Assembly (NCBI GenBank): GCA_900199595.1
Contig: FZRB01000010.1
Location: 62,001 to 126,000, forward strand
Source of the DNA: Lachnospiraceae bacterium
GTDB lineage: Bacteria > Bacillota > Clostridia > Lachnospirales > Lachnospiraceae
Direction: 5' to 3'
DNA: 64,000 nt
The stretch's first letter is position 1. Each line of letters starts with the position of its first letter. A model generated the notes under the pieces. The model was not told the origin of the DNA and made no database searches. It saw only the letters and a program-made list of their open reading frames with translations. Both the position numbers and the translations under genes were made by a program. Shown piece by piece: positions 1 through 64,000 of this stretch.

Positions 1-701
1 TGATCTGTATTAACAAACATCTCATTTATATCGATATCTCCTGTTTCTACCAGAAGACTCATCTCATTATCCTGAAGGTTTTCCCTATAGGTCATAGCTG
101 TCTCATGAATAAGCTCGGCCACAGAAAACTTTGATATATGATAGTCCTTTTCCATACTTCCGGACCTCACATAATACAGCACCTGATTAACCAGCAACTC
201 TATTCTTCTTGTTTCTGCAAGAAGCTTCCTGATATCATCGGTATTTTTTGTATTATCCAGGAGAATAAGATTATGCAGTTTCAGACTGATTGCAGATAAT
301 GGCAGTTTGACTTCATGAAGCCACATTTCAATGTATTCAGAAAAATCCCTGTTATAGTTTTGATACAGTGCTACATTTTCTGCCATAGACTTATCTATCT
401 CATACAGAGCATCCACTATAAGCTGTCCCTCCAGGAATTCCGGTCTATCCAATGTTTCAAGCACCAGATAGGCTTTATCCATCTGCAACACATTTTCCTG
501 AAGTCCGTTATAGAATTTCTTCTTCCTGTTATAATCATATATAAATATGCTTATCCATGACACTAAAAAAAGACCGGTTATAAGTGCACTTGCAACCAGA
601 TTAACCTTAAATACCAGCAGAAGCCATATGATTATTACGCATATGACCGCTGCCAGTATGATTTCTACTATTTTGTCCTTAAGATAATTACTAATTGTCA
701 T
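1..701 (-). CDS. BceS/GraS-like intramembrane-sensing histidine kinase (3' end beyond window)
   Basis: Membrane sensor kinase of a two-component pair. Only the first ~233 residues are in view because the reading frame runs off the left edge without a stop. Translation starts at the ATG at 701-699, which overlaps the stop codon of the response regulator (ATGA), so the two are translationally coupled. Two hydrophobic segments (about residues 10-31 and 34-55) are separated by a very short loop, leaving almost no extracellular sensor. A dimerisation helix follows with the H-box WLHEVKLPLSA (His129). Such short two-helix kinases usually belong to the BceS/GraS group, which senses cell-envelope stress through a partner ABC transporter; no such transporter is visible here. 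The ATP-binding domain lies outside the window. Confidence 0.85.
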   Translation of the reverse strand, partial: MTISNYLKDKIVEIILAAVICVIIIWLLLVFKVNLVASALITGLFLVSWISIFIYDYNRKKKFYNGLQENVLQMDKAYLVLETLDRPEFLEGQLIVDALYEIDKSMAENVALYQNYNRDFSEYIEMWLHEVKLPLSAISLKLHNLILLDNTKNTDDIRKLLAETRRIELLVNQVLYYVRSGSMEKDYHISKFSVAELIHETAMTYRENLQDNEMSLLVETGDIDINEMFVNTD

Positions 702-1363
702 AGAAGAATATAGCCCTGTCCCTTACGTGTTTCGATTGCATTTGCGACTCCGGCTTCAGCCAGTTTTCCCCTGAGTCTGCTGATATTCACAGTAAGCGCG
801 TTGTCATTCAGATACTCGCTATTGTTCCAAAGATCTGTCATCAGCTCGTCGCGGCTGACAATCTGTCCTTTGTGGTTATAAAGAAATGAAAGTATCAGCA
901 TCTCATTTTTAGAAATCACTGTTTCAATTCCGTCCTTACCGATTATCATACTCCGCCTGAAATCTATTTTGACACTCCGATACTCTCCAATCTCTGTACT
1001 TCCACCAAGTCTTTTAAAGATATTTCCGATACGAAGCAGAAGCAGTGTCGGATTATAGGGTTTTGTGACATAGTCATCAGCTCCATAACCCATAGATATC
1101 AGCTCGTCCCGCTGGGCATCACTACTGGTAACCATTATCACCGGAACATCAGATTTCTGTCTTACCTCACGCAGGATGTCTTTACCGTTTTTATAAGGAA
1201 GATTGATATCCAGCAATACCATATCCGGTGAAGATTCAAGTATATCCTCAACCGTATTCTCAAAGTTTGTGATGGTTTCTGCCTTATATCCGGAAGTCCC
1301 CAAAAGTATCACAATCTCATCTCTGATATTTTCCTCATCTTCAAGTACTAGTATACGTTTCAT
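698..1363 (-). CDS. OmpR/PhoB-family response regulator, BceR-like
   Basis: DNA-binding response regulator, 221 residues. The receiver domain (about 1-118) has the acidic pair near residues 8-10, phospho-acceptor Asp52 in LLDINLP, and Lys101 in VTKPY. A winged-helix output domain follows (about 125-221) with the typical ending GQGYI. I place the start at the ATG at 1363, because GAGGA lies 7 bases upstream; an in-frame ATG at 1402 would add 13 residues (MEQCVCH...) unlike the family. It is the first gene of the pair with the overlapping kinase, behind its own promoter at 1408-1436. The pairing with a two-helix kinase suggests cell-envelope or peptide-antibiotic stress, but no target operon is visible. 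Confidence 0.92.
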   Translation of the reverse strand: MKRILVLEDEENIRDEIVILLGTSGYKAETITNFENTVEDILESSPDMVLLDINLPYKNGKDILREVRQKSDVPVIMVTSSDAQRDELISMGYGADDYVTKPYNPTLLLLRIGNIFKRLGGSTEIGEYRSVKIDFRRSMIIGKDGIETVISKNEMLILSFLYNHKGQIVSRDELMTDLWNNSEYLNDNALTVNISRLRGKLAEAGVANAIETRKGQGYILL

Positions 1364-1407
1364 TGTTTTATCCTCGGTTATATGACATACGCATTGCTCC
1401 ATTTTTT

Positions 1408-1436
1408 ATGATACCTTTTTTTTATGTGAGTGTCAA
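1408..1436 (-). promoter_or_regulatory. Promoter of the two-component pair with overlapping dyad
   Basis: On the minus strand TTGACA (1436-1431) and TATCAT (1413-1408) are separated by 17 bases, close to a sigma-A promoter. The -35 box sits inside an imperfect inverted repeat, AGTGTC...GACACT (1429-1453), so a bound regulator would cover the -35. Autoregulation by the response regulator is an inference. Confidence 0.6.
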
Positions 1437-1463
1437 AAGTACCTTTGGACACTTATGTCATTA

Positions 1464-3419
1464 TTAAAAATCTTCAATCAGGGTTTCCTCTACAAACTTG
1501 CGTCCCATGTCATGCCTTAATTTTCTATTCTCTACTGAATCAAATATGATTGAGAAATCATAATCCTCAGGATACAGCTCCTCAGCTCTCACATGAAGCT
1601 TTACCCGTTTATGATTGATCCATATCTTTTTCCCTGCAACCTGTACACGTAGAACCCCTTTTTCATTTGCAGGTTCACACACTATTCCGATCTTCTTATC
1701 CGGATAAACCATCACGCTGTCCCCAAGTTTATAATCAACATCAATTTTAGCCTTTTTCTTTGGCTTCTTTATTTTCGTAATTCTTTCAGACGGTTCTTTT
1801 TTCCTTTTAGTTTTTTTATCATCAGTACTCTGGAACTTGTAGCCATCAACAGCAGCTTTTCCATAGGCCGCTTCAACTGCGGTACCTAACATTTCCTTTG
1901 ACATTCCCAGTCTGTCCGCTATGTAGAAAGCACAGCTTTCCCCGGCCTCTCCGATCACCATCTTATAAGTCGGCATCAGGGTTTCTCTGTCAAATGTCAT
2001 CCTTGCATTTACTATATGCTCTGTTTCTGAAGCATATTCTTTTACTTCCGGATAATGCGTAGTAACAAGGAAGTTAGCGCCACTCTTTCTCAGTTCCTCA
2101 AGTATCGCTACAGCAATACCCATTCCTTCGGTAGGATCTGTTCCTGAACCCAGCTCATCCATTATGACAAAGCTGTCCTTATTCACTCTCTCCAGGATTC
2201 CCAGAACATTTTTGATATGAGCCGAGAAGGTTGATAAGTTTTCTGACAGATTCTGTCCATCTCCTATATCACACAGGTAGTTGCTGTTCATGCAGATATC
2301 AGCTTCCTTACAGGTAACATGAAGACCACACTGGGCCATATAACTATTCAGCATCACTGTCTTTATCGCCACAGTTTTTCCACCGGTATTCGGACCGGTG
2401 ATTACGATACCACTGATTCTGTTTTCATTTGTTTCATTATATTCAGTTTCTTTATCAAGCTCCGTATCTCCCAGAGAAAAATCCAGCGGAACATTTACCG
2501 TTTTGTCCATCAGTGGATGTCTGGCTTCCTTTAAGATTATTCGTCTTTCAAGATTGATCTTAGGTTCTACGCAGTCAAGATCTATACTAAGCTTTCCTTT
2601 TGAGAATATATAGTCCAGTTTCTCGATCATTCTCATATCTTCTTCAAGAATCTCCACTGCATCCGAAACCATGGCAGTTAGAGTATAAAGTATCTTATAT
2701 ACTTCATTTTCCTCATCTATTTTCAGGAGTTCCAGCTCCTCGAAATATCTGCTGACTCCAACCGGTTCAACAAAGAGAGTATTACCGGTAGCTGACTTAT
2801 CAATCACACTTCCGGGAATCTTAAACTTATACTCCTTCTTTACCGGAACGCAAACCCTGCCGCTTCTAAGTGCATAAAAGCTATCAGCCATACAGTCCTT
2901 ATTACTTCTGATAATCTGCTCCGCTTTCTGCTTCATCTTATCCTCAGCCTGAACCATATTTGTTCTGATATCAAAAAGCTCTTTCGTAGCTCTATCATCA
3001 ACTGCCTCATTTCTTATCTGTCTGTTAATCTCATCCCGCAGATAATCAAGGCTGTCCAGGTTCTCATCATAATAAGCCAGTGGATTCCCATACTGCTTAC
3101 CTCTTGATAAGTAGTGTGCCAGGCGTTCAACCACAGCAAGAACAGTTTCAACCCGTTCCAGCTGATAAGGTGTCAGGCAGTCGCCCCTCTGGGCAACTGT
3201 GAGAACCTCTTTCATTTCATTTACATTCTGAACCGGGGGAGCCCCCAGCTTCTCAATCATGTCACGACTGTCACTTGTATCCCGAAGCTGCTTTCTCAGT
3301 TCCTTTTCATCCAAGATAACTGATGCCTCTTCTATAAGTGACTTGGCATAATCTGTAGCTGCAAGCTCTGCCCATCTTTCTTTTATTTTGTTAAATTCTA
3401 TCTGTATTTCTGTATTCAT
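1464..3419 (-). CDS. MutS2-like ATPase lacking the Smr nuclease domain
   Basis: MutS-family ATPase, 651 residues. The helical core/clamp region (about 1-290) is followed by the ATPase: Walker A GPNTGGKT (342-349), the NLSTFSAH segment (about 394-401), Walker B VIMDELGSGTDP (Asp421-Glu422) and the TTHYPE His switch. MutS2 proteins are typically ~780 residues and end in a Smr endonuclease domain. Here the C-terminus is a Lys-rich linker and a small beta-type segment (GDSVMVYPDKKIGIV) with no Smr motif. Known MutS2 proteins act on recombination intermediates or collided ribosomes; which, if either, applies here is unknown. The methyltransferase gene lies 3 bases upstream, probably in the same transcript. 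Confidence 0.85.
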   Translation of the reverse strand: MNTEIQIEFNKIKERWAELAATDYAKSLIEEASVILDEKELRKQLRDTSDSRDMIEKLGAPPVQNVNEMKEVLTVAQRGDCLTPYQLERVETVLAVVERLAHYLSRGKQYGNPLAYYDENLDSLDYLRDEINRQIRNEAVDDRATKELFDIRTNMVQAEDKMKQKAEQIIRSNKDCMADSFYALRSGRVCVPVKKEYKFKIPGSVIDKSATGNTLFVEPVGVSRYFEELELLKIDEENEVYKILYTLTAMVSDAVEILEEDMRMIEKLDYIFSKGKLSIDLDCVEPKINLERRIILKEARHPLMDKTVNVPLDFSLGDTELDKETEYNETNENRISGIVITGPNTGGKTVAIKTVMLNSYMAQCGLHVTCKEADICMNSNYLCDIGDGQNLSENLSTFSAHIKNVLGILERVNKDSFVIMDELGSGTDPTEGMGIAVAILEELRKSGANFLVTTHYPEVKEYASETEHIVNARMTFDRETLMPTYKMVIGEAGESCAFYIADRLGMSKEMLGTAVEAAYGKAAVDGYKFQSTDDKKTKRKKEPSERITKIKKPKKKAKIDVDYKLGDSVMVYPDKKIGIVCEPANEKGVLRVQVAGKKIWINHKRVKLHVRAEELYPEDYDFSIIFDSVENRKLRHDMGRKFVEETLIEDF

Positions 3420-3422
3420 TTT

Positions 3423-4169
3423 TTATTTTCTCCGTATCACAAGTCCTACGAAAGAGAGATAATTTCTGAGTCCTCTTTCAAAGAACTGTTTATCCTTTAC
3501 TCCATATTCATGACCGGACTCAAACCAGTCGTTCCATGCCGCATCAAAACAATCCATATCAAAATCCATTACAACTTCATAACCCTTATTTTCTCCAAGG
3601 ATTTTAAGCCACTGTTCTCTTGTATGGAAAAGATTTATTTCACTTTCATCACCTTCAAACCACTCAAGCAAGAGTTCCGGAATCGGTCCCTCTATCTCCT
3701 TCTTAAGACTCGGCATTGCAATGATAGCAACCCCATCCTTCTTGATGTATGGCAGGATCTTATCCTGGAAATAACCCTTTTGATTTGCAAAATAATGAAA
3801 TGCATCTATACTCACTATTGCATCAAAATAATCCTCGGCAAAGGGCATTTCGTTTGCATCAACCTTCATAGGAATTACTCTGTCAGAAACTCCCCACTTC
3901 TCGAAAGCTTTAGCATTCTCAGTAGGTGATATCCATAACTCAGCAGCAAATACATCTACCTTCGCTTCCTTTGCCATAAATATACTTGTTATTCCACGTC
4001 CTGCTCCAAGATCAAGAACTCGTCCGCCTTCTTTAAGTGGATACTTAGTCAGCATTTCATCCAGTAATTGCAGACTGTTAGGTCCCATCAGATAATCCGC
4101 ATTAAAGAACTCCCTATAGTTTTCACATCTCATATTTTTACTCATACTGTTATTCATTTCCTTACTCAT
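3423..4169 (-). CDS. Class I SAM-dependent methyltransferase
   Basis: Predicted methyltransferase of 248 residues with a Rossmann fold. The SAM-binding motif I is VLDLGAGRG (51-59), motif II is the acidic FAAELW, and motif IV is DAIVSIDAFHYF. The overall pattern (FNADYLMGPN near the start, a Trp-rich C-terminus) resembles small-molecule methyltransferases of the UbiE/cyclopropane-synthase superfamily; the substrate cannot be read from the sequence. The ATG at 4169 has a perfect AAGGAGG 7 bases upstream, which fixes the start. It is 3 bases upstream of the MutS2-like gene and the first gene of that unit. Confidence 0.85.
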   Translation of the reverse strand: MSKEMNNSMSKNMRCENYREFFNADYLMGPNSLQLLDEMLTKYPLKEGGRVLDLGAGRGITSIFMAKEAKVDVFAAELWISPTENAKAFEKWGVSDRVIPMKVDANEMPFAEDYFDAIVSIDAFHYFANQKGYFQDKILPYIKKDGVAIIAMPSLKKEIEGPIPELLLEWFEGDESEINLFHTREQWLKILGENKGYEVVMDFDMDCFDAAWNDWFESGHEYGVKDKQFFERGLRNYLSFVGLVIRRK

Positions 4170-4265
4170 TTTGTTATCCTCCTTATTTCAAATCATTTTT
4201 TCGAATCGATAATTTACCCCTGACATCGATTAAGAATACCTACTCGATGATGCAGGCTCGCCAAG

Positions 4266-4291
4266 CTGAATTTCAACAAGCTTAAATTCAG
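4266..4291 (-). other. AT-rich hairpin in the leader of the methyltransferase gene
   Basis: CTGAATTT and AAATTCAG form an 8-base-pair stem on either side of a 10-base loop. It lies between the terminator at 4317-4351 and the methyltransferase start. I see no match to a known leader element. Confidence 0.3.
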
Positions 4292-4310
4292 TTTGACTCA
4301 CCCCTCACAC

Positions 4311-4351
4311 ACAAAAAGACCATGATAGTCACGCGAGTGATATCATGGTCT
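4311..4351 (-). terminator. Intrinsic terminator
   Basis: On the minus strand AGACCATGAT (4351-4342) pairs with ATCATGGTCT (4326-4317), with a further 4-bp inner stem capped by a small loop, followed by TTTTT and a T/G-rich tail. It probably stops transcripts coming from the candidate RNA and histidine phosphatase before the methyltransferase gene. Confidence 0.7.
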
Positions 4352-4439
4352 CATTTCACTTATACTATACAGAGATTTAGGTAATCTATAGCCATTCAGT
4401 CTAAACCAAAAAACTACATGAACCAAACCTCATAAAGAC

Positions 4440-4655
4440 ATAATAAAAACGAGGTATATATCTACCGAATACATTTTCGGCATCCAAGATATTAAGCGTA
4501 GCAAAAATAAGCCAGCGACTCACGTCACTAACCCGAAGGTAAATCTCGACTCATTAATCGAATCAAACCTTGCATATTAAATTGCAATGGTTACATAACC
4601 ACGCTTAACATAAATTGTCCTCGTTTAATAATATTCTGTAACAGTTATTGTCACT
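4440..4655 (-). ncRNA. Candidate structured non-coding RNA (family not assigned)
   Basis: This gene-free stretch folds by eye into a closed multi-branch structure on the minus strand. The outer stem is AAACGAGG (4626-4619) with CCTCGTTT (4454-4447), followed at once by a T-run. Inside it, GTTAAGCGT (4609-4601) pairs with ACGCTTAAT (4499-4491). Within that are successive hairpins: GGTT/AACC, TTGCA/TGCAA, GATTC/GAGTC, ACC-TTCG-GGT with a UUCG tetraloop, and GTGAC-GTGA-GTCGC with a GNRA-type tetraloop. A hairpin CCGAA/TTCGG (4480-4465) sits between the two long stems. A promoter lies directly upstream. Nothing here encodes a plausible protein. Size and density resemble compact Firmicute RNAs such as the raiA class, but I cannot assign it. 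Precise ends are uncertain; transcription may continue to the terminator at 4317. Confidence 0.6.
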
Positions 4656-4661
4656 GTTCAG

Positions 4662-4690
4662 AAGTTATCACATATATAAATTCCTGTCAA
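4662..4690 (-). promoter_or_regulatory. Promoter of the candidate RNA
   Basis: Minus strand TTGACA (4690-4685), 17-base spacer, TAACTT (4667-4662). The -35 box is perfect and the -10 weak. It places transcription initiation near 4655, just upstream of the outer stem of the candidate RNA. Confidence 0.5.
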
Positions 4691-4696
4691 CAGGAA
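4681..4696 (-). terminator. Weak terminator-like hairpin after the histidine phosphatase gene
   Basis: TTCCTG and CAGGAA form a 6-base-pair stem with a 4-base loop, followed on the minus strand by TTTATATATG. It lies just after the stop codon at 4710 and overlaps the -35 box of the candidate RNA promoter. Confidence 0.4.
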
Positions 4697-4709
4697 AAAT
4701 CCATTTCTC

Positions 4710-5315
4710 CTATATATATGACATATCATTAATATGCCTTACCCGATGTTTTCCATCATCACTGATTATCATATGGGATACACCTCCAGCAGGACCATGA
4801 ATATCCACTTCATAATATGATTCAACCGGAAGTCCTATATACATAGCATTCCAGATACTCAAAAGATCACCATGAGACACTATGATAATATTTTCTTCAT
4901 TACTTTCAATCACTTCATCATAAAAAGGCTTGAGACGATTCCACGCATCCCTCCGGCTTTCTCCATCAGAGAACAACCTGTCATCGACTGTATTCTCCGG
5001 ATATTCTATATTTTCACGAAGCCACTGAACTGACTTCCCACAACATTTCCCAAGATTTCTTTCTCTAAGTTCCTGTCTTAATATAGGTTCTACACCCAAA
5101 TACTTCGTGATTGCTTCTGCTGTCTGTTTAGCACGCTTCAAATCAGAAGAATATACAACTACATCTTTACCATCAAGATCCTCACTCAGCTTTTTTCCTA
5201 TGTGATCTGCTTGTATTCTTCCGAGTTCAGTCAAATCCCAATCCGTCCAGGAACCAACCATCCCATTCGTATGGTGAACTGACTGCGTATGTTGAACTGT
5301 AATAATTTTCTTCAT
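4710..5315 (-). CDS. Histidine phosphatase family protein (phosphoglycerate mutase-like)
   Basis: Branch-1 histidine phosphatase fold, about 201 residues. The catalytic His9 lies in VQHTQS, where most members have RHG; the Arg and Gly are replaced while His is kept. Other expected residues are present: Arg61 in SSDLKRAKQT, the acidic ELRERNLG, and the second His148 in IVSHGD. The substrate is unknown; related proteins dephosphorylate small phosphorylated metabolites. I chose the ATG at 5315 because AAGGAG ends 8 bases before it; a GTG at 5324 overlaps that site. The RBS overlaps the stop codon of the upstream EFR1 gene, so the two are co-transcribed and probably coupled. Confidence 0.85.
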   Translation of the reverse strand: MKKIITVQHTQSVHHTNGMVGSWTDWDLTELGRIQADHIGKKLSEDLDGKDVVVYSSDLKRAKQTAEAITKYLGVEPILRQELRERNLGKCCGKSVQWLRENIEYPENTVDDRLFSDGESRRDAWNRLKPFYDEVIESNEENIIIVSHGDLLSIWNAMYIGLPVESYYEVDIHGPAGGVSHMIISDDGKHRVRHINDMSYI

Positions 5316-5327
5316 CCATATCACTCC

Positions 5328-6089
5328 TTACAAGTATTTCTCAATCTCACACTGTTCTACAACTTTTTTCCCAAGAAGAGTGATTGCCTCTTTTGGACAT
5401 TTGTTTATACACCGGTAACACATTGTACAACGATTGCCTGAAACTGCTTTTTTATCAACTATGGTTATATTATTCATAGGACAGAGTTTCTCACATTTTC
5501 CGCAGCCGACACATTTTTCATTATCAACCTTTAGCTTTGAAGTGTACTCCCTGGTCTTATGACCAAAGTATGCTCTCTGCCCCCAAAAACCAGCCAGCCT
5601 ATACAACAGTCCTATGCCTTCCTTCGTAGGGTGTCCTTCTTTCATTTGTCGGACAGATTCCTTTATCTTCTGCTGTGCTAGTTTTACAAGTTCTTTATTC
5701 TTTTCTAAAGGGCGCTTCAATGCTTTCTCATCTGCAATACTGTCCGGCATTTTTAGATGGAGTCCACCTATCACTTCTGCACCATAACTCTCAAGAAGTC
5801 GACCGAGCATTCCCGATCCATCCCCACTGAAAAGGCCCATCGTAGCTATCACAAATACTTTCTTGTTCTTCCACAACTCCCTGTTGTCACTAGCGAAATC
5901 TCTCACAATTTTCGGAACAGTACTAAACTGAACAGGATAAGCAAATACTATCAAATCCGCCCCTTTAACAGACTCAAAAACATCATCATCTTCAATAGAA
6001 AAGACTCTAGAATCTTTATCATATTCCCGACAGAACAGTTCTGTAGCATATCGGGAATTACCCGTTCCACTAAAATAAATACCAATCAT
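5328..6089 (-). CDS. EFR1-family flavodoxin/ferredoxin fusion protein
   Basis: Cytoplasmic electron-transfer protein of 253 residues. The N-terminal flavodoxin-like domain (about 1-150) starts with the FMN phosphate loop YFSGTGNSRY. The C-terminal domain carries two [4Fe-4S] ferredoxin motifs: Cys193/196/199/203 (CVGCGKCEKLCP) and Cys221/224/227/231 (CTMCYRCINKCP). Such proteins are common in Clostridia and are thought to shuttle electrons between flavin and iron-sulphur partners; the physiological partner is unknown. GAGGGGA lies before the ATG at 6089. The histidine phosphatase gene follows after 3 bases or fewer, and a terminator-like hairpin separates it from the XRE gene upstream. Confidence 0.92.
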   Translation of the reverse strand: MIGIYFSGTGNSRYATELFCREYDKDSRVFSIEDDDVFESVKGADLIVFAYPVQFSTVPKIVRDFASDNRELWKNKKVFVIATMGLFSGDGSGMLGRLLESYGAEVIGGLHLKMPDSIADEKALKRPLEKNKELVKLAQQKIKESVRQMKEGHPTKEGIGLLYRLAGFWGQRAYFGHKTREYTSKLKVDNEKCVGCGKCEKLCPMNNITIVDKKAVSGNRCTMCYRCINKCPKEAITLLGKKVVEQCEIEKYL

Positions 6090-6105
6090 TTATTTCCCCT
6101 CTGCT

Positions 6106-6123
6106 AAAAAGGTGCCTGGCACC
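6106..6123 (-). terminator. Intrinsic terminator after the XRE gene
   Basis: GGTGC...GCACC forms a short GC-rich stem (6111-6123) followed on the minus strand by TTTTT. It lies directly after the stop codon at 6132, ending the MFS-XRE unit. Confidence 0.65.
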
Positions 6124-6131
6124 AATTTTTA

Positions 6132-7238
6132 TTACTTAACGTTCTCCCAATACTTCATTAATTTATTGTAAGCCTTCTTATTTATACCTGGAGTATTAAA
6201 GAACTGATTCTTTAGTGTAGAATCAATTCCCTCCATAGCCTTTTCTCCTATGCTATCTATTGCAATAAATGATTTCTGATATGCATAGTAAAATCTAAAG
6301 TCTTTAGCCGCATCGTTTGAGCCGCTTTTTTCATCAAAGCTTCTGGCTTTTGCAATTGATATATTTACATTTTCCTTCATCGCTTCATCATCATTCAGGC
6401 AGGCATACAGATAAGCCTTTAACATATGATAAGTTGCTTCCATCTTTGTATAATACCCTACTCTATCAAAACTGAGCTTTTCTATTATATCCAGAATTGC
6501 ATCAGTAAGCGCCAGAGCTGAATTAATATTTTTCTTGCCGCCGGTTAAAGCGAGGGAAAAAATCATTGGTGTTGATGAATTAAACATATTGGCAAGTGCA
6601 TTTATCATTCCAAGAGTGCTATAATTTAGAGATTCTTTTATATCATCATTCTGAAGGTACACCAGAGCTAAAACACTGTTATTAATCCCGCCAAAATTAA
6701 TCTCTTTAAATCTTTTCAAAGCTTCCTTTTCATCAACAATTATATAATTCGTAGCAATTGTCGAATCAATAGTATAAATATTTATCTCCGAATTTGTATT
6801 CTGAGATATATAATTCTTTGATTCCTCCAGAAGCTTAATTGCCATCTTAGCCATTTCAACATCCTGATGTTCCCATGCATAGGCGTTATACATCATTCCT
6901 GATGTGAAGAGGATTCCAAAATCATGAGGATACCTGGTTATTGCATCTTTTGAAACTGCGATGGCTTCTTCATACTTACGTTCAACAGTAAGGGTATTAA
7001 TTCTGTCCACTATATCAGAAACACGTTTGGATGACATATCATATCCAATCAGTACATCAACTGATACATCAAAGAAGTCCGCCAGGATTCCCAGCATAAC
7101 TATATCCGGAGTATTGTTCCCGTTTTCCCATTTAGACACTGCTCCGACAGTTACACCCAGAGCCTCAGCCAGCTTTTCCTGAGTGAGGCCCCTCTCTTTT
7201 CTAAAGTTTTTAATATTATCATGCAACTTTAACTTCAT
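6132..7238 (-). CDS. XRE-family regulator with a large helical C-terminal domain
   Basis: Helix-turn-helix regulator of 368 residues. The HTH_3 domain spans about residues 8-62 (GLTQEKLAEALGVTVGAVSKWE). The remaining 300 residues are helical and probably a TPR-like sensor region (repeated A/Y/L-rich helices such as ALVYLQNDDIKESLNYS). No enzyme motif is visible. The ATG at 7238 has AAGGGA upstream and lies inside the end of the MFS gene (20-base overlap), so the pair is co-transcribed, with the transporter first. The regulator probably controls its own transporter operon; the inducer is unknown. Confidence 0.85.
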   Translation of the reverse strand: MKLKLHDNIKNFRKERGLTQEKLAEALGVTVGAVSKWENGNNTPDIVMLGILADFFDVSVDVLIGYDMSSKRVSDIVDRINTLTVERKYEEAIAVSKDAITRYPHDFGILFTSGMMYNAYAWEHQDVEMAKMAIKLLEESKNYISQNTNSEINIYTIDSTIATNYIIVDEKEALKRFKEINFGGINNSVLALVYLQNDDIKESLNYSTLGMINALANMFNSSTPMIFSLALTGGKKNINSALALTDAILDIIEKLSFDRVGYYTKMEATYHMLKAYLYACLNDDEAMKENVNISIAKARSFDEKSGSNDAAKDFRFYYAYQKSFIAIDSIGEKAMEGIDSTLKNQFFNTPGINKKAYNKLMKYWENVK

Positions 7239-8499
7239 TAGTTATTCCCTTTTTCATTTCAAGTTCAGGATTTATTAACATGGTTATTATCATCAGAATA
7301 ATAATTCCTATACCACAGACTGTTATCATTGCTCCGGTTTCTATTCTTACTTTAGCCCATCCCACAAATAGTGATGTAATCGGCATAACCGCTGTAGCTG
7401 CAGAAGTGATCACTGACGATGCACGAGCCAGGTACTTAGGATTCACATAAGTCAAAAATGCTATATTAAACATTCCAACAATAAGACTTGATGTAAATGT
7501 AAGTATTATAAAGCACATTCCTGCAAATAAAAATTTGATCATAGCTATATCAGTAATAGTTCCACCAAATGGAATGATCATAACTCCGAGTCCCAGGAGT
7601 AAGCCAAATATGATTAATGTTTGTTTAAGTGACAGCTTCTTTGAAACAACTGGTATCATTATTGAACCAAGTATAGAACCTATAGATCCGGCTATACCTA
7701 TTACACTTAAGAGTTCGCTTCCCAGGTGATAGCATTCACTGACAAGTGGTGCCTGAAGTGCATTTATTGGTACAAGCACCATATTCAGCATAACAGCTAT
7801 AATAATACAGTTAACTATAACCCGCTCACTTCTGATATAACGTATACCTTCTTTTAGAGTTGTAAGATATGATTCACCCTTTATCTGTTCAAGATTCTCT
7901 TCCAGCTGCTCACACCTGATTGTGAGAATAATTAATCCAGCCACAAAAAATGTAATGATATCAATTATCATAACAGTCTTAAGACCTGCAGCTGCTATGA
8001 TCACTCCGGCGAGTCCTGTTCCAACAAGTGTAGCAGCACTTGATAATGTAGCATTCAGGCTCATACCATGAGTCATATGCTCTTTCTTGATCACGCTTGG
8101 AAGAAATGCATTTCCAGCAGGCATATTAAAGGCTTCTATAGTAGTGATCAAAAATGTAAATCCAGCCATTATCCAGCCATTTGCACATCCCAAGAGATAT
8201 ATGGTCAGAAAACCAATTAGTATAGTCCCTCTAAGGAAGTGTGTGACAACTATGACTTTTTTCTTTTCAAGTCTCTCTACCAATGCCCCTGTAAAAGGCT
8301 GAATAATTACATTTGGAAGAATATTAAGTGCAAATATGATTGCTGACCAGGTTCCACTATGTGTTATCTGATATACAAGCCAGGTGAATCCAACCGCATC
8401 CAGGGAATCACCGAATCTATTGATGATCGTAGAAATCAGAAGCTTTCTATATTCTGATTCTTTTAAAACTTCTTTATAACTTATCTTATTTTCTGCCAT
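7219..8499 (-). CDS. MFS transporter (drug-exporter type)
   Basis: Integral membrane protein of ~426 residues with about 12 hydrophobic segments, in the major facilitator superfamily. The loop-2/3 motif after the second helix is present as GALVERLEKKK, and the N-terminus (SEYRKLLISTIINRFGDSLD) is typical of the enterobactin-exporter/MefA-like branch common in Clostridia. It probably exports small amphiphilic compounds; no specific substrate can be inferred. The ATG at 8499 has a strong AAAGGAGG with an 8-base gap, so I reject the upstream start at 8529. The downstream XRE gene overlaps its 3' end. Confidence 0.88.
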   Translation of the reverse strand: MAENKISYKEVLKESEYRKLLISTIINRFGDSLDAVGFTWLVYQITHSGTWSAIIFALNILPNVIIQPFTGALVERLEKKKVIVVTHFLRGTILIGFLTIYLLGCANGWIMAGFTFLITTIEAFNMPAGNAFLPSVIKKEHMTHGMSLNATLSSAATLVGTGLAGVIIAAAGLKTVMIIDIITFFVAGLIILTIRCEQLEENLEQIKGESYLTTLKEGIRYIRSERVIVNCIIIAVMLNMVLVPINALQAPLVSECYHLGSELLSVIGIAGSIGSILGSIMIPVVSKKLSLKQTLIIFGLLLGLGVMIIPFGGTITDIAMIKFLFAGMCFIILTFTSSLIVGMFNIAFLTYVNPKYLARASSVITSAATAVMPITSLFVGWAKVRIETGAMITVCGIGIIILMIITMLINPELEMKKGITNEVKVA

Positions 8500-8640
8500 A
8501 AACCTGCCCTCCTTTAAGGTTGTAGACAATTTATGTCTTTTGTTTATGGCTTAATTGTAAGATTATTTATTTAAAAACTTAATACATCATTTGTACAATT
8601 AGTATATAATAATTTTTCCATATTGGAAAGTTTAAAATAT

Positions 8641-8689
8641 GAAAGAAGAGCTATCGCCCGAGTGAATATATCACTAAGTTCGACAGCTC
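8641..8689 (-). terminator. Terminator-like hairpin downstream of the DUF3021 gene
   Basis: On the minus strand GAGCTGTCG (8689-8681) pairs with CGATAGCTC (8656-8648), with an inner AGTGA/TCACT stem, followed by a T-rich CTTCTTTC. It follows the stop codon of the DUF3021 gene at 8717. Confidence 0.55.
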
Positions 8690-8716
8690 CTGTAATAATC
8701 ACTATTCTTTATGACA

Positions 8717-9163
8717 TTATATATTAGATATTTCTTCTCTTTGGAATCTCTCTAAGTCCTCATTTAGCTTTTGAGCAATGGAAGCTTCAAAAAGATACTC
8801 AACTATTATCGATAAGGCAAATACAACTACTACCCCGACAGCTATCCCAATAACCACCTCACTTCTATCAGTATCTATATTTTTACCCAGGAATGCAATT
8901 CCCAGCATAGCTGCTTCGATTATTAACAATTGGATAATCCTATGTACTAACAGTCCCTTTAAACTGACTTCCTTCTCATCATTAAAGAAGAAAACCGGAA
9001 TCACCCCGATTGCTGCATAAATAAGCGGTGATAAAAAGGCCTCATAGCTGAAGGTTCTGTCACCATCAAACAGCGTTCCCAAAATCAAAAGAAGAATTGT
9101 TATCAGGGTAACTAAAATGAAATACATTCTGAATGCTTCACCAAGTTTCTCTTTCAATTTCAT
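8717..9163 (-). CDS. DUF3021-family membrane protein
   Basis: Small integral membrane protein of 148 residues with four predicted membrane helices (about 11-33, 43-60, 72-93, 101-122) and a charged C-terminal tail. DUF3021 proteins are usually encoded directly after a LytTR-type DNA-binding protein and probably modulate it, in the style of a membrane-bound anti-regulator; that role is an inference from gene context. It begins 2 bases after the stop codon of the LytTR gene. A second, diverged copy of the same pair lies at 16455-17387. Confidence 0.82.
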   Translation of the reverse strand: MKLKEKLGEAFRMYFILVTLITILLLILGTLFDGDRTFSYEAFLSPLIYAAIGVIPVFFFNDEKEVSLKGLLVHRIIQLLIIEAAMLGIAFLGKNIDTDRSEVVIGIAVGVVVVFALSIIVEYLFEASIAQKLNEDLERFQREEISNI

Positions 9164-9165
9164 AT

Positions 9166-9609
9166 CTAATCACCACCCTTCAGAGTAATCTTCAAATCGG
9201 GTACATATTTACGAGAGATTACAACTTCTTCACCATTTTTTAGAAGAGCCGTGTATCTGCCACTTAGCGCAGGTTTTATGGACTTCACCTTCATCAGATT
9301 CAGTATGAGTCCCTTCTGAACCCTGAGGAATTTTTTACCTTTCATCATTTCTTCTAATTCATATATTTTAATACGAATCTCGTAGCAATCCTTTGATGTA
9401 TAGATAAAGACCTTATTATCAACAGCTTCTGCGTAAAATACATCTATCACCGGAATCTCCACGTTCCGTCCATCCTTCTCAGCACTAAGCTGGCCCTGTC
9501 TTGATTTCACAAAAGATATTATCTCCTGCACATCATCAGTGACCTTATGGCATCTTATTTCTAAGACTTCCGGTTCATCTATAGGTACACGTTTTACTTT
9601 TAGTTCCAT
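9166..9609 (-). CDS. LytTR-family DNA-binding regulator
   Basis: Regulator of 147 residues with a C-terminal LytTR domain (about residues 50-147): VIDVFYAEAVDNKVFIYT, the central KKFLRVQKGLILNLMKV and the final SRKYVPDLK. It has no receiver domain, so it is not a classical response regulator. The N-terminal 50 residues form a small alpha/beta segment. The ATG at 9609 gives an N-terminus (MELKVK) like that of the family; a GTG at 9621 is an alternative, and neither has a strong RBS. It is the first gene of a LytTR-DUF3021 operon behind the promoter at 9646-9674. Confidence 0.88.
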   Translation of the reverse strand: MELKVKRVPIDEPEVLEIRCHKVTDDVQEIISFVKSRQGQLSAEKDGRNVEIPVIDVFYAEAVDNKVFIYTSKDCYEIRIKIYELEEMMKGKKFLRVQKGLILNLMKVKSIKPALSGRYTALLKNGEEVVISRKYVPDLKITLKGGD

Positions 9610-9645
9610 ACCCTGTCTCACTTATCTTTACTAATACTAACGATA

Positions 9646-9674
9646 AGTATATCAAGGTGAAACTGTATTTACAA
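9646..9674 (-). promoter_or_regulatory. Promoter of the LytTR-DUF3021 operon
   Basis: Minus strand TTGTAA (9674-9669), a 17-base spacer, then TATACT (9651-9646). Good match to a sigma-A promoter, about 37 bases from the chosen start codon. Confidence 0.6.
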
Positions 9675-9732
9675 GATTATAGAATTATTGTTAAAGCAAC
9701 TATATATGAAGCTCCCATTCTATTCAATAAAT

Positions 9733-9780
9733 CAAGGACTAAGATGCATTTATTGCAGATAAAATGCATCTTGCTCCTTG
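9733..9780 (-). terminator. Long hairpin after the XRE-DUF5680 gene
   Basis: CAAGGA (9733-9738) pairs with TCCTTG (9775-9780), and within it AAGATGCATTT pairs with AAATGCATCTT. On the minus strand it follows the stop codon at 9792 and precedes ATTTATT. The U-run is poor, so its efficiency is uncertain. Confidence 0.5.
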
Positions 9781-9791
9781 ATTCTGCATCA

Positions 9792-10463
9792 TCACTTGGT
9801 TAATCCGCCATGAAATACGCATTCATACACTTTAATGTCATTCCAATATATTTCCTCATATCCCTGGAACCAGGTGAAATCTCCTGTAACATTACATCTG
9901 TATTTATATTCTCCGGACTGATAAACTGACGGCCCCCGGTAAGGCATTTTCTTATCTGCGGCCCGAAGGGCTTCTTTTAAGAAATCCCCACTAAACTTAT
10001 CATCCAGCACACGGCCCATATAATTCATGGCATATACAGCGACACCTTTTTTCCAGACAGCTTCTTCACCCGCAAACTCTTCTCCACCCACATAGGTGTC
10101 ATGATACATATAATCGCCACTCTCGTATCTGAAATCATGTGATGCAGGTCTGGTTGCATCAACTTCATTCATATATGCAGCATATGTATTAACGTTTGCC
10201 TCTAATCTGAACTCAATCAGCTCATCTATATCAGTCCTCTGCTGCGGAGATATATTCACCGCACAATCCTGATCTTTAACCAGATAATCAACACTGACAT
10301 TCATCATATTGCTGATCTGAATAAGATTAAAAATATCAGGATACACCTGACCTGATTCCCACTTTGCAACTGCCTGTCTGGACACACCGAGCTTCTCAGC
10401 CAGCTCCTCCTGCGTGAGTCCCTTATTCTTTCTAAGTATCTGTAATTTTTCGGAAAATATCAT
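9792..10463 (-). CDS. XRE-family regulator with DUF5680 domain
   Basis: Regulator of about 223 residues. The HTH_3 domain occupies residues 1-60 (LTQEELAEKLGVSRQAVAKWE). From about 80 to the end it resembles DUF5680: ANVNTYAA followed by Tyr-rich segments such as FRYESGDYMYHDTYVGGE and FTWFQGYEEIYW. DUF5680 is frequent behind HTH domains in Firmicutes and may bind a ligand; its role is unknown. I placed the start at the ATG at 10463, 8 bases after GGAGG. The ATG at 10469 and GTG at 10472 are too close to that site. Two copies of TGCAACTG around the promoter suggest autorepression. Confidence 0.85.
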   Translation of the reverse strand: MIFSEKLQILRKNKGLTQEELAEKLGVSRQAVAKWESGQVYPDIFNLIQISNMMNVSVDYLVKDQDCAVNISPQQRTDIDELIEFRLEANVNTYAAYMNEVDATRPASHDFRYESGDYMYHDTYVGGEEFAGEEAVWKKGVAVYAMNYMGRVLDDKFSGDFLKEALRAADKKMPYRGPSVYQSGEYKYRCNVTGDFTWFQGYEEIYWNDIKVYECVFHGGLTK

Positions 10464-10519
10464 TTTCATCACCTCCGAAATAAGTATACAAAATATCTTC
10501 TTATCATGGCATTAACCTG

Positions 10520-10569
10520 CAGTTGCATTTTTGCTACTTATATTATACATCTTCAGTTGCAGAATCAAA
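10520..10569 (-). promoter_or_regulatory. Promoter and candidate operator of the XRE-DUF5680 gene
   Basis: Minus strand TTTGAT (10569-10564), 16 bases, then TATAAT (10547-10542). The octamer TGCAACTG occurs twice on the same strand, at 10561-10554 inside the spacer and at 10527-10520 just after the predicted start site. Repressor-type XRE proteins often bind repeated sites in this position; that the adjacent gene product is the binder is an inference. Confidence 0.5.
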
Positions 10570-10596
10570 CTTCTGATATTTAAAATCTACAAAATA

Positions 10597-11298
10597 TTAT
10601 CGTTTTTTACGAATAATTAAATGATGAAAAAATGCTATATCAGTAAAATCATCTATTTCTGAAACTCTTAGTTCCAGATCCATCATTTTATCCTGCCATT
10701 CTTCATCAGAATGCTTCTCCTGATTTTGCTGCAAATCCCAGAATGTACGGATTCCGTATGTCTTTTCAATATAAACTTTTGAATCCCATTCTTCTATCTG
10801 TGAATCTTCATAATACCTTATTGCTCCGAACTTTGATGCAGTGCTGTTTTCACCATCAAGCAACGCATTAGCTTTATCAAAGTCATCAAGAAGAACAGCC
10901 ATCTGCATAACCCTTCCATTACGATTATGCTTTACCAGAGATATAAAACCATTTGGTTTTAATACTCTTTCAAGTTCTCTTATTACATTTTCCTTATCAT
11001 CTATATAATCAAGAACATTATGGCAGATAATAATATCAAAGCTGTTATCTTCAAACTCTTTCAAAGAATTAACATCTCCGATAATCTGTCTATACTCATT
11101 ATCAGTCCATGCGTCCTTCAGCATTTCTTCCCAGGGCTCAACAGCAACAACGCAGTTTTTCTCTGCAAAATAATTAGCTGTTATTCCTTCACCGCTTCCA
11201 AAATCAAGTATATACTTATCTTTTATATCCCCAAGCTGTTTCCAGACTATCTTCTTAAAAAGTCGCTCCCATGCAGGTAAATTTTTAATGTCTCTCAC
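10597..11298 (-). CDS. Class I SAM-dependent methyltransferase
   Basis: Methyltransferase of 233 residues. Motif I is ILDFGSGEG (about 30-38), motif II is AVEPW, then NSFDIIICHNVLDYIDD and LERVLKPNGFISLVKHN (post-motif II/III). This pattern is close to the UbiE/BioC-type methyltransferases; the substrate is unknown. The start is a GTG at 11298 with AAGG before it. A GNAT acetyltransferase gene follows upstream on the same strand with a short gap. Confidence 0.85.
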   Translation of the reverse strand: MRDIKNLPAWERLFKKIVWKQLGDIKDKYILDFGSGEGITANYFAEKNCVVAVEPWEEMLKDAWTDNEYRQIIGDVNSLKEFEDNSFDIIICHNVLDYIDDKENVIRELERVLKPNGFISLVKHNRNGRVMQMAVLLDDFDKANALLDGENSTASKFGAIRYYEDSQIEEWDSKVYIEKTYGIRTFWDLQQNQEKHSDEEWQDKMMDLELRVSEIDDFTDIAFFHHLIIRKKR

Positions 11299-11322
11299 TA
11301 TAACCTTATCCCCTTCAACTTA

Positions 11323-11886
11323 TTATTCTTCAAGCTCAGCCCACTCAGTTTTTAGGATAGAATACCAACTGGCGTCCACTATCCCCTGATTATTTCTATC
11401 TGAACTCCTGAGCGTGCCATCATATTTCATACCACATTTTTGCATAACCATACCTGAATGCGGATTATTTGGATCGTGATATGAATTAATTGAATTCACC
11501 TCTACTATGTCAAAGAAAAATTCCATTATAGCTCTGAGTGCTTCCGACATAATTCCCATATGCCACCAGCTTCTTCCCAGACAGTAACCTACACGAATAG
11601 ATTCCGTATCATCATTCACAAGTCCATGTATTGTTCCAATTGGTTCATCTCCCTTTTCTTTTAAGATGATTGCCCAATGATAATAGCTTTCATTTTCATA
11701 TGACGGTATCCAGCTCTCAATCACAGTTCTGGTTACACCAGCATCCGGATGTGTAGGCCAAGTCAAAAACTTTGTCACCTCCGGATCAGATGTCCAGTTA
11801 TTATATGCAGCTTCTGCATCAGAAACTCTGAGTCTCCTAAGTATCAATCTTTCTGTTTCTAAGGTCAACGTTCCGCAATGATTCAT
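11323..11886 (-). CDS. GNAT N-acetyltransferase, RimJ/RimL type
   Basis: Acetyltransferase of 187 residues. The opening LETERLILRRLRVSDAEA is the signature of the RimJ/RimL/SpeG-like branch (Acetyltransf_3). The acetyl-CoA region is VGYCLGRSWWHMGIMSEAL, followed by NPHSGMVMQKCGMKYDG. Members acetylate alpha-amino groups of ribosomal proteins or small amines; no specific acceptor can be named. It lies between the methyltransferase and the MBL-fold hydrolase, on the same strand. Confidence 0.85.
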   Translation of the reverse strand: MNHCGTLTLETERLILRRLRVSDAEAAYNNWTSDPEVTKFLTWPTHPDAGVTRTVIESWIPSYENESYYHWAIILKEKGDEPIGTIHGLVNDDTESIRVGYCLGRSWWHMGIMSEALRAIMEFFFDIVEVNSINSYHDPNNPHSGMVMQKCGMKYDGTLRSSDRNNQGIVDASWYSILKTEWAELEE

Positions 11887-11910
11887 ATTACATACTCTCC
11901 ATTTTTATCA

Positions 11911-12597
11911 CTAATCTTCTCCATATAAAAGATCCTGAATTATAATCTCCTTAGAAAGCGCATTCCAATGTCCGGGCAGGCATAAAGCCGGATCAATATC
12001 TTCAATAGTTTTTGCCAGTTTTTCAGCAAGAGTCTGATTTACAGTCCAATCAGGGAATGTCCCACCTGTACAGTCTCCAAGTATCAGTACCTTATCCTCT
12101 ATCACTTCTATCAGCGTTGAATCATCTGTATGAGGAGCCTCAGCCTGAAATATCCTCACGTTACAACCACCAATATTCAGCATCATTTCACCACTGAAAA
12201 CCATATCAGGCATGGTCACAATAACCTGTTTCCCATCTTTATACTCTTCACGAATTCTTTCATCAAATTCAAAGAAAAAGTCAGTTCCTTCATTCTCTAT
12301 TCTCTTCTTAAAGTCAGCTATATACTGATTAGTCTTCTCATTTGCTATCGTAAGTCCATTTACCGCATGCATTCCCAGTATATGATCCCAATGCCAATGA
12401 GTAATCACAGTAATATCAGGAAGCGGAAGCCCTGCCTCATAAATGGCAGCATAAAACTCCTTTGTGTGTTCCTCCGAATGTCCGGCATCCACCACAAGAT
12501 TCCAGCGCTCCCCATGAATATAGCTTAGATTCGGTCTATCCCTTTTCTCTTCAAAAGGATATACCCATACATGTTCAGATAATTTATCTAATTTCAT
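11911..12597 (-). CDS. MBL-fold metallo-hydrolase
   Basis: Metallo-beta-lactamase fold protein of 228 residues. The zinc motif is HWHWDH (His67, His69, Asp71, His72), with a later His in APHTDDS, an Asp in LILGDCTGG, and a His in PGHW. The set gives a complete di-metal site, so it is probably an active hydrolase. The substrate is unknown; this fold covers glyoxalases, lactonases and RNases. No signal peptide is seen, so it is cytoplasmic. It stands in the small-enzyme region without obvious pathway context. Confidence 0.85.
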   Translation of the reverse strand: MKLDKLSEHVWVYPFEEKRDRPNLSYIHGERWNLVVDAGHSEEHTKEFYAAIYEAGLPLPDITVITHWHWDHILGMHAVNGLTIANEKTNQYIADFKKRIENEGTDFFFEFDERIREEYKDGKQVIVTMPDMVFSGEMMLNIGGCNVRIFQAEAPHTDDSTLIEVIEDKVLILGDCTGGTFPDWTVNQTLAEKLAKTIEDIDPALCLPGHWNALSKEIIIQDLLYGED

Positions 12598-12651
12598 ATG
12601 TACTACCTATTCTTTCATTCGTTTATGTTTTTTCGAATCTCATAATATCAA

Positions 12652-12684
12652 GGAAAAATTCTCAATGACACTGAGAATTTTTCC
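12652..12684 (-). terminator. Intrinsic terminator, 13-base-pair stem
   Basis: GGAAAAATTCTCA and TGAGAATTTTTCC form a perfect 13-base-pair stem with a 7-base loop, right after the stop codon of the alpha/beta hydrolase at 12688. The symmetric T-runs make it able to act in either direction. Confidence 0.75.
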
Positions 12685-12687
12685 AAA

Positions 12688-13491
12688 TTATGGATTTTTT
12701 CTCATTAGATTAGCTTTCAACCAGTTCTCTACCAGTCCTTCAAATATCTCCGGCTGTTCTATCTGAAGATTATGGCCGGCCTTTTCAACTGCGCAATAAG
12801 TTGAATTCGTATAAAGCTTCATCAGATCAAACTGGTCTTTATATCCTACTTCTGTATCCTGTTTTGCAGCTATTATCAGAGTCGGTATAGTACAAGGTTC
12901 CTTAAGATCATCCGGATTAAAAGAAAAGCTTCCTTCAAGAACATTGTTTAGGAAATCCCAATCTGCACTTTCAAGCGCCGGAACGAGATATTTGTCATAT
13001 CTTTCCCAAACTTCTTTGGTGAGCACTACATTCATCTGTGTGAAGCTGTCATATTCTTCTTTTGTTAGTGTTTTTAAGAATTCATCATCCTTTTCAACCA
13101 CAGTTAACGGTTCTACTCGTCCCTGTCTTACTCCGGGAATCATACATGGAACCAGAAGGATAATCTTTCTGATCAGTTCCGGATACTTGTATACAAAACC
13201 TCTTGAGAGAAGACCGGCATAGGACTGTCCCACTATAATAAAACTATCCTTTATAACATCTACAGCAAATCCATGGAGTATTTCCAAGATATCATCTGAG
13301 TTCTTTACATCTCCATGTTCAGAATTACCCATTCCGGGAAGGTCTATATAGTAACGCTTGTATCCCTCTAATCTGTTAAATATAGGTTCAAATGCACCTT
13401 TCATTGTATGACTGCTTATTCCCCAACCATGAATAATTAAAACCGGTGTTCCTTCTCCAATAATTTCGTAATTTATAATTCCGTATTTCAT
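12688..13491 (-). CDS. Alpha/beta hydrolase
   Basis: Serine hydrolase of the alpha/beta fold, about 267 residues. The oxyanion-hole HGWG (21-24), nucleophile Ser90 in VGQSYAG and the final catalytic His in KAGHNLQ (near residue 240) form a plausible triad with an acid near IAAKQDTEV. No signal peptide, so cytoplasmic. Substrate unknown; esterase or ester-like hydrolase activities are common in this family. I use the ATG at 13491, with AAAGGAAAG upstream; a TTG sits one codon earlier. Confidence 0.87.
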   Translation of the reverse strand: MKYGIINYEIIGEGTPVLIIHGWGISSHTMKGAFEPIFNRLEGYKRYYIDLPGMGNSEHGDVKNSDDILEILHGFAVDVIKDSFIIVGQSYAGLLSRGFVYKYPELIRKIILLVPCMIPGVRQGRVEPLTVVEKDDEFLKTLTKEEYDSFTQMNVVLTKEVWERYDKYLVPALESADWDFLNNVLEGSFSFNPDDLKEPCTIPTLIIAAKQDTEVGYKDQFDLMKLYTNSTYCAVEKAGHNLQIEQPEIFEGLVENWLKANLMRKNP

Positions 13492-13513
13492 CAATTATCT
13501 TTCCTTTTATACC

Positions 13514-14020
13514 CTATTTTATTCTTTCTTTATTTATCACTTTAAACCCTACACTTTTATACAGCTTACATGCTCCTTGATTCCATTCCGCCACATGAAG
13601 CGTTACAGGCTCATTATTTTTCTCTCTTATATGATTCATACCCCATAACAGGAGTTCTCTTCCGTAACCTCTGCCCTGTTCAGACGCTTTTACAAACAGG
13701 TCATCAATTTCATTTCCATAACAAGCTACTGCACCGATCAGCTTACCGCCATGAATAAGCATATATGTATCGGCCGCCTTTTCTAAGACAGCGCTCTCCT
13801 CTGTGTACCAGTTAAAAGGCTTAATATCAAGTGCCTTTCTCATTGGATAAAAAGCTTCATTGTAGCTTGCTATATAATCCTTAATATATGACTCGTCAAA
13901 CCTGATGCACTCTATATTCGATTCAGGTACGTCAGCCTTGTCGTAAATCATTTCATAAGCATAATATATTTCATTCTCATTCATTATTTCATTCCCACTT
14001 TGTTCATTTCTTAGCTTCAT
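13514..14020 (-). CDS. GNAT N-acetyltransferase
   Basis: Acetyltransferase of 168 residues. The acetyl-CoA loop is VKASEQGRGYGRELLLWGM (Q/R-x-x-G-x-G/A pattern) and the C-terminal strand has LHVAEWNQGACKLYKSVGFKV. The N-terminal ~13 residues (MKLRNEQSGNEIM) look atypical; a start at the ATG at 13984 (MNENEIYYAY) is an alternative with a GGGA upstream. The acceptor is unknown. It lies downstream of a second GNAT gene (14036-14521) in the same direction with a 15-base gap, probably co-transcribed. Confidence 0.83.
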   Translation of the reverse strand: MKLRNEQSGNEIMNENEIYYAYEMIYDKADVPESNIECIRFDESYIKDYIASYNEAFYPMRKALDIKPFNWYTEESAVLEKAADTYMLIHGGKLIGAVACYGNEIDDLFVKASEQGRGYGRELLLWGMNHIREKNNEPVTLHVAEWNQGACKLYKSVGFKVINKERIK

Positions 14021-14035
14021 ATTAAATGTATCTAT

Positions 14036-14521
14036 TTAAAGAATTTCTTTTTCCATATAACCTGCTGTAAAAGAGAAGAAATCATATTTACGAGTTTCAG
14101 TATGAATAAACCCATGTTTTTCATACCACTCTCTGAGAACAGTATTCTCCTCAACTATACTGAGTTTCATCACGTTACAACCTGATGCTTTTGCCCTGGA
14201 GATTGAATCATCAAGAAGCATCTCACCTATACCTTTATGCCTATATTCCGGCAATACACAAAGGCTCCCCAATTCACACTCTTTCTCACCAGGAAAAGAC
14301 AGATTATAATAGCCGGCTAATTTATCATTATCAAAGTATCCATACATGGGACGATGTTGTTCATACATCCATAAACGAACCTTGTTTTCATCAGTTGCAA
14401 ATGCAGTAAAATAAGGCGAGTTTTCTACAGTTATATTATACTGCTTCGCAACAGTCATAAAGCTCTCACGTATCACACTAACACATTCCTTAATGTCTTT
14501 TTCTTCTATTGCTCTAATCAT
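14036..14521 (-). CDS. GNAT N-acetyltransferase
   Basis: Acetyltransferase of 161 residues with an intact acetyl-CoA site, LCVLPEYRHKGIGEMLL (about 87-103), and the terminal WYEKHGF. It resembles general GNAT proteins of the PhnO/YjcF type; no acceptor can be named. GGGGGTG lies before the ATG at 14521. A clear promoter (14546-14574) and two direct repeats upstream of it lie next to the AraC-type regulator gene, which suggests that this regulator controls this and the following GNAT gene. Confidence 0.87.
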   Translation of the reverse strand: MIRAIEEKDIKECVSVIRESFMTVAKQYNITVENSPYFTAFATDENKVRLWMYEQHRPMYGYFDNDKLAGYYNLSFPGEKECELGSLCVLPEYRHKGIGEMLLDDSISRAKASGCNVMKLSIVEENTVLREWYEKHGFIHTETRKYDFFSFTAGYMEKEIL

Positions 14522-14545
14522 ATTAATTTCACCCCCATTGTCACT

Positions 14546-14614
14546 AGAATACTCTATATCGAAAAAATATCCAACAGTTAATCGGAAGTTTGTAAGGTTT
14601 TTAATCGGAAGTTT
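14546..14614 (-). promoter_or_regulatory. GNAT promoter with upstream direct repeats
   Basis: Minus strand TTGGAT (14574-14569), 17 bases, TATTCT (14551-14546). Just upstream of the -35, AAACTTCCGATTAA occurs twice in the same direction (14591-14578 and 14614-14601), 23 bases apart, about two helical turns. Direct repeats next to the -35 are typical of AraC-family activator sites. The AraC-GyrI gene ends 100 bases further upstream. Confidence 0.55.
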
Positions 14615-14630
14615 ATGAGATCCCTAAATA

Positions 14631-14669
14631 TAAAAGCTCGCATCCCCGCTTTATCAGGGGGCTGCGAGC
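14631..14669 (-). terminator. Intrinsic terminator of the AraC-type gene
   Basis: GCTCGCA (14636-14642) pairs with TGCGAGC (14663-14669), with an inner CCC/GGG stem, followed on the minus strand by TTTTATATTT. It follows the stop codon at 14690. Confidence 0.75.
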
Positions 14670-14689
14670 CAATATAAACTAAATGAACG

Positions 14690-15523
14690 TTAATCAATTT
14701 TCTTAAGTGGTATCCAGATTGCTACATTAAGTTCACCGGAACCATCTTCCTTCGGAAGATATACTTCTATATCATAGTCTCCGGCTAAATCATAGCCCTG
14801 AAGTGCCGGCAGCCACTCAGACCAGATTTTTGTGTTCGTATCCTGCAGATTATCCATAGTACAAGGGAACTCTGCCCAGAGACAGCCCGGAATCATTCTG
14901 GTCTCACAACCCTCCGGTATCTCATCCCATGGGAAGTAAAGATCTGCAATCCAGTAATCAAAATCCTTTCCCCTCATGTCTATACAGACTCCGAAGGTTC
15001 CCATTATAGGACGGCTGTCTCCCTGTGCCATCCATTCATCCCAGAACTTTGGTATCTCCTGATAACTTGTATCAGAATTAAATGGTCTCTTTACGCCAAC
15101 AATAGTAAATGGTCCTTTTTCAGAAATTTTATAATCCAACATATTTCCACCCTCCAGTGATATTTTGATATGCATAGGTGCAAGTGATTTAACTACTATT
15201 CCAGGTTCACGAACCTTTGAAGGTGTTATTCCATGAAACCTCTGAAATGCTTTTGCAAAACTGTCCGGCGAATCATAGCCATACTTTACAGCTACATCGA
15301 TCACCTTCGCATCAGAGCTTATCAGTTCCTGTGCCGCCAGTGTCATTCTGCGCGCACGAATATATTCACCAACTGTCAAACCACACAGCGCACCGAATAT
15401 TCTCTGATAATAGAATGAAGAGAATGATGCCTTCTCAGCAATCACTTCCATATCAAGTGTTTCAGTAAGATTCTGCTCGATATAATCTAAAGATGCTTGA
15501 AAACCTTCAATCCAGCCTTGCAT
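14690..15523 (-). CDS. AraC-family regulator with GyrI-like effector domain
   Basis: Transcription regulator of about 277 residues. Two HTH motifs of the AraC domain occupy residues 1-105 (DMEVIAEKASFSSFYYQRIF and DVAVKYGYDSPDSFAKAFQRF). A GyrI-like ligand-binding domain follows (about 118-277), with FTIVGVKRPFN near its start and WLPALQGYDL near its end. Members such as Rob/BmrR-like proteins sense hydrophobic compounds and activate resistance genes; that role here is inferred. The ATG at 15523 has AAAGAGGTG upstream, so I reject the longer frame from 15553. A terminator follows the gene. Confidence 0.88.
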   Translation of the reverse strand: MQGWIEGFQASLDYIEQNLTETLDMEVIAEKASFSSFYYQRIFGALCGLTVGEYIRARRMTLAAQELISSDAKVIDVAVKYGYDSPDSFAKAFQRFHGITPSKVREPGIVVKSLAPMHIKISLEGGNMLDYKISEKGPFTIVGVKRPFNSDTSYQEIPKFWDEWMAQGDSRPIMGTFGVCIDMRGKDFDYWIADLYFPWDEIPEGCETRMIPGCLWAEFPCTMDNLQDTNTKIWSEWLPALQGYDLAGDYDIEVYLPKEDGSGELNVAIWIPLKKID

Positions 15524-15649
15524 TTTTATCACCTCTTTCCTTTGCAATATCAATATATCAAATAATGAAATGTGTCACCCGACATTCTGTGCACACTTCA
15601 TCAGGGTTGTGTCTTATTCAACAAAACCTGTTTAATTCTTTCATTATTT

Positions 15650-16468
15650 CTATAAAGATTTTAATGTCACCTCTGAATTATTAGAAGAACTCGTGGAAGG
15701 ATGACTCATAGTTAGTATAAAAAGTATTACCGCAGGTATTGGCAGGATTAGCATATTAAGCCCCGCTAAAATGCACGCGGTTATATTACTACCAGCCATA
15801 AAAAGTGTAAAGTATGCTCCATACAGATTAAATAGCATATGAAGAATCATAGATGGCCAAATCTTTCCGGTATTGATTCTTACATAAGCCCAAACAAGAC
15901 CAAGAACAAAAGTACCGAACATCTGTGGAACTCCCTGAGAATAAGCATGTGGCAGTCCAAAAAAAGCAGCTGATATAAAGATAGCTGGCACCTCTCCCAA
16001 AACTAATAATCTATCCAGAGCTAGTTTTCTGAATAACACTTCTTCCATAATTGGATTAAATACCAGCAATAACACAATATAGAAAATAGCATGTTCTCCG
16101 AAGATTTCTTCCCTGCTCATCCCTCCTAAAGGTCGTTCCAGTATCTTTAGAATCATATTACCAATCATTATAACCGGCATACTAAGTCCCATTTGAATCA
16201 GGAAAGCCTTTATGAATAGTATCGGAGTAACATTTAGTCGTAATTTTCCACTATCATTCCCCTTTGGCATTCCTCTCACTATAAGATATGCCGTACCAAA
16301 TCCTAAAGTATATGGAATCACCATTCTACTTAGTATCGCCCGAATACTATCTGATACATATCCCTCTAGTAATGGATCAATGAATAATCCATAACATTTA
16401 TAGATTAAAAACCATGCAACCAAAGCAACAAAAACTCTAAATACTGTTAATATATTATTCTTCTTCAT
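15650..16468 (-). CDS. CPBP-family intramembrane glutamic endopeptidase
   Basis: Multi-spanning membrane protein of ~272 residues with about eight hydrophobic segments and the CPBP (CAAX protease and bacteriocin-processing) motifs: the Glu-Glu pair in PIMEEVLFRKLAL, the His in FFGLPHAYSQG and the His-Asn in HMLFNLYG. Family members cleave prenylated or bacteriocin-like substrates or protect against bacteriocins; the target here is unknown. Its start (ATG at 16468, GGAG 10 bases upstream) lies inside the end of the DUF3021 gene, so it is the third gene of the LytTR-DUF3021-CPBP unit. A longer start at 16507 would add residues with no RBS. Confidence 0.87.
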   Translation of the reverse strand: MKKNNILTVFRVFVALVAWFLIYKCYGLFIDPLLEGYVSDSIRAILSRMVIPYTLGFGTAYLIVRGMPKGNDSGKLRLNVTPILFIKAFLIQMGLSMPVIMIGNMILKILERPLGGMSREEIFGEHAIFYIVLLLVFNPIMEEVLFRKLALDRLLVLGEVPAIFISAAFFGLPHAYSQGVPQMFGTFVLGLVWAYVRINTGKIWPSMILHMLFNLYGAYFTLFMAGSNITACILAGLNMLILPIPAVILFILTMSHPSTSSSNNSEVTLKSL

Positions 16469-16934
16469 CCCATGAATACTCCTTCTGAAAACTCTCCAGA
16501 GCATCATTCATCAGATCTGTCTTTGCTTTTTCGATAATATAACCAATCAACTGCCTTACAGTAAAAGTAATCAGAAATATCAATACATATAGTAGTACAA
16601 GATATGGTCTTGCCAATATCTCACTCATTCCTACAATGCTCACCGCCATAATAAGTGTTACAACAAGATATAGCGGCATAAAGATTATATTTTTCACAAA
16701 AAATGGTTTACTCTTTGCCCACTGTGTATCATCTATCATTATTCTGAAAAATGTTATTCCACCAAGTATAAAGAAGGTCAGCCATATCTTCACCAGCTCC
16801 ATTCCCTCAATACTGAGGTTAGTTGCTGCGCAAAAGACACCAATGAATATAATGCTCATTGAAAAACATACAGCAACTATTGAAAATGCTTTTGTAAGGG
16901 CGGCCTTAACCTGTATAGCTCTTTTAATGTCCAT
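16455..16934 (-). CDS. DUF3021-like membrane protein
   Basis: Membrane protein of 159 residues with four hydrophobic helices (about 17-40, 46-63, 81-103, 109-131) and a charged tail. It resembles DUF3021 in topology, length and gene context. It lies 3 bases after the LytTR gene and overlaps the CPBP protease gene. It is diverged from the other DUF3021 protein at 8717-9163: both occur with a LytTR regulator, but the sequences share little by eye. Its probable role, by context, is a membrane partner of the LytTR protein. Confidence 0.78.
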   Translation of the reverse strand: MDIKRAIQVKAALTKAFSIVAVCFSMSIIFIGVFCAATNLSIEGMELVKIWLTFFILGGITFFRIMIDDTQWAKSKPFFVKNIIFMPLYLVVTLIMAVSIVGMSEILARPYLVLLYVLIFLITFTVRQLIGYIIEKAKTDLMNDALESFQKEYSWDEEE

Positions 16935-16937
16935 AGC

Positions 16938-17387
16938 TTAAGCCTCCTTCATTCCAATTCCACGTTTGAAGTCATTCACATAGTTTCTGGATACTATCAC
17001 CCATTCACCGTTTCTCAAAAGCAGTTTTAGTCTTCTTCCATCTTCCGGAGAAACTTTCTTTACTGCCCTAAGATTAACAATTACCGCCTTGGAAATCCGA
17101 ACAAAATGTCTCTTCACCAGTTCTTCTTCAAGATCATACAGGGGACGCCTTACTCTGTAATAATTCGAAGTCGTATAAGCGAATACATTTCTGTCAACAG
17201 CTTCAAAGTACAGAACTTTGGAGATAATTACCGGTATTTTATCCCCATTTTCCATTTCACCCATTAGGTTTTCTTCTAAGCTTCTAATAGACTCGATGAT
17301 TCCCTCTACTTCAGCATCACGCTCTCCGCATCTAATCTCCACCTCTGTCTCAGCGAGATTTAATTTGTCCTTTACAAATATTTTCAA
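16938..17387 (-). CDS. LytTR-family DNA-binding regulator
   Basis: Regulator with a LytTR domain over the last ~100 residues (KVLYFEAVDRNVFAYT, KRHFVRISKAVIVNLRAV, SRNYVNDFK). No receiver domain. I favour a TTG start at 17387, with GAGGAG 7 bases upstream, which gives about 149 residues and a family-like N-terminus (LKIFVKDKLN). An ATG at 17432 is in frame but has no clear RBS. It is the first gene of a LytTR-DUF3021-CPBP operon and is a paralogue of the regulator at 9166-9609. It probably controls its own operon. Confidence 0.85.
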   Translation of the reverse strand: MKIFVKDKLNLAETEVEIRCGERDAEVEGIIESIRSLEENLMGEMENGDKIPVIISKVLYFEAVDRNVFAYTTSNYYRVRRPLYDLEEELVKRHFVRISKAVIVNLRAVKKVSPEDGRRLKLLLRNGEWVIVSRNYVNDFKRGIGMKEA

Positions 17388-17531
17388 TACTTGCTCCTCA
17401 ACCTGTTCAAAACATACAATGTCTCGACACATCTTCTTTATACTTTAGTTTTTATCGCTATTCAACAAATCTGGAATAAGAGGTACAATTGCCCACATAA
17501 CATGCCACAGATTATACTTTTTCTATATATT

Positions 17532-18668
17532 TCACTGTTCATATACCTGAAAATCCACTCTAACTAAGACTTTTCCATTAGGAAGAGATTCCATATCACT
17601 TCTTATCTCGGTATATCCCATTTTTTTCATGGTTTCTCTCAGCTCAGCTTCTTCCATCTGATGATGAACTGCATCAAGTCCATCAAAAGCATGTAAATAT
17701 GGCGAATCAGAAACCCAGTTTTCTGTATCTGTGTTTATTTGTATTATGCAGGAAACAACCTTTGGATTTATATGCTTAACAGCCTTTGCAAAAGCCTGAT
17801 ATCCTATATATTCTATCAGCAGATCTGCTATAACAAGCTCAGCTGAAGGAAGAACTTCTACATCTTTCGTAAGATCTGCTGGAATGCATTCAAGTATTCC
17901 ACCTAATTTATCTTCAGAAGAATATCTTTCATATACCTTCTGAAGGTAATCCTCATTTATATCTACTCCGTAAACTTTTTTATATTTATTCTTATCAATA
18001 TGCTCAAGACCATTTCCTCCGGCAACGCCAAGGATCATCGCAGAAAAAACATCATAGTCACTTAGCTGCTGTTTCATCATCTTATTTAAAGTCTGAAGCT
18101 GATTTACACTATCCAGACTCATATGATTCTCATAATCATCAAGACTTATCTCTTTCCAGGGATTATTAAGTTCTTTCCTGAAAATCATATTGCATCTGCC
18201 CCAGGATTCATCTTTATAAGTGAATGCATTAGGCGTCAGATTTCTTTCTACAAACCCTACCTTTTCATAACATTTCTTAGCTCTCTGATTTTCCGGAAAT
18301 ACGTTTAACTGAACTCCTACTGCTTCAGAGGTTTCGAATGCTTGTTTAACTGCAAGACTCAGCATCTCGCGAGCAATACCCTTACCTCTGGCCTCAGGAT
18401 CAACAACTACAAACTTTAGCATTACTTCTTTTGTTTCGTTATTAAAGGCATAACAAAAGAAACCTGTCACCTCGCCATCATCAGATACGGCAGCATAAGG
18501 AACATCACCAAATCTTTTTGCTATTTCAGCTAAAGTCTCAGCCAGGTGTTCCTTACTAAGTGGATACTTAATAAGATTTGCACACCACATGGCGTGCATT
18601 CTCTCATCAGTAATCCAGTCTTTCATAGCTTCAAAATCACTATCTATTTCAAACTTTCTTAACTTCAT
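17532..18668 (-). CDS. Fusion of a GNAT acetyltransferase with a class I methyltransferase
   Basis: Single reading frame of 378 residues with two catalytic-looking domains. Residues 1-165 form a GNAT domain, with VVDPEARGKGIAREML as the acetyl-CoA site and NQRAKKCYEKVGFVER as the terminal helix. Residues about 180-378 form a Rossmann methyltransferase with the SAM motif MILGVAGGNGLEH (near 210-222), KVYGVDINEDYL as the acidic loop and LVIADLLIEYIG as motif IV. There is no stop or frameshift between them. Such a fusion suggests that one substrate is both acetylated and methylated, but I know of no characterised example. A GNAT gene lies directly upstream in the same direction. Confidence 0.82.
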   Translation of the reverse strand: MKLRKFEIDSDFEAMKDWITDERMHAMWCANLIKYPLSKEHLAETLAEIAKRFGDVPYAAVSDDGEVTGFFCYAFNNETKEVMLKFVVVDPEARGKGIAREMLSLAVKQAFETSEAVGVQLNVFPENQRAKKCYEKVGFVERNLTPNAFTYKDESWGRCNMIFRKELNNPWKEISLDDYENHMSLDSVNQLQTLNKMMKQQLSDYDVFSAMILGVAGGNGLEHIDKNKYKKVYGVDINEDYLQKVYERYSSEDKLGGILECIPADLTKDVEVLPSAELVIADLLIEYIGYQAFAKAVKHINPKVVSCIIQINTDTENWVSDSPYLHAFDGLDAVHHQMEEAELRETMKKMGYTEIRSDMESLPNGKVLVRVDFQVYEQ

Positions 18669-18729
18669 TATGTACTCTTTTCTTTTATCATTTCTTATGC
18701 TATTGACTATGATTCTATAATTGAACTGA

Positions 18730-19191
18730 TTACTTCAGATACATCACATATATCTGACAAGGATTTTCTTCTCCCCAAAGTTCCCTTATAACTTCAAATT
18801 CTTTAAAACCGCATGACAGATAAAAATGATTAGTTATATCATAATCTTCATATACACCCATCTCAACAGTTTTTACCTGCATGAAGGAATAACCTTCTTC
18901 TACAGCTATATTCTTTGCAGCTTCAAAAAGCTTTCGTCCAAGACCATTACGATGATAATCTTTCAAAACTCCCATTACTGCCAGTTCAACAGTTTCTTTT
19001 CCTGTTTCTTTCAGGCAAAGAAATCCCACATAATCATCATTTTCTTTTGCAGCCAAAAATATCTGATTCGCACTTTCCGCTATATATTTCTCTCTGCTCT
19101 CATCGACTTCAAACCAGTCTTTTAATGCCTCGAGAATCTTTCTTGCTACTGCCTTTTTAGTTTCTGCATCCTTTATTTGTTCAATCATCAT
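18730..19191 (-). CDS. GNAT N-acetyltransferase
   Basis: Acetyltransferase of 153 residues. The acetyl-CoA site is VLKDYHRNGLGRKLFEAA (about 75-92) and the C-terminal strand is NHFYLSCGFKEFEV. The pattern fits the general GNAT family; acceptor unknown. AAGGTG lies 8 bases before the ATG at 19191. It is followed on the same strand by the GNAT-methyltransferase fusion, with a gap of about 60 bases. Confidence 0.85.
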   Translation of the reverse strand: MMIEQIKDAETKKAVARKILEALKDWFEVDESREKYIAESANQIFLAAKENDDYVGFLCLKETGKETVELAVMGVLKDYHRNGLGRKLFEAAKNIAVEEGYSFMQVKTVEMGVYEDYDITNHFYLSCGFKEFEVIRELWGEENPCQIYVMYLK

Positions 19192-19261
19192 TTCATCTTC
19201 ACCTTTTATCCTATTTATCTTGCTTTTTCTATCTTTTTATTCTATCTTTTCTATTTATTTC

Positions 19262-19633
19262 CTAATCCTGAGTTGTTTCGTCCGGATAGTCCCAGAATCC
19301 CCCCTTATGGAAATTCTCATTTCCCAAAGGTGTAGCTGTCAGCTTAAATATCACACAGCCATCAGGGCAGACAATTGTTTTAGTGTATTTACCGTCACCA
19401 CCAAGGTTTTCCAAATCTCCACCGCTACGTACAGCTTCCATCAATGGATACAGCATCATCATTGTTTTTGAGCAGATTCCGTATCCCTCCTGATTTACGG
19501 GACAGCCATATGTACATGTGTACTTATCACCAATTTCTTCTCCATTTCGGCAATACCTCTCGGTATGATCTCCATGAAGAAACCCTGTAACCTCGATTGC
19601 AAATTCATACTCTTCGTTATACCACTTTTTCAT
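19262..19633 (-). CDS. TIGR04076-family Cys-rich protein
   Basis: Small soluble protein of 123 residues, recognised as TIGR04076 from the pattern CTYGCPVNQEGYGICSK in the middle and CPDGCVIFKL near the end, with RSGGDLENLGG between them. The conserved Cys residues suggest a metal or redox role, but no function is established. GGAGAAAGGTG precedes the ATG at 19633. Its start overlaps the 3' end of the PAP2 phosphatase gene by 17 bases, so the two are co-transcribed. Confidence 0.82.
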   Translation of the reverse strand: MKKWYNEEYEFAIEVTGFLHGDHTERYCRNGEEIGDKYTCTYGCPVNQEGYGICSKTMMMLYPLMEAVRSGGDLENLGGDGKYTKTIVCPDGCVIFKLTATPLGNENFHKGGFWDYPDETTQD

Positions 19634-20198
19634 CAGTTATCCCACCTTTCTCCTGTTCTATTTGTTCATTCTTATTGATCTTCTTCCAAACTATAAGATA
19701 TACGATGATACTTATTATTATTCCACTCAGAATACCAAATATTACATCTGTTGGATAATGTGCTCCGACATATAATCTTGAAAATGCAATAAGTCCGGAT
19801 AACACCAGAAGCAATACTCCCATCCATTTCTTACTTTTGGGAAGGCACCAGGTAATTGCTCCAGCAACAACAAATGAAATAGCCGTATGTCCCGAAGGAA
19901 AACTGTAGTCATTCGGTTTCTTTGCAATTAGAACAAGCCCCTCAATAGCATCATATGGTCTTGTTCTTGCAATGACATTTTTAAGTATAAGATTATTTAT
20001 AACAAAACAAGCTAGCAGTGCAATTAATGCAACAACACCAATTCGCCTTGTTTTTTTATAAACTAATAATATAGCAATAAGAATAATGACAAAAACTCCA
20101 CCATTCATCATCGTTGAAAGACCATTCATTATGACATCCAAAAAATCATTTCTAACATGATTCTGCAAAAATAGTAAAAAATCAGCTTCCCACTGCAC
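19617..20198 (-). CDS. PAP2-family phosphatase
   Basis: Membrane-bound phosphatase of 193 residues with about five membrane helices. The three PAP2 motifs are present: NVIARTRPYD (K-x6-RP-like), PSGHTAISF and SRLYVGAHYPTDV. Members dephosphorylate undecaprenyl pyrophosphate or phosphatidic acid derivatives at the membrane face. The start is a GTG at 20198, with AAGGAG about 10 bases upstream. The TIGR04076 gene overlaps its end. Confidence 0.9.
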   Translation of the reverse strand: MQWEADFLLFLQNHVRNDFLDVIMNGLSTMMNGGVFVIILIAILLVYKKTRRIGVVALIALLACFVINNLILKNVIARTRPYDAIEGLVLIAKKPNDYSFPSGHTAISFVVAGAITWCLPKSKKWMGVLLLVLSGLIAFSRLYVGAHYPTDVIFGILSGIIISIIVYLIVWKKINKNEQIEQEKGGITDEKVV

Positions 20199-20247
20199 GT
20201 GTTCTAATCTCCTTATTCTTTTCTATCATAGATTATAATTATGCTGA

Positions 20248-21051
20248 TTATTTTAGCATAAGAATTCGTTTATATCCCTGATTTATTGTCACAACATATA
20301 CTATACATGATATGCCAAATGCAAAGATAATCATCATAATTGAGGCGGCAATCATCATTATAGATACATCCTCCTCAACAAATAATGATATTATCATCAT
20401 CGGAATAACTGCTGCCAGCAAGCTCACAACTCCTATTATTATCCCAAGAATAAATGAATGTTCAAATGATTTTTTATAATCTTCCACCACTCCACGAACT
20501 CCATATCCAAGCTCCATATCTTCTTTAAAAAGATATTTATATGGAGCTAGTTTCCAGAGAGCAAGAATAATGAAAATAGCCAAAATAATTAGCATGATAA
20601 TCTGAGCTATCACTCCTACTATGGCTAGCTCTTCATCAAAAAGCGATATTATAATCCCCGGAAATGGAGAAAGCCAGAAAAGAAAAATAGCTAGTACAAG
20701 GCTTTTTGCTTCTTTTTTCTTTGCATCTATATAACCTTGAACCTCTGATAATTCAACCATAGTTTCTTTTGAAGAATCTCTAATTTCCTTTGATGAGTCC
20801 ACCTTAATAGCTGTTGAATTTTCCGAACTTTTATTTTCCAAAAACGACAGATCATACTCATCTTTCAATAGAAAATCTGTAGGAACATCAAAGAATTCCG
20901 ACATGGCCATAATCTTATTAAGATCAGGAGTTGTCTGTGCCATCTCCCACTTAGAAACAGCCTGTCTGCTCACTCCTATCTCAGCACCGAATTCTTCCTG
21001 GGAGAGACCATTTCTTTTCCTAAGTTCAGTTATTTTTTCAGAAAGAATCAT
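20248..21051 (-). CDS. XRE-family regulator with a membrane domain
   Basis: Membrane-anchored helix-turn-helix protein of 267 residues. The HTH_3 domain is at residues 5-58 (LSQEEFGAEIGVSRQAVSKWE), then a polar linker (about 70-115) and four hydrophobic helices in the last 150 residues (for example LAIFLFWLSPFPGIIISLF). Such proteins may sense membrane state or a membrane ligand and regulate nearby genes; the target is unknown. CAGGAGG lies 7 bases before the ATG at 21051. The alpha/beta hydrolase gene lies 46 bases upstream in the same direction. Confidence 0.85.
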   Translation of the reverse strand: MILSEKITELRKRNGLSQEEFGAEIGVSRQAVSKWEMAQTTPDLNKIMAMSEFFDVPTDFLLKDEYDLSFLENKSSENSTAIKVDSSKEIRDSSKETMVELSEVQGYIDAKKKEAKSLVLAIFLFWLSPFPGIIISLFDEELAIVGVIAQIIMLIILAIFIILALWKLAPYKYLFKEDMELGYGVRGVVEDYKKSFEHSFILGIIIGVVSLLAAVIPMMIISLFVEEDVSIMMIAASIMMIIFAFGISCIVYVVTINQGYKRILMLK

Positions 21052-21097
21052 CTGTTATCCTCCTGTTTTTTTTAAGCTTTTTTCGCTCAGGACAAAC

Positions 21098-22183
21098 TTA
21101 ATCCAGTGTTTTAATAAAATCATCTATTTCAGCCTTAACTTCTTCAGGTATTTCCGTATAGAAGTAATGACTCGCATCAATCTCAATCAGTTTTCCATTT
21201 GAAATGTTATCTATATAATTCTTATGAATAAGCAGCCAGTTATCCATATTCCGCATAAGCGGCTCAAACATTTTATCATTTGTAACAAACATAAGTGTCG
21301 GAACATCCGGTATCGGTCCATCATGCAAGTCTTTCATCTGTTTAATGAAATTCTCAGTAAACCACTGTTCATGATTTATTGTAGCATCTGCCCCCATAGA
21401 ATACTTTGAATACATAATTGCACTATATTCTCTTTTTTCCTCATCCGTTAGATACTCCGACTTTAATGCAGGAAAAATATCCTTCGCATTCATATATCTC
21501 ATAAGACCCAGATCATATACCCAAAAATTATAGAATTCCATTTCCTTTGCTGTTTCTTTCGGATCTTCCGGCTGTAGATTATCCCAGTCCGCTCCCATAT
21601 AATCATATTCTTCCGGGACTCCCATATCAAGACCAATTATGGCCTCTACCTCATCAGGATAATGATTTGCCCAATACATAGTTTCTAAACCCGAAGCAGA
21701 ATGAGGACACAAAATATACGGCGCTTCCACTCCTGCCTTTGATAAAGCCTGACGGTCCTGTTCGGTTATTATATCAACTGTTCTCTCACCATCTATCTCG
21801 TCACTATAACCATAACCGAATTTTTCTATAATAACAACCTTATAATCATCCTTTAATCTGTCGGTAAGTGGCTTGAAATCCAATATAGGTGAAGGCGTTC
21901 CAGCGCCGGCTAAGAATACAAGAGTTTTTTCTCCATCCCCTTCTATTAGTAGATTCATATTGTGTCCATCAACCTCTACATACTCTCCTTTATGTTGGAT
22001 CAATCTCGCCTCTTTCTTAAAACATGTCTTGTTATAAAGATAGGTTCCTATTCCAAGTATTGCCGTGAGCGAAAATAAAACTGCTATACCTATCAGAATA
22101 CCTTTTACAATCCTCAGACAAATCCTTTTAACCCTTCCTTCTTTGTTATGATTTCTTTTTTGTGTGGTTTTGTTTTCTTCCAT
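21098..22183 (-). CDS. Membrane-anchored alpha/beta hydrolase
   Basis: Serine hydrolase of 361 residues. A Lys/Arg-rich N-terminus and one hydrophobic segment (about 24-46, ILIGIAVLFSLTAILGIGTY) anchor it, with the catalytic domain outside. The oxyanion-hole region is VFLAGAGTPSP, the nucleophile Ser is in CPHSASGLE, and a His is in IDASHYFYTEIP. The substrate is unknown. AAAGGA lies 10 bases before the ATG at 22183 and is enclosed by the hairpin at 22191-22238, so translation may be regulated. Confidence 0.85.
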   Translation of the reverse strand: MEENKTTQKRNHNKEGRVKRICLRIVKGILIGIAVLFSLTAILGIGTYLYNKTCFKKEARLIQHKGEYVEVDGHNMNLLIEGDGEKTLVFLAGAGTPSPILDFKPLTDRLKDDYKVVIIEKFGYGYSDEIDGERTVDIITEQDRQALSKAGVEAPYILCPHSASGLETMYWANHYPDEVEAIIGLDMGVPEEYDYMGADWDNLQPEDPKETAKEMEFYNFWVYDLGLMRYMNAKDIFPALKSEYLTDEEKREYSAIMYSKYSMGADATINHEQWFTENFIKQMKDLHDGPIPDVPTLMFVTNDKMFEPLMRNMDNWLLIHKNYIDNISNGKLIEIDASHYFYTEIPEEVKAEIDDFIKTLD

Positions 22184-22190
22184 AATAAAA

Positions 22191-22238
22191 CCGTCCTTTC
22201 TTTGTATGTTTTCGCATCCAACATACTAAAAAGGACGG
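22191..22238 (-). promoter_or_regulatory. Leader hairpin sequestering the hydrolase ribosome binding site
   Basis: On the minus strand CCGTCCTTT (22238-22230) pairs with AAAGGACGG (22199-22191), and within it GTATGTT pairs with AACATAC. The pairing covers AAAGGA, the best ribosome binding site for the hydrolase ATG at 22183, and is followed by TTTTATT. It could act as a translational switch or as an attenuator. Confidence 0.5.
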
Positions 22239-22314
22239 CTATCTTCTACCATCTACGGCTTGCAATGTGTCAACCACAGGGTTGCAATTGTATAACCAAT
22301 AGTTCAAATTTATA

Positions 22315-23871
22315 TTATAGGAGTTCAATAGTTCCAGGCGGTTTACTCGTCAGGTCGTACATTACTCTGTTTACTCCCTTGACTTCATTGATGATTCTGG
22401 TCATGCATCTCTGAAGAACCTCGAATGGTATATCACAGCAGTCTGCTGTCATGAAGTCTGAAGTATTGACTGCTCGAAGTACTACTGCATAATCAAAGGT
22501 TCTGAAGTCACCCATTACTCCAACAGAACGCATGTTTGAAAGTGCTGCAAAGTACTGATTTGGTGGATTCTTTATAGCACCTGCTGCTATAGCAGCGTCC
22601 ACCTCTTCTCTGTAGATTGCATCTGCCTCCTGTACTATTCGTACTTTCTCTGCTGTAATATCGTCTATGATACGAACACCGAGCCCTGGTCCCGGGAATG
22701 GCTGACGGAAAACAAGATATTCCGGTATTCCCAGCTCAAGTCCGCACTTACGAACCTCATCCTTAAAAAGCATTCTGAGAGGTTCAACTATCTCTTTAAA
22801 ATCTACATAGTCAGGAAGTCCACCAACATTATGATGTGATTTAATAACCGCTGAATCACCAAGTCCCGACTCTATAACATCCGGATAGATAGTTCCCTGT
22901 GCAAGGAAATCAACTGCTCCGATTTTCTTAGCTTCTTCTTCAAATACACGAATGAACTCTTCTCCGATTATATGTCTCTTTCTCTCAGGATCTGTCTCTC
23001 CTGCAAGCTTAAGATAGAATCGTTCCTGTGCATTAACTCTGATAAAGTTCAGCTCATAATTACCTTTAGGGCCGAAGATAGCCTCAACCTCATCTCCTTC
23101 ATCCTTACGAAGAAGTCCATGATCTACAAATACACAGGTAAGCTGTTTTCCAACTGCCTTAGACAGAAGAACTGCTGCAACTGATGAGTCTACACCGCCT
23201 GAAAGTGCACAGAGCACACGTCCATTACCTATCTTCTCACGGAGTGCTTTTACTGTGGTCTCAACAAAGGAATCCATCTTCCAGTCTCCCTTACAGCCAC
23301 ATATATCCATTACAAAGTTTCGAAGTATTTCCTGTCCATACTCTGTATGCATAACTTCAGGATGGAACTGTGTAGCATAGAAACCTTTTTCAGGGTATTC
23401 CATTGCTGCTGTAGGACAGTCCTTTGTATATGCTGTGGTCTTAAACCCATCAGGAACTTGAGCTATATAATCTGTATGACTCATCCACACAGCTATATTT
23501 ACCGGAACCCCTTTGAATAGTTTTGACTGCATTTCACTGATCTGAACATCAGTATGTCCATATTCACTTACGGGAGCTGTGGCAACCTTACCGCCTAACA
23601 GATGCGCCATAAGCTGTGAACCATAGCAGATACCCAGAATAGGAATACCAAGTTCAAATATATCCTTTGTATAGCTTGGCGAAGTCTCCAGATATACGCT
23701 ATTAGGTCCGCCTGTAAATATAATTCCCTTGGGGTTCATGGCACGAAGCTCATCAATGGGAATAGTGTACGGATGTACCTCTGCATACACATTACACTCT
23801 CTGACACGTCTTGCGATAAGCTGATTATACTGTCCACCAAAATCCAGAACGACTATCAGTTCTCTGTCCAT
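22315..23871 (-). CDS. guaA: GMP synthase (glutamine-hydrolysing)
   Basis: Catalyses XMP + ATP + glutamine to GMP, the last step of guanine nucleotide synthesis. 518 residues, the usual length. The N-terminal class I amidotransferase (about 1-190) has Cys82 in GICYGSQL and FHPEV with the catalytic His and Glu. The ATP pyrophosphatase domain begins with the P-loop LSGGVDSSV (near 222), and the C-terminal dimerisation domain ends in KPPGTIE. The 40-base gap before the upstream terminator leaves no room for a riboswitch. Single-gene unit on the minus strand. Confidence 0.98.
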
Positions 23872-23910
23872 ACTTTCCTCCTAACTTTGTATAAACTTAA
23901 TCTTTTTAAT

Positions 23911-23941
23911 AAGGACAGCCCCGATAAACCTGGGACTGTCC
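23911..23941 (-). terminator. Terminator after the S41 protease gene
   Basis: GGACAG (23913-23918) pairs with CTGTCC (23936-23941), with an inner CCC/GGG stem, followed on the minus strand by TTATTAAAAAG. It separates the S41 protease from guaA. Confidence 0.6.
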
Positions 23942-23949
23942 CTAAATAA

Positions 23950-25287
23950 TTAATCATTTAAATGCTTCAAAGCCTCCTGAAGCTGATTATCCTCATCATG
24001 TTCTATAGTTACCTTTTGTCTAAGAGACTCATCCAGTTCAACCTCAAAATCAGGATCTACACCCTTCTTATGTATATCGTCACCTGATGGAAGGAAATAT
24101 TTTGCAATAGTAATCTTTATAGCTGAACCGTCTGAAAGCTTCATTACAGACTGAACTATTCCTTTTCCATAAGTAGTTGTTCCTACAACCTTAGCCAATT
24201 TGTAATCTCTGAGACATCCTGTAAAGATTTCTGCCGCACTGGCACTGTTTCCATTAACCAATACTACCATTGGCAGATCAACCTTATGACCATCTGAACA
24301 GTCTATTCTGTCCATAACCTTATCATCTTTGTTTTTAGTCTCAAGAAGAAGACCCTTTTCAGTTGCTCCTTCTGCAATAGCTTCATCATCGACCATATAA
24401 TCGACCATCTCTAAAACAACAGGAACAATACCACCGGGATTATCTCTCATATCAATAACAAGTCCCTTGGCACCCTGACTCTGAAGGCTGTCAACAGCTT
24501 CCTTATAAAGACCTGCAGTATTATCTATAAACTGTTCAACCTTTATATAGCCTATATTATTATCAAGCATTTCATATTCAACTGTTTTATTTTCTATAGT
24601 ATCCCTGACAATCTTTATAGAGAGAAAATCTTCTTCACCTTCTCTATATACCTTGAGAGTAACTGTTGAACCTTTTTCTCCTCGGATATGGTCAACTACA
24701 TAGTCCAATTCCATATCTGTAGTAATCTCCAGATCATCAACTGCTACTACAATATCATTCGGAAGAAGCCCGGCCTTTTCTGCAGGACTGCCCTCTAAAG
24801 GTTTCACTATATATATGGTGCCCTGATTCAGATTCTTAGATACGGTTGCACCTATACCCTCAAAAGATCCGGAATCATCCTCCATCATCTTTTCATATTC
24901 TTTTTTTGTATAATAAACGGAATAAGGATCATCAAGTCCCCTCATTATTCCATCATAATAGCTTTCTTCTCTTTTTTCATCATCCTGATCAAAATAAAAA
25001 TAATTATCAATCAGTTTTTCGATTTCTGCTGTCTTATCAGCAACTTCACCTGATTTAGTATCAAAGCCTTCGCTATTACTATCCATTGAATCAGATTCTT
25101 CATCATGTGCTGACTCATCTGATTCGTCCTTATCTCCTCCATAAAGGGAAAAGCTGTCTTTTTCAGGCTCACCTGAGGTGGCTGCTGTCTGACTTACTCC
25201 GCATCCGGTAAATGCGCTCATAATGAGAGACATGGCTAATACACCATGCATGCTCTTTTTTACAAACTTGTGGGGAAGTTTTCTCAT
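23950..25287 (-). CDS. S41-family C-terminal processing peptidase, lipoprotein (CtpA/CtpB-like)
   Basis: Secreted serine protease of 445 residues. The N-terminus has a lipoprotein signal with the lipobox FTGC (Cys29), then an acidic linker to about residue 80. A PDZ domain (about 135-215) and the S41 protease domain (about 240-430) follow; the catalytic Ser348 is in NGNSASAAE and the Lys375 is in TTYGKG. Such proteases process envelope or sporulation substrates. It is the last gene of the ftsE-ftsX-M23-S41 group; the gap to the M23 gene is 43 bases. Role in activating the neighbouring murein hydrolase is an inference. Confidence 0.93.
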   Translation of the reverse strand: MRKLPHKFVKKSMHGVLAMSLIMSAFTGCGVSQTAATSGEPEKDSFSLYGGDKDESDESAHDEESDSMDSNSEGFDTKSGEVADKTAEIEKLIDNYFYFDQDDEKREESYYDGIMRGLDDPYSVYYTKKEYEKMMEDDSGSFEGIGATVSKNLNQGTIYIVKPLEGSPAEKAGLLPNDIVVAVDDLEITTDMELDYVVDHIRGEKGSTVTLKVYREGEEDFLSIKIVRDTIENKTVEYEMLDNNIGYIKVEQFIDNTAGLYKEAVDSLQSQGAKGLVIDMRDNPGGIVPVVLEMVDYMVDDEAIAEGATEKGLLLETKNKDDKVMDRIDCSDGHKVDLPMVVLVNGNSASAAEIFTGCLRDYKLAKVVGTTTYGKGIVQSVMKLSDGSAIKITIAKYFLPSGDDIHKKGVDPDFEVELDESLRQKVTIEHDEDNQLQEALKHLND

Positions 25288-25330
25288 TGTTCATGCTCCT
25301 GTAGTCTTCTGTTTGCTAATTAATCCTATA

Positions 25331-26749
25331 CTAATTTGTTCCTTCTGTATTAGCAACCTGAGACTTGTCTTGTATATTTTTATAATACTTTAATGGATTA
25401 ACATATTCTCCGTTTTCACGAACGGCAAAATGCAGATGAGGTCCTGTTGATACTCCTGTATTACCCGAGAAACAAATAGTCTGTCCGGCAGTTACTGAAT
25501 CACCGACCTTGCATCCAAATGCAGATAAATGGAAGTAGCATGTTGATATTCCACTTCCGTGATCAACTATAACACAATTTCCTCCATTTCCCAGATATCC
25601 GGTATATATAACAGTTCCAGAAGCAACAGCAATTACGCCGCTTCCAACCGGACAAGGGATATCTATACCTCTATGATAAGAAGTAGCTCCGGCTGTAGGA
25701 GCAACTCTTGGACCATAATAAGAAGATATACTGGTACTGGTTGGCATAGGCCAAAGAAAATCAGCCCCTTTATACTCAATAGAAGTAGTCAGTCCTGTAA
25801 CAGATATAGAAACATTGTATTTGGCTTCTATGGCAGCTATCTGTGCTGTCTGTGCAGCCTCTACGGCTTCTATGGCAGCCATTTCTTCCTGAGTTTTGTC
25901 TATTGAGCCCTGAAATTCATTTATCTGCTTTTCTTTTTCTTTAGATAATAATTCCAGAGTATCCTGCTCATTTCTATACGCTTCTTCGAGAACATCCATA
26001 CTGCTATTAATCATCGTCAGCATAGCTTTTTTATCTGCAAGACGGGTTCTCATTTCATTATACTGTCCGAGAATATTGTTATCATAGGAATCAACAGCCT
26101 GTATGTACTCTGTCTTATTAACTATATCTGTATAGTCCACAGCATTAAAAAGAGCATCCATATAACCATAGCTGACATTTTCATATTCCTCGGCAATATG
26201 CTGCTTCAGACGCTCATACTGTTCATCCTGTCTGGCCTGAGCCAGTTCAATATCCTCCTGAAGTGCAACGAGGGAATTCTGAATCTCTATAGTTTTGTTA
26301 TTTATATCATCTATCTTAGCCTGATACTCAATAATAAGATCGTCTATCTCATGAAGTCGTTTAATAAAGTCGTTCTGATTCTCCATAAGAAGATTCAGCT
26401 TTTCCTGAACAGCCATCTTTTCCTTAAGAGTCTTGCTGTATTCAGCTGTAATCTGGGAAAGCTCCTCAGTATCTATCGGTGTTTGCTGTGGAATATCAAC
26501 AGTTACGGGCTGAACAGTTGACGCTTCCGTAGTACTTTCAGTACCTTCTGTGGTTTTTTCCTTTTCTTTTTTCTTTTTTTCTTCAGTTGTAGATTCTTCT
26601 GAGGCATCACCTGGTGATGCTGTTGAGGCTTTACCTAAAACAGTATTCCTGCCGCCGCTAAAGGCCTTTGCTGTAACGCTTGTTACTCCGGCAGTAAGAA
26701 AAAAACTCAAAACCAGCACAATCATGGTGATTCTTGATTTTTTATTCAT
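25331..26749 (-). CDS. M23-family murein hydrolase activator (EnvC/PcsB-like)
   Basis: Secreted peptidoglycan-associated protein of 472 residues. A signal peptide (about 1-28) is followed by a Ser/Thr/Glu-rich linker (to about 85), a long coiled-coil (about 95-310) and a C-terminal M23 (LytM) domain (about 335-455) with the metal-site motifs YHRGIDI and GPHLHF, both intact. Its place directly after ftsX, with the coiled-coil, matches the FtsEX-controlled activators EnvC and PcsB that open cell wall at division. The stop of ftsX and this start are 1 base apart. Confidence 0.93.
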   Translation of the reverse strand: MNKKSRITMIVLVLSFFLTAGVTSVTAKAFSGGRNTVLGKASTASPGDASEESTTEEKKKKEKEKTTEGTESTTEASTVQPVTVDIPQQTPIDTEELSQITAEYSKTLKEKMAVQEKLNLLMENQNDFIKRLHEIDDLIIEYQAKIDDINNKTIEIQNSLVALQEDIELAQARQDEQYERLKQHIAEEYENVSYGYMDALFNAVDYTDIVNKTEYIQAVDSYDNNILGQYNEMRTRLADKKAMLTMINSSMDVLEEAYRNEQDTLELLSKEKEKQINEFQGSIDKTQEEMAAIEAVEAAQTAQIAAIEAKYNVSISVTGLTTSIEYKGADFLWPMPTSTSISSYYGPRVAPTAGATSYHRGIDIPCPVGSGVIAVASGTVIYTGYLGNGGNCVIVDHGSGISTCYFHLSAFGCKVGDSVTAGQTICFSGNTGVSTGPHLHFAVRENGEYVNPLKYYKNIQDKSQVANTEGTN

Positions 26750-26750
26750 A

Positions 26751-27659
26751 TTATACCTTCAAATGTTTTCTAGTCGTAAGTAAGCTTCCAAAGAAACCTA
26801 TTCCAATTCCCAAAATAAGAGTCATCGGTATAAGCTTCGAAAACAATGTTCCGGGTGGTGTAAAATCAAAAAGACTCTTTAATATAGTAAATCTTCCTGC
26901 TATATAATTTATAACCATATCATAGAGATAATATAGAAGGACTAACGGTATAACTGAACCAACAAGTCCTATAATAACACCTTCTACAATAAACGGAGCC
27001 CTTACAAATCCATTTGTTGCTCCAATAAGCTTCATTATCTTTATTTCTTCACGTCTTACTGTAATACCTATAGTAATTGTATTATTTATAAGGAATATAG
27101 ATACCAGGAACAGAATAAGTATAATTCCAAAAGAAGCATATCCGACAAATGCATTTATAGCCGATATACTATCTGCTGTATATGAAGAACTGCTGACCTT
27201 TCTTACTCCCTCTATTCCTTCAAGAAACTGAACAAAATCGGCCTGTGTACTTGCATCTTTAAGAGTTATCTTATATGAAGCGGAATTTGCAAGCGGATTA
27301 TCATCACCAAATGCTGCTCTTGCAGCTTCAGGATCATCGTAGGTCTGCTCGGAGAACTCCTCCCAGGCCTGTTCCGGAGATATATAATCTCTGGTATTAA
27401 CCTCTTTTCTTGTAAGTATCTGTTCTCCTATAAGTTTGATTCCTTCTTCAGATATACCTTCATCGAAGAAAACCGATATAGATATAGTACTTTCTATCTT
27501 GTGTATAGCTGCTCTGAAATTGACAAGTACCGCATAGAAAAGTCCGAAAACAAACAGACAGGCAACTATTGTTCCCACTGAAGCAAGCGAAAAAAGCAGA
27601 TTACGTCTGATGTTTTTGGCACCCTGTTTTATACTGTATCCAACTGAACTAATCCTCAT
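26751..27659 (-). CDS. ftsX: Cell division ABC transporter permease FtsX
   Basis: Membrane protein of ~302 residues with four membrane helices: one near residues 21-45, then an extracellular domain, then three near 170-195, 220-250 and 270-295. FtsX transmits ATP-driven conformational change from FtsE to extracellular hydrolases. I use the ATG at 27659, 8 bases after AAGGGTGG; it overlaps the end of ftsE by 11 bases. The following M23 gene is the likely target. Confidence 0.95.
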   Translation of the reverse strand: MRISSVGYSIKQGAKNIRRNLLFSLASVGTIVACLFVFGLFYAVLVNFRAAIHKIESTISISVFFDEGISEEGIKLIGEQILTRKEVNTRDYISPEQAWEEFSEQTYDDPEAARAAFGDDNPLANSASYKITLKDASTQADFVQFLEGIEGVRKVSSSSYTADSISAINAFVGYASFGIILILFLVSIFLINNTITIGITVRREEIKIMKLIGATNGFVRAPFIVEGVIIGLVGSVIPLVLLYYLYDMVINYIAGRFTILKSLFDFTPPGTLFSKLIPMTLILGIGIGFFGSLLTTRKHLKV

Positions 27660-28335
27660 CGACGTATCCACCCTTCTGGACGTCACTTACAATAACGCCC
27701 TTCTTTAATGTAATAACCCTCTTCTTCATGACATTAACTATTTCCTTATTATGAGTAACAACTACCACTGTTGTACCCTTTGCATTGATTTCATCAAGAA
27801 GATTCATTATATCCCATGAATTCTTAGGATCCAGGTTACCCGTAGGCTCATCAGCCAGAATAATATCCGGCTTATTCACCAGGGCTCTGGCAAGGGCAAC
27901 TCTCTGCTGCTCGCCTCCGGAAAGCTGTCTAGGGTATGATTTATACTTATCAGCAAGTCCAACAAGCGTAAGTACTGCCGGAACCTGCCTCTTTATATAT
28001 CTGGTTGGTGTCTCTATTACTCTTTGCGCAAATGCAACATTTTCATAAACTGTACGATCCTTAAGGAGTCTGAAGTTCTGGAATACAACACCTATTTTTC
28101 TTCTTACCTTATGTATTGCGCTTGGCTTGAGTCGGCTGTAATCATATCCTGCGACTTCAATCTTACCTTTTGTAGGAACAAGCTCTCTAAGTAAAAGCTC
28201 AATAAATGTTGTTTTTCCGGAACCAGATGTTCCTACAACAAATACGAACTCGCCCTTCTCAATCTGAACATTTATATCCTGCAGAGCTACTGTTCCAGTG
28301 GGATATTTCATTGTTACATTTTCCATTTTAATCAT
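27649..28335 (-). CDS. ftsE: Cell division ABC transporter ATPase FtsE
   Basis: Cytoplasmic ABC ATPase of 228 residues. Walker [10 protein letters not shown] (about 36-44), signature LSGGEQQR, Walker [12 protein letters not shown] and the His switch VVTHNKE are intact. It pairs with FtsX and controls peptidoglycan hydrolysis during division. It is the first gene of the ftsE-ftsX-M23-S41 set and overlaps ftsX. Confidence 0.97.
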
Positions 28336-28355
28336 ATGCTGCGTCTTCCTTCTGC

Positions 28356-29447
28356 TTAAAAATCAAGGCTTTCCATATATTTCATATATTTTACAACCAT
28401 AAGGGCAATTTTAAATGTAATCGCATCTTCAAATATTCTTAGATCCAGCCCGGTTGATTTTTCTATCTTGTCAAGACGATATACCAGAGTATTTCTGTGT
28501 ATATACAGCTGACGTGAGGTTTCTGAAACGTTCAGACTGTTTTCAAAGAATTTATTGATGGTGGTAAGTGTTTCTTCATCAAATTCATCCGGAGATTTTC
28601 CATCAAATATCTCCTTAATGAACATACGACATAAAGGAATTGGAAGCTGGTATATAAGTCTTCCGATTCCAAGATTACTGTATGCAATGATATTCTTATC
28701 ACTATAGAATATCTTTCCGACATCCAGAGCCATCTTTGCTTCTTTATAGGAACGCGATACCTCTTTGATCTCGTTTACTATTGTACCAAATGCAACGTGA
28801 ACCGAAATCATAGCCTCGGTACTAAGCATATCAACTATAATTTCAGCAGTTTTATTTAATTCCTCATATGTATCTGTAGGCTTAACCTCTTTTACAAGGA
28901 TAATATTCTTCTCATCTACCGCAGTGATAAAGTCCTTTGTCTTAACAGAGAAGATATTTCTGACGGTCTCCAGTGCATTATTATCCTTTTCAGCCTTTGT
29001 CTCAATAATAAAGACGCACCTCTTAACGTCCGTTTCTATATGGAGCTTCTTAGCTCTGTTATATATATCCACCAGTAGAAGATTATCAAGGAGAAGATTC
29101 TTGATAAAGTTATCTTTGTCGGATCTCTCCTTATATGCAACCAGAAGACTCTGTATCTGGTATGCTGCCATCCTTCCGACCATAAATGTGTTATCGGTAT
29201 CGCCCTTGGCAAGTATTATATATTCAACCTGCTTGTCATCAAACACCTTAAAGAACTGATATCCCAGAAGAGACTGACTTTCTGCCTGTGATTCACCAAA
29301 TGCAATCACCGCATCCTCATAATCAAGAGGTCCATCTTCAGCTGTTTTAGCAAGGAGCCTGCCCTCGGCATCCATCACTATAAGATCGACCTTTGTAATA
29401 GTTTTAATACCCTCTAAAGTTTCCTGTAAGATTTGATTTGAAATCAT
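28356..29447 (-). CDS. CdaR/PucR-type transcription regulator
   Basis: Regulator of about 363 residues. An N-terminal sugar-diacid-recognition-like domain (about 1-130: ILQETLEGIKTITKVDLIVMD) is followed by a GGDEF-like middle region and a C-terminal PucR-type helix-turn-helix (about 295-355, SRQLYIHRNTLVYRLDKIE). CdaR homologues respond to sugar diacids and activate catabolic genes; the ligand is unknown here. The ATG at 29447 has CAGGAG upstream; the frame upstream to 29507 is not supported. It lies downstream of the MsmK-type ATPase gene but behind its own promoter, and just before ftsE. Confidence 0.88.
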   Translation of the reverse strand: MISNQILQETLEGIKTITKVDLIVMDAEGRLLAKTAEDGPLDYEDAVIAFGESQAESQSLLGYQFFKVFDDKQVEYIILAKGDTDNTFMVGRMAAYQIQSLLVAYKERSDKDNFIKNLLLDNLLLVDIYNRAKKLHIETDVKRCVFIIETKAEKDNNALETVRNIFSVKTKDFITAVDEKNIILVKEVKPTDTYEELNKTAEIIVDMLSTEAMISVHVAFGTIVNEIKEVSRSYKEAKMALDVGKIFYSDKNIIAYSNLGIGRLIYQLPIPLCRMFIKEIFDGKSPDEFDEETLTTINKFFENSLNVSETSRQLYIHRNTLVYRLDKIEKSTGLDLRIFEDAITFKIALMVVKYMKYMESLDF

Positions 29448-29570
29448 AGCCACACTCCTGTTTCTTTTGATAACCCCGTTAACATTTAATCTATTACTAC
29501 AAAGCATAAAAAATGTATCAAAAATACAGCATTCACAGAATTTTCACTGTATATCTGAACATACCTGGTT

Positions 29571-29579
29571 ATTATAACA
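29571..29579 (-). promoter_or_regulatory. Extended -10 promoter of the CdaR-type gene
   Basis: Minus strand TGTTATAAT is a perfect extended -10. A TTGACA lies only 8 bases upstream, too close to serve as -35. The leader to the start at 29447 would be about 115 bases. Confidence 0.5.
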
Positions 29580-29630
29580 TTTTTTGTCAACAAAATAAAG
29601 GTTTACGTAAAAAATAAAGGCTTATATATA

Positions 29631-29660
29631 AAAAGGGGAAATGTATTTCTACATTTCCCC
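29631..29660 (-). terminator. Intrinsic terminator of the MsmK-type gene
   Basis: GGGGAAATGTA (29635-29645) pairs with TACATTTCCCC (29650-29660), an 11-base-pair stem with a 4-base loop, followed on the minus strand by TTTTTATA. It lies right after the stop codon at 29685. Confidence 0.85.
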
Positions 29661-29684
29661 ATCAGTACAAATTCAGATATTATA

Positions 29685-30797
29685 CTAGTTTACAATGATC
29701 TCCTCTGATTCCTTATCAAAGATATGAATCTTAGAAAGGTCAAATGCGAACTGAACTGTATCACCAGGTCTAGCTGTTGTACGAGCATTAACTCTAGCTG
29801 TGATATCAAACTGATCGATTGTGAAGTACAGATAAACTTCTGCACCAAGCATTTCGTAGATATTGATACGAGCATCAATAACTGACTCAGGTGATGATTC
29901 AATGAACAGCTGCTCATCATGTATATCTTCTGGACGGATACCAAGAACAACATCCTTATCAATAAATCCACCAGCTATAAGCTTATTAGCCTTAGCTTCA
30001 GGAACCTTGATTGAATGTGAACCAAACATAAGGAGTACGTCAGCGCCTGACTTAACAACCTTGCAGTCAATGAAGTTCATAGGTGGCATACCCATGAATC
30101 CTGCAACGAAGAGGTTGCATGGATGATCGTAAAGATTCTGAGGTGTATCAACCTGCTGAATGATACCATCCTTCATAACTACGATACGTGTACCAAGTGT
30201 CATAGCTTCTGTCTGGTCATGTGTAACGTAGATAATAGTTGTCTGAAGTCTCTGATGAAGCTTTGAAATCTCAACACGCATCTGAACACGGAGCTTAGCA
30301 TCAAGGTTTGAAAGAGGCTCGTCCATAAGGAATACCTTAGGCTCACGAACGATAGCACGTCCCATGGCAACTCTCTGTCTCTGACCTCCTGAAAGAGCCT
30401 TTGGCTTACGATCAAGAAGGTGCTCGATCTCAAGAATCTTAGCAGCTTCATGTACCTGCTTATCTATCTTCTCCTTTGGAACCTTTCTCAGCTTAAGTCC
30501 GAATGCCATGTTATCATAAACGGACATATGAGGATACAGAGCGTAGTTCTGGAATACCATCGCAATATCTCTATCCTTAGGCTCAACATCATTACAAAGC
30601 TTATCACCTATCCAAAGCTCACCAGAACTGATATCCTCAAGTCCGGCAATCATTCTCAGTGTAGTAGACTTACCACATCCTGAAGGACCAACGAAGATGA
30701 TGAACTCTTTGTCTTCGATATCAAGATTGAAATCCTTAACAGCGTTAAAACCATTTGGATAAATCTTGTAGATGTTCTTTAACTGTAATCCTGCCAT
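29685..30797 (-). CDS. Sugar ABC transporter ATPase, MsmK/UgpC/MalK type
   Basis: Cytoplasmic ATPase of 370 residues that powers carbohydrate import. The ABC domain (about 1-235) has Walker A GPSGCGKST, Q-loop VFQNYALYPHMS, signature LSGGQRQRV, Walker B FLMDEPLSNLD and the VTHDQTEAM switch. The C-terminal TOBE-type regulatory domain (about 240-370) contains LGIRPEDI. No permease or binding protein gene is adjacent. In Firmicutes a single MsmK-type ATPase often serves several sugar importers, and that is the likely situation here. TTTAGGAGG lies before the ATG at 30797. Confidence 0.95.
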   Translation of the reverse strand: MAGLQLKNIYKIYPNGFNAVKDFNLDIEDKEFIIFVGPSGCGKSTTLRMIAGLEDISSGELWIGDKLCNDVEPKDRDIAMVFQNYALYPHMSVYDNMAFGLKLRKVPKEKIDKQVHEAAKILEIEHLLDRKPKALSGGQRQRVAMGRAIVREPKVFLMDEPLSNLDAKLRVQMRVEISKLHQRLQTTIIYVTHDQTEAMTLGTRIVVMKDGIIQQVDTPQNLYDHPCNLFVAGFMGMPPMNFIDCKVVKSGADVLLMFGSHSIKVPEAKANKLIAGGFIDKDVVLGIRPEDIHDEQLFIESSPESVIDARINIYEMLGAEVYLYFTIDQFDITARVNARTTARPGDTVQFAFDLSKIHIFDKESEEIIVN

Positions 30798-30953
30798 ATT
30801 TTAAAATCCTCCTAAATAGCATTTTTGCCTTTTTTACAACTTGTTTCACTATAATACTTTTCAAAAAAATAAACTATATATGTCTTGCATAAATAATGCT
30901 TAAAACTTTTGTTCATATTGCACATTGACTAAATATTTATATCAATAATAAAC

Positions 30954-30980
30954 AAAAAAAGGCGTTTTAAAACCGCCTTT
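30954..30980 (-). terminator. Intrinsic terminator of the LytR_C gene
   Basis: GGCG/CGCC with an AT-rich inner stem forms a hairpin followed on the minus strand by TTTTTTTG. It lies between the LytR_C gene and the MsmK-type ATPase. Confidence 0.75.
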
Positions 30981-31073
30981 TCCTGCCCTACTTTGGTTTA
31001 CTTTTACTAAATATATTACAAAACTATTAACCGCCTTTTGACGTTTTTTACCATTTTTAGCGAATTTATACAA

Positions 31074-31661
31074 TTACTCACTAACGATATCATCAGAATT
31101 ACCTATAATTATAAAGGCTTTAACGCCGTCTTTATCTGCATCACAGTCCACGCTGTCAGCTGATCCATTTTCAACAGAAGCTCCGGATATAATTTCTGAC
31201 AGATTATTGCCTGTTCCCTCCTCTGTAACGACGATTTTACTCTTTTCAAGAGACTCACCAAGATAGTTACCGGTTTCAACTTTAGTAAAGCCTTTTTCAG
31301 CCAGTCTTTCCTTCCAGGCTGCCGCAAGCCCTGCGGTTTCAGTAGCATTCAGAACTACTATCTTGTCATCTGAAGCAATGTCTTTAGATGCTTCTGTAAC
31401 CGCTCCTTCTTCGTTATCAAACAACAGCTTGTCGTCAGACAGAGCAGAATCTGTATCTGAAGCTAATAGATCATCACGATCATTATCTACAAGCATGGAA
31501 TCATCAAATTCCTGCTCACTCTTTTTGTTATCTGCAGACATTGTGTATTTTATCAGATATGCTCCCATTGCCAGAATAACCAGACCAAGTATTATTACTA
31601 TAGCCTTCAAAAAAAATAAAAAGAATATTCCGGCCGGATTTTTCTTGTTTTTCTTTGCCAT
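31074..31661 (-). CDS. LytR C-terminal domain protein, membrane-anchored
   Basis: Protein of about 195 residues. A short Lys-rich cytoplasmic N-terminus and one membrane helix (about 11-36, IFFLFFLKAIVIILGLVILAM) are followed by an acidic linker (about 45-95) and a LytR_C-like domain (about 98-190; DKIVVLNATETAGLAAAWK). LytR_C domains occur alone or attached to LCP cell-wall-assembly ligases, and their function is unclear. The ATG at 31661 has GGAGGGG 7 bases upstream. A strong promoter lies at 31707-31735, and it is a single-gene unit with its own terminator. Confidence 0.82.
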   Translation of the reverse strand: MAKKNKKNPAGIFFLFFLKAIVIILGLVILAMGAYLIKYTMSADNKKSEQEFDDSMLVDNDRDDLLASDTDSALSDDKLLFDNEEGAVTEASKDIASDDKIVVLNATETAGLAAAWKERLAEKGFTKVETGNYLGESLEKSKIVVTEEGTGNNLSEIISGASVENGSADSVDCDADKDGVKAFIIIGNSDDIVSE

Positions 31662-31706
31662 GATAAATCCCCTCCTAATGTAGGACCTCACATTCTATGA
31701 ATCAAG

Positions 31707-31735
31707 AGTATAACAAATGAATTAAGGTATTTCAA
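31707..31735 (-). promoter_or_regulatory. Promoter of the LytR_C gene
   Basis: Minus strand TTGAAA (31735-31730), 17 bases, TATACT (31712-31707), with TG one base upstream of the -10. The -35 hexamer is shared, on the other strand, with the divergent SDR promoter. Confidence 0.65.
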
Positions 31736-31758
31736 GAAATCTTTTGATGTGCTACAAT
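31730..31758 (+). promoter_or_regulatory. Promoter of the SDR-CARF unit
   Basis: Plus strand TTTCAA (31730-31735), 17 bases, TACAAT (31753-31758), with the extended TGC in front of the -10. It lies back to back with the LytR_C promoter and shares its -35 bases. Confidence 0.55.
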
Positions 31759-31804
31759 AAGTTTGTGATGGATTTTTTATTTCAACCTACGAAAGGCTTA
31801 ACAG

Positions 31805-32563
31805 ATGAAAAGTATTCTGATAACCGGAGCAAGCCGTGGTATCGGCCGAAGCATTGCCCTTGAAGCTGCCCGTTCCGGCAATTACAACAGAATAATTATT
31901 AACTGCCATAAGAACATCTCTCTTCTTGACTCTGTTCAGAAGGAAATCCGGAAAATATTTGATGAAAATCTACATTATTATAATAACGTTCTTACAGACC
32001 CCCTATGTCTTACTTCTGTTGGTGATGTAGGTGACTTATCTTATGTGGAAACACTTCATACAGAAATAGGAAGAGTTGAACACCTTGTAAACAATTCAGC
32101 TCTTTCAATAACTGGACTTCTTACTGATATGACACCTTCAGAGTGGGATCTTATCGTAAAAACTAATCTTACTTCTATATATAATACCTGCCATACATTT
32201 GCTCCCGATATGATTAAAGAACGCCACGGAAAAATCATTAATATTTCCTCAGTCTGGGGAATCGTGGGAGCCTCATGTGAAGTAGCCTACAGTGCAACTA
32301 AAGGAGCAGTGAACGCATTTACAAAGGCTCTTGCCAAGGAACTGGCACCAAATAACATCCAGGTAAATGCCGCTGCGCTTGGAATTGCAGATACTGATAT
32401 GAATTCTCATTTAACACTAGAGGATAAATCCGATATCATTGAAGACATTCCCGCCGGCTATATAATGAGCCCGGACGAGGCAGGTCGTGCTGTAATAAAG
32501 CTTCTCGAAATGCCTGATTACTTTACCGGAGAAATAATTAAACTGGATGGCGGGTGGCAGTGA
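31805..32563 (+). CDS. Short-chain dehydrogenase/reductase (FabG-like)
   Basis: Cytoplasmic NAD(P)-dependent oxidoreductase of 252 residues. The dinucleotide loop is GASRGIG (about 8-14), the NNSAL motif is near 98, and the catalytic Ser and YSATK (Tyr-x3-Lys) are present. After this the usual NxxxPG motif reads NAAALGIADTDM, with Leu in place of Pro. The substrate is unknown; the family includes 3-oxoacyl-ACP reductases. GAAAGG lies 8 bases before the ATG. It is the first plus-strand gene and lies 67 bases upstream of the CARF nuclease. Confidence 0.92.
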   Translation: MKSILITGASRGIGRSIALEAARSGNYNRIIINCHKNISLLDSVQKEIRKIFDENLHYYNNVLTDPLCLTSVGDVGDLSYVETLHTEIGRVEHLVNNSALSITGLLTDMTPSEWDLIVKTNLTSIYNTCHTFAPDMIKERHGKIINISSVWGIVGASCEVAYSATKGAVNAFTKALAKELAPNNIQVNAAALGIADTDMNSHLTLEDKSDIIEDIPAGYIMSPDEAGRAVIKLLEMPDYFTGEIIKLDGGWQ

Positions 32564-32630
32564 TCACTAATAATGTGACATTAATTCCAAAAGACAAAAT
32601 GTATTTAATTCATAATAAAGGAGAATAAAT

Positions 32631-33860
32631 ATGGGTGGTACGTATGTGGAGTTTTTCTCTGATGAGGCATTAGAAAATGTAATGTGCCTTCTTCAGTATA
32701 AGCCTGATACTATAGTATATCTTGGTTATAAGGTTACCATGGTCACCAGAAAAATGAAAAGCCTGATCAATTTTTCTAAAATCGTTTCACCTGAAACCAG
32801 GCTTGAATTTATAGAGGTTCAGAGAGATAATCTCGATTCCTGTATTGATTCTCTTAATAAGGTATACGATAAATATCCGGATGCATTCTATGAACTGACC
32901 GGTGGTGGCGAAATGCTGCTTATAGCATTTGGATTTATAAGTGCCACCAAAAATCTGAAAACCCTGCGTATAGACCCATATACCGGCCTTGAAGTAAATA
33001 TGCTTCCCGGACTAAAACCCAGTCAGCATAAGGATAAAATAAAAATATCCGTGAAGGAAAATATAATTCTTCACGGAGGTCTTCTTACAAGACAGACCGG
33101 CAGTTACAGCACCTGGTCATTTACTACAGAATTCAAAGAGGATATACGCACTATCTGGGATATCGCCAGGCGTCTGGAGCACAAATGGAATCGATACTGC
33201 TCTGTAATAGAGGATGTGGTAAAGGCCAATCCATGTGATGAAACAGGCTACTATGTCCTTCCCAAATCCTCACTTGGTGAAGCAGGCACTCTTCTCGGCA
33301 AGTTAAACGGAAAAGGCATGCTCAGAGACTTCTCTCAGGATAATAAGCGTATACGTTTCAGATTCAAGAATAATTCAATTAGACATATAGTCACTAAAAC
33401 AGGAAATATCCTGGAGCTTCACGTATATGAGGTTGCCTCCCGTGCTCCGGAAATATTCACAGACAGAATAATCGGTGCAATGATTGACTGGAATGGAGAC
33501 AAGTCCGAATCCGAAAAAGCAACCTTTGCATCCGATTATGAAAAATACATGCATGCAAGCTATGACACAATAAATGAAATAGATGTTGTACTGATGCGCT
33601 CAACAGCACCGATATTTATTTCCTGCAAAAGCGGAAAGGCCAGCAGTAATTCCCTGCATGAGCTGGAAACTGTAACCAGACGCTTCGGAGGCAAATACGC
33701 CAGCAAAGCTCTGGCTATGGCACTTCCTCTGGAAAGCTCAAGTTCCGGCAATTCCTTCTTCCGGGAAAGAGCGAAGGAAATGCACATCTGGGTTATCGAT
33801 AATATATATCATATGACTGATGAGGAACTGTTAAACAAACTCATCAATCTTCAGCCGTAA
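32631..33860 (+). CDS. Card1-like CARF-domain endonuclease (DUF1887 family)
   Basis: Protein of 409 residues resembling Card1/Can2-type nucleases. Residues 1-140 form a CARF-like Rossmann domain with the ligand-binding turn ELTGGGEML (88-96); residues about 155-240 form a linker, and about 250-409 a PD-(D/E)xK nuclease-like domain with GNILELHVYE (Glu262), NEIDVVLMR (Glu316, Asp318) and FISCKSGK (Lys333). The residue two before Lys is Ser331 where many nucleases of this fold have Glu. Card1 proteins are activated by cyclic tetra-adenylate from type III CRISPR systems and cut DNA and RNA. No cas gene, array or cyclase is visible here. AAAGGAG lies before the ATG at 32631, and the stop abuts that of dnaB with no terminator. 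Confidence 0.85.
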   Translation: MGGTYVEFFSDEALENVMCLLQYKPDTIVYLGYKVTMVTRKMKSLINFSKIVSPETRLEFIEVQRDNLDSCIDSLNKVYDKYPDAFYELTGGGEMLLIAFGFISATKNLKTLRIDPYTGLEVNMLPGLKPSQHKDKIKISVKENIILHGGLLTRQTGSYSTWSFTTEFKEDIRTIWDIARRLEHKWNRYCSVIEDVVKANPCDETGYYVLPKSSLGEAGTLLGKLNGKGMLRDFSQDNKRIRFRFKNNSIRHIVTKTGNILELHVYEVASRAPEIFTDRIIGAMIDWNGDKSESEKATFASDYEKYMHASYDTINEIDVVLMRSTAPIFISCKSGKASSNSLHELETVTRRFGGKYASKALAMALPLESSSSGNSFFRERAKEMHIWVIDNIYHMTDEELLNKLINLQP

Positions 33861-35207
33861 TTATTCCTTTGGTCTGGCAAGATTTGCAAATTTAGTATAT
33901 TTACTGAGCCATGCCAGTTCAACCGGTCCTGTGGCTCCATTTCTCTGTTTTGCTACTATTATTTCAGCAACTCCGGGTTTTTCTGTTGTGTCCGGATTAT
34001 AATAATCATCTCTATATATAAACATTACCACATCTGCATCCTGCTCTATAGCTCCCGACTCTCTAAGGTCAGCCAGCACCGGTCTGTGGTCCGGCCTTGA
34101 GTCAACTGCTCTGTTCAGCTGCGATAACGCTATAACCGGAACATTAAGCTCTCTCGCCAGAGCCTTAAGTGATCTGGACACCTCAGATATGAAGAGCTGT
34201 CTGGATTCTACCTTTCCATTCGAACTCATAAGCTGCAGATAATCGATGATAATAAGTCCGATTCCTTCTGTCTGCTTGAGCTTTCGACATTTAGTACGAA
34301 GCTCTGCCATAGTAATGGAAGAATTATCATCTATAAATACATTTACACCTGCCAGATCATCGGCAGATTTGATTATCTTGGTCCAGTCATTATCAGATAT
34401 ATCACCAGTTTTCAGACTTCTCGCTTCGACCATGGAATCCACCGCAAGAAGACGTGTTACAAGCTGTTCACGGCTCATCTCCAACGAAAAAACAACAACA
34501 GGAATTTCTTCTCTTATTGCAACATGATGAGCAATATTAAGGACAAATGCCGTCTTTCCCATAGATGGTCTTGCTGCTACAAGAAGAAGCTCTCCACCAT
34601 GCAAACCGGTCAGCATATTATCCAGATCTGTAAATCCTGTTCTAAGTCCATTTATTTTTCCTTTTGTCTGAGAAGCAGCTTCTATCTCACCTATTACATC
34701 TACAACAATATTCTTAATTGGCTGAAAATCTGTAGAACCTGTTCTCTTCTGCATAAGTGCAAACATGTCAGACTCTGCACTTTCCATTATTCTGTCAACA
34801 CCTTCCAGTCCCTCATAGGATCTTGCAGAAATACTGTCCGCCAGTTTAATCAGTCTTCTCAGATAAGCCTTGTCCTTTACTATGCCGGCATAATCCTTTG
34901 CAAAAGCTGCTGTAGGTACATTTGCCAGTATTTCACCCAGAAAACCAAGACTGCATATATCCTCAGGAGCCCCCTTCTCTCTGAGTTTCTCTCCAAGAAT
35001 TATCTCATCAACAGGCTTTCCTTCATTATAAAGGTCCACCATCGCATCAAAGATTATTCCATATTGTGTATTATAAAAATCTTCTTTAGTAAGAATCGCA
35101 CTTACCTCTGATATGGCATCTCTGTCCATAAGCATAGAGCCTATGACACTTCTCTCAGCATTCATGTCATGAGGAGGTATGCGTTTTATCGTATTTTCAT
35201 CCGCCAT
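33861..35207 (-). CDS. dnaB: Replicative DNA helicase DnaB
   Basis: Hexameric 5'-3' helicase that opens DNA at replication forks. 448 residues: an N-terminal primase-interaction domain (about 12-115, NAERSVIGSML), then a RecA-like ATPase with Walker A ARPSMGKT (about 207-214), Walker B LIIIDYLQLM and the RESGAIEQDADVVMFIYRD segment. No intein. It is the last gene of valS-gdpP-rplI-dnaB, 18 bases after rplI, a common order in Firmicutes. Its stop codon is directly adjacent to that of the convergent CARF gene. Confidence 0.97.
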   Translation of the reverse strand: MADENTIKRIPPHDMNAERSVIGSMLMDRDAISEVSAILTKEDFYNTQYGIIFDAMVDLYNEGKPVDEIILGEKLREKGAPEDICSLGFLGEILANVPTAAFAKDYAGIVKDKAYLRRLIKLADSISARSYEGLEGVDRIMESAESDMFALMQKRTGSTDFQPIKNIVVDVIGEIEAASQTKGKINGLRTGFTDLDNMLTGLHGGELLLVAARPSMGKTAFVLNIAHHVAIREEIPVVVFSLEMSREQLVTRLLAVDSMVEARSLKTGDISDNDWTKIIKSADDLAGVNVFIDDNSSITMAELRTKCRKLKQTEGIGLIIIDYLQLMSSNGKVESRQLFISEVSRSLKALARELNVPVIALSQLNRAVDSRPDHRPVLADLRESGAIEQDADVVMFIYRDDYYNPDTTEKPGVAEIIVAKQRNGATGPVELAWLSKYTKFANLARPKE

Positions 35208-35225
35208 ATTCTATCTCCAACTATC

Positions 35226-35675
35226 TTACTTCTCTTCGGTCACATCCAGCAGAAGCTCTGCTGTAACCTGGGGATGGAGCTTTATCTTAACATTATATCC
35301 TCCCAGTGCTTTAACCGGATCCTTCAAAACAATCTTTTTCTTATCTATATCAATATTCAGCTGCGCCTTTATCAGCTCGGCGATTTCTTTTGATGAAACT
35401 GAACCAAAGGTCTTTCCGTTAGCTCCAACCTTCATTGTACAGGTTATTTTCTTTTCAGCAAGCAGGGCTTTAAGCTCCTCTGCTTCAGCTAGATTCTCAG
35501 CTGCTATCTTTTCATCATTCTGATTTTTTAATTTAAGGTCATTAAGATTCTTAGGAGTAGCCTCTACACCAAGCTTTTTAGGAAGAACAAAATTTCTTGC
35601 ATAACCCTGATTTACTTCAACTATTTCTCCTTTTTTTCCAAGCGATTTAACATCCTGTAATAAAATAATTTTCAT
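35226..35675 (-). CDS. rplI: 50S ribosomal protein L9
   Basis: Large-subunit ribosomal protein of 149 residues. The N-terminal rRNA-binding domain has the L9 signature [20 protein letters not shown], followed by a long connecting helix and a C-terminal domain with [14 protein letters not shown]. It lies between gdpP and dnaB, the usual order. Starts at the ATG at 35675, 3 bases from gdpP. Confidence 0.98.
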
Positions 35676-35678
35676 TTT

Positions 35679-37739
35679 TTATATCTCTCCTCGTTCATAC
35701 ATATCCTTCAGAACTTTTTTCAATTCCTCAAAGAATTCTTCCTTCTTTTTATCCTTAAGCTGTGCTCCTGCAACATTTGAATGTCCGCCGCCATTAAACT
35801 TTTCCATAACGATCTGAACATTCACATCGCCTATTGACCTGGCGGATACATACAGCATGCCGTCATCAGCCTCTGTAACTACGAAGGAAGCTGTAATATT
35901 ATCTACATTTAACAGCTCATTTGCCGTTTTCGCGACAGCTACAGTAGGCGCATCCGGTGAATCAGGATCCGCAGAAACATATGAAAGGGCAAAATGGTCC
36001 ATATATATGGAAGCATTGCTTATTCCCTGCGCTCTTTCCTTCATTTCAAGCATTGAACTTCTAAACATCTTACGAACTCTGGTAATATCCGCTCCACTCT
36101 TTCTGAGGTACGAAGCGGCTTCAAAGGTTCTGACACCTGTTTTGGTCAGGAAATTATCAGTATCTATAAGAATTCCGGCATACATGGCATCAGCTTCCTG
36201 AGATTTCAGTCTCGGATTCCTTGAGATATACTGATACATTTCTGCTATCATTTCGCAGGCAGACGAAGCAAAAGGTTCTATATAAGAAAGAGTAGCCCCT
36301 GTAATTGCCTCATTTGTCTGTCTGTGATGATCAAATACAACAACTGTCGGAACGAGACTCAGAAGTTCCTCACATTCTGTCATGCTTGGTCTGTTAACAT
36401 CACACACAACAACTACGGTGTTCTGATTTACCTCAGTAACAGCCTGATTACTAGTGAGAAATACATTTTCATATGTATTTCCAACCATAAATGTATTATA
36501 TAAAGGCTTGATTGCTTCTGTAACTTCATTAATAACTATGTGAGCCTTCTTTCCGAGACTTGTAACCATACGATAGATTCCGATAGCCGAGCCAAATGCG
36601 TCTGCATCGGGTCTTTTATGAGCCATTATCAGAACCTTATCCTTACTGAGAAGGAGTTCTTCAAATGCCTGAGCCTTAACTCTGGCCTTAACCCGGGTAT
36701 TCTTCTCTGTTCCGGCACTCTTACCGCCAAAGTAAGTAACCTGATCACCCAGCTTAACAGCCACCTGATCACCACCTCGGCCCATAGCCATTCCTATAGC
36801 AGTTCTTGCATTGTCATATGCATTCATAAAACTGCTGGTGGAGGAATCAGCATCAGCTCCTATACCTATACTGAGTGTCATGGATATTTCATTTCCGACA
36901 TTTATGTTTTTAACTTCATCAAGAAGGGAGAATCTGTCATCCCTGAGAGTCTGCATAAACTTCTGTCTAAACACGAAAAAGTATTTATCATTTTCTGTGT
37001 GTTTAACTATGGCATCTATATTGCCAAGATACATATTGATCTTTCTTTCAATAAGCGCCGTAAGTATGGAATGCTTTACATCCTCCAGAGAATCCATAAC
37101 CTCGTCATAGTTATCAAGATATATGAGACCTGCGTACAGCTTCTGATCCAGGGTTTCCTGTTTATATTTTCTCAGTTCTGTCTCATCAAACAGATATACC
37201 ACCAGAACTATATCATCATCCTTGGTCTCTTCTTCATTTTCATCAAAAACCTTAGTCATATCAACTCTCTTCATTGAGAGTCTGTATTGTCTGTCAGCAT
37301 ATTCTATGCTTGTTTCTATATCATTTCCTTCACCTATAATATCAGGTGTGATCTGTGAAAAATAAGAATCAATGGTCTTTTTTATTCTTGTATCCCTGGA
37401 TACACCTATGGTGTCATGAAAAACATCATTTGCCCACATAATATGCCCGGACATATCAAGAATAGCATAAGGAACCTCTAGCTCTTTTATCAGCTCCTTC
37501 TGGATTTTCCCCTGTTCAAGTGAATAATCCACCATGATCCTGCTTATAGCCGGAAGCATTCTGAGATAAATGATCACTACGATAATAATGTATATTACCA
37601 GCAGCACCAGACTTGCCAGACCGACCTTGCTGTCGATCCCATTCACATAAATCTCAAAGCCCAGCAAAAACAGCGCCAAAAGAACCGGAATAATAAGAAT
37701 ATATTTAATTCTCTTTCTTAACTGTCTCTCATTACTCAT
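35679..37739 (-). CDS. gdpP: Cyclic-di-AMP phosphodiesterase GdpP
   Basis: Membrane-anchored enzyme of 686 residues that hydrolyses cyclic di-AMP. Two membrane helices (about 13-31 and 38-59), a PAS domain (about 85-180), a degenerate GGDEF domain (about 200-330, without the GGDEF active-site motif), and a DHH-DHHA1 domain: MAHKRPDADAFGSAIG, CDVNRPSMTE and the DHHR triad, then FNGGGHSNVAGA near the end. c-di-AMP controls cell-wall homeostasis and potassium uptake. It overlaps valS by 4 bases (ATGA) and lies 3 bases before rplI. Confidence 0.97.
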   Translation of the reverse strand: MSNERQLRKRIKYILIIPVLLALFLLGFEIYVNGIDSKVGLASLVLLVIYIIIVVIIYLRMLPAISRIMVDYSLEQGKIQKELIKELEVPYAILDMSGHIMWANDVFHDTIGVSRDTRIKKTIDSYFSQITPDIIGEGNDIETSIEYADRQYRLSMKRVDMTKVFDENEEETKDDDIVLVVYLFDETELRKYKQETLDQKLYAGLIYLDNYDEVMDSLEDVKHSILTALIERKINMYLGNIDAIVKHTENDKYFFVFRQKFMQTLRDDRFSLLDEVKNINVGNEISMTLSIGIGADADSSTSSFMNAYDNARTAIGMAMGRGGDQVAVKLGDQVTYFGGKSAGTEKNTRVKARVKAQAFEELLLSKDKVLIMAHKRPDADAFGSAIGIYRMVTSLGKKAHIVINEVTEAIKPLYNTFMVGNTYENVFLTSNQAVTEVNQNTVVVVCDVNRPSMTECEELLSLVPTVVVFDHHRQTNEAITGATLSYIEPFASSACEMIAEMYQYISRNPRLKSQEADAMYAGILIDTDNFLTKTGVRTFEAASYLRKSGADITRVRKMFRSSMLEMKERAQGISNASIYMDHFALSYVSADPDSPDAPTVAVAKTANELLNVDNITASFVVTEADDGMLYVSARSIGDVNVQIVMEKFNGGGHSNVAGAQLKDKKKEEFFEELKKVLKDMYERGEI

Positions 37740-40408
37740 TTCAGATTACCAATTCTCTCGCATACCTGCGCATAAGTCTCCTTATACTTCGCAAGTTTCT
37801 CCTTTTCGGCATTAACTTTTTCTTCAGGAGCTTTATTAACAAAGTTTGGATTGCCGAGCATTCCTTCGCCTCGTTTTATCTCTCCTTCAAGACGAGCTTT
37901 CTCTTTATTCAGTCGTTCAAGCTCTTTTTCTATATCAACAAGCTCAGCAAAAGGAATGTATATCACTGCATTATGGATAACTGCTGATACAGCATCTTCC
38001 TGTATGCCTGTTTTATCTGCCTGTACCTTTACATCACTTGCATAACCCAGAGCAGCAAAGAAGGATGAACTCTCCTCAAATACCGAGCGGATATCCTCTT
38101 TGTCTGAGACAACATATACAGCAGCCTTTCTTGAAGGCGGTACATTCATATCAGTTCTTACTGTTCTTATGGCACGAACAGCATCCTTGATGATATCTAC
38201 ATTCTTAGCCTCTACGTCAAAGTCTCTTGCGTCCTCTGCTACCGGCCATGGATCTATCATTATTGACTCTCTGCCTGTAAGTGTGCAGTATATCTCTTCA
38301 GTAACAAATGGCATATATGGATGAAGCAGCTTAAGTCCTATAGACAGAACTTCTCTGAGTGTCCAGAGAGCTGCAGCCTTGGTTGTATCATTCTCATCCC
38401 AGAGTCTAGGCTTAACCATCTCGATATACCAGTCACAGAACTCATCCCAGAGGAAGCCATGTATCTTATCTGCTGCTATTCCAAGTTCGAACTTCTCCAT
38501 GTTGTCTGTAACATCACGAACCAGCTGGTTGGCCTTTGCAACTATCCACTTATCAGCCATTGTAAGATCATCAAGAGTTATGGCATTTACAGCATCAAGC
38601 GCTGCCTGTCCGCCCTCTTCATCTGCATCAGGCATGTTCATCATAATAAAACGTGAAGCATTCCATATCTTATTAGCAAAATTACGGCTGGCATCAAGTC
38701 TGTCCCAGATAAATCTCATATCATTACCCGGTGCATTTCCGGTAATGAGCATGAATCTCAGGGCATCAGCACCGTACTTGTCGATTATCTCAAGCGGATC
38801 GACACCATTTCCGAGAGACTTACTCATCTTACGACCCTGTTCATCACGAACAAGACCATGGAAGAGAACCGTATGGAACGGAATCTTATCTGTCTGCTCA
38901 AGTGATGAGAAGATCATTCTGATTACCCAGAAGAATATAATATCATAACCGGTTACAAGAACGTCTGTCGGGAAGAAATACTTAAAATCCTCAGACTCTG
39001 TATCAGGCCAGCCAACTGTTGAAAATGGCCATAGTGCTGATGAGAACCAGGTATCAAGAGTATCAGGATCCCTCTTAAGGTTCTTGCTCTTACACTTCGG
39101 ACATTCACAAGGCTCATCCATCTCTACGATGGTTTCACCACAATCCTGACAATACCAGGCAGGGATTCTGTGGCCCCACCAGAGCTGTCTGGATATACAC
39201 CAGTCACGGATATTATCAATCCAGTTGTAGTAAATCTTGTTCATTCTTTCAGGAACAAGCTTTACTTCTCCCGTCTCAACTACCTTGCGGGCACGAAGAG
39301 CCATATCATTCATCTTAACAAACCACTGAGGCTTGATGAGAGGCTCAACTGTAGTTCCGCATCTGTCATGTGTTCCTACCATATGAGTATGAGGAACAGT
39401 TTTAACCAGAAGTCCCTGAGCCTCAAGATCCTCAAGAACTGCCTTACGTGCCTCATATCTGTCCATTCCATGATATCTGGTATCAGGACAATTTATAGTA
39501 GCATCATCATTCATTATATTGATTTCTTCGAGGTTATGGCGCTTTCCAACCTCAAAGTCGTTAGGGTCATGACCCGGAGTTATCTTAACACATCCTGTTC
39601 CGAACTCCTTATCTACATAAGCATCGGCAATAACAGGAATCTCGCGATTAACAAGCGGCAGAAGAAGTGTTTTTCCAACGATATCTGCATATCTCTCATC
39701 TTCAGGGTTAACTGCTACAGCTGTATCACCCAGAAGAGTCTCAGGACGGGTTGTTGCTATCTCAACAAATCTTCCCTCTTCACCTACTACAGGGTAATTG
39801 ATATGCCAGAAATTTCCATTCTGCTCCACATGCTCTACCTCTGCATCAGATATAGTGGTCTCACATACAGGACACCAGTTTACTATACGGGAGCCCTTAT
39901 AGATCCAACCTTTATCATAGAGCTTCTTGAATACTGTATTTACAGCTTTATTATTGCCTTCATCCATGGTGAAGCGTTCTCTGTCCCAGTCAGCAGAAGA
40001 ACCCATTCTCTTAAGCTGATTTACAATACGTCCACCATACTCTTCACGCCACTCCCAGGCTTTCTTCAGGAAGCCTTCGCGTCCCAGGTCATTCTTATCA
40101 ATGCCCTGTTCCTTCAGTGATGCAATGATCCTAACCTCTGTAGCAATAGCTGCGTGGTCAGTACCCGGCTGCCACAGAGCATTGTATCCCTGCATTCTCT
40201 TCATACGGATAAGAATATCCTGCATAGTATTATCCAGGGCATGTCCCATATGAAGCTGTCCTGTAATATTTGGAGGCGGCATCACAATAGTAAATGGTTT
40301 TCTGCTTCTATCTACCTCAGCATGAAAATATCCATTATCAACCCATTTTCTATAAAGTCTTCCCTCTATATCTTCAGGATTATAATTCTTTTCGAGTTCC
40401 TTACGCAT
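37736..40408 (-). CDS. valS: Valyl-tRNA synthetase
   Basis: Class Ia aminoacyl-tRNA synthetase of 890 residues, charging tRNA-Val. HIGH motif as PPPNITGQLHMGHALDN (about 44-60), KMSKS in GRKMSKSLGNGVDP (near 545), the editing domain (about 195-345) and the C-terminal coiled-coil arm (about 825-890). No T-box leader fits the short space upstream (40409-40481). It is followed by the overlapping gdpP gene. It lies 73 bases downstream of the DUF5717 operon with no convincing terminator in between. Confidence 0.98.
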   Translation of the reverse strand: MRKELEKNYNPEDIEGRLYRKWVDNGYFHAEVDRSRKPFTIVMPPPNITGQLHMGHALDNTMQDILIRMKRMQGYNALWQPGTDHAAIATEVRIIASLKEQGIDKNDLGREGFLKKAWEWREEYGGRIVNQLKRMGSSADWDRERFTMDEGNNKAVNTVFKKLYDKGWIYKGSRIVNWCPVCETTISDAEVEHVEQNGNFWHINYPVVGEEGRFVEIATTRPETLLGDTAVAVNPEDERYADIVGKTLLLPLVNREIPVIADAYVDKEFGTGCVKITPGHDPNDFEVGKRHNLEEINIMNDDATINCPDTRYHGMDRYEARKAVLEDLEAQGLLVKTVPHTHMVGTHDRCGTTVEPLIKPQWFVKMNDMALRARKVVETGEVKLVPERMNKIYYNWIDNIRDWCISRQLWWGHRIPAWYCQDCGETIVEMDEPCECPKCKSKNLKRDPDTLDTWFSSALWPFSTVGWPDTESEDFKYFFPTDVLVTGYDIIFFWVIRMIFSSLEQTDKIPFHTVLFHGLVRDEQGRKMSKSLGNGVDPLEIIDKYGADALRFMLITGNAPGNDMRFIWDRLDASRNFANKIWNASRFIMMNMPDADEEGGQAALDAVNAITLDDLTMADKWIVAKANQLVRDVTDNMEKFELGIAADKIHGFLWDEFCDWYIEMVKPRLWDENDTTKAAALWTLREVLSIGLKLLHPYMPFVTEEIYCTLTGRESIMIDPWPVAEDARDFDVEAKNVDIIKDAVRAIRTVRTDMNVPPSRKAAVYVVSDKEDIRSVFEESSSFFAALGYASDVKVQADKTGIQEDAVSAVIHNAVIYIPFAELVDIEKELERLNKEKARLEGEIKRGEGMLGNPNFVNKAPEEKVNAEKEKLAKYKETYAQVCERIGNLK

Positions 40409-40481
40409 TTGTTTATCACTCTCTTTCCTTATATTTTTTAATTTAAGACCAATTATCCTTAGTCTAAAATATCATACCTTC

Positions 40482-41315
40482 TTAAATCGCTTGCTCCCGG
40501 AAGTCATCCTTGATCTCACTAAGGATTATATCCATCCTCTTATCGTAATCCGTCATATCTTTATTCATCTTGTTATATGCCGCTCTCTGAAGCATCGCAA
40601 AGATAGTCATTTCTCGGACATCATCCTTGGAATCTCCTATCTCATGCATTATCTCATCAAGATATTCATCAGGAAGTCCCTGATATCTTATCTCACTTCT
40701 CAGGGTAGAAGTGTCAGAAGTGAGAGCCACTATATAGAAATATCCTTTTAAAGATTCTGGATTTTCATTTAATTCATAGGCCTTCAGGAAGAATTTCTTT
40801 GCATCCTCAAGATCCATGTTATTTGAAGCAGCTACAGCCCGGTTGTGATAGATATTTCCAAGAAATACGGGGTCTCTGGTATCATCTATCTCATCCAGAA
40901 TATCATCATAGAAGGTTGCTGCCTTGATATATCTCCTGTATGCCAGATATCCATCTGCCTTCAGCTTTGCACGCTGCATCTTATCAAGTTTCCTGTACTT
41001 CTGCCATGCTTCAGCATAGGTCTTGATTTCTTCAAGAGTATAATAATCACCTGCACTTAATATTTCTATCAGAAAATCCTGCGCATATGTGGTTTTATTA
41101 AGCATTCCGATAAGCTTGTCTGCCAGCTCTTCCATCCCCAGTTCTACTCTTATCCAGTTAAACAGCTTCTCTGAAAGAGAGGACTTGCTTATCAGCATGG
41201 TATTATTGTAGATATAGAAGCAAAGCTCCTCATAGGTGTATATCTCAACCTTTGTGTTGAGAAATGTGAAAGGAGTTTCTGCAACCTTATTACTGCAAAG
41301 AATGATTTTTGACAT
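40482..41315 (-). CDS. TPR-like protein of the DUF5717-DUF5716 operon
   Basis: Soluble protein of 277 residues with no enzyme motif. The N-terminal ~120 residues are alpha/beta (SKIILCSNKVAETPF). Residues about 125-195 contain two TPR-like helix pairs (YIKAATFYDDILDEID and NIYHNRAVAASNNMDLEDAKKF). The C-terminus is charged and helical. I cannot name a family. The start ATG overlaps the stop codon of the DUF5716 gene by one base (TGATG), so it is translationally coupled. By context it is a partner of the other two proteins. Confidence 0.7.
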   Translation of the reverse strand: MSKIILCSNKVAETPFTFLNTKVEIYTYEELCFYIYNNTMLISKSSLSEKLFNWIRVELGMEELADKLIGMLNKTTYAQDFLIEILSAGDYYTLEEIKTYAEAWQKYRKLDKMQRAKLKADGYLAYRRYIKAATFYDDILDEIDDTRDPVFLGNIYHNRAVAASNNMDLEDAKKFFLKAYELNENPESLKGYFYIVALTSDTSTLRSEIRYQGLPDEYLDEIMHEIGDSKDDVREMTIFAMLQRAAYNKMNKDMTDYDKRMDIILSEIKDDFREQAI

Positions 41316-42568
41316 CAGATCTTAAACTCCTTTCTATATATTTTATTTGTTGTAGGAAACATTTTTCCGAAGCCCATATCACGAATGATGACCGCTCCTT
41401 CGTTCGGACTTTCAAACTCTACCTCAAGACTCAGCTTTGTGGTTTTGTTAGGTCTTTTTGGAAGTCCGTGTATTCTGACGGTTTCCCTCTTCTCATCGTC
41501 GAACTTTCGGTTCTTATAAACGATGGTGACTTTATCGGTATCATCCATGATAACATTAAGTCTTCCTGTAGTGTTATACCACTGATTACCGCCTGTTATA
41601 ATAGGAATAAATGTATCCTTTTCATCTCCCAGAGATATTCCTATATCTGAAAGAACATTTTCCTTTGTTTCAACAAAGAACTCATCATAGAAGGATCTGT
41701 ACTCGCCGCCAACAGCTCTGTAGCAGGCTCCCTTTGTATAAATATTCTGTCCCACAAAGACTCGTCTTCCCTGGCAGAGAACATTTGTCGACTTCTTCAT
41801 CCACTTGTTTGAAAAACCGACTCCCGTCAGAAAAACAGCTGATATATATGCCTTCTTGCCCTCGTACTCTGCTATTTTCGCAAAATCAACATCCATCTGA
41901 TATGTATCATTTCCGTACTTGGACAGGGATATCTCACCTGTATAATCCTCATGGATTACATTTATTGTCTTTGGGTCTTTATTCTTTGCTATATCTATTC
42001 TGTAATAATTCAGACCATCAGTACTGTAATCATATAATGCAACACTGTTATTCCACAGCTCTGGCGGCTGATTGAATATGTAATAAAGTCCACTGTCAAG
42101 ATGACTGGTTATCTCAATGGTTTCTTTATCAACATTCATTTCCTTATATAATTCACTTAGAAGGCTGAAAATCTCAGGATCAAAAGTCTCAACCGATATA
42201 ACAAGCTTTCTTATCTCTGCCGTCTCATATCTGTAAAGAAATGTATCTATATGCAGCTTTACCATCATCATAAAAAGCTGCTTATAGGTATATTCATGAC
42301 CTGCTACAGTGACTATATCTTCACTGCTGAGATTCTCAAATATACCATCCACCACAGTACCATTTTCGTTAAAACGTGCTTCAGAAGCTTCACCGCCAAC
42401 ATACCAGTGTTCGGTATCGGTACTGTAAAAGAGAATATTGGGCATCAGATAGGTTTCTTTATTATTCAACTGGCTGACTGATTCCGGCTCACGTTTTATG
42501 TCATTATAGTATGACAGCTGTGTAAAGTCGGAACAGAGATCCATGCCTATGTAGAATACTTCTGCCAT
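41315..42568 (-). CDS. DUF5716-family actin/Hsp70-like protein
   Basis: Protein of 417 residues with the layout of an actin/Hsp70-type ATPase. Phosphate-1 is FYIGMDLCSDFTQLSYY (5-21), phosphate-2 is VALYDYSTDGLNYY (176-189) and the adenosine motif is AVFLTGVGFSNKWM (244-257). A stretch GRRVFVGQNIYTKGACY (267-283) matches the Hsp70-like pattern following that motif. A beta-rich C-terminal domain (about 300-417) follows. Hydrolysis residues are not confirmed by eye. DUF5716 is restricted mainly to Lachnospiraceae and has no known role. It sits between the DUF5717 giant gene, 35 bases upstream, and the TPR-like gene. Confidence 0.8.
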   Translation of the reverse strand: MAEVFYIGMDLCSDFTQLSYYNDIKREPESVSQLNNKETYLMPNILFYSTDTEHWYVGGEASEARFNENGTVVDGIFENLSSEDIVTVAGHEYTYKQLFMMMVKLHIDTFLYRYETAEIRKLVISVETFDPEIFSLLSELYKEMNVDKETIEITSHLDSGLYYIFNQPPELWNNSVALYDYSTDGLNYYRIDIAKNKDPKTINVIHEDYTGEISLSKYGNDTYQMDVDFAKIAEYEGKKAYISAVFLTGVGFSNKWMKKSTNVLCQGRRVFVGQNIYTKGACYRAVGGEYRSFYDEFFVETKENVLSDIGISLGDEKDTFIPIITGGNQWYNTTGRLNVIMDDTDKVTIVYKNRKFDDEKRETVRIHGLPKRPNKTTKLSLEVEFESPNEGAVIIRDMGFGKMFPTTNKIYRKEFKI

Positions 42569-42603
42569 TTTTTTCCTCCGTTACCATTTAGATTCTATTC
42601 CTG

Positions 42604-45600
42604 TTATAGTATCCTCAGATTTTCCTCAAAGAGATGTACAGTATTGATATATACATCCAGCTCCTCAAGAAGCTCTTTATCCTTACGCATTTCCTGTTTA
42701 ACAAGCATAGAATTTATCTGTTCAAAGCGACTGAGATTCTTGTCAGAGAAGGTTCTCTTCTTAAGAACATCGCTCTCATAGATCTTCGCATTTCCATTAG
42801 GATCGTCTTCAATGGAATAAACAAGTCTTTCTCCATGGAACACCACAAATTCAAGTACATAAACTCCACTGACAACCTCTTCCATACGCCGTCTCTCAGT
42901 CTTCTGTTTCCCTCTTGTTCCTGTATCAAAGCTGTACTTAACAAATACCTGTCTTTCTCTTTCGCTCTTATATACAAGATATGTCTTAAGGAATATATCC
43001 TGCGGAAGCCTGATAAATGAATCAAATCTCTTGAAGAATGGAAGCAGCTTTCCGGCATCCACAAACTTCTCCACATTTTCCTGAATCCAATTTCTCTGAA
43101 CATCAGAGAATCTCTCCAGTTTACTGAAATACAGAAGAAGTGCCATAGTTGATATCTCATCATCTATGTTACCTTTAAGAACCTCCTGGAACATGGCGTC
43201 GAATATGGAATTCGGTACCTGAGCGTCATTTACCAGATAATTATGTGCTGAAAGTCTGGTAAATGCCTTCACAACAAGGCCTCTGCTTCTACCTCCATAA
43301 TAAGTGTGGAATACGTCATATATATATTCGATATAGGTATTTGAGAACATCATCTGAACCAGAGTATTCTCTGCCAGAGGACCTATATCATTTACCTTGT
43401 CCTTTGCAAGCTTGAAGAGATCTGCCAGCTCCTCGAGACTTCCCTTGAAGTTTGACACAAGATAACCAAGTATATTGGCGTTTACTGTTCCGGTCTTATA
43501 GAGGTTGATACATATGGACATCAGATCTTCTATCATAAATCCGTCTGAATCAGTAACACCATAATCAGCAAGACGGTACAATTCGTTGGTATCCAGCTCG
43601 TTAAAACCATAGAGCTTAACAGCCTGGAATGCTTTATCGAACATGTTCATATCGATAAGATATGTAATGATGGTTCTTGCATTTGCATGTGTCAGATACT
43701 CTATATCAAGTCTGCTCAGATATTTTATGAGAACATCTGTATCCAGATTCTCATGATAGTACTCAATAATGTTGAGGCAGGCCTGCTGCTTATAATCATA
43801 GGATATTTCATCGCACTGAATTATCTCTCTTGCCGCATTTACCTCTTTGGCACTTCTATAGGTGAACTGACCAAGACTTTCATAATTAAACAGAAGTACT
43901 CTGTAATCTCTCGGACTGTACTCACGGCAGATAGGCATATAAGCCTTCTCATCAACTATCCTCTCGAAATGATAAGGAATGGAACCGGCATATCTGTTAC
44001 CGTTTCTATCCTCAAATATAATAGATGCATTTTCCGAAAGAACCTCTACGTACGCCTCTCCGTTAACCAGAGGAACCTTCTGAACATTCTGCAGTTCCTC
44101 ATGACTGACAATAACTGCAACAACATTTTTATTGGTACATACAACCTTACGGCGGAAAATGATGTTGATAAGCTTGCCTGCGTAGACACTGCTTACATTT
44201 TCCGGCTCAAGGAATTCATCGTATATAACGGTAAGGTCATCATTTACCTTGCCCTTTACGATCATATTCTCCATGAAATCTTCCATAGTCGGAGCATATT
44301 CGTGATATATCTTCATATGCTCTGACTTGTTGAATATGACATTTGCATAGAGATAAGCCTGCTCATCTTCTGTAAGTGTGTTCTTATAATTGAGATACAT
44401 AAGTACAGACGTAGGAATCAGATCATAACGGGATCTGTTCATGCTTCTGATGTAACACTCATTAAGTCCAATGAACTTAAGACTGCGCATAACTGCAGCT
44501 TTATAAAAACGATGATACTTATAATCCAGCATATTTGCAGATATAAGCATGGAACATATACTGGAAAGAACTTCCAGATTCTCGCTCTCTTTACGACTGA
44601 GCTTTTCTGCTGCATCAGCTCTGATTGCCGCATCAAATCTTGAATCTGTGGAATCATCAAGGCTGTGTATATTTTCAGCAGTTTCTTTTGTTCTTTCTTC
44701 TACGGATGATTTTTCTACAGAATCCAAGGATTCCGTATCTTTATAAGCTTCTGTCTCATCCTCGGACTCATCCTCTTCTTTCAGATAAAGCTTAACTCTT
44801 CTCTCCTCATCTTCAAAGCTTCCGAGCTGGGAATCTGACTTATTACCGAAATTAAAGGACATATCCTCAAGAGATTCATCATCATACTCATGAATGGCTG
44901 ATATTCTCGACTGCTCATCCACATCAGCTCTTCCCGAATCAAGAAAGATAGCTTCATCAAAGCCTCTTTCAACAGCTGCTTTTCTTCTTTCAACCCTGAG
45001 CTCAGTCTCGTTTTTATCATATATTTCTCTTAAGACATCAAAGATCTTCTTATTAAAATCCTTGTTTTTTCCGGCTATTTTAACAAATTCCAAAAGAACA
45101 TCATCAGAGATGTATTTATTTCTAAGTCCCCACTTGATACTTGTAATCTCACAGGATGTCAGACGTCTGAGCATCATAGGATTTCCATTAAAAAGATTAC
45201 AGAGCTCAAAGTATATCACCGGACTGTTACTGCCCTCATTGTACATCTGGGAAAGCTCTCTGTATAAAGCAGCCTTATCCTCACTCAGATCCTCATCCAC
45301 AAACAGAAGAAGCCAGAAGTAAAACAGCTTAGGCTGCTCTGTTCTGTAATTTCTTCTGATGAGATTTGCCGTTTTCTTGATGGTCTCCTCATCCTTATCC
45401 ATCATTGCCTTCAGATAGTTATAGTAGCAGAGCTCCATAGCTCCCATACTTGACTTATCTACATCAGCTTCTATTCTGAGAAACTCCTGTTCAACCTTTG
45501 CAAATTCACCGGAAAGAATATTCATATGAATGATTGCCAATCTATACATATCCTCTTCCGGCTCAAGCTCATTCAGCTTTTTAAGTGCCTTCATGTTCTG

Positions 45601-46593
45601 GCTTATATATTCTTCGAGATTAATTCTGTCCATGCGGAAATTCAGATATGCCCTGGTGATATCCGATCTGCACTTCTTGTAACTCTTAATCTTGAAATGA
45701 CTTTCATGATTAGCTCTTGCCTGAGTAGGTTTAAGAAGGTGAATCTCAACCTCTATCTTCTGATATATATTCTCTATGATCAGCTTACCGGTATTCTCTC
45801 CATCAGGAACGTGCTCTGGCGAGACATACACCTTAAGTGAACAGGTATTGCCTGTAAAGTCCTTTGCCGATATGGTCTTTTTTGAAGGAATGATGAATTC
45901 TGAGTCTGAACGAATCTCAGAAAATGTATATCCCCATGTGTTTTTCTGTATATCAACTGTTACACTTTCAGTTTCACGAGGCATGTTGATATCTATTTTC
46001 GCCTTTGACACAGAAAGAGTTACTGTTCTTTTCTTTGATACAAGAACAAGGAATTCCTCCATAGCCTGATTGACAGAACGGCTCTCCAAAAGACTTTCGT
46101 ATATCTTTTTTATGATAGTTTCTTTCTCAATAAATGTTCTCTTAAAATCATCACGTACAAAAAGCCTTGCGGCATCATTCCAGTTTCTCTCTGCAAGAGA
46201 AGCAAACTTGAAAAGATCATCTATCTTCTCATCGTGATTCTTGACGCATGGCTGAACTATACTGATGTCATATGGAAGTCTCCACTCTCCACCATCAGTT
46301 ATTACATTTATATGTCCATGAAAATTCTGACCGGCCTCAAAACAGGTAGCATCCAGAGAATACTTAACCACATAATTTCTGCTGATAAAACTGTGGTCCT
46401 CAAACCTCAGAAGATATCTGCTGTCATATACCATTCCCTTGATCGGAAATCCATTCATGCTGTCTATTCTGAATGAACTCTCATAAACTGTTCCGGCCTC
46501 TATGCTGATTTTAAAGCTTGTTTCAGATATGCTGATTTCGGGTCTGTCTATAATAAACTTTCCCTTTGCATATTGCTCGACTATCGCCTTCAT
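42604..46593 (-). CDS. DUF5717-family giant protein
   Basis: Protein of 1329 residues without known catalytic motifs. The first ~290 residues are beta-rich, with Ig-like strands (SFKISIEAGTVYESSF, ITVSVDI-type strands). A helical solenoid follows (about 300-580), then a Ser/Glu-rich disordered segment (about 580-650), a second long helical region to about 1180 and a short beta-rich tail (YVLEFVVFHGERLVYSIED). No signal peptide or membrane helix. GGAG lies 7 bases before the ATG at 46593. It is the first gene of the operon with DUF5716 and the TPR-like gene. The scaffold-like architecture suggests a large assembly; this is an inference. Confidence 0.82.
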   Translation of the reverse strand: MKAIVEQYAKGKFIIDRPEISISETSFKISIEAGTVYESSFRIDSMNGFPIKGMVYDSRYLLRFEDHSFISRNYVVKYSLDATCFEAGQNFHGHINVITDGGEWRLPYDISIVQPCVKNHDEKIDDLFKFASLAERNWNDAARLFVRDDFKRTFIEKETIIKKIYESLLESRSVNQAMEEFLVLVSKKRTVTLSVSKAKIDINMPRETESVTVDIQKNTWGYTFSEIRSDSEFIIPSKKTISAKDFTGNTCSLKVYVSPEHVPDGENTGKLIIENIYQKIEVEIHLLKPTQARANHESHFKIKSYKKCRSDITRAYLNFRMDRINLEEYISQNMKALKKLNELEPEEDMYRLAIIHMNILSGEFAKVEQEFLRIEADVDKSSMGAMELCYYNYLKAMMDKDEETIKKTANLIRRNYRTEQPKLFYFWLLLFVDEDLSEDKAALYRELSQMYNEGSNSPVIYFELCNLFNGNPMMLRRLTSCEITSIKWGLRNKYISDDVLLEFVKIAGKNKDFNKKIFDVLREIYDKNETELRVERRKAAVERGFDEAIFLDSGRADVDEQSRISAIHEYDDESLEDMSFNFGNKSDSQLGSFEDEERRVKLYLKEEDESEDETEAYKDTESLDSVEKSSVEERTKETAENIHSLDDSTDSRFDAAIRADAAEKLSRKESENLEVLSSICSMLISANMLDYKYHRFYKAAVMRSLKFIGLNECYIRSMNRSRYDLIPTSVLMYLNYKNTLTEDEQAYLYANVIFNKSEHMKIYHEYAPTMEDFMENMIVKGKVNDDLTVIYDEFLEPENVSSVYAGKLINIIFRRKVVCTNKNVVAVIVSHEELQNVQKVPLVNGEAYVEVLSENASIIFEDRNGNRYAGSIPYHFERIVDEKAYMPICREYSPRDYRVLLFNYESLGQFTYRSAKEVNAAREIIQCDEISYDYKQQACLNIIEYYHENLDTDVLIKYLSRLDIEYLTHANARTIITYLIDMNMFDKAFQAVKLYGFNELDTNELYRLADYGVTDSDGFMIEDLMSICINLYKTGTVNANILGYLVSNFKGSLEELADLFKLAKDKVNDIGPLAENTLVQMMFSNTYIEYIYDVFHTYYGGRSRGLVVKAFTRLSAHNYLVNDAQVPNSIFDAMFQEVLKGNIDDEISTMALLLYFSKLERFSDVQRNWIQENVEKFVDAGKLLPFFKRFDSFIRLPQDIFLKTYLVYKSERERQVFVKYSFDTGTRGKQKTERRRMEEVVSGVYVLEFVVFHGERLVYSIEDDPNGNAKIYESDVLKKRTFSDKNLSRFEQINSMLVKQEMRKDKELLEELDVYINTVHLFEENLRIL

Positions 46594-46766
46594 CCTGGTA
46601 CTCCGTCTCCCCCATCAAACTCCGGCACTCATTTCCATTTAATCCATTTTTATCTTGAAAGAGTACCTTTAACTGTTGTATACTTTAATTGATTTGCAGG
46701 TAAAAATTCCGAAAGTAAATCAATTTATTATAACAAATAAACTTTATTTTTTAAAGGAAAAATATC

Positions 46767-47819
46767 ATGAATGCAACACCTCTTAGAATAGAACAATACG
46801 CTACTGTACTTTTCAACGCGAATCTTAATCCCAGAGGCATTCCCGACTCTGTAAAAATGTCGATCAAGGATAATATTGATACTATATCGAAATATCCTGA
46901 CATTTATTATTCCAAGCTTAAAACCGCTGTTGCAGAGTATGTTGGCGAACCACTTGATAACATAGTTCTGGGAAATGGCTCCACTGATCTTCTAAAGCTT
47001 TTCGGTGCTCTTCTTACTCCTAAGAAGGCTATGATAGTTTATCCCGGACCAATGGAATACGCCAGAATTCTCAGTGCTTACAATTCAGAGGTTCTTTTTT
47101 ATGAGTTGAAGGATGAGAACGAATTTGTCCTTGATATCAATGATTTCATCACTAATCTTACAGATGATATGGATATGGTGATCATATCTAATCCTAACAA
47201 TCCTACTTCAAAGAAGATAAGCCTGGAAGATATGAAGACTCTTGCTGAGGCATGTAAGGAAAAGAAAATATTTCTTATAGTTGATGAGATGTATATCGAA
47301 TTTGTGGAGAATTATAAGACTATCACCGCAGTTCAATTAGTCAATGATTATGATAATTTAGCAGTCATGAGAAGTGTATCCAAGTTCTTTTCTGTTCCCG
47401 GACTTAGATTTGGATATGCAATAATGAATAATCCAGAATTAAAGGAAATCATTGAGAAAATCATTACCAAGAACAATATAGCTTCGCTTACTGCAATAGC
47501 TATAACAAATATGTTAAAAGATACTGAATATATCAATGAATCCATATCCACTATACATACAGAACGTTCACTTGTATACCTTGCCATGTCAACCTGCAGA
47601 ACAATACACCTATTTAAGCCGGATGCGAACTTCATGCTGGTAAAACTCCTAAAGGATGATATAACCTCAGCCGATGTGGCAACTCACTGTTCACAGCGTG
47701 GTATAATTATTAGAAAATGCGACGATATAAAGGGATTATCCAACAAATATATCCGCTTCTGTTTCATGAATCCGAAGCAGAACGACCTGATGGTAAATAC
47801 AATACTTGAAATTGTTTAA
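46767..47819 (+). CDS. PLP-dependent class I/II aminotransferase (HisC/CobD-like)
   Basis: Cytoplasmic enzyme of 350 residues. Key features are LGNGSTDLLKLF (PLP phosphate contact), NPNNPTSKKI, the acidic VDEMYIEF and the Schiff-base lysine in RSVSKFFSVPGLRFGYAI, then an Arg in KYIRFCFMN that binds the substrate carboxylate. The pattern fits the HisC/threonine-phosphate decarboxylase (CobD) group. There are no histidine or cobalamin genes here, so the substrate is open. AAAGG lies before the ATG. A strong bidirectional terminator follows. Confidence 0.88.
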   Translation: MNATPLRIEQYATVLFNANLNPRGIPDSVKMSIKDNIDTISKYPDIYYSKLKTAVAEYVGEPLDNIVLGNGSTDLLKLFGALLTPKKAMIVYPGPMEYARILSAYNSEVLFYELKDENEFVLDINDFITNLTDDMDMVIISNPNNPTSKKISLEDMKTLAEACKEKKIFLIVDEMYIEFVENYKTITAVQLVNDYDNLAVMRSVSKFFSVPGLRFGYAIMNNPELKEIIEKIITKNNIASLTAIAITNMLKDTEYINESISTIHTERSLVYLAMSTCRTIHLFKPDANFMLVKLLKDDITSADVATHCSQRGIIIRKCDDIKGLSNKYIRFCFMNPKQNDLMVNTILEIV

Positions 47820-47820
47820 A

Positions 47821-47861
47821 AAAAGATGACACTTTGAACCAGGTTCAAAGTGTCATCTTTT
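47821..47861. terminator. Strong bidirectional terminator
   Basis: A near-perfect 20-base inverted repeat: AAAAGATGACACTTTG...CAAAGTGTCATCTTTT, with flanking A and T runs. It separates the converging aminotransferase (plus) and VanY-like gene (minus). Confidence 0.93.
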
Positions 47862-47874
47862 TATGTAAACCACT

Positions 47875-48726
47875 TTATTCATTTTCGGAAAGATATACCA
47901 GATATTCCTCAAGACAGAGATCCAGCTCCTTCATTTCCTGAGCGGCCTTCTCTCCTACATAGCGATAATGCCATGGCTCATTGTTGATCCCGGTAATATC
48001 TATCTTATTTTCCGGATAGCGTTTTATGAAACCATACTTATATGCATTTTCATCCAGCCAGTTATATACGGTATCATCATCACTGACATCATTGTTTGCA
48101 TTTATATCTACACTTATACCAAGCTCATGCTCACTTGTACCAGGTACAGCAACATACTGTTTTGCATATGCTATTGCCTCATCCTCAGTACAGCCCTCTG
48201 CCTCATAAGCTTCTACCCTGCTGTCCATGATACTCTGCTGATCTTCTCTTGTTCTGTAGCCTTCTCTTACAAACAGATCCATTCCATAGCTTCTGGCATC
48301 ATCAAACATGGCCTGAAGCTTAGGATATATTCTCGAATCAACCTGTTTCCCATTTGAAAGATCTGTCAGCTTTATTTCATAATCGTCCGGAACAGGATTA
48401 TACTGATTTACCAGAATCAGGCACCATTTATCATCCTCTTCTGTCTCCTCAGTATTATCCTCGGTACTATCTACAGTGTTTTCTTCGGTAACTTCTTCGG
48501 TTACCTCTTCAGTAGTTGCTTCTGTAATTTCTTCGGTTGTTTTCTCCGTTGTTTCTTCAGTAGTATTTTCTGTAGTTGCTTCTGTCGATTCCTCTGTAAA
48601 TTCTTCCGCCATCTCGATTGTAGTTTCTTCATTATTTGATGTATCAGAATTGAATCCACAACCTGAAAAAGAAAGAATAAACGTAGCTACCATTAGAAAT
48701 ACTACTTGTTTTTTACGGTTGATCAT
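47875..48726 (-). CDS. D-Ala-D-Ala carboxypeptidase, M15B (VanY-like), lipoprotein
   Basis: Secreted peptidase of 283 residues that trims D-Ala from peptidoglycan precursors or stem peptides. Lipoprotein signal with FSGC (Cys near 23), then a Thr/Glu-rich low-complexity linker (about 30-100, TEETTEKTTEE-type repeats), then the M15 domain. The zinc motif SEHELGISVDIN (SxHxxGxAxD form) and EPWHYRYVG are intact. It overlaps the Na/Pi cotransporter gene by 4 bases, so it is co-transcribed. It is not by itself evidence for vancomycin resistance. Confidence 0.9.
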   Translation of the reverse strand: MINRKKQVVFLMVATFILSFSGCGFNSDTSNNEETTIEMAEEFTEESTEATTENTTEETTEKTTEEITEATTEEVTEEVTEENTVDSTEDNTEETEEDDKWCLILVNQYNPVPDDYEIKLTDLSNGKQVDSRIYPKLQAMFDDARSYGMDLFVREGYRTREDQQSIMDSRVEAYEAEGCTEDEAIAYAKQYVAVPGTSEHELGISVDINANNDVSDDDTVYNWLDENAYKYGFIKRYPENKIDITGINNEPWHYRYVGEKAAQEMKELDLCLEEYLVYLSENE

Positions 48727-50789
48727 TTCTTTGATTTCTTATCTTCCTTTGTTTTTTCCTTTTCTTTATCTTTTTTTGTTTTTTCTGTTTTTTCTTTCTT
48801 TTTAATTATCTTGAGTTTCTCTTTTTTATCCTTTTTGTCGGTTTTACTTTCTTTTTCTTTTTTATCAGTCTTTTCCGGCTTGACGGTCTTCTTATTCTTT
48901 TCCTTATTATGCGATTGGGTTTCTTTTATACTCTTATCCTTGGTGTCTTGTTCTTCCGGTTTTTTCTTCTTTGTCACAGATTTCTCATCCATAACTCTTA
49001 CCGGTTCCAGATATTTGTCTCTATAGTACTTTTCAAGCTCCAGATATTCTTCATTTTTCTTGTCAACAATACTTCCGTGCAGAGGATCAAGACTGACATC
49101 TCTGGAAAGTCTCTTTATGGTATGCTTGGAAATACTCTTTGAATGAAGTGCAATCCTCTGAAGACTGTTCGTTATATCATAAAGCGCAACTCCACCCTGA
49201 ACTCCGCAGTCTCCTGTCTGTAGACGTTCAACATGATGGGATTCTATCAGCAGCTTCAGTTCTTTAATCGTTCTGCTAAGTGGCTGAACACTGAAAGCTT
49301 TATTCATATTTTCGCTTTCAACGGATGAAAATGTTAACTCCAGCACTTTCTTCGTAGCTTCTATTATTGCACTTATCTCTGAAAGACCTTTATCTGAAAA
49401 ATGCACATTATTATCATGACATTCCTGAGCAGTATAGGCTATATTCATACAATAATCGCCTATTCTTTCATAATCACCAATAGTATTCAGCATGGAATTG
49501 GCCATACTGATATTATCAAGTGTAAGCCTCTTTCTATCTATCTTTACTATATATGCCGAAAGTACGGTTTCACATTTATCTATAAAATCTTCATTCCTTC
49601 TAAGGTCATCAAAAAGCTTTTCGTCATAATCTGATATAAGCCCTGTTGCCATATGAAAGTTTTCCTGAATTCTCTCTGACATAACACTCATCAGATTCTT
49701 GCACTGAGTAAGTGCTATTCCCGGGGTCTTAAGCAGCATGTCATCAAGATGTCTGAATTCATCCTCAACTACTTCTTCCTCATTATCTCTAATAATTCTG
49801 GTAGTTATATCTGCCATCTTGTTGGAAAATGGAAGAAGCACTAAGCTGATGATCAGGTTAAAGCCCAGATGAAGATTTGCTATATTTCCTCTGTTTACAG
49901 GATTGCTGAAAAATGGGATTCCTACAGTATAGTAGATCAGATAAATAATTACAGAATAAAATATCGCTCCTACTATGTTGAAAAGAAGATAACTGAGGGC
50001 AACTCGCTTGGCCTGCTTATTTGCTCCTATACTTCCGAGAAGGATGGTAAAACATTTTCCTATATTTGCACCTATAATGATAGGTACAGCTGAGCCATAG
50101 GTTACGCTTCCTGTTGCGGAAAGCGCCTGAAGGATACCCACCGAAGCACTGGAGCTCTGAATAAGAGCTGTTAAAGCGAGTCCTATCATTATTCCAATAA
50201 AAGGATTGTTGAAAGCCACAAACATATTTCTAAAGCTTTCAGACTCCTTAAGTGGAATAAAGACTTCTTCCATAGCAGTCATGCCATAGAAAAGTGTTCC
50301 AAGACCTACAAATATTCCAGAAAGCTCTATAAGCTTCCTGCCCGGTACAAAATTATTTCTTACCTCACCGATAATAAAAAGCAATGCGCCAAGAGCAACA
50401 AGCATTGGTGCAAAGGAAGAGGGTTTCAGAAGCTGTAAAACCAGACTGCCTGAACCCAGATCGCCCAGCCTGAGTATCTGCGCGGTAACGGTACTACCGA
50501 TATTTGAGCCATACACTACCGGAATAGCCTGTGAAAGAGTCATTATGCCGGCATTAACAAAACCAATAAGCATAATGGTGGTGGCAGCTGAGCTCTGAAT
50601 AATACCGGTAACTCCAAGTCCGAGTGCCCAACCCTTTAGCTCACCTACGCCCTTCTTTTTACTTGTTGTTAGTGTCTGTAGTATCTTCTCCATTCCTGCT
50701 CCTGCAAGCTTTTTCAGAGATGAACCCATAAGATTCATTCCGAAAAGGAAAAGACCGACTCCACCAAATAATCCTAGAAAATCAATCAT
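48723..50789 (-). CDS. Na/Pi-cotransporter family protein with PhoU domain and Lys-rich tail
   Basis: Membrane protein of ~688 residues. Two Na/Pi-cotransporter repeats (QSSAATTIMLIGFVNAG and QSSSASVGILQALS, each with the QSS motif) make up the first ~310 residues, followed by a PhoU-like helical domain (about 330-550). The last ~90 residues are almost entirely Lys, Glu, Asp and Thr (KKKPEEQ, KEKTKEDKKSKK), an unusual tail. Family members import phosphate with sodium. I use the ATG at 50789, with GAGG 6 bases before; it overlaps the stop region of the DUF3737 gene. The downstream VanY-like gene overlaps by 4 bases. Confidence 0.9.
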   Translation of the reverse strand: MIDFLGLFGGVGLFLFGMNLMGSSLKKLAGAGMEKILQTLTTSKKKGVGELKGWALGLGVTGIIQSSAATTIMLIGFVNAGIMTLSQAIPVVYGSNIGSTVTAQILRLGDLGSGSLVLQLLKPSSFAPMLVALGALLFIIGEVRNNFVPGRKLIELSGIFVGLGTLFYGMTAMEEVFIPLKESESFRNMFVAFNNPFIGIMIGLALTALIQSSSASVGILQALSATGSVTYGSAVPIIIGANIGKCFTILLGSIGANKQAKRVALSYLLFNIVGAIFYSVIIYLIYYTVGIPFFSNPVNRGNIANLHLGFNLIISLVLLPFSNKMADITTRIIRDNEEEVVEDEFRHLDDMLLKTPGIALTQCKNLMSVMSERIQENFHMATGLISDYDEKLFDDLRRNEDFIDKCETVLSAYIVKIDRKRLTLDNISMANSMLNTIGDYERIGDYCMNIAYTAQECHDNNVHFSDKGLSEISAIIEATKKVLELTFSSVESENMNKAFSVQPLSRTIKELKLLIESHHVERLQTGDCGVQGGVALYDITNSLQRIALHSKSISKHTIKRLSRDVSLDPLHGSIVDKKNEEYLELEKYYRDKYLEPVRVMDEKSVTKKKKPEEQDTKDKSIKETQSHNKEKNKKTVKPEKTDKKEKESKTDKKDKKEKLKIIKKKEKTEKTKKDKEKEKTKEDKKSKK

Positions 50790-50797
50790 ATATCGCC

Positions 50798-51631
50798 TCA
50801 ATTAATAATGATTTTTCCTTTAGCATTTTCGTCGTCAATGATTATTTCATCGACATGCTTTACCCTGATTGTACCACTTTTAGGATTCTTAATACTCACT
50901 ATATCTCCTACAAGGGTCGCATCAACTTCAGATTTTTCAAAGGAAAGATCAGCTTCTATCATTTTGCAGTTTATAAGCTTTAGATTTGTTGCATAACATA
51001 ATGGCTGTGTTCCGATTATTGTACAATTTTCAAAAGTAACATTATCACAATACCAGGCCAGATACTCACCTTTAATAAAGCTATCCCTGATCGTAACATT
51101 TTTTGCATGCCAAAAGGCATCCTTGGTATCAAACCTGCAGTTTTTAAAATCAGAATCAGTAATATACTGAAAAGCATATTTTCCACTCATCCTGATATTA
51201 TCAAACCTGAGCTCAGATGATCTCAGCATAAAATATTCACTCTCAGCATATGAGTTATTCATCACAATATTCTTAACAGACCAGCCAAATTCAGGAGAAA
51301 TGATATTGCAGCCATTTATTTCAACATCTTTGCACTCCCGAAGTCCCTTGATTCCATGCATTCTTGTGTTTTCAATTTTAATTTCATTTGAATACCAGAT
51401 GGCAGCCCTGCATTTATCAGTCATCTCAGAGTCTTTTATGTGCAAATGTTCATTATGCCAGAAAGGATATCTCAGATTAAAAAAAGAGCTGTCTACCATA
51501 ACGTTCCTGCTTTCCTTCATGGCACTTTCTCCATCTGCAAGCCCATCGAAACGGCAGTTCTCAACTCTTATATCATCACTTCCATACAAAGCTCTTTCTT
51601 CATCAAAGGATTCATTTTTATAAATTATCAT
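50798..51631 (-). CDS. DUF3737-family beta-helix protein
   Basis: Protein of 277 residues with regular short repeats of the form (N/C)CxFxxxxA-W, e.g. ENCRFDGLADGE, VDSSFFNLRYPFWHNE and KNCRFDTKDAFWHAK, about 20 residues apart. Such a pattern gives a right-handed parallel beta-helix. No signal peptide is visible, so it seems cytoplasmic. The function of DUF3737 is unknown. It is the first gene of an overlapping run with the Na/Pi cotransporter and the VanY-like gene. Confidence 0.83.
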   Translation of the reverse strand: MIIYKNESFDEERALYGSDDIRVENCRFDGLADGESAMKESRNVMVDSSFFNLRYPFWHNEHLHIKDSEMTDKCRAAIWYSNEIKIENTRMHGIKGLRECKDVEINGCNIISPEFGWSVKNIVMNNSYAESEYFMLRSSELRFDNIRMSGKYAFQYITDSDFKNCRFDTKDAFWHAKNVTIRDSFIKGEYLAWYCDNVTFENCTIIGTQPLCYATNLKLINCKMIEADLSFEKSEVDATLVGDIVSIKNPKSGTIRVKHVDEIIIDDENAKGKIIIN

Positions 51632-51750
51632 AACTATATCTATCCAATTAAAGCCAAAATCAGTACATTTATTACTTTATCATTAACTTAAGCTTTTTGC
51701 AATCTGTCATTTACAACAGAAAAATAATCCGTAAATAGTAACTATCATTA

Positions 51751-51786
51751 AAAATGTCCAACGAAGAATCATCTTCTCCGTTGGAC
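51751..51786 (-). terminator. Intrinsic terminator of the Fn3-like gene
   Basis: GTCCAACG (51756-51763) pairs with CGTTGGAC (51779-51786) around a GAAGA/TCTTC inner stem, followed on the minus strand by a T-rich tail. It follows the stop codon at 51806. Confidence 0.75.
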
Positions 51787-51805
51787 AAATCATCTAAACT
51801 CTCAA

Positions 51806-53359
51806 TTATTTCATTATTACTGTAATAGTTTTATAAGGGCTTACGCCTGTCAGGTTATCTACCTTATCTCCATTTCCAAAGGTAGCCACCTTAAACTTAA
51901 CCTTCTTTCCTTTTTTGTAGCCCTTTATCTCGCTGGAAAGAGTATATTTACTCTTTGTTCCCTTGAGGATATGTACTACTCCATCCGGATCCTTAACAAC
52001 TAATCCACCTGCGTTAGAAGGCCTTGACTTAAGATTGATAGTAAGTTTGTATGTAGTAACCTTTAATGAATAAGGCTTCTGCCACTTTAACTTATTACCG
52101 CTTTTTACCCACTGACCATTAAACTTCTTGGTCTTCTGCTTAACCTTTGATGTCTTAGCTGACTTGGTCTTAGGCGCTGACTTATATGCAGTTCTGAAAA
52201 TGATTTCACTGCTTTCACTACTGCTGACAGTCTTTACACTTCCACTCTTATCTTTACTCTTAACATAGTTAACAGCCTTAATCTGATATGAAGTACCGGC
52301 AGAAAGACCTGTAAGCTTCATAGTCTTACCATTGGCAAATGTCTTCTCTTTCCAGGCAGATGAACCCTTCTTTCTGTAGTAAACAGTAGTTCCCGAATCA
52401 GTACAGTTAACTGTATTTGAATAAGCTTTTCCGAGTGTAACACTCTTCTTATCAGCTTTGGTTACAATAAGGCCAGGAGCCTGAGGAGCTACATCACAGT
52501 AGAAAGTTTCCTCAAACTTATACTTCTTCTCGTTTCTGTCATACTTTATAGAAACACTGGCGGTAACGGGGATAGTGAGCGATGTGCATCCAACCTCCAT
52601 CTTTGCCAGATCTAGAGTGACTTCTCCGTTCGTGATAAAATCTCCATAAGATTCTCCCTTATTGTTCTTACCTCTGAGACTGCCGAGTGACATATTGAGA
52701 TATTCGTCGTAAGGTTTGTTCTCATCGAGCTTTACAGCGAAGGTAATATCTGTACCTTTAATCTCTTTAACTGTCAATGTGAGTTTATAGAAATCTCTCT
52801 CAAAGGTAACTGTTGTACCTTTCTTTAATATTCCGGCATCATCTCCTGTTATCTTAACAGGTGTCTTGGATGCTTCTTCTACCTTACCCGGAATCTTGGA
52901 TTCATCTTCAACAGGGCCGAACGGACCACAGATATTTGAATCCGGTCCCTTCTTTCCGTCTGATTCAACATAGTAAGCCTTAACATAGTAAGTCTTCTCG
53001 TAATCCATCTTGAAATACGAACTGTCACAAAGTGCATAAGTATTCCATTTAAGGTCTGCCTGTCCACTTGAAAAACTCCAGCTGTCTACTACCTGCCATG
53101 TCTGTTTATTATCAGTTGAAGCAGCGATAACTATACCGCAGCTCTTATCTATACCACATTCTAGATCAGGAGTAAAATCAACATCAATCTGTCTGTTATC
53201 AGTATTATGTACTTTACATATAAGATCCTTCGGAGCACCTGTTATCTTCGTAGATAACTCTTCCGTCGCATTTACCTTGCTTCCCGTAAATGGAATCAAA
53301 GTTATCACCATTATGCAGGCGAGAATAATTGATATCATTTTTACGCTTAGTTTCTTCAT
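51806..53359 (-). CDS. Secreted protein with fibronectin type III-like domains
   Basis: Secreted protein of 517 residues. A signal peptide (about 1-31, ending SKVNA) is followed by beta-sandwich domains. A Fn3 domain is recognisable near residues 295-395 (LSAGTSYQIKAVNYV), and the C-terminal part (about 415-517) is Lys/Tyr-rich (KGKKVKFKVATFGNGDK). No sortase motif or surface-layer repeat is visible. It may bind cell-wall or host/plant polymers; function is not known. GGAGGG lies before the ATG at 53359. It lies downstream of the LuxR regulator gene and is not in the same operon because a terminator intervenes. Confidence 0.8.
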   Translation of the reverse strand: MKKLSVKMISIILACIMVITLIPFTGSKVNATEELSTKITGAPKDLICKVHNTDNRQIDVDFTPDLECGIDKSCGIVIAASTDNKQTWQVVDSWSFSSGQADLKWNTYALCDSSYFKMDYEKTYYVKAYYVESDGKKGPDSNICGPFGPVEDESKIPGKVEEASKTPVKITGDDAGILKKGTTVTFERDFYKLTLTVKEIKGTDITFAVKLDENKPYDEYLNMSLGSLRGKNNKGESYGDFITNGEVTLDLAKMEVGCTSLTIPVTASVSIKYDRNEKKYKFEETFYCDVAPQAPGLIVTKADKKSVTLGKAYSNTVNCTDSGTTVYYRKKGSSAWKEKTFANGKTMKLTGLSAGTSYQIKAVNYVKSKDKSGSVKTVSSSESSEIIFRTAYKSAPKTKSAKTSKVKQKTKKFNGQWVKSGNKLKWQKPYSLKVTTYKLTINLKSRPSNAGGLVVKDPDGVVHILKGTKSKYTLSSEIKGYKKGKKVKFKVATFGNGDKVDNLTGVSPYKTITVIMK

Positions 53360-53522
53360 GTGAATTTACCCTCCTTAAAATACTTACTTCACTGTAACTT
53401 TTTTATTACCCTTTGCCTTGAAGATGTTATCATAAGGCTTTTCCAACGCATCTTTTGCATACCGGATTATTCATTTCCATACTTAAAAGTGACGCATTTT
53501 ACATCAACATTATAAAAAATAA

Positions 53523-53544
53523 ACGGGTGACACACATCACCCGT
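53523..53544 (-). terminator. Intrinsic terminator of the LuxR-type regulator gene
   Basis: ACGGGTGA (53523-53530) pairs with TCACCCGT (53537-53544), followed on the minus strand by TTTATTTTTT. It follows the stop codon at 53563. Confidence 0.8.
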
Positions 53545-53562
53545 AAGAACCATTTTTATCTG

Positions 53563-54222
53563 TCAATGAATCCCTTTTCTGTCGTCATCATGAACTACCA
53601 GTCCAATTGTTTTTGCATTCATGGCCAGCTCCAACCGGTTTTTATAGCCGGTTTTATTAAGCATGTTCTGGATATGGCGCTTGACTGTATTAAGGGATAT
53701 ATTTAATTTTTCCGCTATCTCTTCATTGGAACGGTTGGTTGTAAGCTCTCTTAAAACCTCAAGTTCTCTATCTGTAAGCTCTGACTTTTTAGTGTCTCCG
53801 AACTCATAATCAGGTACACTCTCAGGGTATACGGATTCACCACACATGGTACGGTCCATGACATCAATCAGAGAGCTGTCATGGTATTCTTTAAACCAGA
53901 AGCTGTCTATCTTCTCCTGCTTTGCCTCTTCTATCCATTTGTATTCGCCGGTGGATGTGGCTAATATTACCTTTATATTCGGGTTATTTCTTTTAATGGC
54001 TTCGGCACACGTAAGCCCGTCCAGTCCCTTTTTCATCATAACATCCAGTATTACCAGATCCACAACATTTGTACGGCAGTAATTAACTACCTGTTCTGCT
54101 GTGGAGAAGGAGGCGGACAGCTCATAATTTACGGTACTTTGTATAAGCATCTCAAACAGAGTTCTGGAAACATACTCGTCATCGGCCATGACAACCTTGT
54201 ATTTGGTATTTGCTCCGGACAT
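53563..54222 (-). CDS. NarL/FixJ-family response regulator
   Basis: Regulator of 219 residues. The receiver domain (about 8-130) has the acidic pair in VMADDEY, phospho-acceptor Asp in VILDVMM (near 59), and KE near 111 where Lys is expected. A LuxR-type HTH (about 148-210) has LTDRELEVLRELTTNRSNEEIAEKLNISLNTVKRHI. It is the last gene of the three-gene signalling cluster and probably receives phosphate from the adjacent kinase. A terminator separates it from the Fn3-like gene. Confidence 0.9.
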   Translation of the reverse strand: MSGANTKYKVVMADDEYVSRTLFEMLIQSTVNYELSASFSTAEQVVNYCRTNVVDLVILDVMMKKGLDGLTCAEAIKRNNPNIKVILATSTGEYKWIEEAKQEKIDSFWFKEYHDSSLIDVMDRTMCGESVYPESVPDYEFGDTKKSELTDRELEVLRELTTNRSNEEIAEKLNISLNTVKRHIQNMLNKTGYKNRLELAMNAKTIGLVVHDDDRKGIH

Positions 54223-54378
54223 AGGCGCCTCCTTTCTGTATTTTTCTACGATCAGAGCATTTCGAGCTCTGTGTCGGGCAGTCGTAAAACTATATCAAAT
54301 ATGCACGCAGGAACGAATTTTGACTTATGACACTATATGTCACATTATAGAAAAATAATGGTGTGCTTTACATCACTC

Positions 54379-55680
54379 TTAAGAACCATTTTTCATTTTT
54401 ATTATTACAGTAAAATCTTCTTCCGCCTTTATCTCCATGGTACCACCTGCATTTTCAACCAGAGTACGCAGTGATGCCAAACCTCCTGTTTCTCTGATTG
54501 TATTTTCAGGCACTGAACCGGAACCGGCAGTATCTTTTTCCGGAGGCTGCCCATTTCCGGTAAGAATAAAGATTACCATATCTCCTTTTTCTTCTGTGGT
54601 TACGGTCAAGGTATCACCATCAGCATGCTTTTGGGTATTGGTGGCACATTCATTTATGGCTGATGCCAGAATATCCCTAAGCTCTCCCGTTTCAGGAATC
54701 ATACCGTTTATCTTTACTTTCACGGCTATGGCTTTTGCCATTTCCACTGCATCAGCCAGCTGGTCAACTTCAGTGTCATCTTCTTCATATTCTTTAAGCA
54801 GGTGCATATTGGTTTGCTTCAGCGTATTTAAGAAATTATCCTCATCTATGGATTCCGGATTCTCCATGTAGTGTCGGCTGGCAAGCAGAATATGTCCCGT
54901 CTCGCTATGAACCTGTCTTCTGGCATTTAGGAGTTCACGAGATATGGTTATCTGTTCTGCCCTTCTGTTATATATTTCCAGACGACTCTTTATCTCTTTA
55001 AGCTTCTTATTTTTGTCCTTCAGTTCTTCATTTATCCTTGCTTCTTCGGTTATATCATTTGCCGTCAGCTGTATATACGGCTTTCCTCTCCAGGTTATAT
55101 GCTCCTGCGTAAACTGCCAGGTTTTTGTATTGTCAGAATATACCGTATTATGTTCAAAGCCGGCGATATCCATTATGTCTTTTCCAAAACGGCTCTCAGA
55201 TATAGCATTCATGGAAAGATTGGCAAATACAACATTTCCGCTCATTTCTGCAAATGCCACACCGGCAGGAAGCTGATCCAGAGCTTCTTTTATTGAAGAA
55301 CGTGTAAGGTTTTTTTTACGTAGATGTATTCTATGTAGTGTACCCAAAACCAGATATATGACTGTTATCACTTCCACAATTAGAATTAAAGCCACCGGAA
55401 GTGAGCAGAATGCCGTTGTCACCCTGGGCCAGGTTCTTAAGTAGTCCACATCCATGTAATAGTAATAATCAGGCTCAACATAGTGGAACTTACCATCCAG
55501 CATCATATAGAATGCTGCAAAGTATATCACAAAGACAGTAAGTGAAATTAAGGTGTTTTTCCCTTTTCTGCCCAGTCTGTAAAATGTCATACTCAGGTAT
55601 CCCGCATAGAGCATTATGAGCATGGCAAGGGATATGATTAGTTCACTGAGCCCTGTATTCATTGATTCCCATATGGTCAT
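54379..55680 (-). CDS. PAS-domain sensor histidine kinase
   Basis: Membrane kinase of ~433 residues. Three membrane helices in the first ~120 residues (for example LIISLAMLIMLYAGYL and LPVALILIVEVITVIYLVL), a PAS domain (about 135-225), a coiled-coil, the phospho-His candidate in RRQVHSETGHIL (near 275), the N-box INECATNTQKHADGD (near 350) and the G-box GGLASL near the end. The ATP-binding residues are intact, so it is probably active. The best start is the ATG at 55680; a GTG at 55689 is possible. It overlaps the 7TM gene and lies upstream of the LuxR-type regulator. Confidence 0.83.
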   Translation of the reverse strand: MTIWESMNTGLSELIISLAMLIMLYAGYLSMTFYRLGRKGKNTLISLTVFVIYFAAFYMMLDGKFHYVEPDYYYYMDVDYLRTWPRVTTAFCSLPVALILIVEVITVIYLVLGTLHRIHLRKKNLTRSSIKEALDQLPAGVAFAEMSGNVVFANLSMNAISESRFGKDIMDIAGFEHNTVYSDNTKTWQFTQEHITWRGKPYIQLTANDITEEARINEELKDKNKKLKEIKSRLEIYNRRAEQITISRELLNARRQVHSETGHILLASRHYMENPESIDEDNFLNTLKQTNMHLLKEYEEDDTEVDQLADAVEMAKAIAVKVKINGMIPETGELRDILASAINECATNTQKHADGDTLTVTTEEKGDMVIFILTGNGQPPEKDTAGSGSVPENTIRETGGLASLRTLVENAGGTMEIKAEEDFTVIIKMKNGS

Positions 55681-55681
55681 G

Positions 55682-57406
55682 TTACTCACCGCCTTTCCGC
55701 TTTAACTGCTCTGACGGTTTTGTCTGTGTAGCAGTGGTTACACATTTATGGTGTTTTTGCATTGGAACGGCCTTTATAGTAATAAGCAATATATCATCCT
55801 GCTGCTCTATTTCTATCGGAAGCGGTGCATTTTCAGTATCAAGCTTTATAGTTGTATCTGTCGAGAGTCGTAAGCCTTCCTCACTAAAGGATATCAGAAG
55901 CATTGTAGCCTCACCTATCAGCTGCTCAATAAGCTGCTGGAAGGTATCATAGATAGCAATGATAGTATCTGAAGGATAATCTTCATTAGACCCACTCTGA
56001 TCCACAGATGTTTTTATTCCTACAAATTCCAGGTATCTCCCTGATTCGGATACAGCTATCAGCAGCTCATTTACAGATATCGTTTCATGCTCCGATGCCA
56101 TAAGAAGCATATTTGTTTTTCTTTTTACAAATGCATTCAGCACAGATACCTCGGCCACGATATCTTTAAATTCTTTTGTACCGGGAACAGCTTCGTTTAA
56201 AAGGCTCTCTATCCTCTTCTGATAAGGATACATCTCCTGTGCTATCTCGTGATAGATATGATGATGCAGGCGCAGATATGCATTTTCTTCCTTCTGATTA
56301 TTTTCGTACTCTATAAGGGTATTTTCACCCTCAAGTAATTCATTTGCTTCATTTAGTTCTTCGTTTGCATGGCGGATGTCGCTCTCATCCTCTATCCAGA
56401 ATGTATATCCACCGCGGATTTTTCTACCGGAAAGCCTTCCATCGGGTATGGGATATATTGGAGTTTCAAGCGCCTCTGCAAGTACATCAGATCCTAACTT
56501 TAAACTGACTGCTGATTGGTATACGGGATTATAATCTTCATCGGTAATCATCACCGTCATAGGCAGACTCTCGAAGAAACCGGCATAGTTTTCGTTATAA
56601 GGTATAAGTCTCTGCCTTATAGCAAACTCGAAAATGGCCAGTGCAGTAAATATGTATATTTCAGGCGACTCATAAGGCGGTGTGAATTCGACATATTTTT
56701 TTAGAGTATGAAGCTGCGTAAGTATCAGCCAGATGACCAATATTCCAACCAGATAGAGAAGCCTTCTTTTCTGTCTTAGTCCGAAGGTTTTTATGAGCAG
56801 TATAACACCTGAAATGACCGCAAGTATTATCCATGCATATGCAAGGTAGAAGGGTATGCCGTATGTGTATGTTCCTGATTTCCCTATAAAATTATCTAAT
56901 CCCGGTTCCGGCACAAAAACCAGATGATGAAGGTCATTTGTTATTATTATGCCCGAAAGTGCAGCCGCCGGAATTATAAAAAGTCTTTCATCAACCTTTG
57001 GCTTAGCAGCACCTCTATGTATGCAGATGCAAACCATAAGAAACATTGCAGGTATAACTGTCATGGGAATATAGTAGGCATACCACGAAAGTCGTATTCC
57101 TGCATCTACACCTGCTATTCGATATTTGTATACACGCAGTATCAGATAAAAAATCATGAATACCGCCACCACGATCATATAGCTTCTTGCTCTGGATGGG
57201 AGCAGTCTGGTATATACCGACTGTATCCAGAAAATGATAAGCAACGTGTATATCACAAATTCCAGGCAGAAGAACAGCGTAACTGCCTCATAGTGCGGAT
57301 CGCCAAGTGCACTTATGTCATGTATTGTGTGTTCAATTATATGCAATATTCCCGCGAATATAAGGAGTCCTGCAAAAAGCAGCAGGTTCTTTTTAGAATT
57401 CTGCAT
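55682..57406 (-). CDS. 7TM sensor with degenerate histidine kinase domain
   Basis: Membrane protein of 574 residues. The N-terminus (about 1-265) has eight or so hydrophobic segments in the layout of the histidine kinase N-terminal 7TM region. A PAS-like stretch (about 275-350), a coiled-coil (about 350-390) and a dimerisation-like helix with HHHIYHEIAQEM follow. The region where the ATP-binding N-box and G-boxes should be (about 470-545) has no NxxxHA or GxGxG motif. It therefore looks like a pseudokinase that may sense a signal and control the adjacent kinase. It overlaps the PAS kinase gene and is the first gene of the cluster. Confidence 0.78.
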   Translation of the reverse strand: MQNSKKNLLLFAGLLIFAGILHIIEHTIHDISALGDPHYEAVTLFFCLEFVIYTLLIIFWIQSVYTRLLPSRARSYMIVVAVFMIFYLILRVYKYRIAGVDAGIRLSWYAYYIPMTVIPAMFLMVCICIHRGAAKPKVDERLFIIPAAALSGIIITNDLHHLVFVPEPGLDNFIGKSGTYTYGIPFYLAYAWIILAVISGVILLIKTFGLRQKRRLLYLVGILVIWLILTQLHTLKKYVEFTPPYESPEIYIFTALAIFEFAIRQRLIPYNENYAGFFESLPMTVMITDEDYNPVYQSAVSLKLGSDVLAEALETPIYPIPDGRLSGRKIRGGYTFWIEDESDIRHANEELNEANELLEGENTLIEYENNQKEENAYLRLHHHIYHEIAQEMYPYQKRIESLLNEAVPGTKEFKDIVAEVSVLNAFVKRKTNMLLMASEHETISVNELLIAVSESGRYLEFVGIKTSVDQSGSNEDYPSDTIIAIYDTFQQLIEQLIGEATMLLISFSEEGLRLSTDTTIKLDTENAPLPIEIEQQDDILLITIKAVPMQKHHKCVTTATQTKPSEQLKRKGGE

Positions 57407-57530
57407 AAATCGTTTCCTTCTTTATTCTTGCTTGTTTGCTGCAAAAAACATTTTTGCTTAAACTTGTTGTCTGTTAAACATTCAAAATATAACATATAAT
57501 TAATACTCTGGGTAGACTTAAAAAGCAACT

Positions 57531-57646
57531 GCCCTCGGACTTTGCCCTCGTGGACTCCGCTAAAAACAGTCCACCGGACTGTTTTCTTCACGCTCCGTCC
57601 CTCTGCGCCCGAACGGGCGTTCGTGACACTGTGAGGTCGCAGGGAC
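57531..57646. repeat. Repeat-like element, copy 1 (left of tRNA)
   Basis: This lies in the 298-base gene-free stretch at 57407-57704; the AT-rich 57407-57530 part holds nothing I recognise. The element has the core GCCCTCGGACTTTGCCC plus TCGTGGACT (57531-57556), then a 9-base-pair hairpin AAACAGTCC/GGACTGTTT (57564-57584) with loop ACC, and then a GCGCCC/GGGCGT hairpin (57606-57621). A related core lies on the other side of the tRNA gene. Its base content is GC-richer than its surroundings. I recognise no transposase or terminal repeat. Confidence 0.55.
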
Positions 57647-57669
57647 ATAACATATAACATAGAATAAGA

Positions 57670-57698
57670 AATGAGGACACCCGTTGGGTATCCTCATT
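57670..57698 (-). terminator. Terminator downstream of tRNA-Pro
   Basis: GAGGATACCC pairs with GGGTGTCCTC on the minus strand (one G-T pair), followed by TTTCTTATTCT, directly after the tRNA. Confidence 0.7.
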
Positions 57699-57704
57699 TC
57701 TTAT

Positions 57705-57778
57705 TCGGTGCGACAGGATTTGAACCTGCGACCTCTGCGTCCCGAACGCAGCGCTCTACCAAACTGAGCCACGCACCG
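57705..57778 (-). tRNA. tRNA-Pro (anticodon CGG)
   Basis: 74-base cloverleaf on the minus strand. Acceptor CGGTGCG/CGCACCG (57778-57772 with 57712-57706), D-arm GCTC..GAGC, anticodon stem CTGCG/CGCAG with loop TTCGGGA (anticodon CGG), T-arm GCAGG-TTCAAAT-CCTGT, discriminator A at 57705. No CCA is encoded in the gene. A hairpin terminator follows. It lies between two repeat-like elements and downstream tRNA-like fragments. Confidence 0.95.
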
Positions 57779-57803
57779 TTATTATATATATTTATTTTTT
57801 TAA

Positions 57804-57945
57804 AGCTCAGTTTGCTGAGCGCAGCGCTCTTCCGCCCTCGGCATAGCCTCGTGGACTAAAACCAGCTGCCACTGGCAGCTAACGTCCCAAACTGAGCCAC
57901 CGATATAACTAATTAAATTTTTATTGCCCAGTTTGCTGAGCGCAA
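57804..57945. repeat. Repeat-like element, copy 2, with tRNA-Pro-like fragments
   Basis: CAGTTTGCTGAGCGCA occurs at 57808-57823 and again at 57929-57944, flanking ~105 bases. Between them are CGCAGCGCTCT (57820-57830) and AAACTGAGCCAC (57889-57900), which match 57747-57757 and 57761-57772 of the tRNA gene. Inserted between these pieces is a core GCCCTCGGCATAGCCTCGTG (57834-57853) with a hairpin AGCTGCC/GGCAGCT (57864-57880), like that in copy 1. The hairpin loops in both copies share the apex CCAC(C/T)GG. Reads as a disrupted partial copy of the tRNA gene. Confidence 0.55.
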
Positions 57946-57970
57946 AAGCAGCGGTCCTTTTAAGACCGCT
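57946..57970 (-). terminator. Intrinsic terminator of the orphan sensor kinase
   Basis: AGCGGTC (57950-57956) pairs with GACCGCT (57964-57970), followed on the minus strand by GCTTTTGC. It lies downstream of the stop codon at 58037. The rest of 57779-58036 holds only the repeat-like element. Confidence 0.6.
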
Positions 57971-58036
57971 ACTTATTGTAACACTAATCTTTGAAAAGTT
58001 CTACAGAAATTTTTTGAGTATATAACTATAGTCGCT

Positions 58037-59905
58037 CTATTTTTTCACTATCGCCACAAAGTTATCTTCCTCTTTTTTAAGAACAAGGCGAAGTCCATTT
58101 CTTTCAAGGATCGTATCAACGATGGAAAGTCCGAGACCGTTGCCTTTCTGACCGCTCCTGGCATTATCCCCTCTTACGAATCTTTTCTTTAGCTTCTTGA
58201 TATTTTTAACATCCGGATCAGACATTTTGTTTTTGATTGAAAGCTCTTTTTCACCAAGCTTTATATTTATTTCACTTTTATCAGGACAATATTTTACTGC
58301 ATTATCATAGAGATTGCTTAAGGCTTCTTTTATCCAGAAGCTGTCTGCTTTTATTGCCAGAACCTTATCCATAGGATCAACAGCGGTGGTTATTCCTCTT
58401 CTCTCTGTTTCCTTTGAATAACTATCAATCACTTCATCTACCAGCGACTTTATATCTATAGCCTCTTTTTTCATTTTTGTCTGGTCTGATTCCAGTTTAG
58501 AAAATGAAAGTATCCTGGTGATAAGCGAACTCATATAGTCTGCCTCATCAACTATGGTTTTCGCATAATCATTATCAGTCATGTCCTGAATATTCTCTGC
58601 ACTGCCTCGTATCACCATAAGCGGACTCTTCAGGTCATGTGCCATAATATTCGTAAGATCTCTCTGATATATATTCATTTCATAGATGCTTTTCTTTTTC
58701 TGATAAGCAAAAAGTGAAAGGATAAATGTAAGTATGATTCCTATGACAGCTGCAATACTAGTTTCCAGCATCAGCATTTCCATGTTAGTGCATACTCCAA
58801 ATTCTGAAAAGTCTAATACATTTTCAGAAGTCCAATAATTAATCTGATGACCGGAGATAATATTGAAAACCTTTTTCTTATCTCCTTCTCCCATTCGGAC
58901 ACGTTCACCATATAAAGCTTCATAAGTCTGTCCCGTAAAAAAGCTAAGATCACTTTCTGTTGAATAATCAAATTCTTCATCTGCTTTCATATTATTGTCT
59001 ACGGCAAATACTTCAAAAGCTTCTTTTGTTCTACTTATTAATTCCTTCTCTTCTTCGTTATATGGATAAATAACACGTATCTGTGACAACGCAGAATAAA
59101 GGCCTCCACTTATGGTTTCATCTGAATATGAATAACCCTCAGCAATCAATACATCTTTTGATTTTAGAGACATATCCAGCTTTATCCTTCTCATTTCAGT
59201 TTCATAATCAGAATCAAAATATTCTTCACCATTTGAAAATATTTCCTGTAATTTATATGAACTATCATAATCTTCCTTTTCCACTGAGAGATATATCTCT
59301 TCGGGTATAAAATCCATATCCTTAAGATAATATCCCTTCAAATCCACATACACCGGTTCCTGGTAAAAATCCTTAAGTCGATACAATTCTTCTACCACGT
59401 CAGCTTCACAACACCTATAGTAAACTTTTGCCTTTTTACTCTCCTCAGAATTATCCTTTGGAGTATATTCCTGTGTTCTTGTGAGTATTAAAAATGGCTT
59501 ATCAAAATCCATGAGGCCATTTTTCATATTCTCATCATATACATTTGCACTGCAGCCAACAAGCCAGCTATACATGTTTCTGATTAACAATTCAAACTGT
59601 GTAGATAATTCTTCATCTGTAAGCTGACGGCCATATAGTTCACTTATTTTTTCCAGCTTTTCCTCATCGTTTCTCAACTCATAAAGCTCAAAAGCATTTT
59701 TCAAACTGTTTTCATAAAAATTGGTTCTTGGACTATCTGAGAATAATCTTTCATTTTCAAGAAAGATTTCATATGACCTTACAGTAATCATAAGCATTAT
59801 AACTGCAATAATTAAAAATACTACAGCCGCCCGTGTAATTATTATTTTAAATAGATTCGGTTTCTTATAGTAGTTTTTTATCAGTCTTTTTCTACGCTTT
59901 ATCAT
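58037..59905 (-). CDS. Orphan membrane sensor histidine kinase
   Basis: Kinase of 622 residues. A Lys/Arg-rich N-terminus, one membrane helix (about 25-46), a large extracellular domain (about 47-375, rich in acidic and Tyr residues), a second membrane helix (about 378-402), then an H-box NIMAHDLKSPLMVIRGSAEN (near 410-430), N-box LSNLYDNAVKYCP and G-boxes GQKGNGLGLSIVD. The usual HAMP linker is not obvious. It is intact as a kinase. No response regulator lies next to it, so the partner is elsewhere. The ATG at 59905 has AGGAG about 15 bases upstream, a long gap. Confidence 0.88.
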   Translation of the reverse strand: MIKRRKRLIKNYYKKPNLFKIIITRAAVVFLIIAVIMLMITVRSYEIFLENERLFSDSPRTNFYENSLKNAFELYELRNDEEKLEKISELYGRQLTDEELSTQFELLIRNMYSWLVGCSANVYDENMKNGLMDFDKPFLILTRTQEYTPKDNSEESKKAKVYYRCCEADVVEELYRLKDFYQEPVYVDLKGYYLKDMDFIPEEIYLSVEKEDYDSSYKLQEIFSNGEEYFDSDYETEMRRIKLDMSLKSKDVLIAEGYSYSDETISGGLYSALSQIRVIYPYNEEEKELISRTKEAFEVFAVDNNMKADEEFDYSTESDLSFFTGQTYEALYGERVRMGEGDKKKVFNIISGHQINYWTSENVLDFSEFGVCTNMEMLMLETSIAAVIGIILTFILSLFAYQKKKSIYEMNIYQRDLTNIMAHDLKSPLMVIRGSAENIQDMTDNDYAKTIVDEADYMSSLITRILSFSKLESDQTKMKKEAIDIKSLVDEVIDSYSKETERRGITTAVDPMDKVLAIKADSFWIKEALSNLYDNAVKYCPDKSEINIKLGEKELSIKNKMSDPDVKNIKKLKKRFVRGDNARSGQKGNGLGLSIVDTILERNGLRLVLKKEEDNFVAIVKK

Positions 59906-59986
59906 TAGTCTAGAAGTACTCCTAATGATTACATATTAGTATACTCATCTATCGTTCATGTATCAATCTCCATAGATATCTTAATA

Positions 59987-60014
59987 GAAAAAAGCTGCCC
60001 ATTACAGAGCAGCT
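59987..60014 (-). terminator. Intrinsic terminator of the prepilin peptidase gene
   Basis: AGCTGC (59993-59998) pairs with GCAGCT (60009-60014), followed on the minus strand by TTTTTTC. It follows the stop codon at 60030. Confidence 0.82.
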
Positions 60015-60029
60015 CTAAGTATTATTTTA

Positions 60030-60833
60030 TTAATTTCCAAATGTATTTGGCATTGATAGTTTGATTATATTTATATACCAGTCAATAAGCTGACCCCCGA
60101 AGATACTTGCTGCCACAAGACCTGCACAAAGAGATGGTCCGAACGGCATATGCTCCTTGCCACCTTTTCTTCTTCTGGCAATAAGAACAATTCCGATAGC
60201 CGCTCCCATAAACAGTCCGAATATAAATGATGTAAGTATTCCCTTCCAGCCAAGCAGAAGTCCCGCCGCTGCCATCAGCTTTATATCACCACCGCCGAAG
60301 GCTCCTCTCACGATAATCGTGAGTAGTAGCATAAAGCCACTGATACACACAAAGCCTACCAGACGCTGAACTATGGTTATCTCTGACTTTCCTAACAGAG
60401 TCATAACTGTTGAAACTATACCCAGTCCGAGGATGATCCAGTTAAGCTCAGGTGGAATCTCCATTGTGGCCATATCCACAAAAGTAACCACGGTGAGAAC
60501 AGCAAAGAATACAAAGAATATAAAGGTATCAATACTAAGACCAAACCTATACCCTACAAGACCGCCCAGTATAATACCCAAAGCAGATACGATATAGAAC
60601 TTTGATTTGTTCTCCTCGTATACATCCTTTATTCCAATCTTCAGTTTTCCTGCTTCAATTACCTTTTCCTCTTCGGAAGCCTTCTTCTCAGCCTCGGTCA
60701 TCACACCGTCCACATCCTCGTCATAGTCTTCACGACTTCTGACCTTGGCAATAAGACGTCTAATGATTACATTTAACAATACGTATGTGATAAGCCCCGC
60801 CAGGGCAAAGATAATAATCATAGGTATATTCAT
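60030..60833 (-). CDS. Type IV prepilin peptidase (A24 family)
   Basis: Membrane aspartic protease of 267 residues. The hydrophobic N-terminal helix and a charged loop (about 30-75) are followed by six or so membrane helices. The two catalytic Asp motifs are present: FVDMATMEIPPELNW and GGGDIKLMAAAG. It lacks the N-terminal methylase domain of classical PilD, like the TadV/CpaA type. These proteases mature type IV or Tad-like pilins; no pilin or pilus genes lie in this window. AAAGAAGG lies before the ATG. It follows aspS with a 15-base gap. Confidence 0.9.
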   Translation of the reverse strand: MNIPMIIIFALAGLITYVLLNVIIRRLIAKVRSREDYDEDVDGVMTEAEKKASEEEKVIEAGKLKIGIKDVYEENKSKFYIVSALGIILGGLVGYRFGLSIDTFIFFVFFAVLTVVTFVDMATMEIPPELNWIILGLGIVSTVMTLLGKSEITIVQRLVGFVCISGFMLLLTIIVRGAFGGGDIKLMAAAGLLLGWKGILTSFIFGLFMGAAIGIVLIARRRKGGKEHMPFGPSLCAGLVAASIFGGQLIDWYINIIKLSMPNTFGN

Positions 60834-60848
60834 AAACTACCTTCTTTT

Positions 60849-62630
60849 TTATTCTTCTACGGGTTTTATGATGATATTTAGCTCATCCAGCTGGCTCTGT
60901 TCTACTGTAGAAGGAGCGTCCATCATGATATCCTGTGCATTCTTGTTCATAGGGAATGCTATGATCTCGCGGATGGATTCCTCGCCTGCAAGAAGCATGA
61001 TCATTCTGTCCACTCCCGGAGCAATACCAGCATGTGGCGGTGCACCGTAGGAAAATGCGTTGTACATTGCAGGGAACTTAGCCTTAACTTCATCCTCTCC
61101 GAGACGAACCATCTCAAAGGCACTTACCATTACCTCAGGATCATGATTTCTGACTGCTCCTGATGAAAGCTCTATACCGTTACATACCAGGTCGTACTGA
61201 TCAGCCATTATGCTGAGCGGATCAACTTCTCCGGCCTTTGCTTTTTCAAGGATTTCCTTGCCGCCTATAGGCATTGAGAACGGATTATGACAGAACTCCA
61301 GAAGTCCTGACTCTTCCCCGATCTCATACATAGGGAAATCAACTATCCAGCAGAATTCATATCTTTCTTTATCCATATGACCTTCGCACTCTGCGCCGAG
61401 CATCTTAACTGCTACACCCGATATCTTCTGTGCGAGAGTCTTCTTACCTGCGCCAACTACAACAAGTGTATTTGGAGCAAGCTCTAATTTCTTTGTAATT
61501 GCTTCAGCAGTAGCGGGATCCGCATTGACAAACTTAGCGATTCCACCTGCAATAGCTCCGGTCTCGTCGCACTTGAACCAGTAAGCCTTTGCACCTGCCT
61601 GAACCTCTATGTCAGCACATATCTTATCTATCTGCTTTCTTGTGAGCTTGCAGTCTGAAACAGGAACAGCTTTGATTACATTTTGCTTGAAAGGCTCAAA
61701 ACCGCAATTCTCAAGCTCATCAGTAACATCCTTAACTCTGAGATCGATACGAAGATCCGGCTTATCTGTTCCGAACTCATCCATAGCCTGAAGGTATGGA
61801 ATTCTTTCGAACGGAGCTGTTGAAGCTATATTATATGTTCCGTACTTTGCGAAGATCGGAGGAAGCACATCCTCGATAACCTCAAATACATCATCCTTTG
61901 AAGCAAATGCCATCTCCATATCCAGCTGATAGAACTCTCCAGGTGAACGATCTCCTCTTGCATCCTCATCTCTGAAGCAAGGTGCTATCTGGAAATATCT
62001 GTCGAAGCCTGCTGTCATCAGAAGCTGCTTAAACTGCTGGGGTGCCTGTGGCAGGGCATAGAATTTGCCCGGATGCTTTCTGGCAGGAACGAGATAATCT
62101 CTTGCACCTTCAGGTGATGAAGCTGTAAGGATAGGTGTTGTTATCTCCATGAACCCATGCTCTATCATGGCGCTTCTAAGAGCTGCAACAACATTACATC
62201 TGAGTATGATATTATTCTTAACCTCAGGATTACGAAGATCCAGATAACGGTACTTAAGACGGAAGGTCTCATCTGCCTCTCTGGAGTGATTGATCTCAAA
62301 TGGAAGCTCTGCATGGTAATTCTTACCAAGCACTTCAATCGACTCAGGAACTATTTCTATCTCGCCTGTAGGAATCTTGTTATTCACACTGCTTCTTTCA
62401 CGAACCGTACCTGTGATCTTAAGAGTTGATTCCTTGTTTACCGGCTTGATCTTAGCCATCATCTCCTCATTCTCTATAACCACCTGGGTTATTCCGTAGA
62501 AATCACGCATGATAACAAATGCAAGATTCGCTCCGACTTCTCTTACATTTTCCATCCATCCGACGATAGTTACCTTTTCGCCTGCATTTTCTTTTCTTAA
62601 CTCTCCGCATGTATGCGTTCTTGACTGCAT
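60849..62630 (-). CDS. aspS: Aspartyl-tRNA synthetase
   Basis: Class IIb synthetase of 593 residues. The N-terminal OB-fold (about 1-105) binds the anticodon, followed by the class II core with motif 2 FRDEDARGDRSPGEFYQLDME (shown split: FRDEDARGDRS then PGEFYQLDME) and motif 3 GAPPHAGIAPGVDRMIMLL, and the bacterial GAD insertion (about 290-400). No T-box lies between it and hisS. It sits 16 bases from hisS in the same direction, with the prepilin peptidase gene following. Confidence 0.98.
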   Translation of the reverse strand: MQSRTHTCGELRKENAGEKVTIVGWMENVREVGANLAFVIMRDFYGITQVVIENEEMMAKIKPVNKESTLKITGTVRERSSVNNKIPTGEIEIVPESIEVLGKNYHAELPFEINHSREADETFRLKYRYLDLRNPEVKNNIILRCNVVAALRSAMIEHGFMEITTPILTASSPEGARDYLVPARKHPGKFYALPQAPQQFKQLLMTAGFDRYFQIAPCFRDEDARGDRSPGEFYQLDMEMAFASKDDVFEVIEDVLPPIFAKYGTYNIASTAPFERIPYLQAMDEFGTDKPDLRIDLRVKDVTDELENCGFEPFKQNVIKAVPVSDCKLTRKQIDKICADIEVQAGAKAYWFKCDETGAIAGGIAKFVNADPATAEAITKKLELAPNTLVVVGAGKKTLAQKISGVAVKMLGAECEGHMDKERYEFCWIVDFPMYEIGEESGLLEFCHNPFSMPIGGKEILEKAKAGEVDPLSIMADQYDLVCNGIELSSGAVRNHDPEVMVSAFEMVRLGEDEVKAKFPAMYNAFSYGAPPHAGIAPGVDRMIMLLAGEESIREIIAFPMNKNAQDIMMDAPSTVEQSQLDELNIIIKPVEE

Positions 62631-62646
62631 TTATCTTTCCTCCAAT

Positions 62647-63993
62647 TTAAAATTCTCTGTCTGTAAAGAATTCTTCAAATTCTGTGTAACCCTCTTCCAT
62701 CATCTTATCCTTCTGGAATTTCTTATTCTTCTTCATAACGGATATGTTGACTATGGTTCCGGCATCTCTCTCTTCTTTAGCCTTCTGCAGGATCTTCTGC
62801 ATCTTATCGGCCGGCATCTTCTTCTCGACGAGATAAGCTTTCTTTGAACCGCTTCCCGGAACCTGGAAGTTATTCTCCAGAAGAAGCATAACTATTCTTT
62901 CGAAGCCTATGGAAAAACCAACTGCCGGTGTAGCCTGACCTGTGAATTTACCGATCATCTCATCATAGCGTCCGCCGCCGCCCACTGATCCGCCATACTC
63001 ATCCATGGATATCTCGAAGATAGGTCCTGTGTAGTAGGACATACCACGAACAAGTGTAGGATCAAACTGTATACCGAAGTCTGCTGCCTTGGAGCCTTCT
63101 ACACTTGAGATGATTGTTTCAAGATTAGAAGATACCTCTTCGTCCAGGAAGTCTCCCAGAGTATCCTTTATCATACGGATATTCTGAACACTGACCTCTG
63201 CCTTCTTTGATGTATCAGCTGCATCCTCTCCTCCGGCAAGCTTTTCATAGAGACCAAGGTACTTATCAACCTTATCCTCTGAATAACCTTCCTTCAGAAG
63301 CTCTTCTCTGACACCATCCAGACCGATCTTGTCCATCTTATCCAGGATGATGAAAACTGTATCATAGTCAGCTTCTGCAAATCCGCTGTAGGCCGCCATA
63401 GCCTTAAGTATTCTTCTATCATTTATTCTTATGGTAAAGTTCTTGAAATCAAGCTTACCAAGAAGTGTTGTTGTTGCAAGTATCAGTTCTATCTCGGCAA
63501 GTATGCTCTGCTCACCAAGTATATCGATGTCGCATTGCATGAACTGGCGATAACGGCCACGCTGTGGTCTGTCGGCACGCCATACATTTCCCATCTGCAG
63601 AGCCTTAAAAGGTGACGGAAGATCATTTGCGTTATTTGAATAATACCTTGAAAGAGGAAGTGTCAGATCATATCTGAGACCACTGTCAGTAAGTGATCCG
63701 ATATCATAGCCGCTATCTTCTCCGTCTGAAGTCTTAGCTCCACCTTCCACCAGCTTTCCAACTGCAGAAGTCAGCTTATCTCCTCTTTTAAGTACCTTGA
63801 AAATGAGCTTCTCATTCTCACCGCCCTGATTACTTGAAAGATTCTCTATATGTTCAACCGCCGGCGTCTCAACAGAAGTAAAACCGAAGGTCTTATAGGT
63901 TTCTTTTATAAGTCCTATCGCATAGTCTCTTATCTCCATCTCGCGAGGGAGAATATCCTTCATGCCTGTGACAGGCTTTTTCTTCATTGCCAT
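62647..63993 (-). CDS. hisS: Histidyl-tRNA synthetase with short C-terminal domain
   Basis: Class IIa synthetase of 448 residues. Class II motifs are intact: KDILPREMEIRD at the start, motif 2 with QMGNVWRADRPQRGRYRQFMQ (QMGNVWRADRP and GRYRQFMQ), the histidine-specific segments VRGMSYYTGPIFE and GGGRYDEMIG, and motif 3 PAVGFSIGFERIVML. After about residue 385 only ~64 residues remain (AYLVEKKMPADKM to the end), against ~90-100 for the usual anticodon-binding domain, and the normal final strands are missing. Probably still active, but tRNA contact may differ. It is the most upstream gene in view and is followed by aspS. Confidence 0.93.
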   Translation of the reverse strand: MAMKKKPVTGMKDILPREMEIRDYAIGLIKETYKTFGFTSVETPAVEHIENLSSNQGGENEKLIFKVLKRGDKLTSAVGKLVEGGAKTSDGEDSGYDIGSLTDSGLRYDLTLPLSRYYSNNANDLPSPFKALQMGNVWRADRPQRGRYRQFMQCDIDILGEQSILAEIELILATTTLLGKLDFKNFTIRINDRRILKAMAAYSGFAEADYDTVFIILDKMDKIGLDGVREELLKEGYSEDKVDKYLGLYEKLAGGEDAADTSKKAEVSVQNIRMIKDTLGDFLDEEVSSNLETIISSVEGSKAADFGIQFDPTLVRGMSYYTGPIFEISMDEYGGSVGGGGRYDEMIGKFTGQATPAVGFSIGFERIVMLLLENNFQVPGSGSKKAYLVEKKMPADKMQKILQKAKEERDAGTIVNISVMKKNKKFQKDKMMEEGYTEFEEFFTDREF

Positions 63994-64000
63994 ATCATTT

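Follow-up and report, generated by a model that had tools for sequence, protein, structure and literature searches.

A predicted lidless pseudo-Hsp70 encoded with a putative scaffold and a TPR-like protein in a conserved operon of Lachnospiraceae

The window, a 64,000-nucleotide stretch of a Lachnospiraceae contig, carries three closely spaced genes, as the initial annotation described, all of them on the minus strand: a DUF5717 gene, a DUF5716 gene and a gene for a TPR-like protein (together, the trio). ORF coordinates confirm that the latter two overlap by one base, at 41315. The features of the locus and its flanks are as follows.

37736–40408, minus strand: putative valS-like downstream neighbour (label of the initial annotation; not claimed as a member)
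40409–40481, minus strand: 73-nt gap between the TPR and valS-like genes, with no more than a weak hairpin (z −1.73) and neither a T-box nor a terminator-like site
40482–41315, minus strand: putative TPR adaptor, 277 aa; about 100 conserved N-terminal residues, then TPR-like helices (ORF and Pfam)
41315–42568, minus strand: DUF5716, predicted pseudo-Hsp70, 417 aa (Pfam, fold, residues and tree)
41318–41671, minus strand: DUF5716 linker and SBD-β-like domain, about residues 300–417, without a helical lid (match to DnaK 7krv and profile alignments)
41705–42568, minus strand: nucleotide-binding-domain-like part of DUF5716, about residues 1–288, without most of subdomain IIB (structure match and IIB spacing)
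42604–46593, minus strand: DUF5717, putative scaffold, 1,329 aa (ORF, Pfam and orthologue model)
42625–43530, minus strand: DUF5717 C-terminal Pfam domain, residues 1022–1323 (Pfam)
45004–46593, minus strand: best-scoring DUF5717_N stretch, residues 1–530 (Pfam)
46727–46755, minus strand: promoter-like site (TTTAAA-17-TATAAT, with TG) in the interval that separates DUF5717 from the divergent aminotransferase-like gene (consensus match only)
46767–47819, plus strand: putative hisC-like aminotransferase, divergent upstream neighbour

The two larger window proteins are members of their Pfam families far above the cut-offs (DUF5716_C, E = 5.5e-96, 321.5 bits against a gathering cut-off of 34.7; DUF5717_N, 1.3e-272, and the DUF5717 C-terminal domain, 1.4e-65, 907.1 and 222 bits against 25). 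No NCBIfam model matched the window proteins over its cut-off. Pfam describes the families as of unknown function, and the open-access literature searched gave no description of them or of their tie to an Hsp70/GrpE operon, in keeping with the initial statement that they have no described function; there was no paper for DUF5717, and the match for DUF5716 was titled on mismatch repair and curcuma. Crude hydropathy gave no TM segment in the trio proteins (19-residue maximum 1.3).

An actin/Hsp70 fold had been proposed for DUF5716 from its motifs, and structure prediction bears this out. The AlphaFold model (pLDDT 90.7) has an Hsp70 fold composed, as in DnaK, of a nucleotide-binding domain (NBD) and an SBD-β, with DnaK and Ssz1 as its best structure matches. 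In VIA, the top rows are Ssz1 of the RAC complex (Z 20.1) and DnaK (Z 19.5), a tie by the rule of the tool, and all 50 rows listed have Hsp70-family titles except 7n6g_6K (‘C1 of central pair’). Over the full length, residues 4–417 match residues 2–503 of DnaK (7krv), and ranges from residues 1–4 to about 288–298 match Ssz1 or Hsp70 NBDs. The helical lid is missing, as the model stops after the SBD-β strands and the DnaK match reaches only to about residue 503. A DUF5716 sequence profile (A2) run against PDB sequences up to E 10 gave four matches, the best three being weak ones to DnaK (E 0.021–0.062) and the fourth one to a designed protein (0.23).

For DUF5717, Ig-like and solenoid regions had been suggested, and a model predicted for an orthologue rather than for the window protein itself agrees, with two Ig/PapD-like domains followed by a solenoid, a β-region, a second solenoid and a second β-region. 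Whole-chain Foldseek searches returned solenoid or Ig proteins with low TM; the clearest domain-level match is a PapD-like domain of HYDIN (TMt 0.70 over 110 columns). Most orthologues outside the genus are shorter than the window protein by about 140 aa. The TPR assignment also holds: the match in the 277-aa window protein, a length kept by most named orthologues, is below the Pfam cut-off (TPR_8, E 0.0029), its counterpart at a sister-family locus (L041) clearly belongs to the TPR proteins (TPR_19, E 2.7e-20), and an N-terminal motif, identified by eye, is common to the window protein and the TPR proteins of such loci. At two loci (L078 and L081), DUF5716 and the TPR protein are fused in a single ORF.

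DUF5716 was found in 246 of 248 genomes of the family, which we read as Lachnospiraceae (all but G1138 and G1141), in 5 of 398 genomes of a phylum sample, all five Lachnospiraceae, and in sister families of the order; DUF5717 occurs in 166 of 294 genomes of the order overall. The predicted linkage extends to related genomes, with all three genes together within the locus piece in 43 of 47 other Lachnospiraceae genera. The trio is also present in Eubacterium ruminantium ATCC 17233 (L170), a near relative with 73% identity. Automatic ORF choice placed antisense ORFs over the expected DUF5716 of L054, where a genome search finds the gene, and over the TPR genes of L072 and L044, which are taken as present. 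Purifying selection acts on the trio (dN 0.06–0.14 with saturated synonymous sites, four relatives by three genes). Together, the selection, the near-universal presence and the linkage indicate that the trio is more than a chance arrangement. Three stretches of viral contigs matched a pattern, none of them a DUF5716 relative. A link to sporulation was dropped: none of five genomes of the window's genus has a SpoIVA match, and all have DUF5716.

Sister families within the order have eight genes at this locus, arranged as one operon (the octet): a split DUF5717, three Hsp70s (HspA, HspC and HspD, one with a vWA domain), a GrpE-domain protein, a DUF5716 pseudo-Hsp70 and a TPR protein. In most octet loci, the DUF5717_N stretch is divided between a gene of its own and the beginning of the gene that follows. 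Of 30 GrpE-type proteins, 29 match GrpE in Pfam (E up to 0.01), and two GrpE matches per genome were found in 14 of 14 octet genomes versus 3 of 17 trio genomes, in one of which the second match is below the cut-off. A further GrpE-domain protein is encoded on contig C3 of the window genome. Of the six PF00012 matches in that genome, two are pieces of DnaK, two are pieces of one 564-aa Hsp70, and two fall in ORFs of about 330 aa, which we read as MreB; on this basis the genome lacks HspA, HspC and HspD. An active Hsp70 set should need a J-domain protein, yet a Pfam scan of two octets found none, a departure from the DnaK–GrpE system. The octet also differs from that system in joining three active paralogues and a dead one to a giant scaffold.

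A further protein of many loci, M (A6), has a coiled coil and a membrane hairpin. Its gene comes after the TPR gene in 30 loci; two hydrophobic segments, at about 165–240, are present in all 23 of the 30 that were checked, and M has no Pfam match over the cut-off among the families listed. It was found in 8 of 20 genomes: all seven octet genomes (one as a fragment), none of five from the window's genus, and one of eight other family members, a figure biased by the choice of some of these for a valS gene after the TPR gene. Given this distribution, it was dropped as a part of the window system.

The gene downstream of the trio is one that we take, with the initial annotation, to be valS-like, and the divergent upstream gene is presumably a hisC-like aminotransferase; each of these neighbours occurs in part of both the trio and the octet loci. 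The interval 40409–40481 contains no terminator-like site, consistent with the earlier remark that no convincing terminator precedes valS. Rfam, run over 32000–49000, gave no match near the gathering score and so no T-box; two sub-threshold matches both lie away from the trio. The promoter-like site at 46755–46727 (minus strand) fits 10 of 12 consensus positions and has the TG, in a region with 37 such sites against a shuffle mean of 40.2, that is, no enrichment. The absence of a terminator ahead of valS and the top-ranking Ssz1 matches would suit a cotranslational or translation-linked chaperone resembling RAC, in line with a valS–gdpP–rplI–dnaB neighbourhood. We consider this unlikely, as valS lies within the locus piece (the pieces being limited in length) in only 17 of 52 trio loci, from Lachnospiraceae, and 4 of 31 octet loci, and the analysis brought no ribosome-binding feature to light in passing.

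In an active Hsp70, subdomain IIB serves nucleotide closure as well as GrpE docking. Trio and octet DUF5716 differ in this subdomain, the part of DnaK gripped by GrpE, as described in part of PMC10825016. About 70 residues of IIB are missing from all 77 trio rows and from none of the 30 octet rows; the spacing between the equivalents of D194 and G341 is 53–78 residues in the trio, compared with 143 in the genome's own DnaK. IIB and the octet GrpE-domain protein are absent together from the trio. The trio rows are ORFs of 350–470 aa (76 distinct sequences, the window gene also being L022), 32 of them belonging to the genus of the window and the other 45 coming from outside it, including L093 from another family; two fusions (725 and 684 aa), short fragments and L046, in which the gene is split, were left out, and L032, L037 and L094 were measured apart. 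One of these, L037, keeps IIB (137 residues) without a GrpE gene in its 18.6-kb piece, so the link between IIB and GrpE is not strict, unless L037 has a GrpE elsewhere in its genome.

In profile–profile comparison, DUF5716 matches octet DUF5716 at 100% and octet HspC at 99.1%. A quick tree of 81 rows (12 each of HspA, HspC and HspD, 22 of the 30 octet DUF5716, 18 trio, 3 extra and 2 own-genome Hsp70s), in which long branches, including that of the window, and odd letter make-up were flagged, groups the trio DUF5716 in one clade (98, starred), sister to the octet DUF5716 of L031 (100, starred), and places all DUF5716 as sister to HspC (99, starred). In this tree, the trio DUF5716 is nested within the octet group. 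The opposite polarity, with the trio ancestral and the octet arising by the addition of Hsp70 genes in sister families, draws on the simplicity of the trio, its near-universality in Lachnospiraceae and the patchier DUF5717 elsewhere in the order. It is improbable given the starred branches, the retention of IIB in octet DUF5716, the sharing of hisC-like and valS-like neighbours by part of both sets, and the fact that a degenerate Hsp70 must derive from an intact one.

The initial annotation described DUF5716 as having all three nucleotide-binding motifs and proposed an ATPase. The motif positions are recognizable; the catalytic residues are gone. Using what we take to be the catalytic residues of DnaK (K70, E171 and T199), and mapping by sequence alignment at low identity, the equivalents of K70 and T199 are found in 0 of 107 aligned DUF5716 homologues and that of E171 in 3 (0, 0 and 0 of the 77 trio rows; 0, 3 and 0 of the 30 octet rows, the three being L105, L124 and L125). 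Three trio rows have a gap at K70, and in a second alignment the E171 column changes to S, N, T or P and is never E. Nucleotide-binding residues are thus not conserved across homologues at the catalytic positions. The phosphate-2 glycines are mostly missing and the G10 equivalent is present in only 13 of 77 trio rows. By contrast, octet HspA (28), HspC (31) and HspD (26) keep every catalytic residue checked, a likeness to the DnaK–GrpE system, as is the presence of a GrpE domain. An active actin- or Hsp70-like ATPase, forming filaments or chaperoning, would accord with the fold and with the D8, D194 and G341 equivalents, mostly kept in the trio (69/77, 56/77 and 77/77), but the losses just described, with that of IIB, make it very improbable. 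Evidence of filament assembly did not emerge in either direction. Because these three positions are mostly kept, DUF5716 may still bind nucleotide; the lost residues argue against ATP hydrolysis.

Least credible is a branch of GTPase-centred (GAP1-N2) or other NTP-dependent conflict or defence systems with Hsp70 and GrpE: GAP1-N2 neighbourhoods, in the account given in part of PMC7159879, contain Hsp70, GrpE, a second Hsp70 without a peptide-binding domain, and fusions of FNIII proteins with DnaJ or TPR, and so resemble the combination of Hsp70, GrpE, reduced Hsp70 and β-sandwich/TPR protein in one neighbourhood, but GAP1-N2 is missing from 15 of 16 genomes tested and lies outside the locus, on another contig, in the remaining one, no GAP1 or DO-GTPase name appears among the 25 families listed of the 73 matched by 42 flanking proteins, the core locus is present in nearly all family members rather than patchily, and PADLOC gave nothing beyond HEC-02B, matched weakly and in part (E 0.0023, 31 residues).

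The reading that we favour as probable is a pseudo-Hsp70 that acts as a clamp without ATP, mounted on an Ig/solenoid scaffold and accompanied by a TPR adaptor, the trio being the remnant of a larger machine. DUF5716 would be a degenerate relative of the active octet HspC that has lost ATP hydrolysis and, in Lachnospiraceae, also the GrpE-gripping IIB. It would form a cytoplasmic complex with the TPR adaptor and with the DUF5717 scaffold of tandem Ig/PapD-like domains and α-solenoids, and would bind peptides. The ancestral complex would be a multi-Hsp70 machine, still present in sister families, in which three active lidless Hsp70s, one of them bearing a vWA domain, are joined by a GrpE-domain protein as their dedicated exchange factor, by the scaffold and the TPR protein, and by a pseudo-Hsp70 fixed in place. 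Lachnospiraceae would have lost the ATP-driven part and kept the static core, probably as a docking hub or a clamp for peptides, resembling Ssz1 of the RAC complex. That protein, another lidless Hsp70 in a fixed complex, binds ATP without hydrolysing it (described in part of PMC7083937). It differs in being eukaryotic, with the J-protein Zuo1 as partner, whereas linkage suggests DUF5717 and the TPR protein as the partners of DUF5716, and IIB is lost in the trio. Judging by residues and fold, DUF5716 may work like Ssz1, with ATP bound but not hydrolysed in a fixed partner complex. The trio was initially thought to be a new kind of assembly standing by itself; it looks instead like a reduced form of the Hsp70/GrpE/vWA/TPR operon of sister families.

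Hsp70s are among the best-studied proteins. The multi-Hsp70 operon was found only within one bacterial order in our samples, with no description in the literature searched. It is possible, and we suggest it tentatively, that it represents a new class of bacterial chaperone: a relay of three active lidless Hsp70s and a dead one, with GrpE-domain, vWA, scaffold, TPR and often membrane-hairpin parts, reduced in Lachnospiraceae to its ATP-free core. If so, a dead Hsp70, parted from the rest of its set, would still perform a conserved function in the cell, one that would be near-universal in the gut family Lachnospiraceae. Octet and trio would form an evolutionary series in which an active chaperone became a dead one. 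That series makes testable what a pseudo-Hsp70 does without ATP turnover, an exchange factor of its own or active partners.

The trio consists of three minus-strand genes, whose places and lengths in the initial annotation were confirmed by an ORF check of the window; the one-base overlap claimed between the DUF5716 and TPR genes is likewise real in the window sequence:

40482–41315 (minus strand), TPR gene, 277 aa
41315–42568 (minus strand), DUF5716, 417 aa
42604–46593 (minus strand), DUF5717, 1329 aa

Pfam matches of the window proteins to DUF5716_C and DUF5717 are far above cut-off; the TPR repeat of the 277-aa protein falls below the Pfam threshold. Within the genus, purifying selection acts on all three genes (dN 0.06–0.14 between the window and four relatives, with synonymous sites saturated), and a hydropathy scan found no membrane-helix-like hydrophobic segment in any of the proteins. 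In one genus member (G011), DUF5716 occupies two ORFs of 271 and 136 aa (L046:9364–10561, plus strand), a possible frameshift or assembly error. Elsewhere in the window, the gene at 47875–48726 (minus strand), whose product we take to be a D-Ala-D-Ala carboxypeptidase/VanY-like lipoprotein, encodes a long Thr/Glu-rich low-complexity stretch behind a signal region.

Among the Lachnospiraceae searched, DUF5716_C is present in 246 of 248 genomes and 240 of 242 genera, and was not found in G1138 and G1141; a close relative of the locus, in Eubacterium ruminantium ATCC 17233, has 73% identity. The proposed linkage holds across the family, with DUF5717, DUF5716 and TPR genes together in 43 of 47 DNA pieces from 47 other genera. 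Two of the exceptions (L070 and L092) end at contig ends, and in the other two (L054 and L072) an antisense ORF was picked in the slot. DUF5716_C also occurs in sister families of the order, and the C-terminal domain of DUF5717 in 166 of 294 genomes of the order. Two wider samples represent these sister families thinly: in the class sample DUF5717_N exceeded cut-off in 20 of 393, all Lachnospiraceae (one more match lay below it), and in the phylum sample DUF5716_C was present in 5 of 398, again all Lachnospiraceae. The system looks restricted to the order.

Other families of the order have a larger locus (Pfam searches of two examples, and gene maps), an eight-gene operon, the octet:

Genes of the octet operon, in order
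DUF5717 N part, ~390 aa
Rest of DUF5717, ~900 aa
HspA (Hsp70), ~558 aa
GrpE-domain protein (N terminus much extended), mostly 565–645 aa
DUF5716, ~515 aa
HspC (Hsp70), ~546 aa
HspD (Hsp70 fused to a vWA domain), ~692 aa
TPR protein, ~387 aa

Packing is tight in trio and octet alike (median intergenic gaps −1 to 30 nt). All nine counted modules are present in 16 of the 31 HspC-bearing loci, some of which are cut by contig ends; eight loci lack one module, each time the DUF5717 N part, and seven lack at least two. At L098 both DUF5717 parts form one gene, as in the trios, and in one genome (G040) the octet parts are spread over three contigs (L032, L033 and L126). Beside the scattered HspC–HspD–TPR genes of that genome lies a 2466-aa ORF (L033:11778–19178, plus strand), for which a Pfam search to E 0.001 gave no hit. 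At least 95% of 27 sequences retain DTTGS in the vWA domain of HspD, a motif that we read as its metal site. In 30 loci the TPR gene is followed by one for a coiled-coil, membrane-hairpin protein, which was found in 7/7 octet genomes and 0/5 window-genus genomes searched. None of the 47 pieces from the window's family carries an HspA, GrpE, HspC or vWA label.

The actin/Hsp70-like fold proposed for DUF5716 is borne out by AlphaFold2 prediction with 48 homologues (pLDDT 90.7), the top Foldseek PDB match being a truncated DnaK (E 1.8e-20). VIA-align ranked Ssz1 of the ribosome-associated complex first (Z 20.1, r.m.s.d. 4.3, 276 aligned), in a tie with DnaK 7krv (Z 19.5, r.m.s.d. 6.5, 381 aligned, 4–417 on 2–503). 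Catalytic residues, in DnaK numbering, were read from a joint alignment in which the DnaK of the window genome served as reference. D8, G10, T11, T12, K70, E171, D194, G196–G198, T199, G341 and G342 are present in every HspA (28), HspC (31) and HspD (26) sequence. Octet DUF5716 (n = 30) has K70 in none, E171 in three and T199 in none. The trio set (77 rows, 76 distinct, 32 from the window's genus) has none of the three, three rows having a gap at K70, and keeps G10 in only 13 rows, D8 in 69, D194 in 56 and G341 in all 77. In the window protein the positions of D8, G10, K70, E171, D194, T199 and G341 are occupied by D, C, F, H, D, G and G. Histidine replaces E171 in 59 of the 77 trio rows and is invariant (H156) across the 48 sequences of alignment A2; a second alignment has other letters in this column for the rows shown, with glutamate only in HspC. 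Given these losses and the mostly retained D8, D194 and G341, ATP hydrolysis by DUF5716 is unlikely, but the protein may bind nucleotide.

The D194-to-G341 spacing is 143 residues in the genome's own DnaK, 177–182 in HspA, 144–146 in HspC, 153 in HspD, 133–152 in octet DUF5716 (30/30) and 53–78 in trio DUF5716 (77/77). In a profile alignment the trio gap falls at subdomain IIB, within limits that we assume for it. In DnaK, GrpE contacts and rotates IIB (PMC10825016). The octet relative nearest to the trio, L031, has 139 residues in this stretch and a GrpE gene, and L094 and L032 also have both. L037 counts against strict coupling, however, with 137 residues and no GrpE gene found in its 18.6-kb piece. 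Genome-wide, two GrpE matches were found in 14/14 octet genomes; among the 17 trio genomes there is a single match in 14 and a pair in three (the window genome, G199 and G064, the second match of G064 being below cut-off).

Three other loci concern Hsp70-like or GrpE-domain proteins. The window is on contig C22 of its genome; outside it, on contig C3, L211:8924–10339 (plus strand) encodes a 471-aa protein with a C-terminal GrpE domain (PF01025, 3.5e-30, residues 359–470) and an N terminus that is Hsp70/actin-like by eye, without a Pfam match; the ORFs after it are presumably MoxR-, DUF58- and transglutaminase-like. Near-full-length relatives occur in 22 of 36 other same-genus genomes searched, and outside the genus (24 genomes) the match is limited to the GrpE part; the protein is possibly a second pseudo-Hsp70, in fusion with an exchange factor of its own. 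In trio genome G199, an Hsp70 (496 aa) and GrpE-domain (403 aa) pair lies near a 1566-aa ORF (L212:7877–10578, minus strand), at a locus distinct from the octet. On window-genome contig C11 (L129:9975–15421, minus strand), a 564-aa Hsp70 adjoins a 1250-aa protein that has many TPRs and, at its N terminus, a J-domain (PF00226, 1.3e-6) whose HPD motif appears by eye to have become NPE.

In a quick tree of 81 sampled rows, flagged for long branches and for unusual letter composition, trio DUF5716 forms a single clade (98), sister to the octet DUF5716 of L031 (100); the surrounding clade includes the octets of family f22 (95), and HspC is sister to all DUF5716 (99). A trio-type locus from another family (L093, f8) falls inside the trio clade. 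This placement of trio DUF5716 supports a reduction from octet to trio. A divergent hisC-like gene adjoins DUF5717 in 13/31 octet loci and 19/52 trio pieces of the window's family, and a valS-like gene lies within 4/31 and 17/52, respectively; although in the minority, these neighbours are seen in octets and trios alike, consistent with a single ancestral site. The labels hisC, valS, gdpP, rplI and dnaB are those of the initial annotation or our own presumptive ones.

A model of a 1192-aa DUF5717 orthologue (pLDDT 86.2, pTM 0.57) has two N-terminal β-sandwiches, two solenoid stretches and more β-domains; window-genus DUF5717 is about 140 residues longer than most other orthologues. The HYDIN PapD-like domain matches a 110-column stretch (TMt 0.70), and among the solenoid matches are TPR/HAT-type proteins, with low TM. 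By eye, an N-terminal motif is common to the TPR proteins of octets and trios. At L078 and L081 DUF5716 and TPR form one ORF, which suggests that the two are in physical contact.

A role for the trio as a sporulation device in the window genus is ruled out, since SpoIVA was not found in any of five genomes of that genus. The octet is most likely an ATP-driven chaperone array on DUF5717, which its own GrpE-domain protein would reset and in which DUF5716 would be a fixed subunit; the trio would be the static core of that array. Complex formation and client binding are inferred. The closest working analogue is Ssz1, described in PMC7083937 as lidless, not hydrolysing ATP and acting within a fixed complex. 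The closest described arrangement that we found is that of the GAP1-N2 GTPase systems with their Hsp70/GrpE theme (PMC7159879), but of 16 genomes tested 15 lack GAP1-N2 and the other carries it outside the locus. A literature search that covered few subscription journals found nothing on DUF5717 and only a passing mention of DUF5716. Hsp70 chaperone systems are a known kind; as far as these searches show, this multi-paralogue operon and its ATP-free descendant are previously undescribed.
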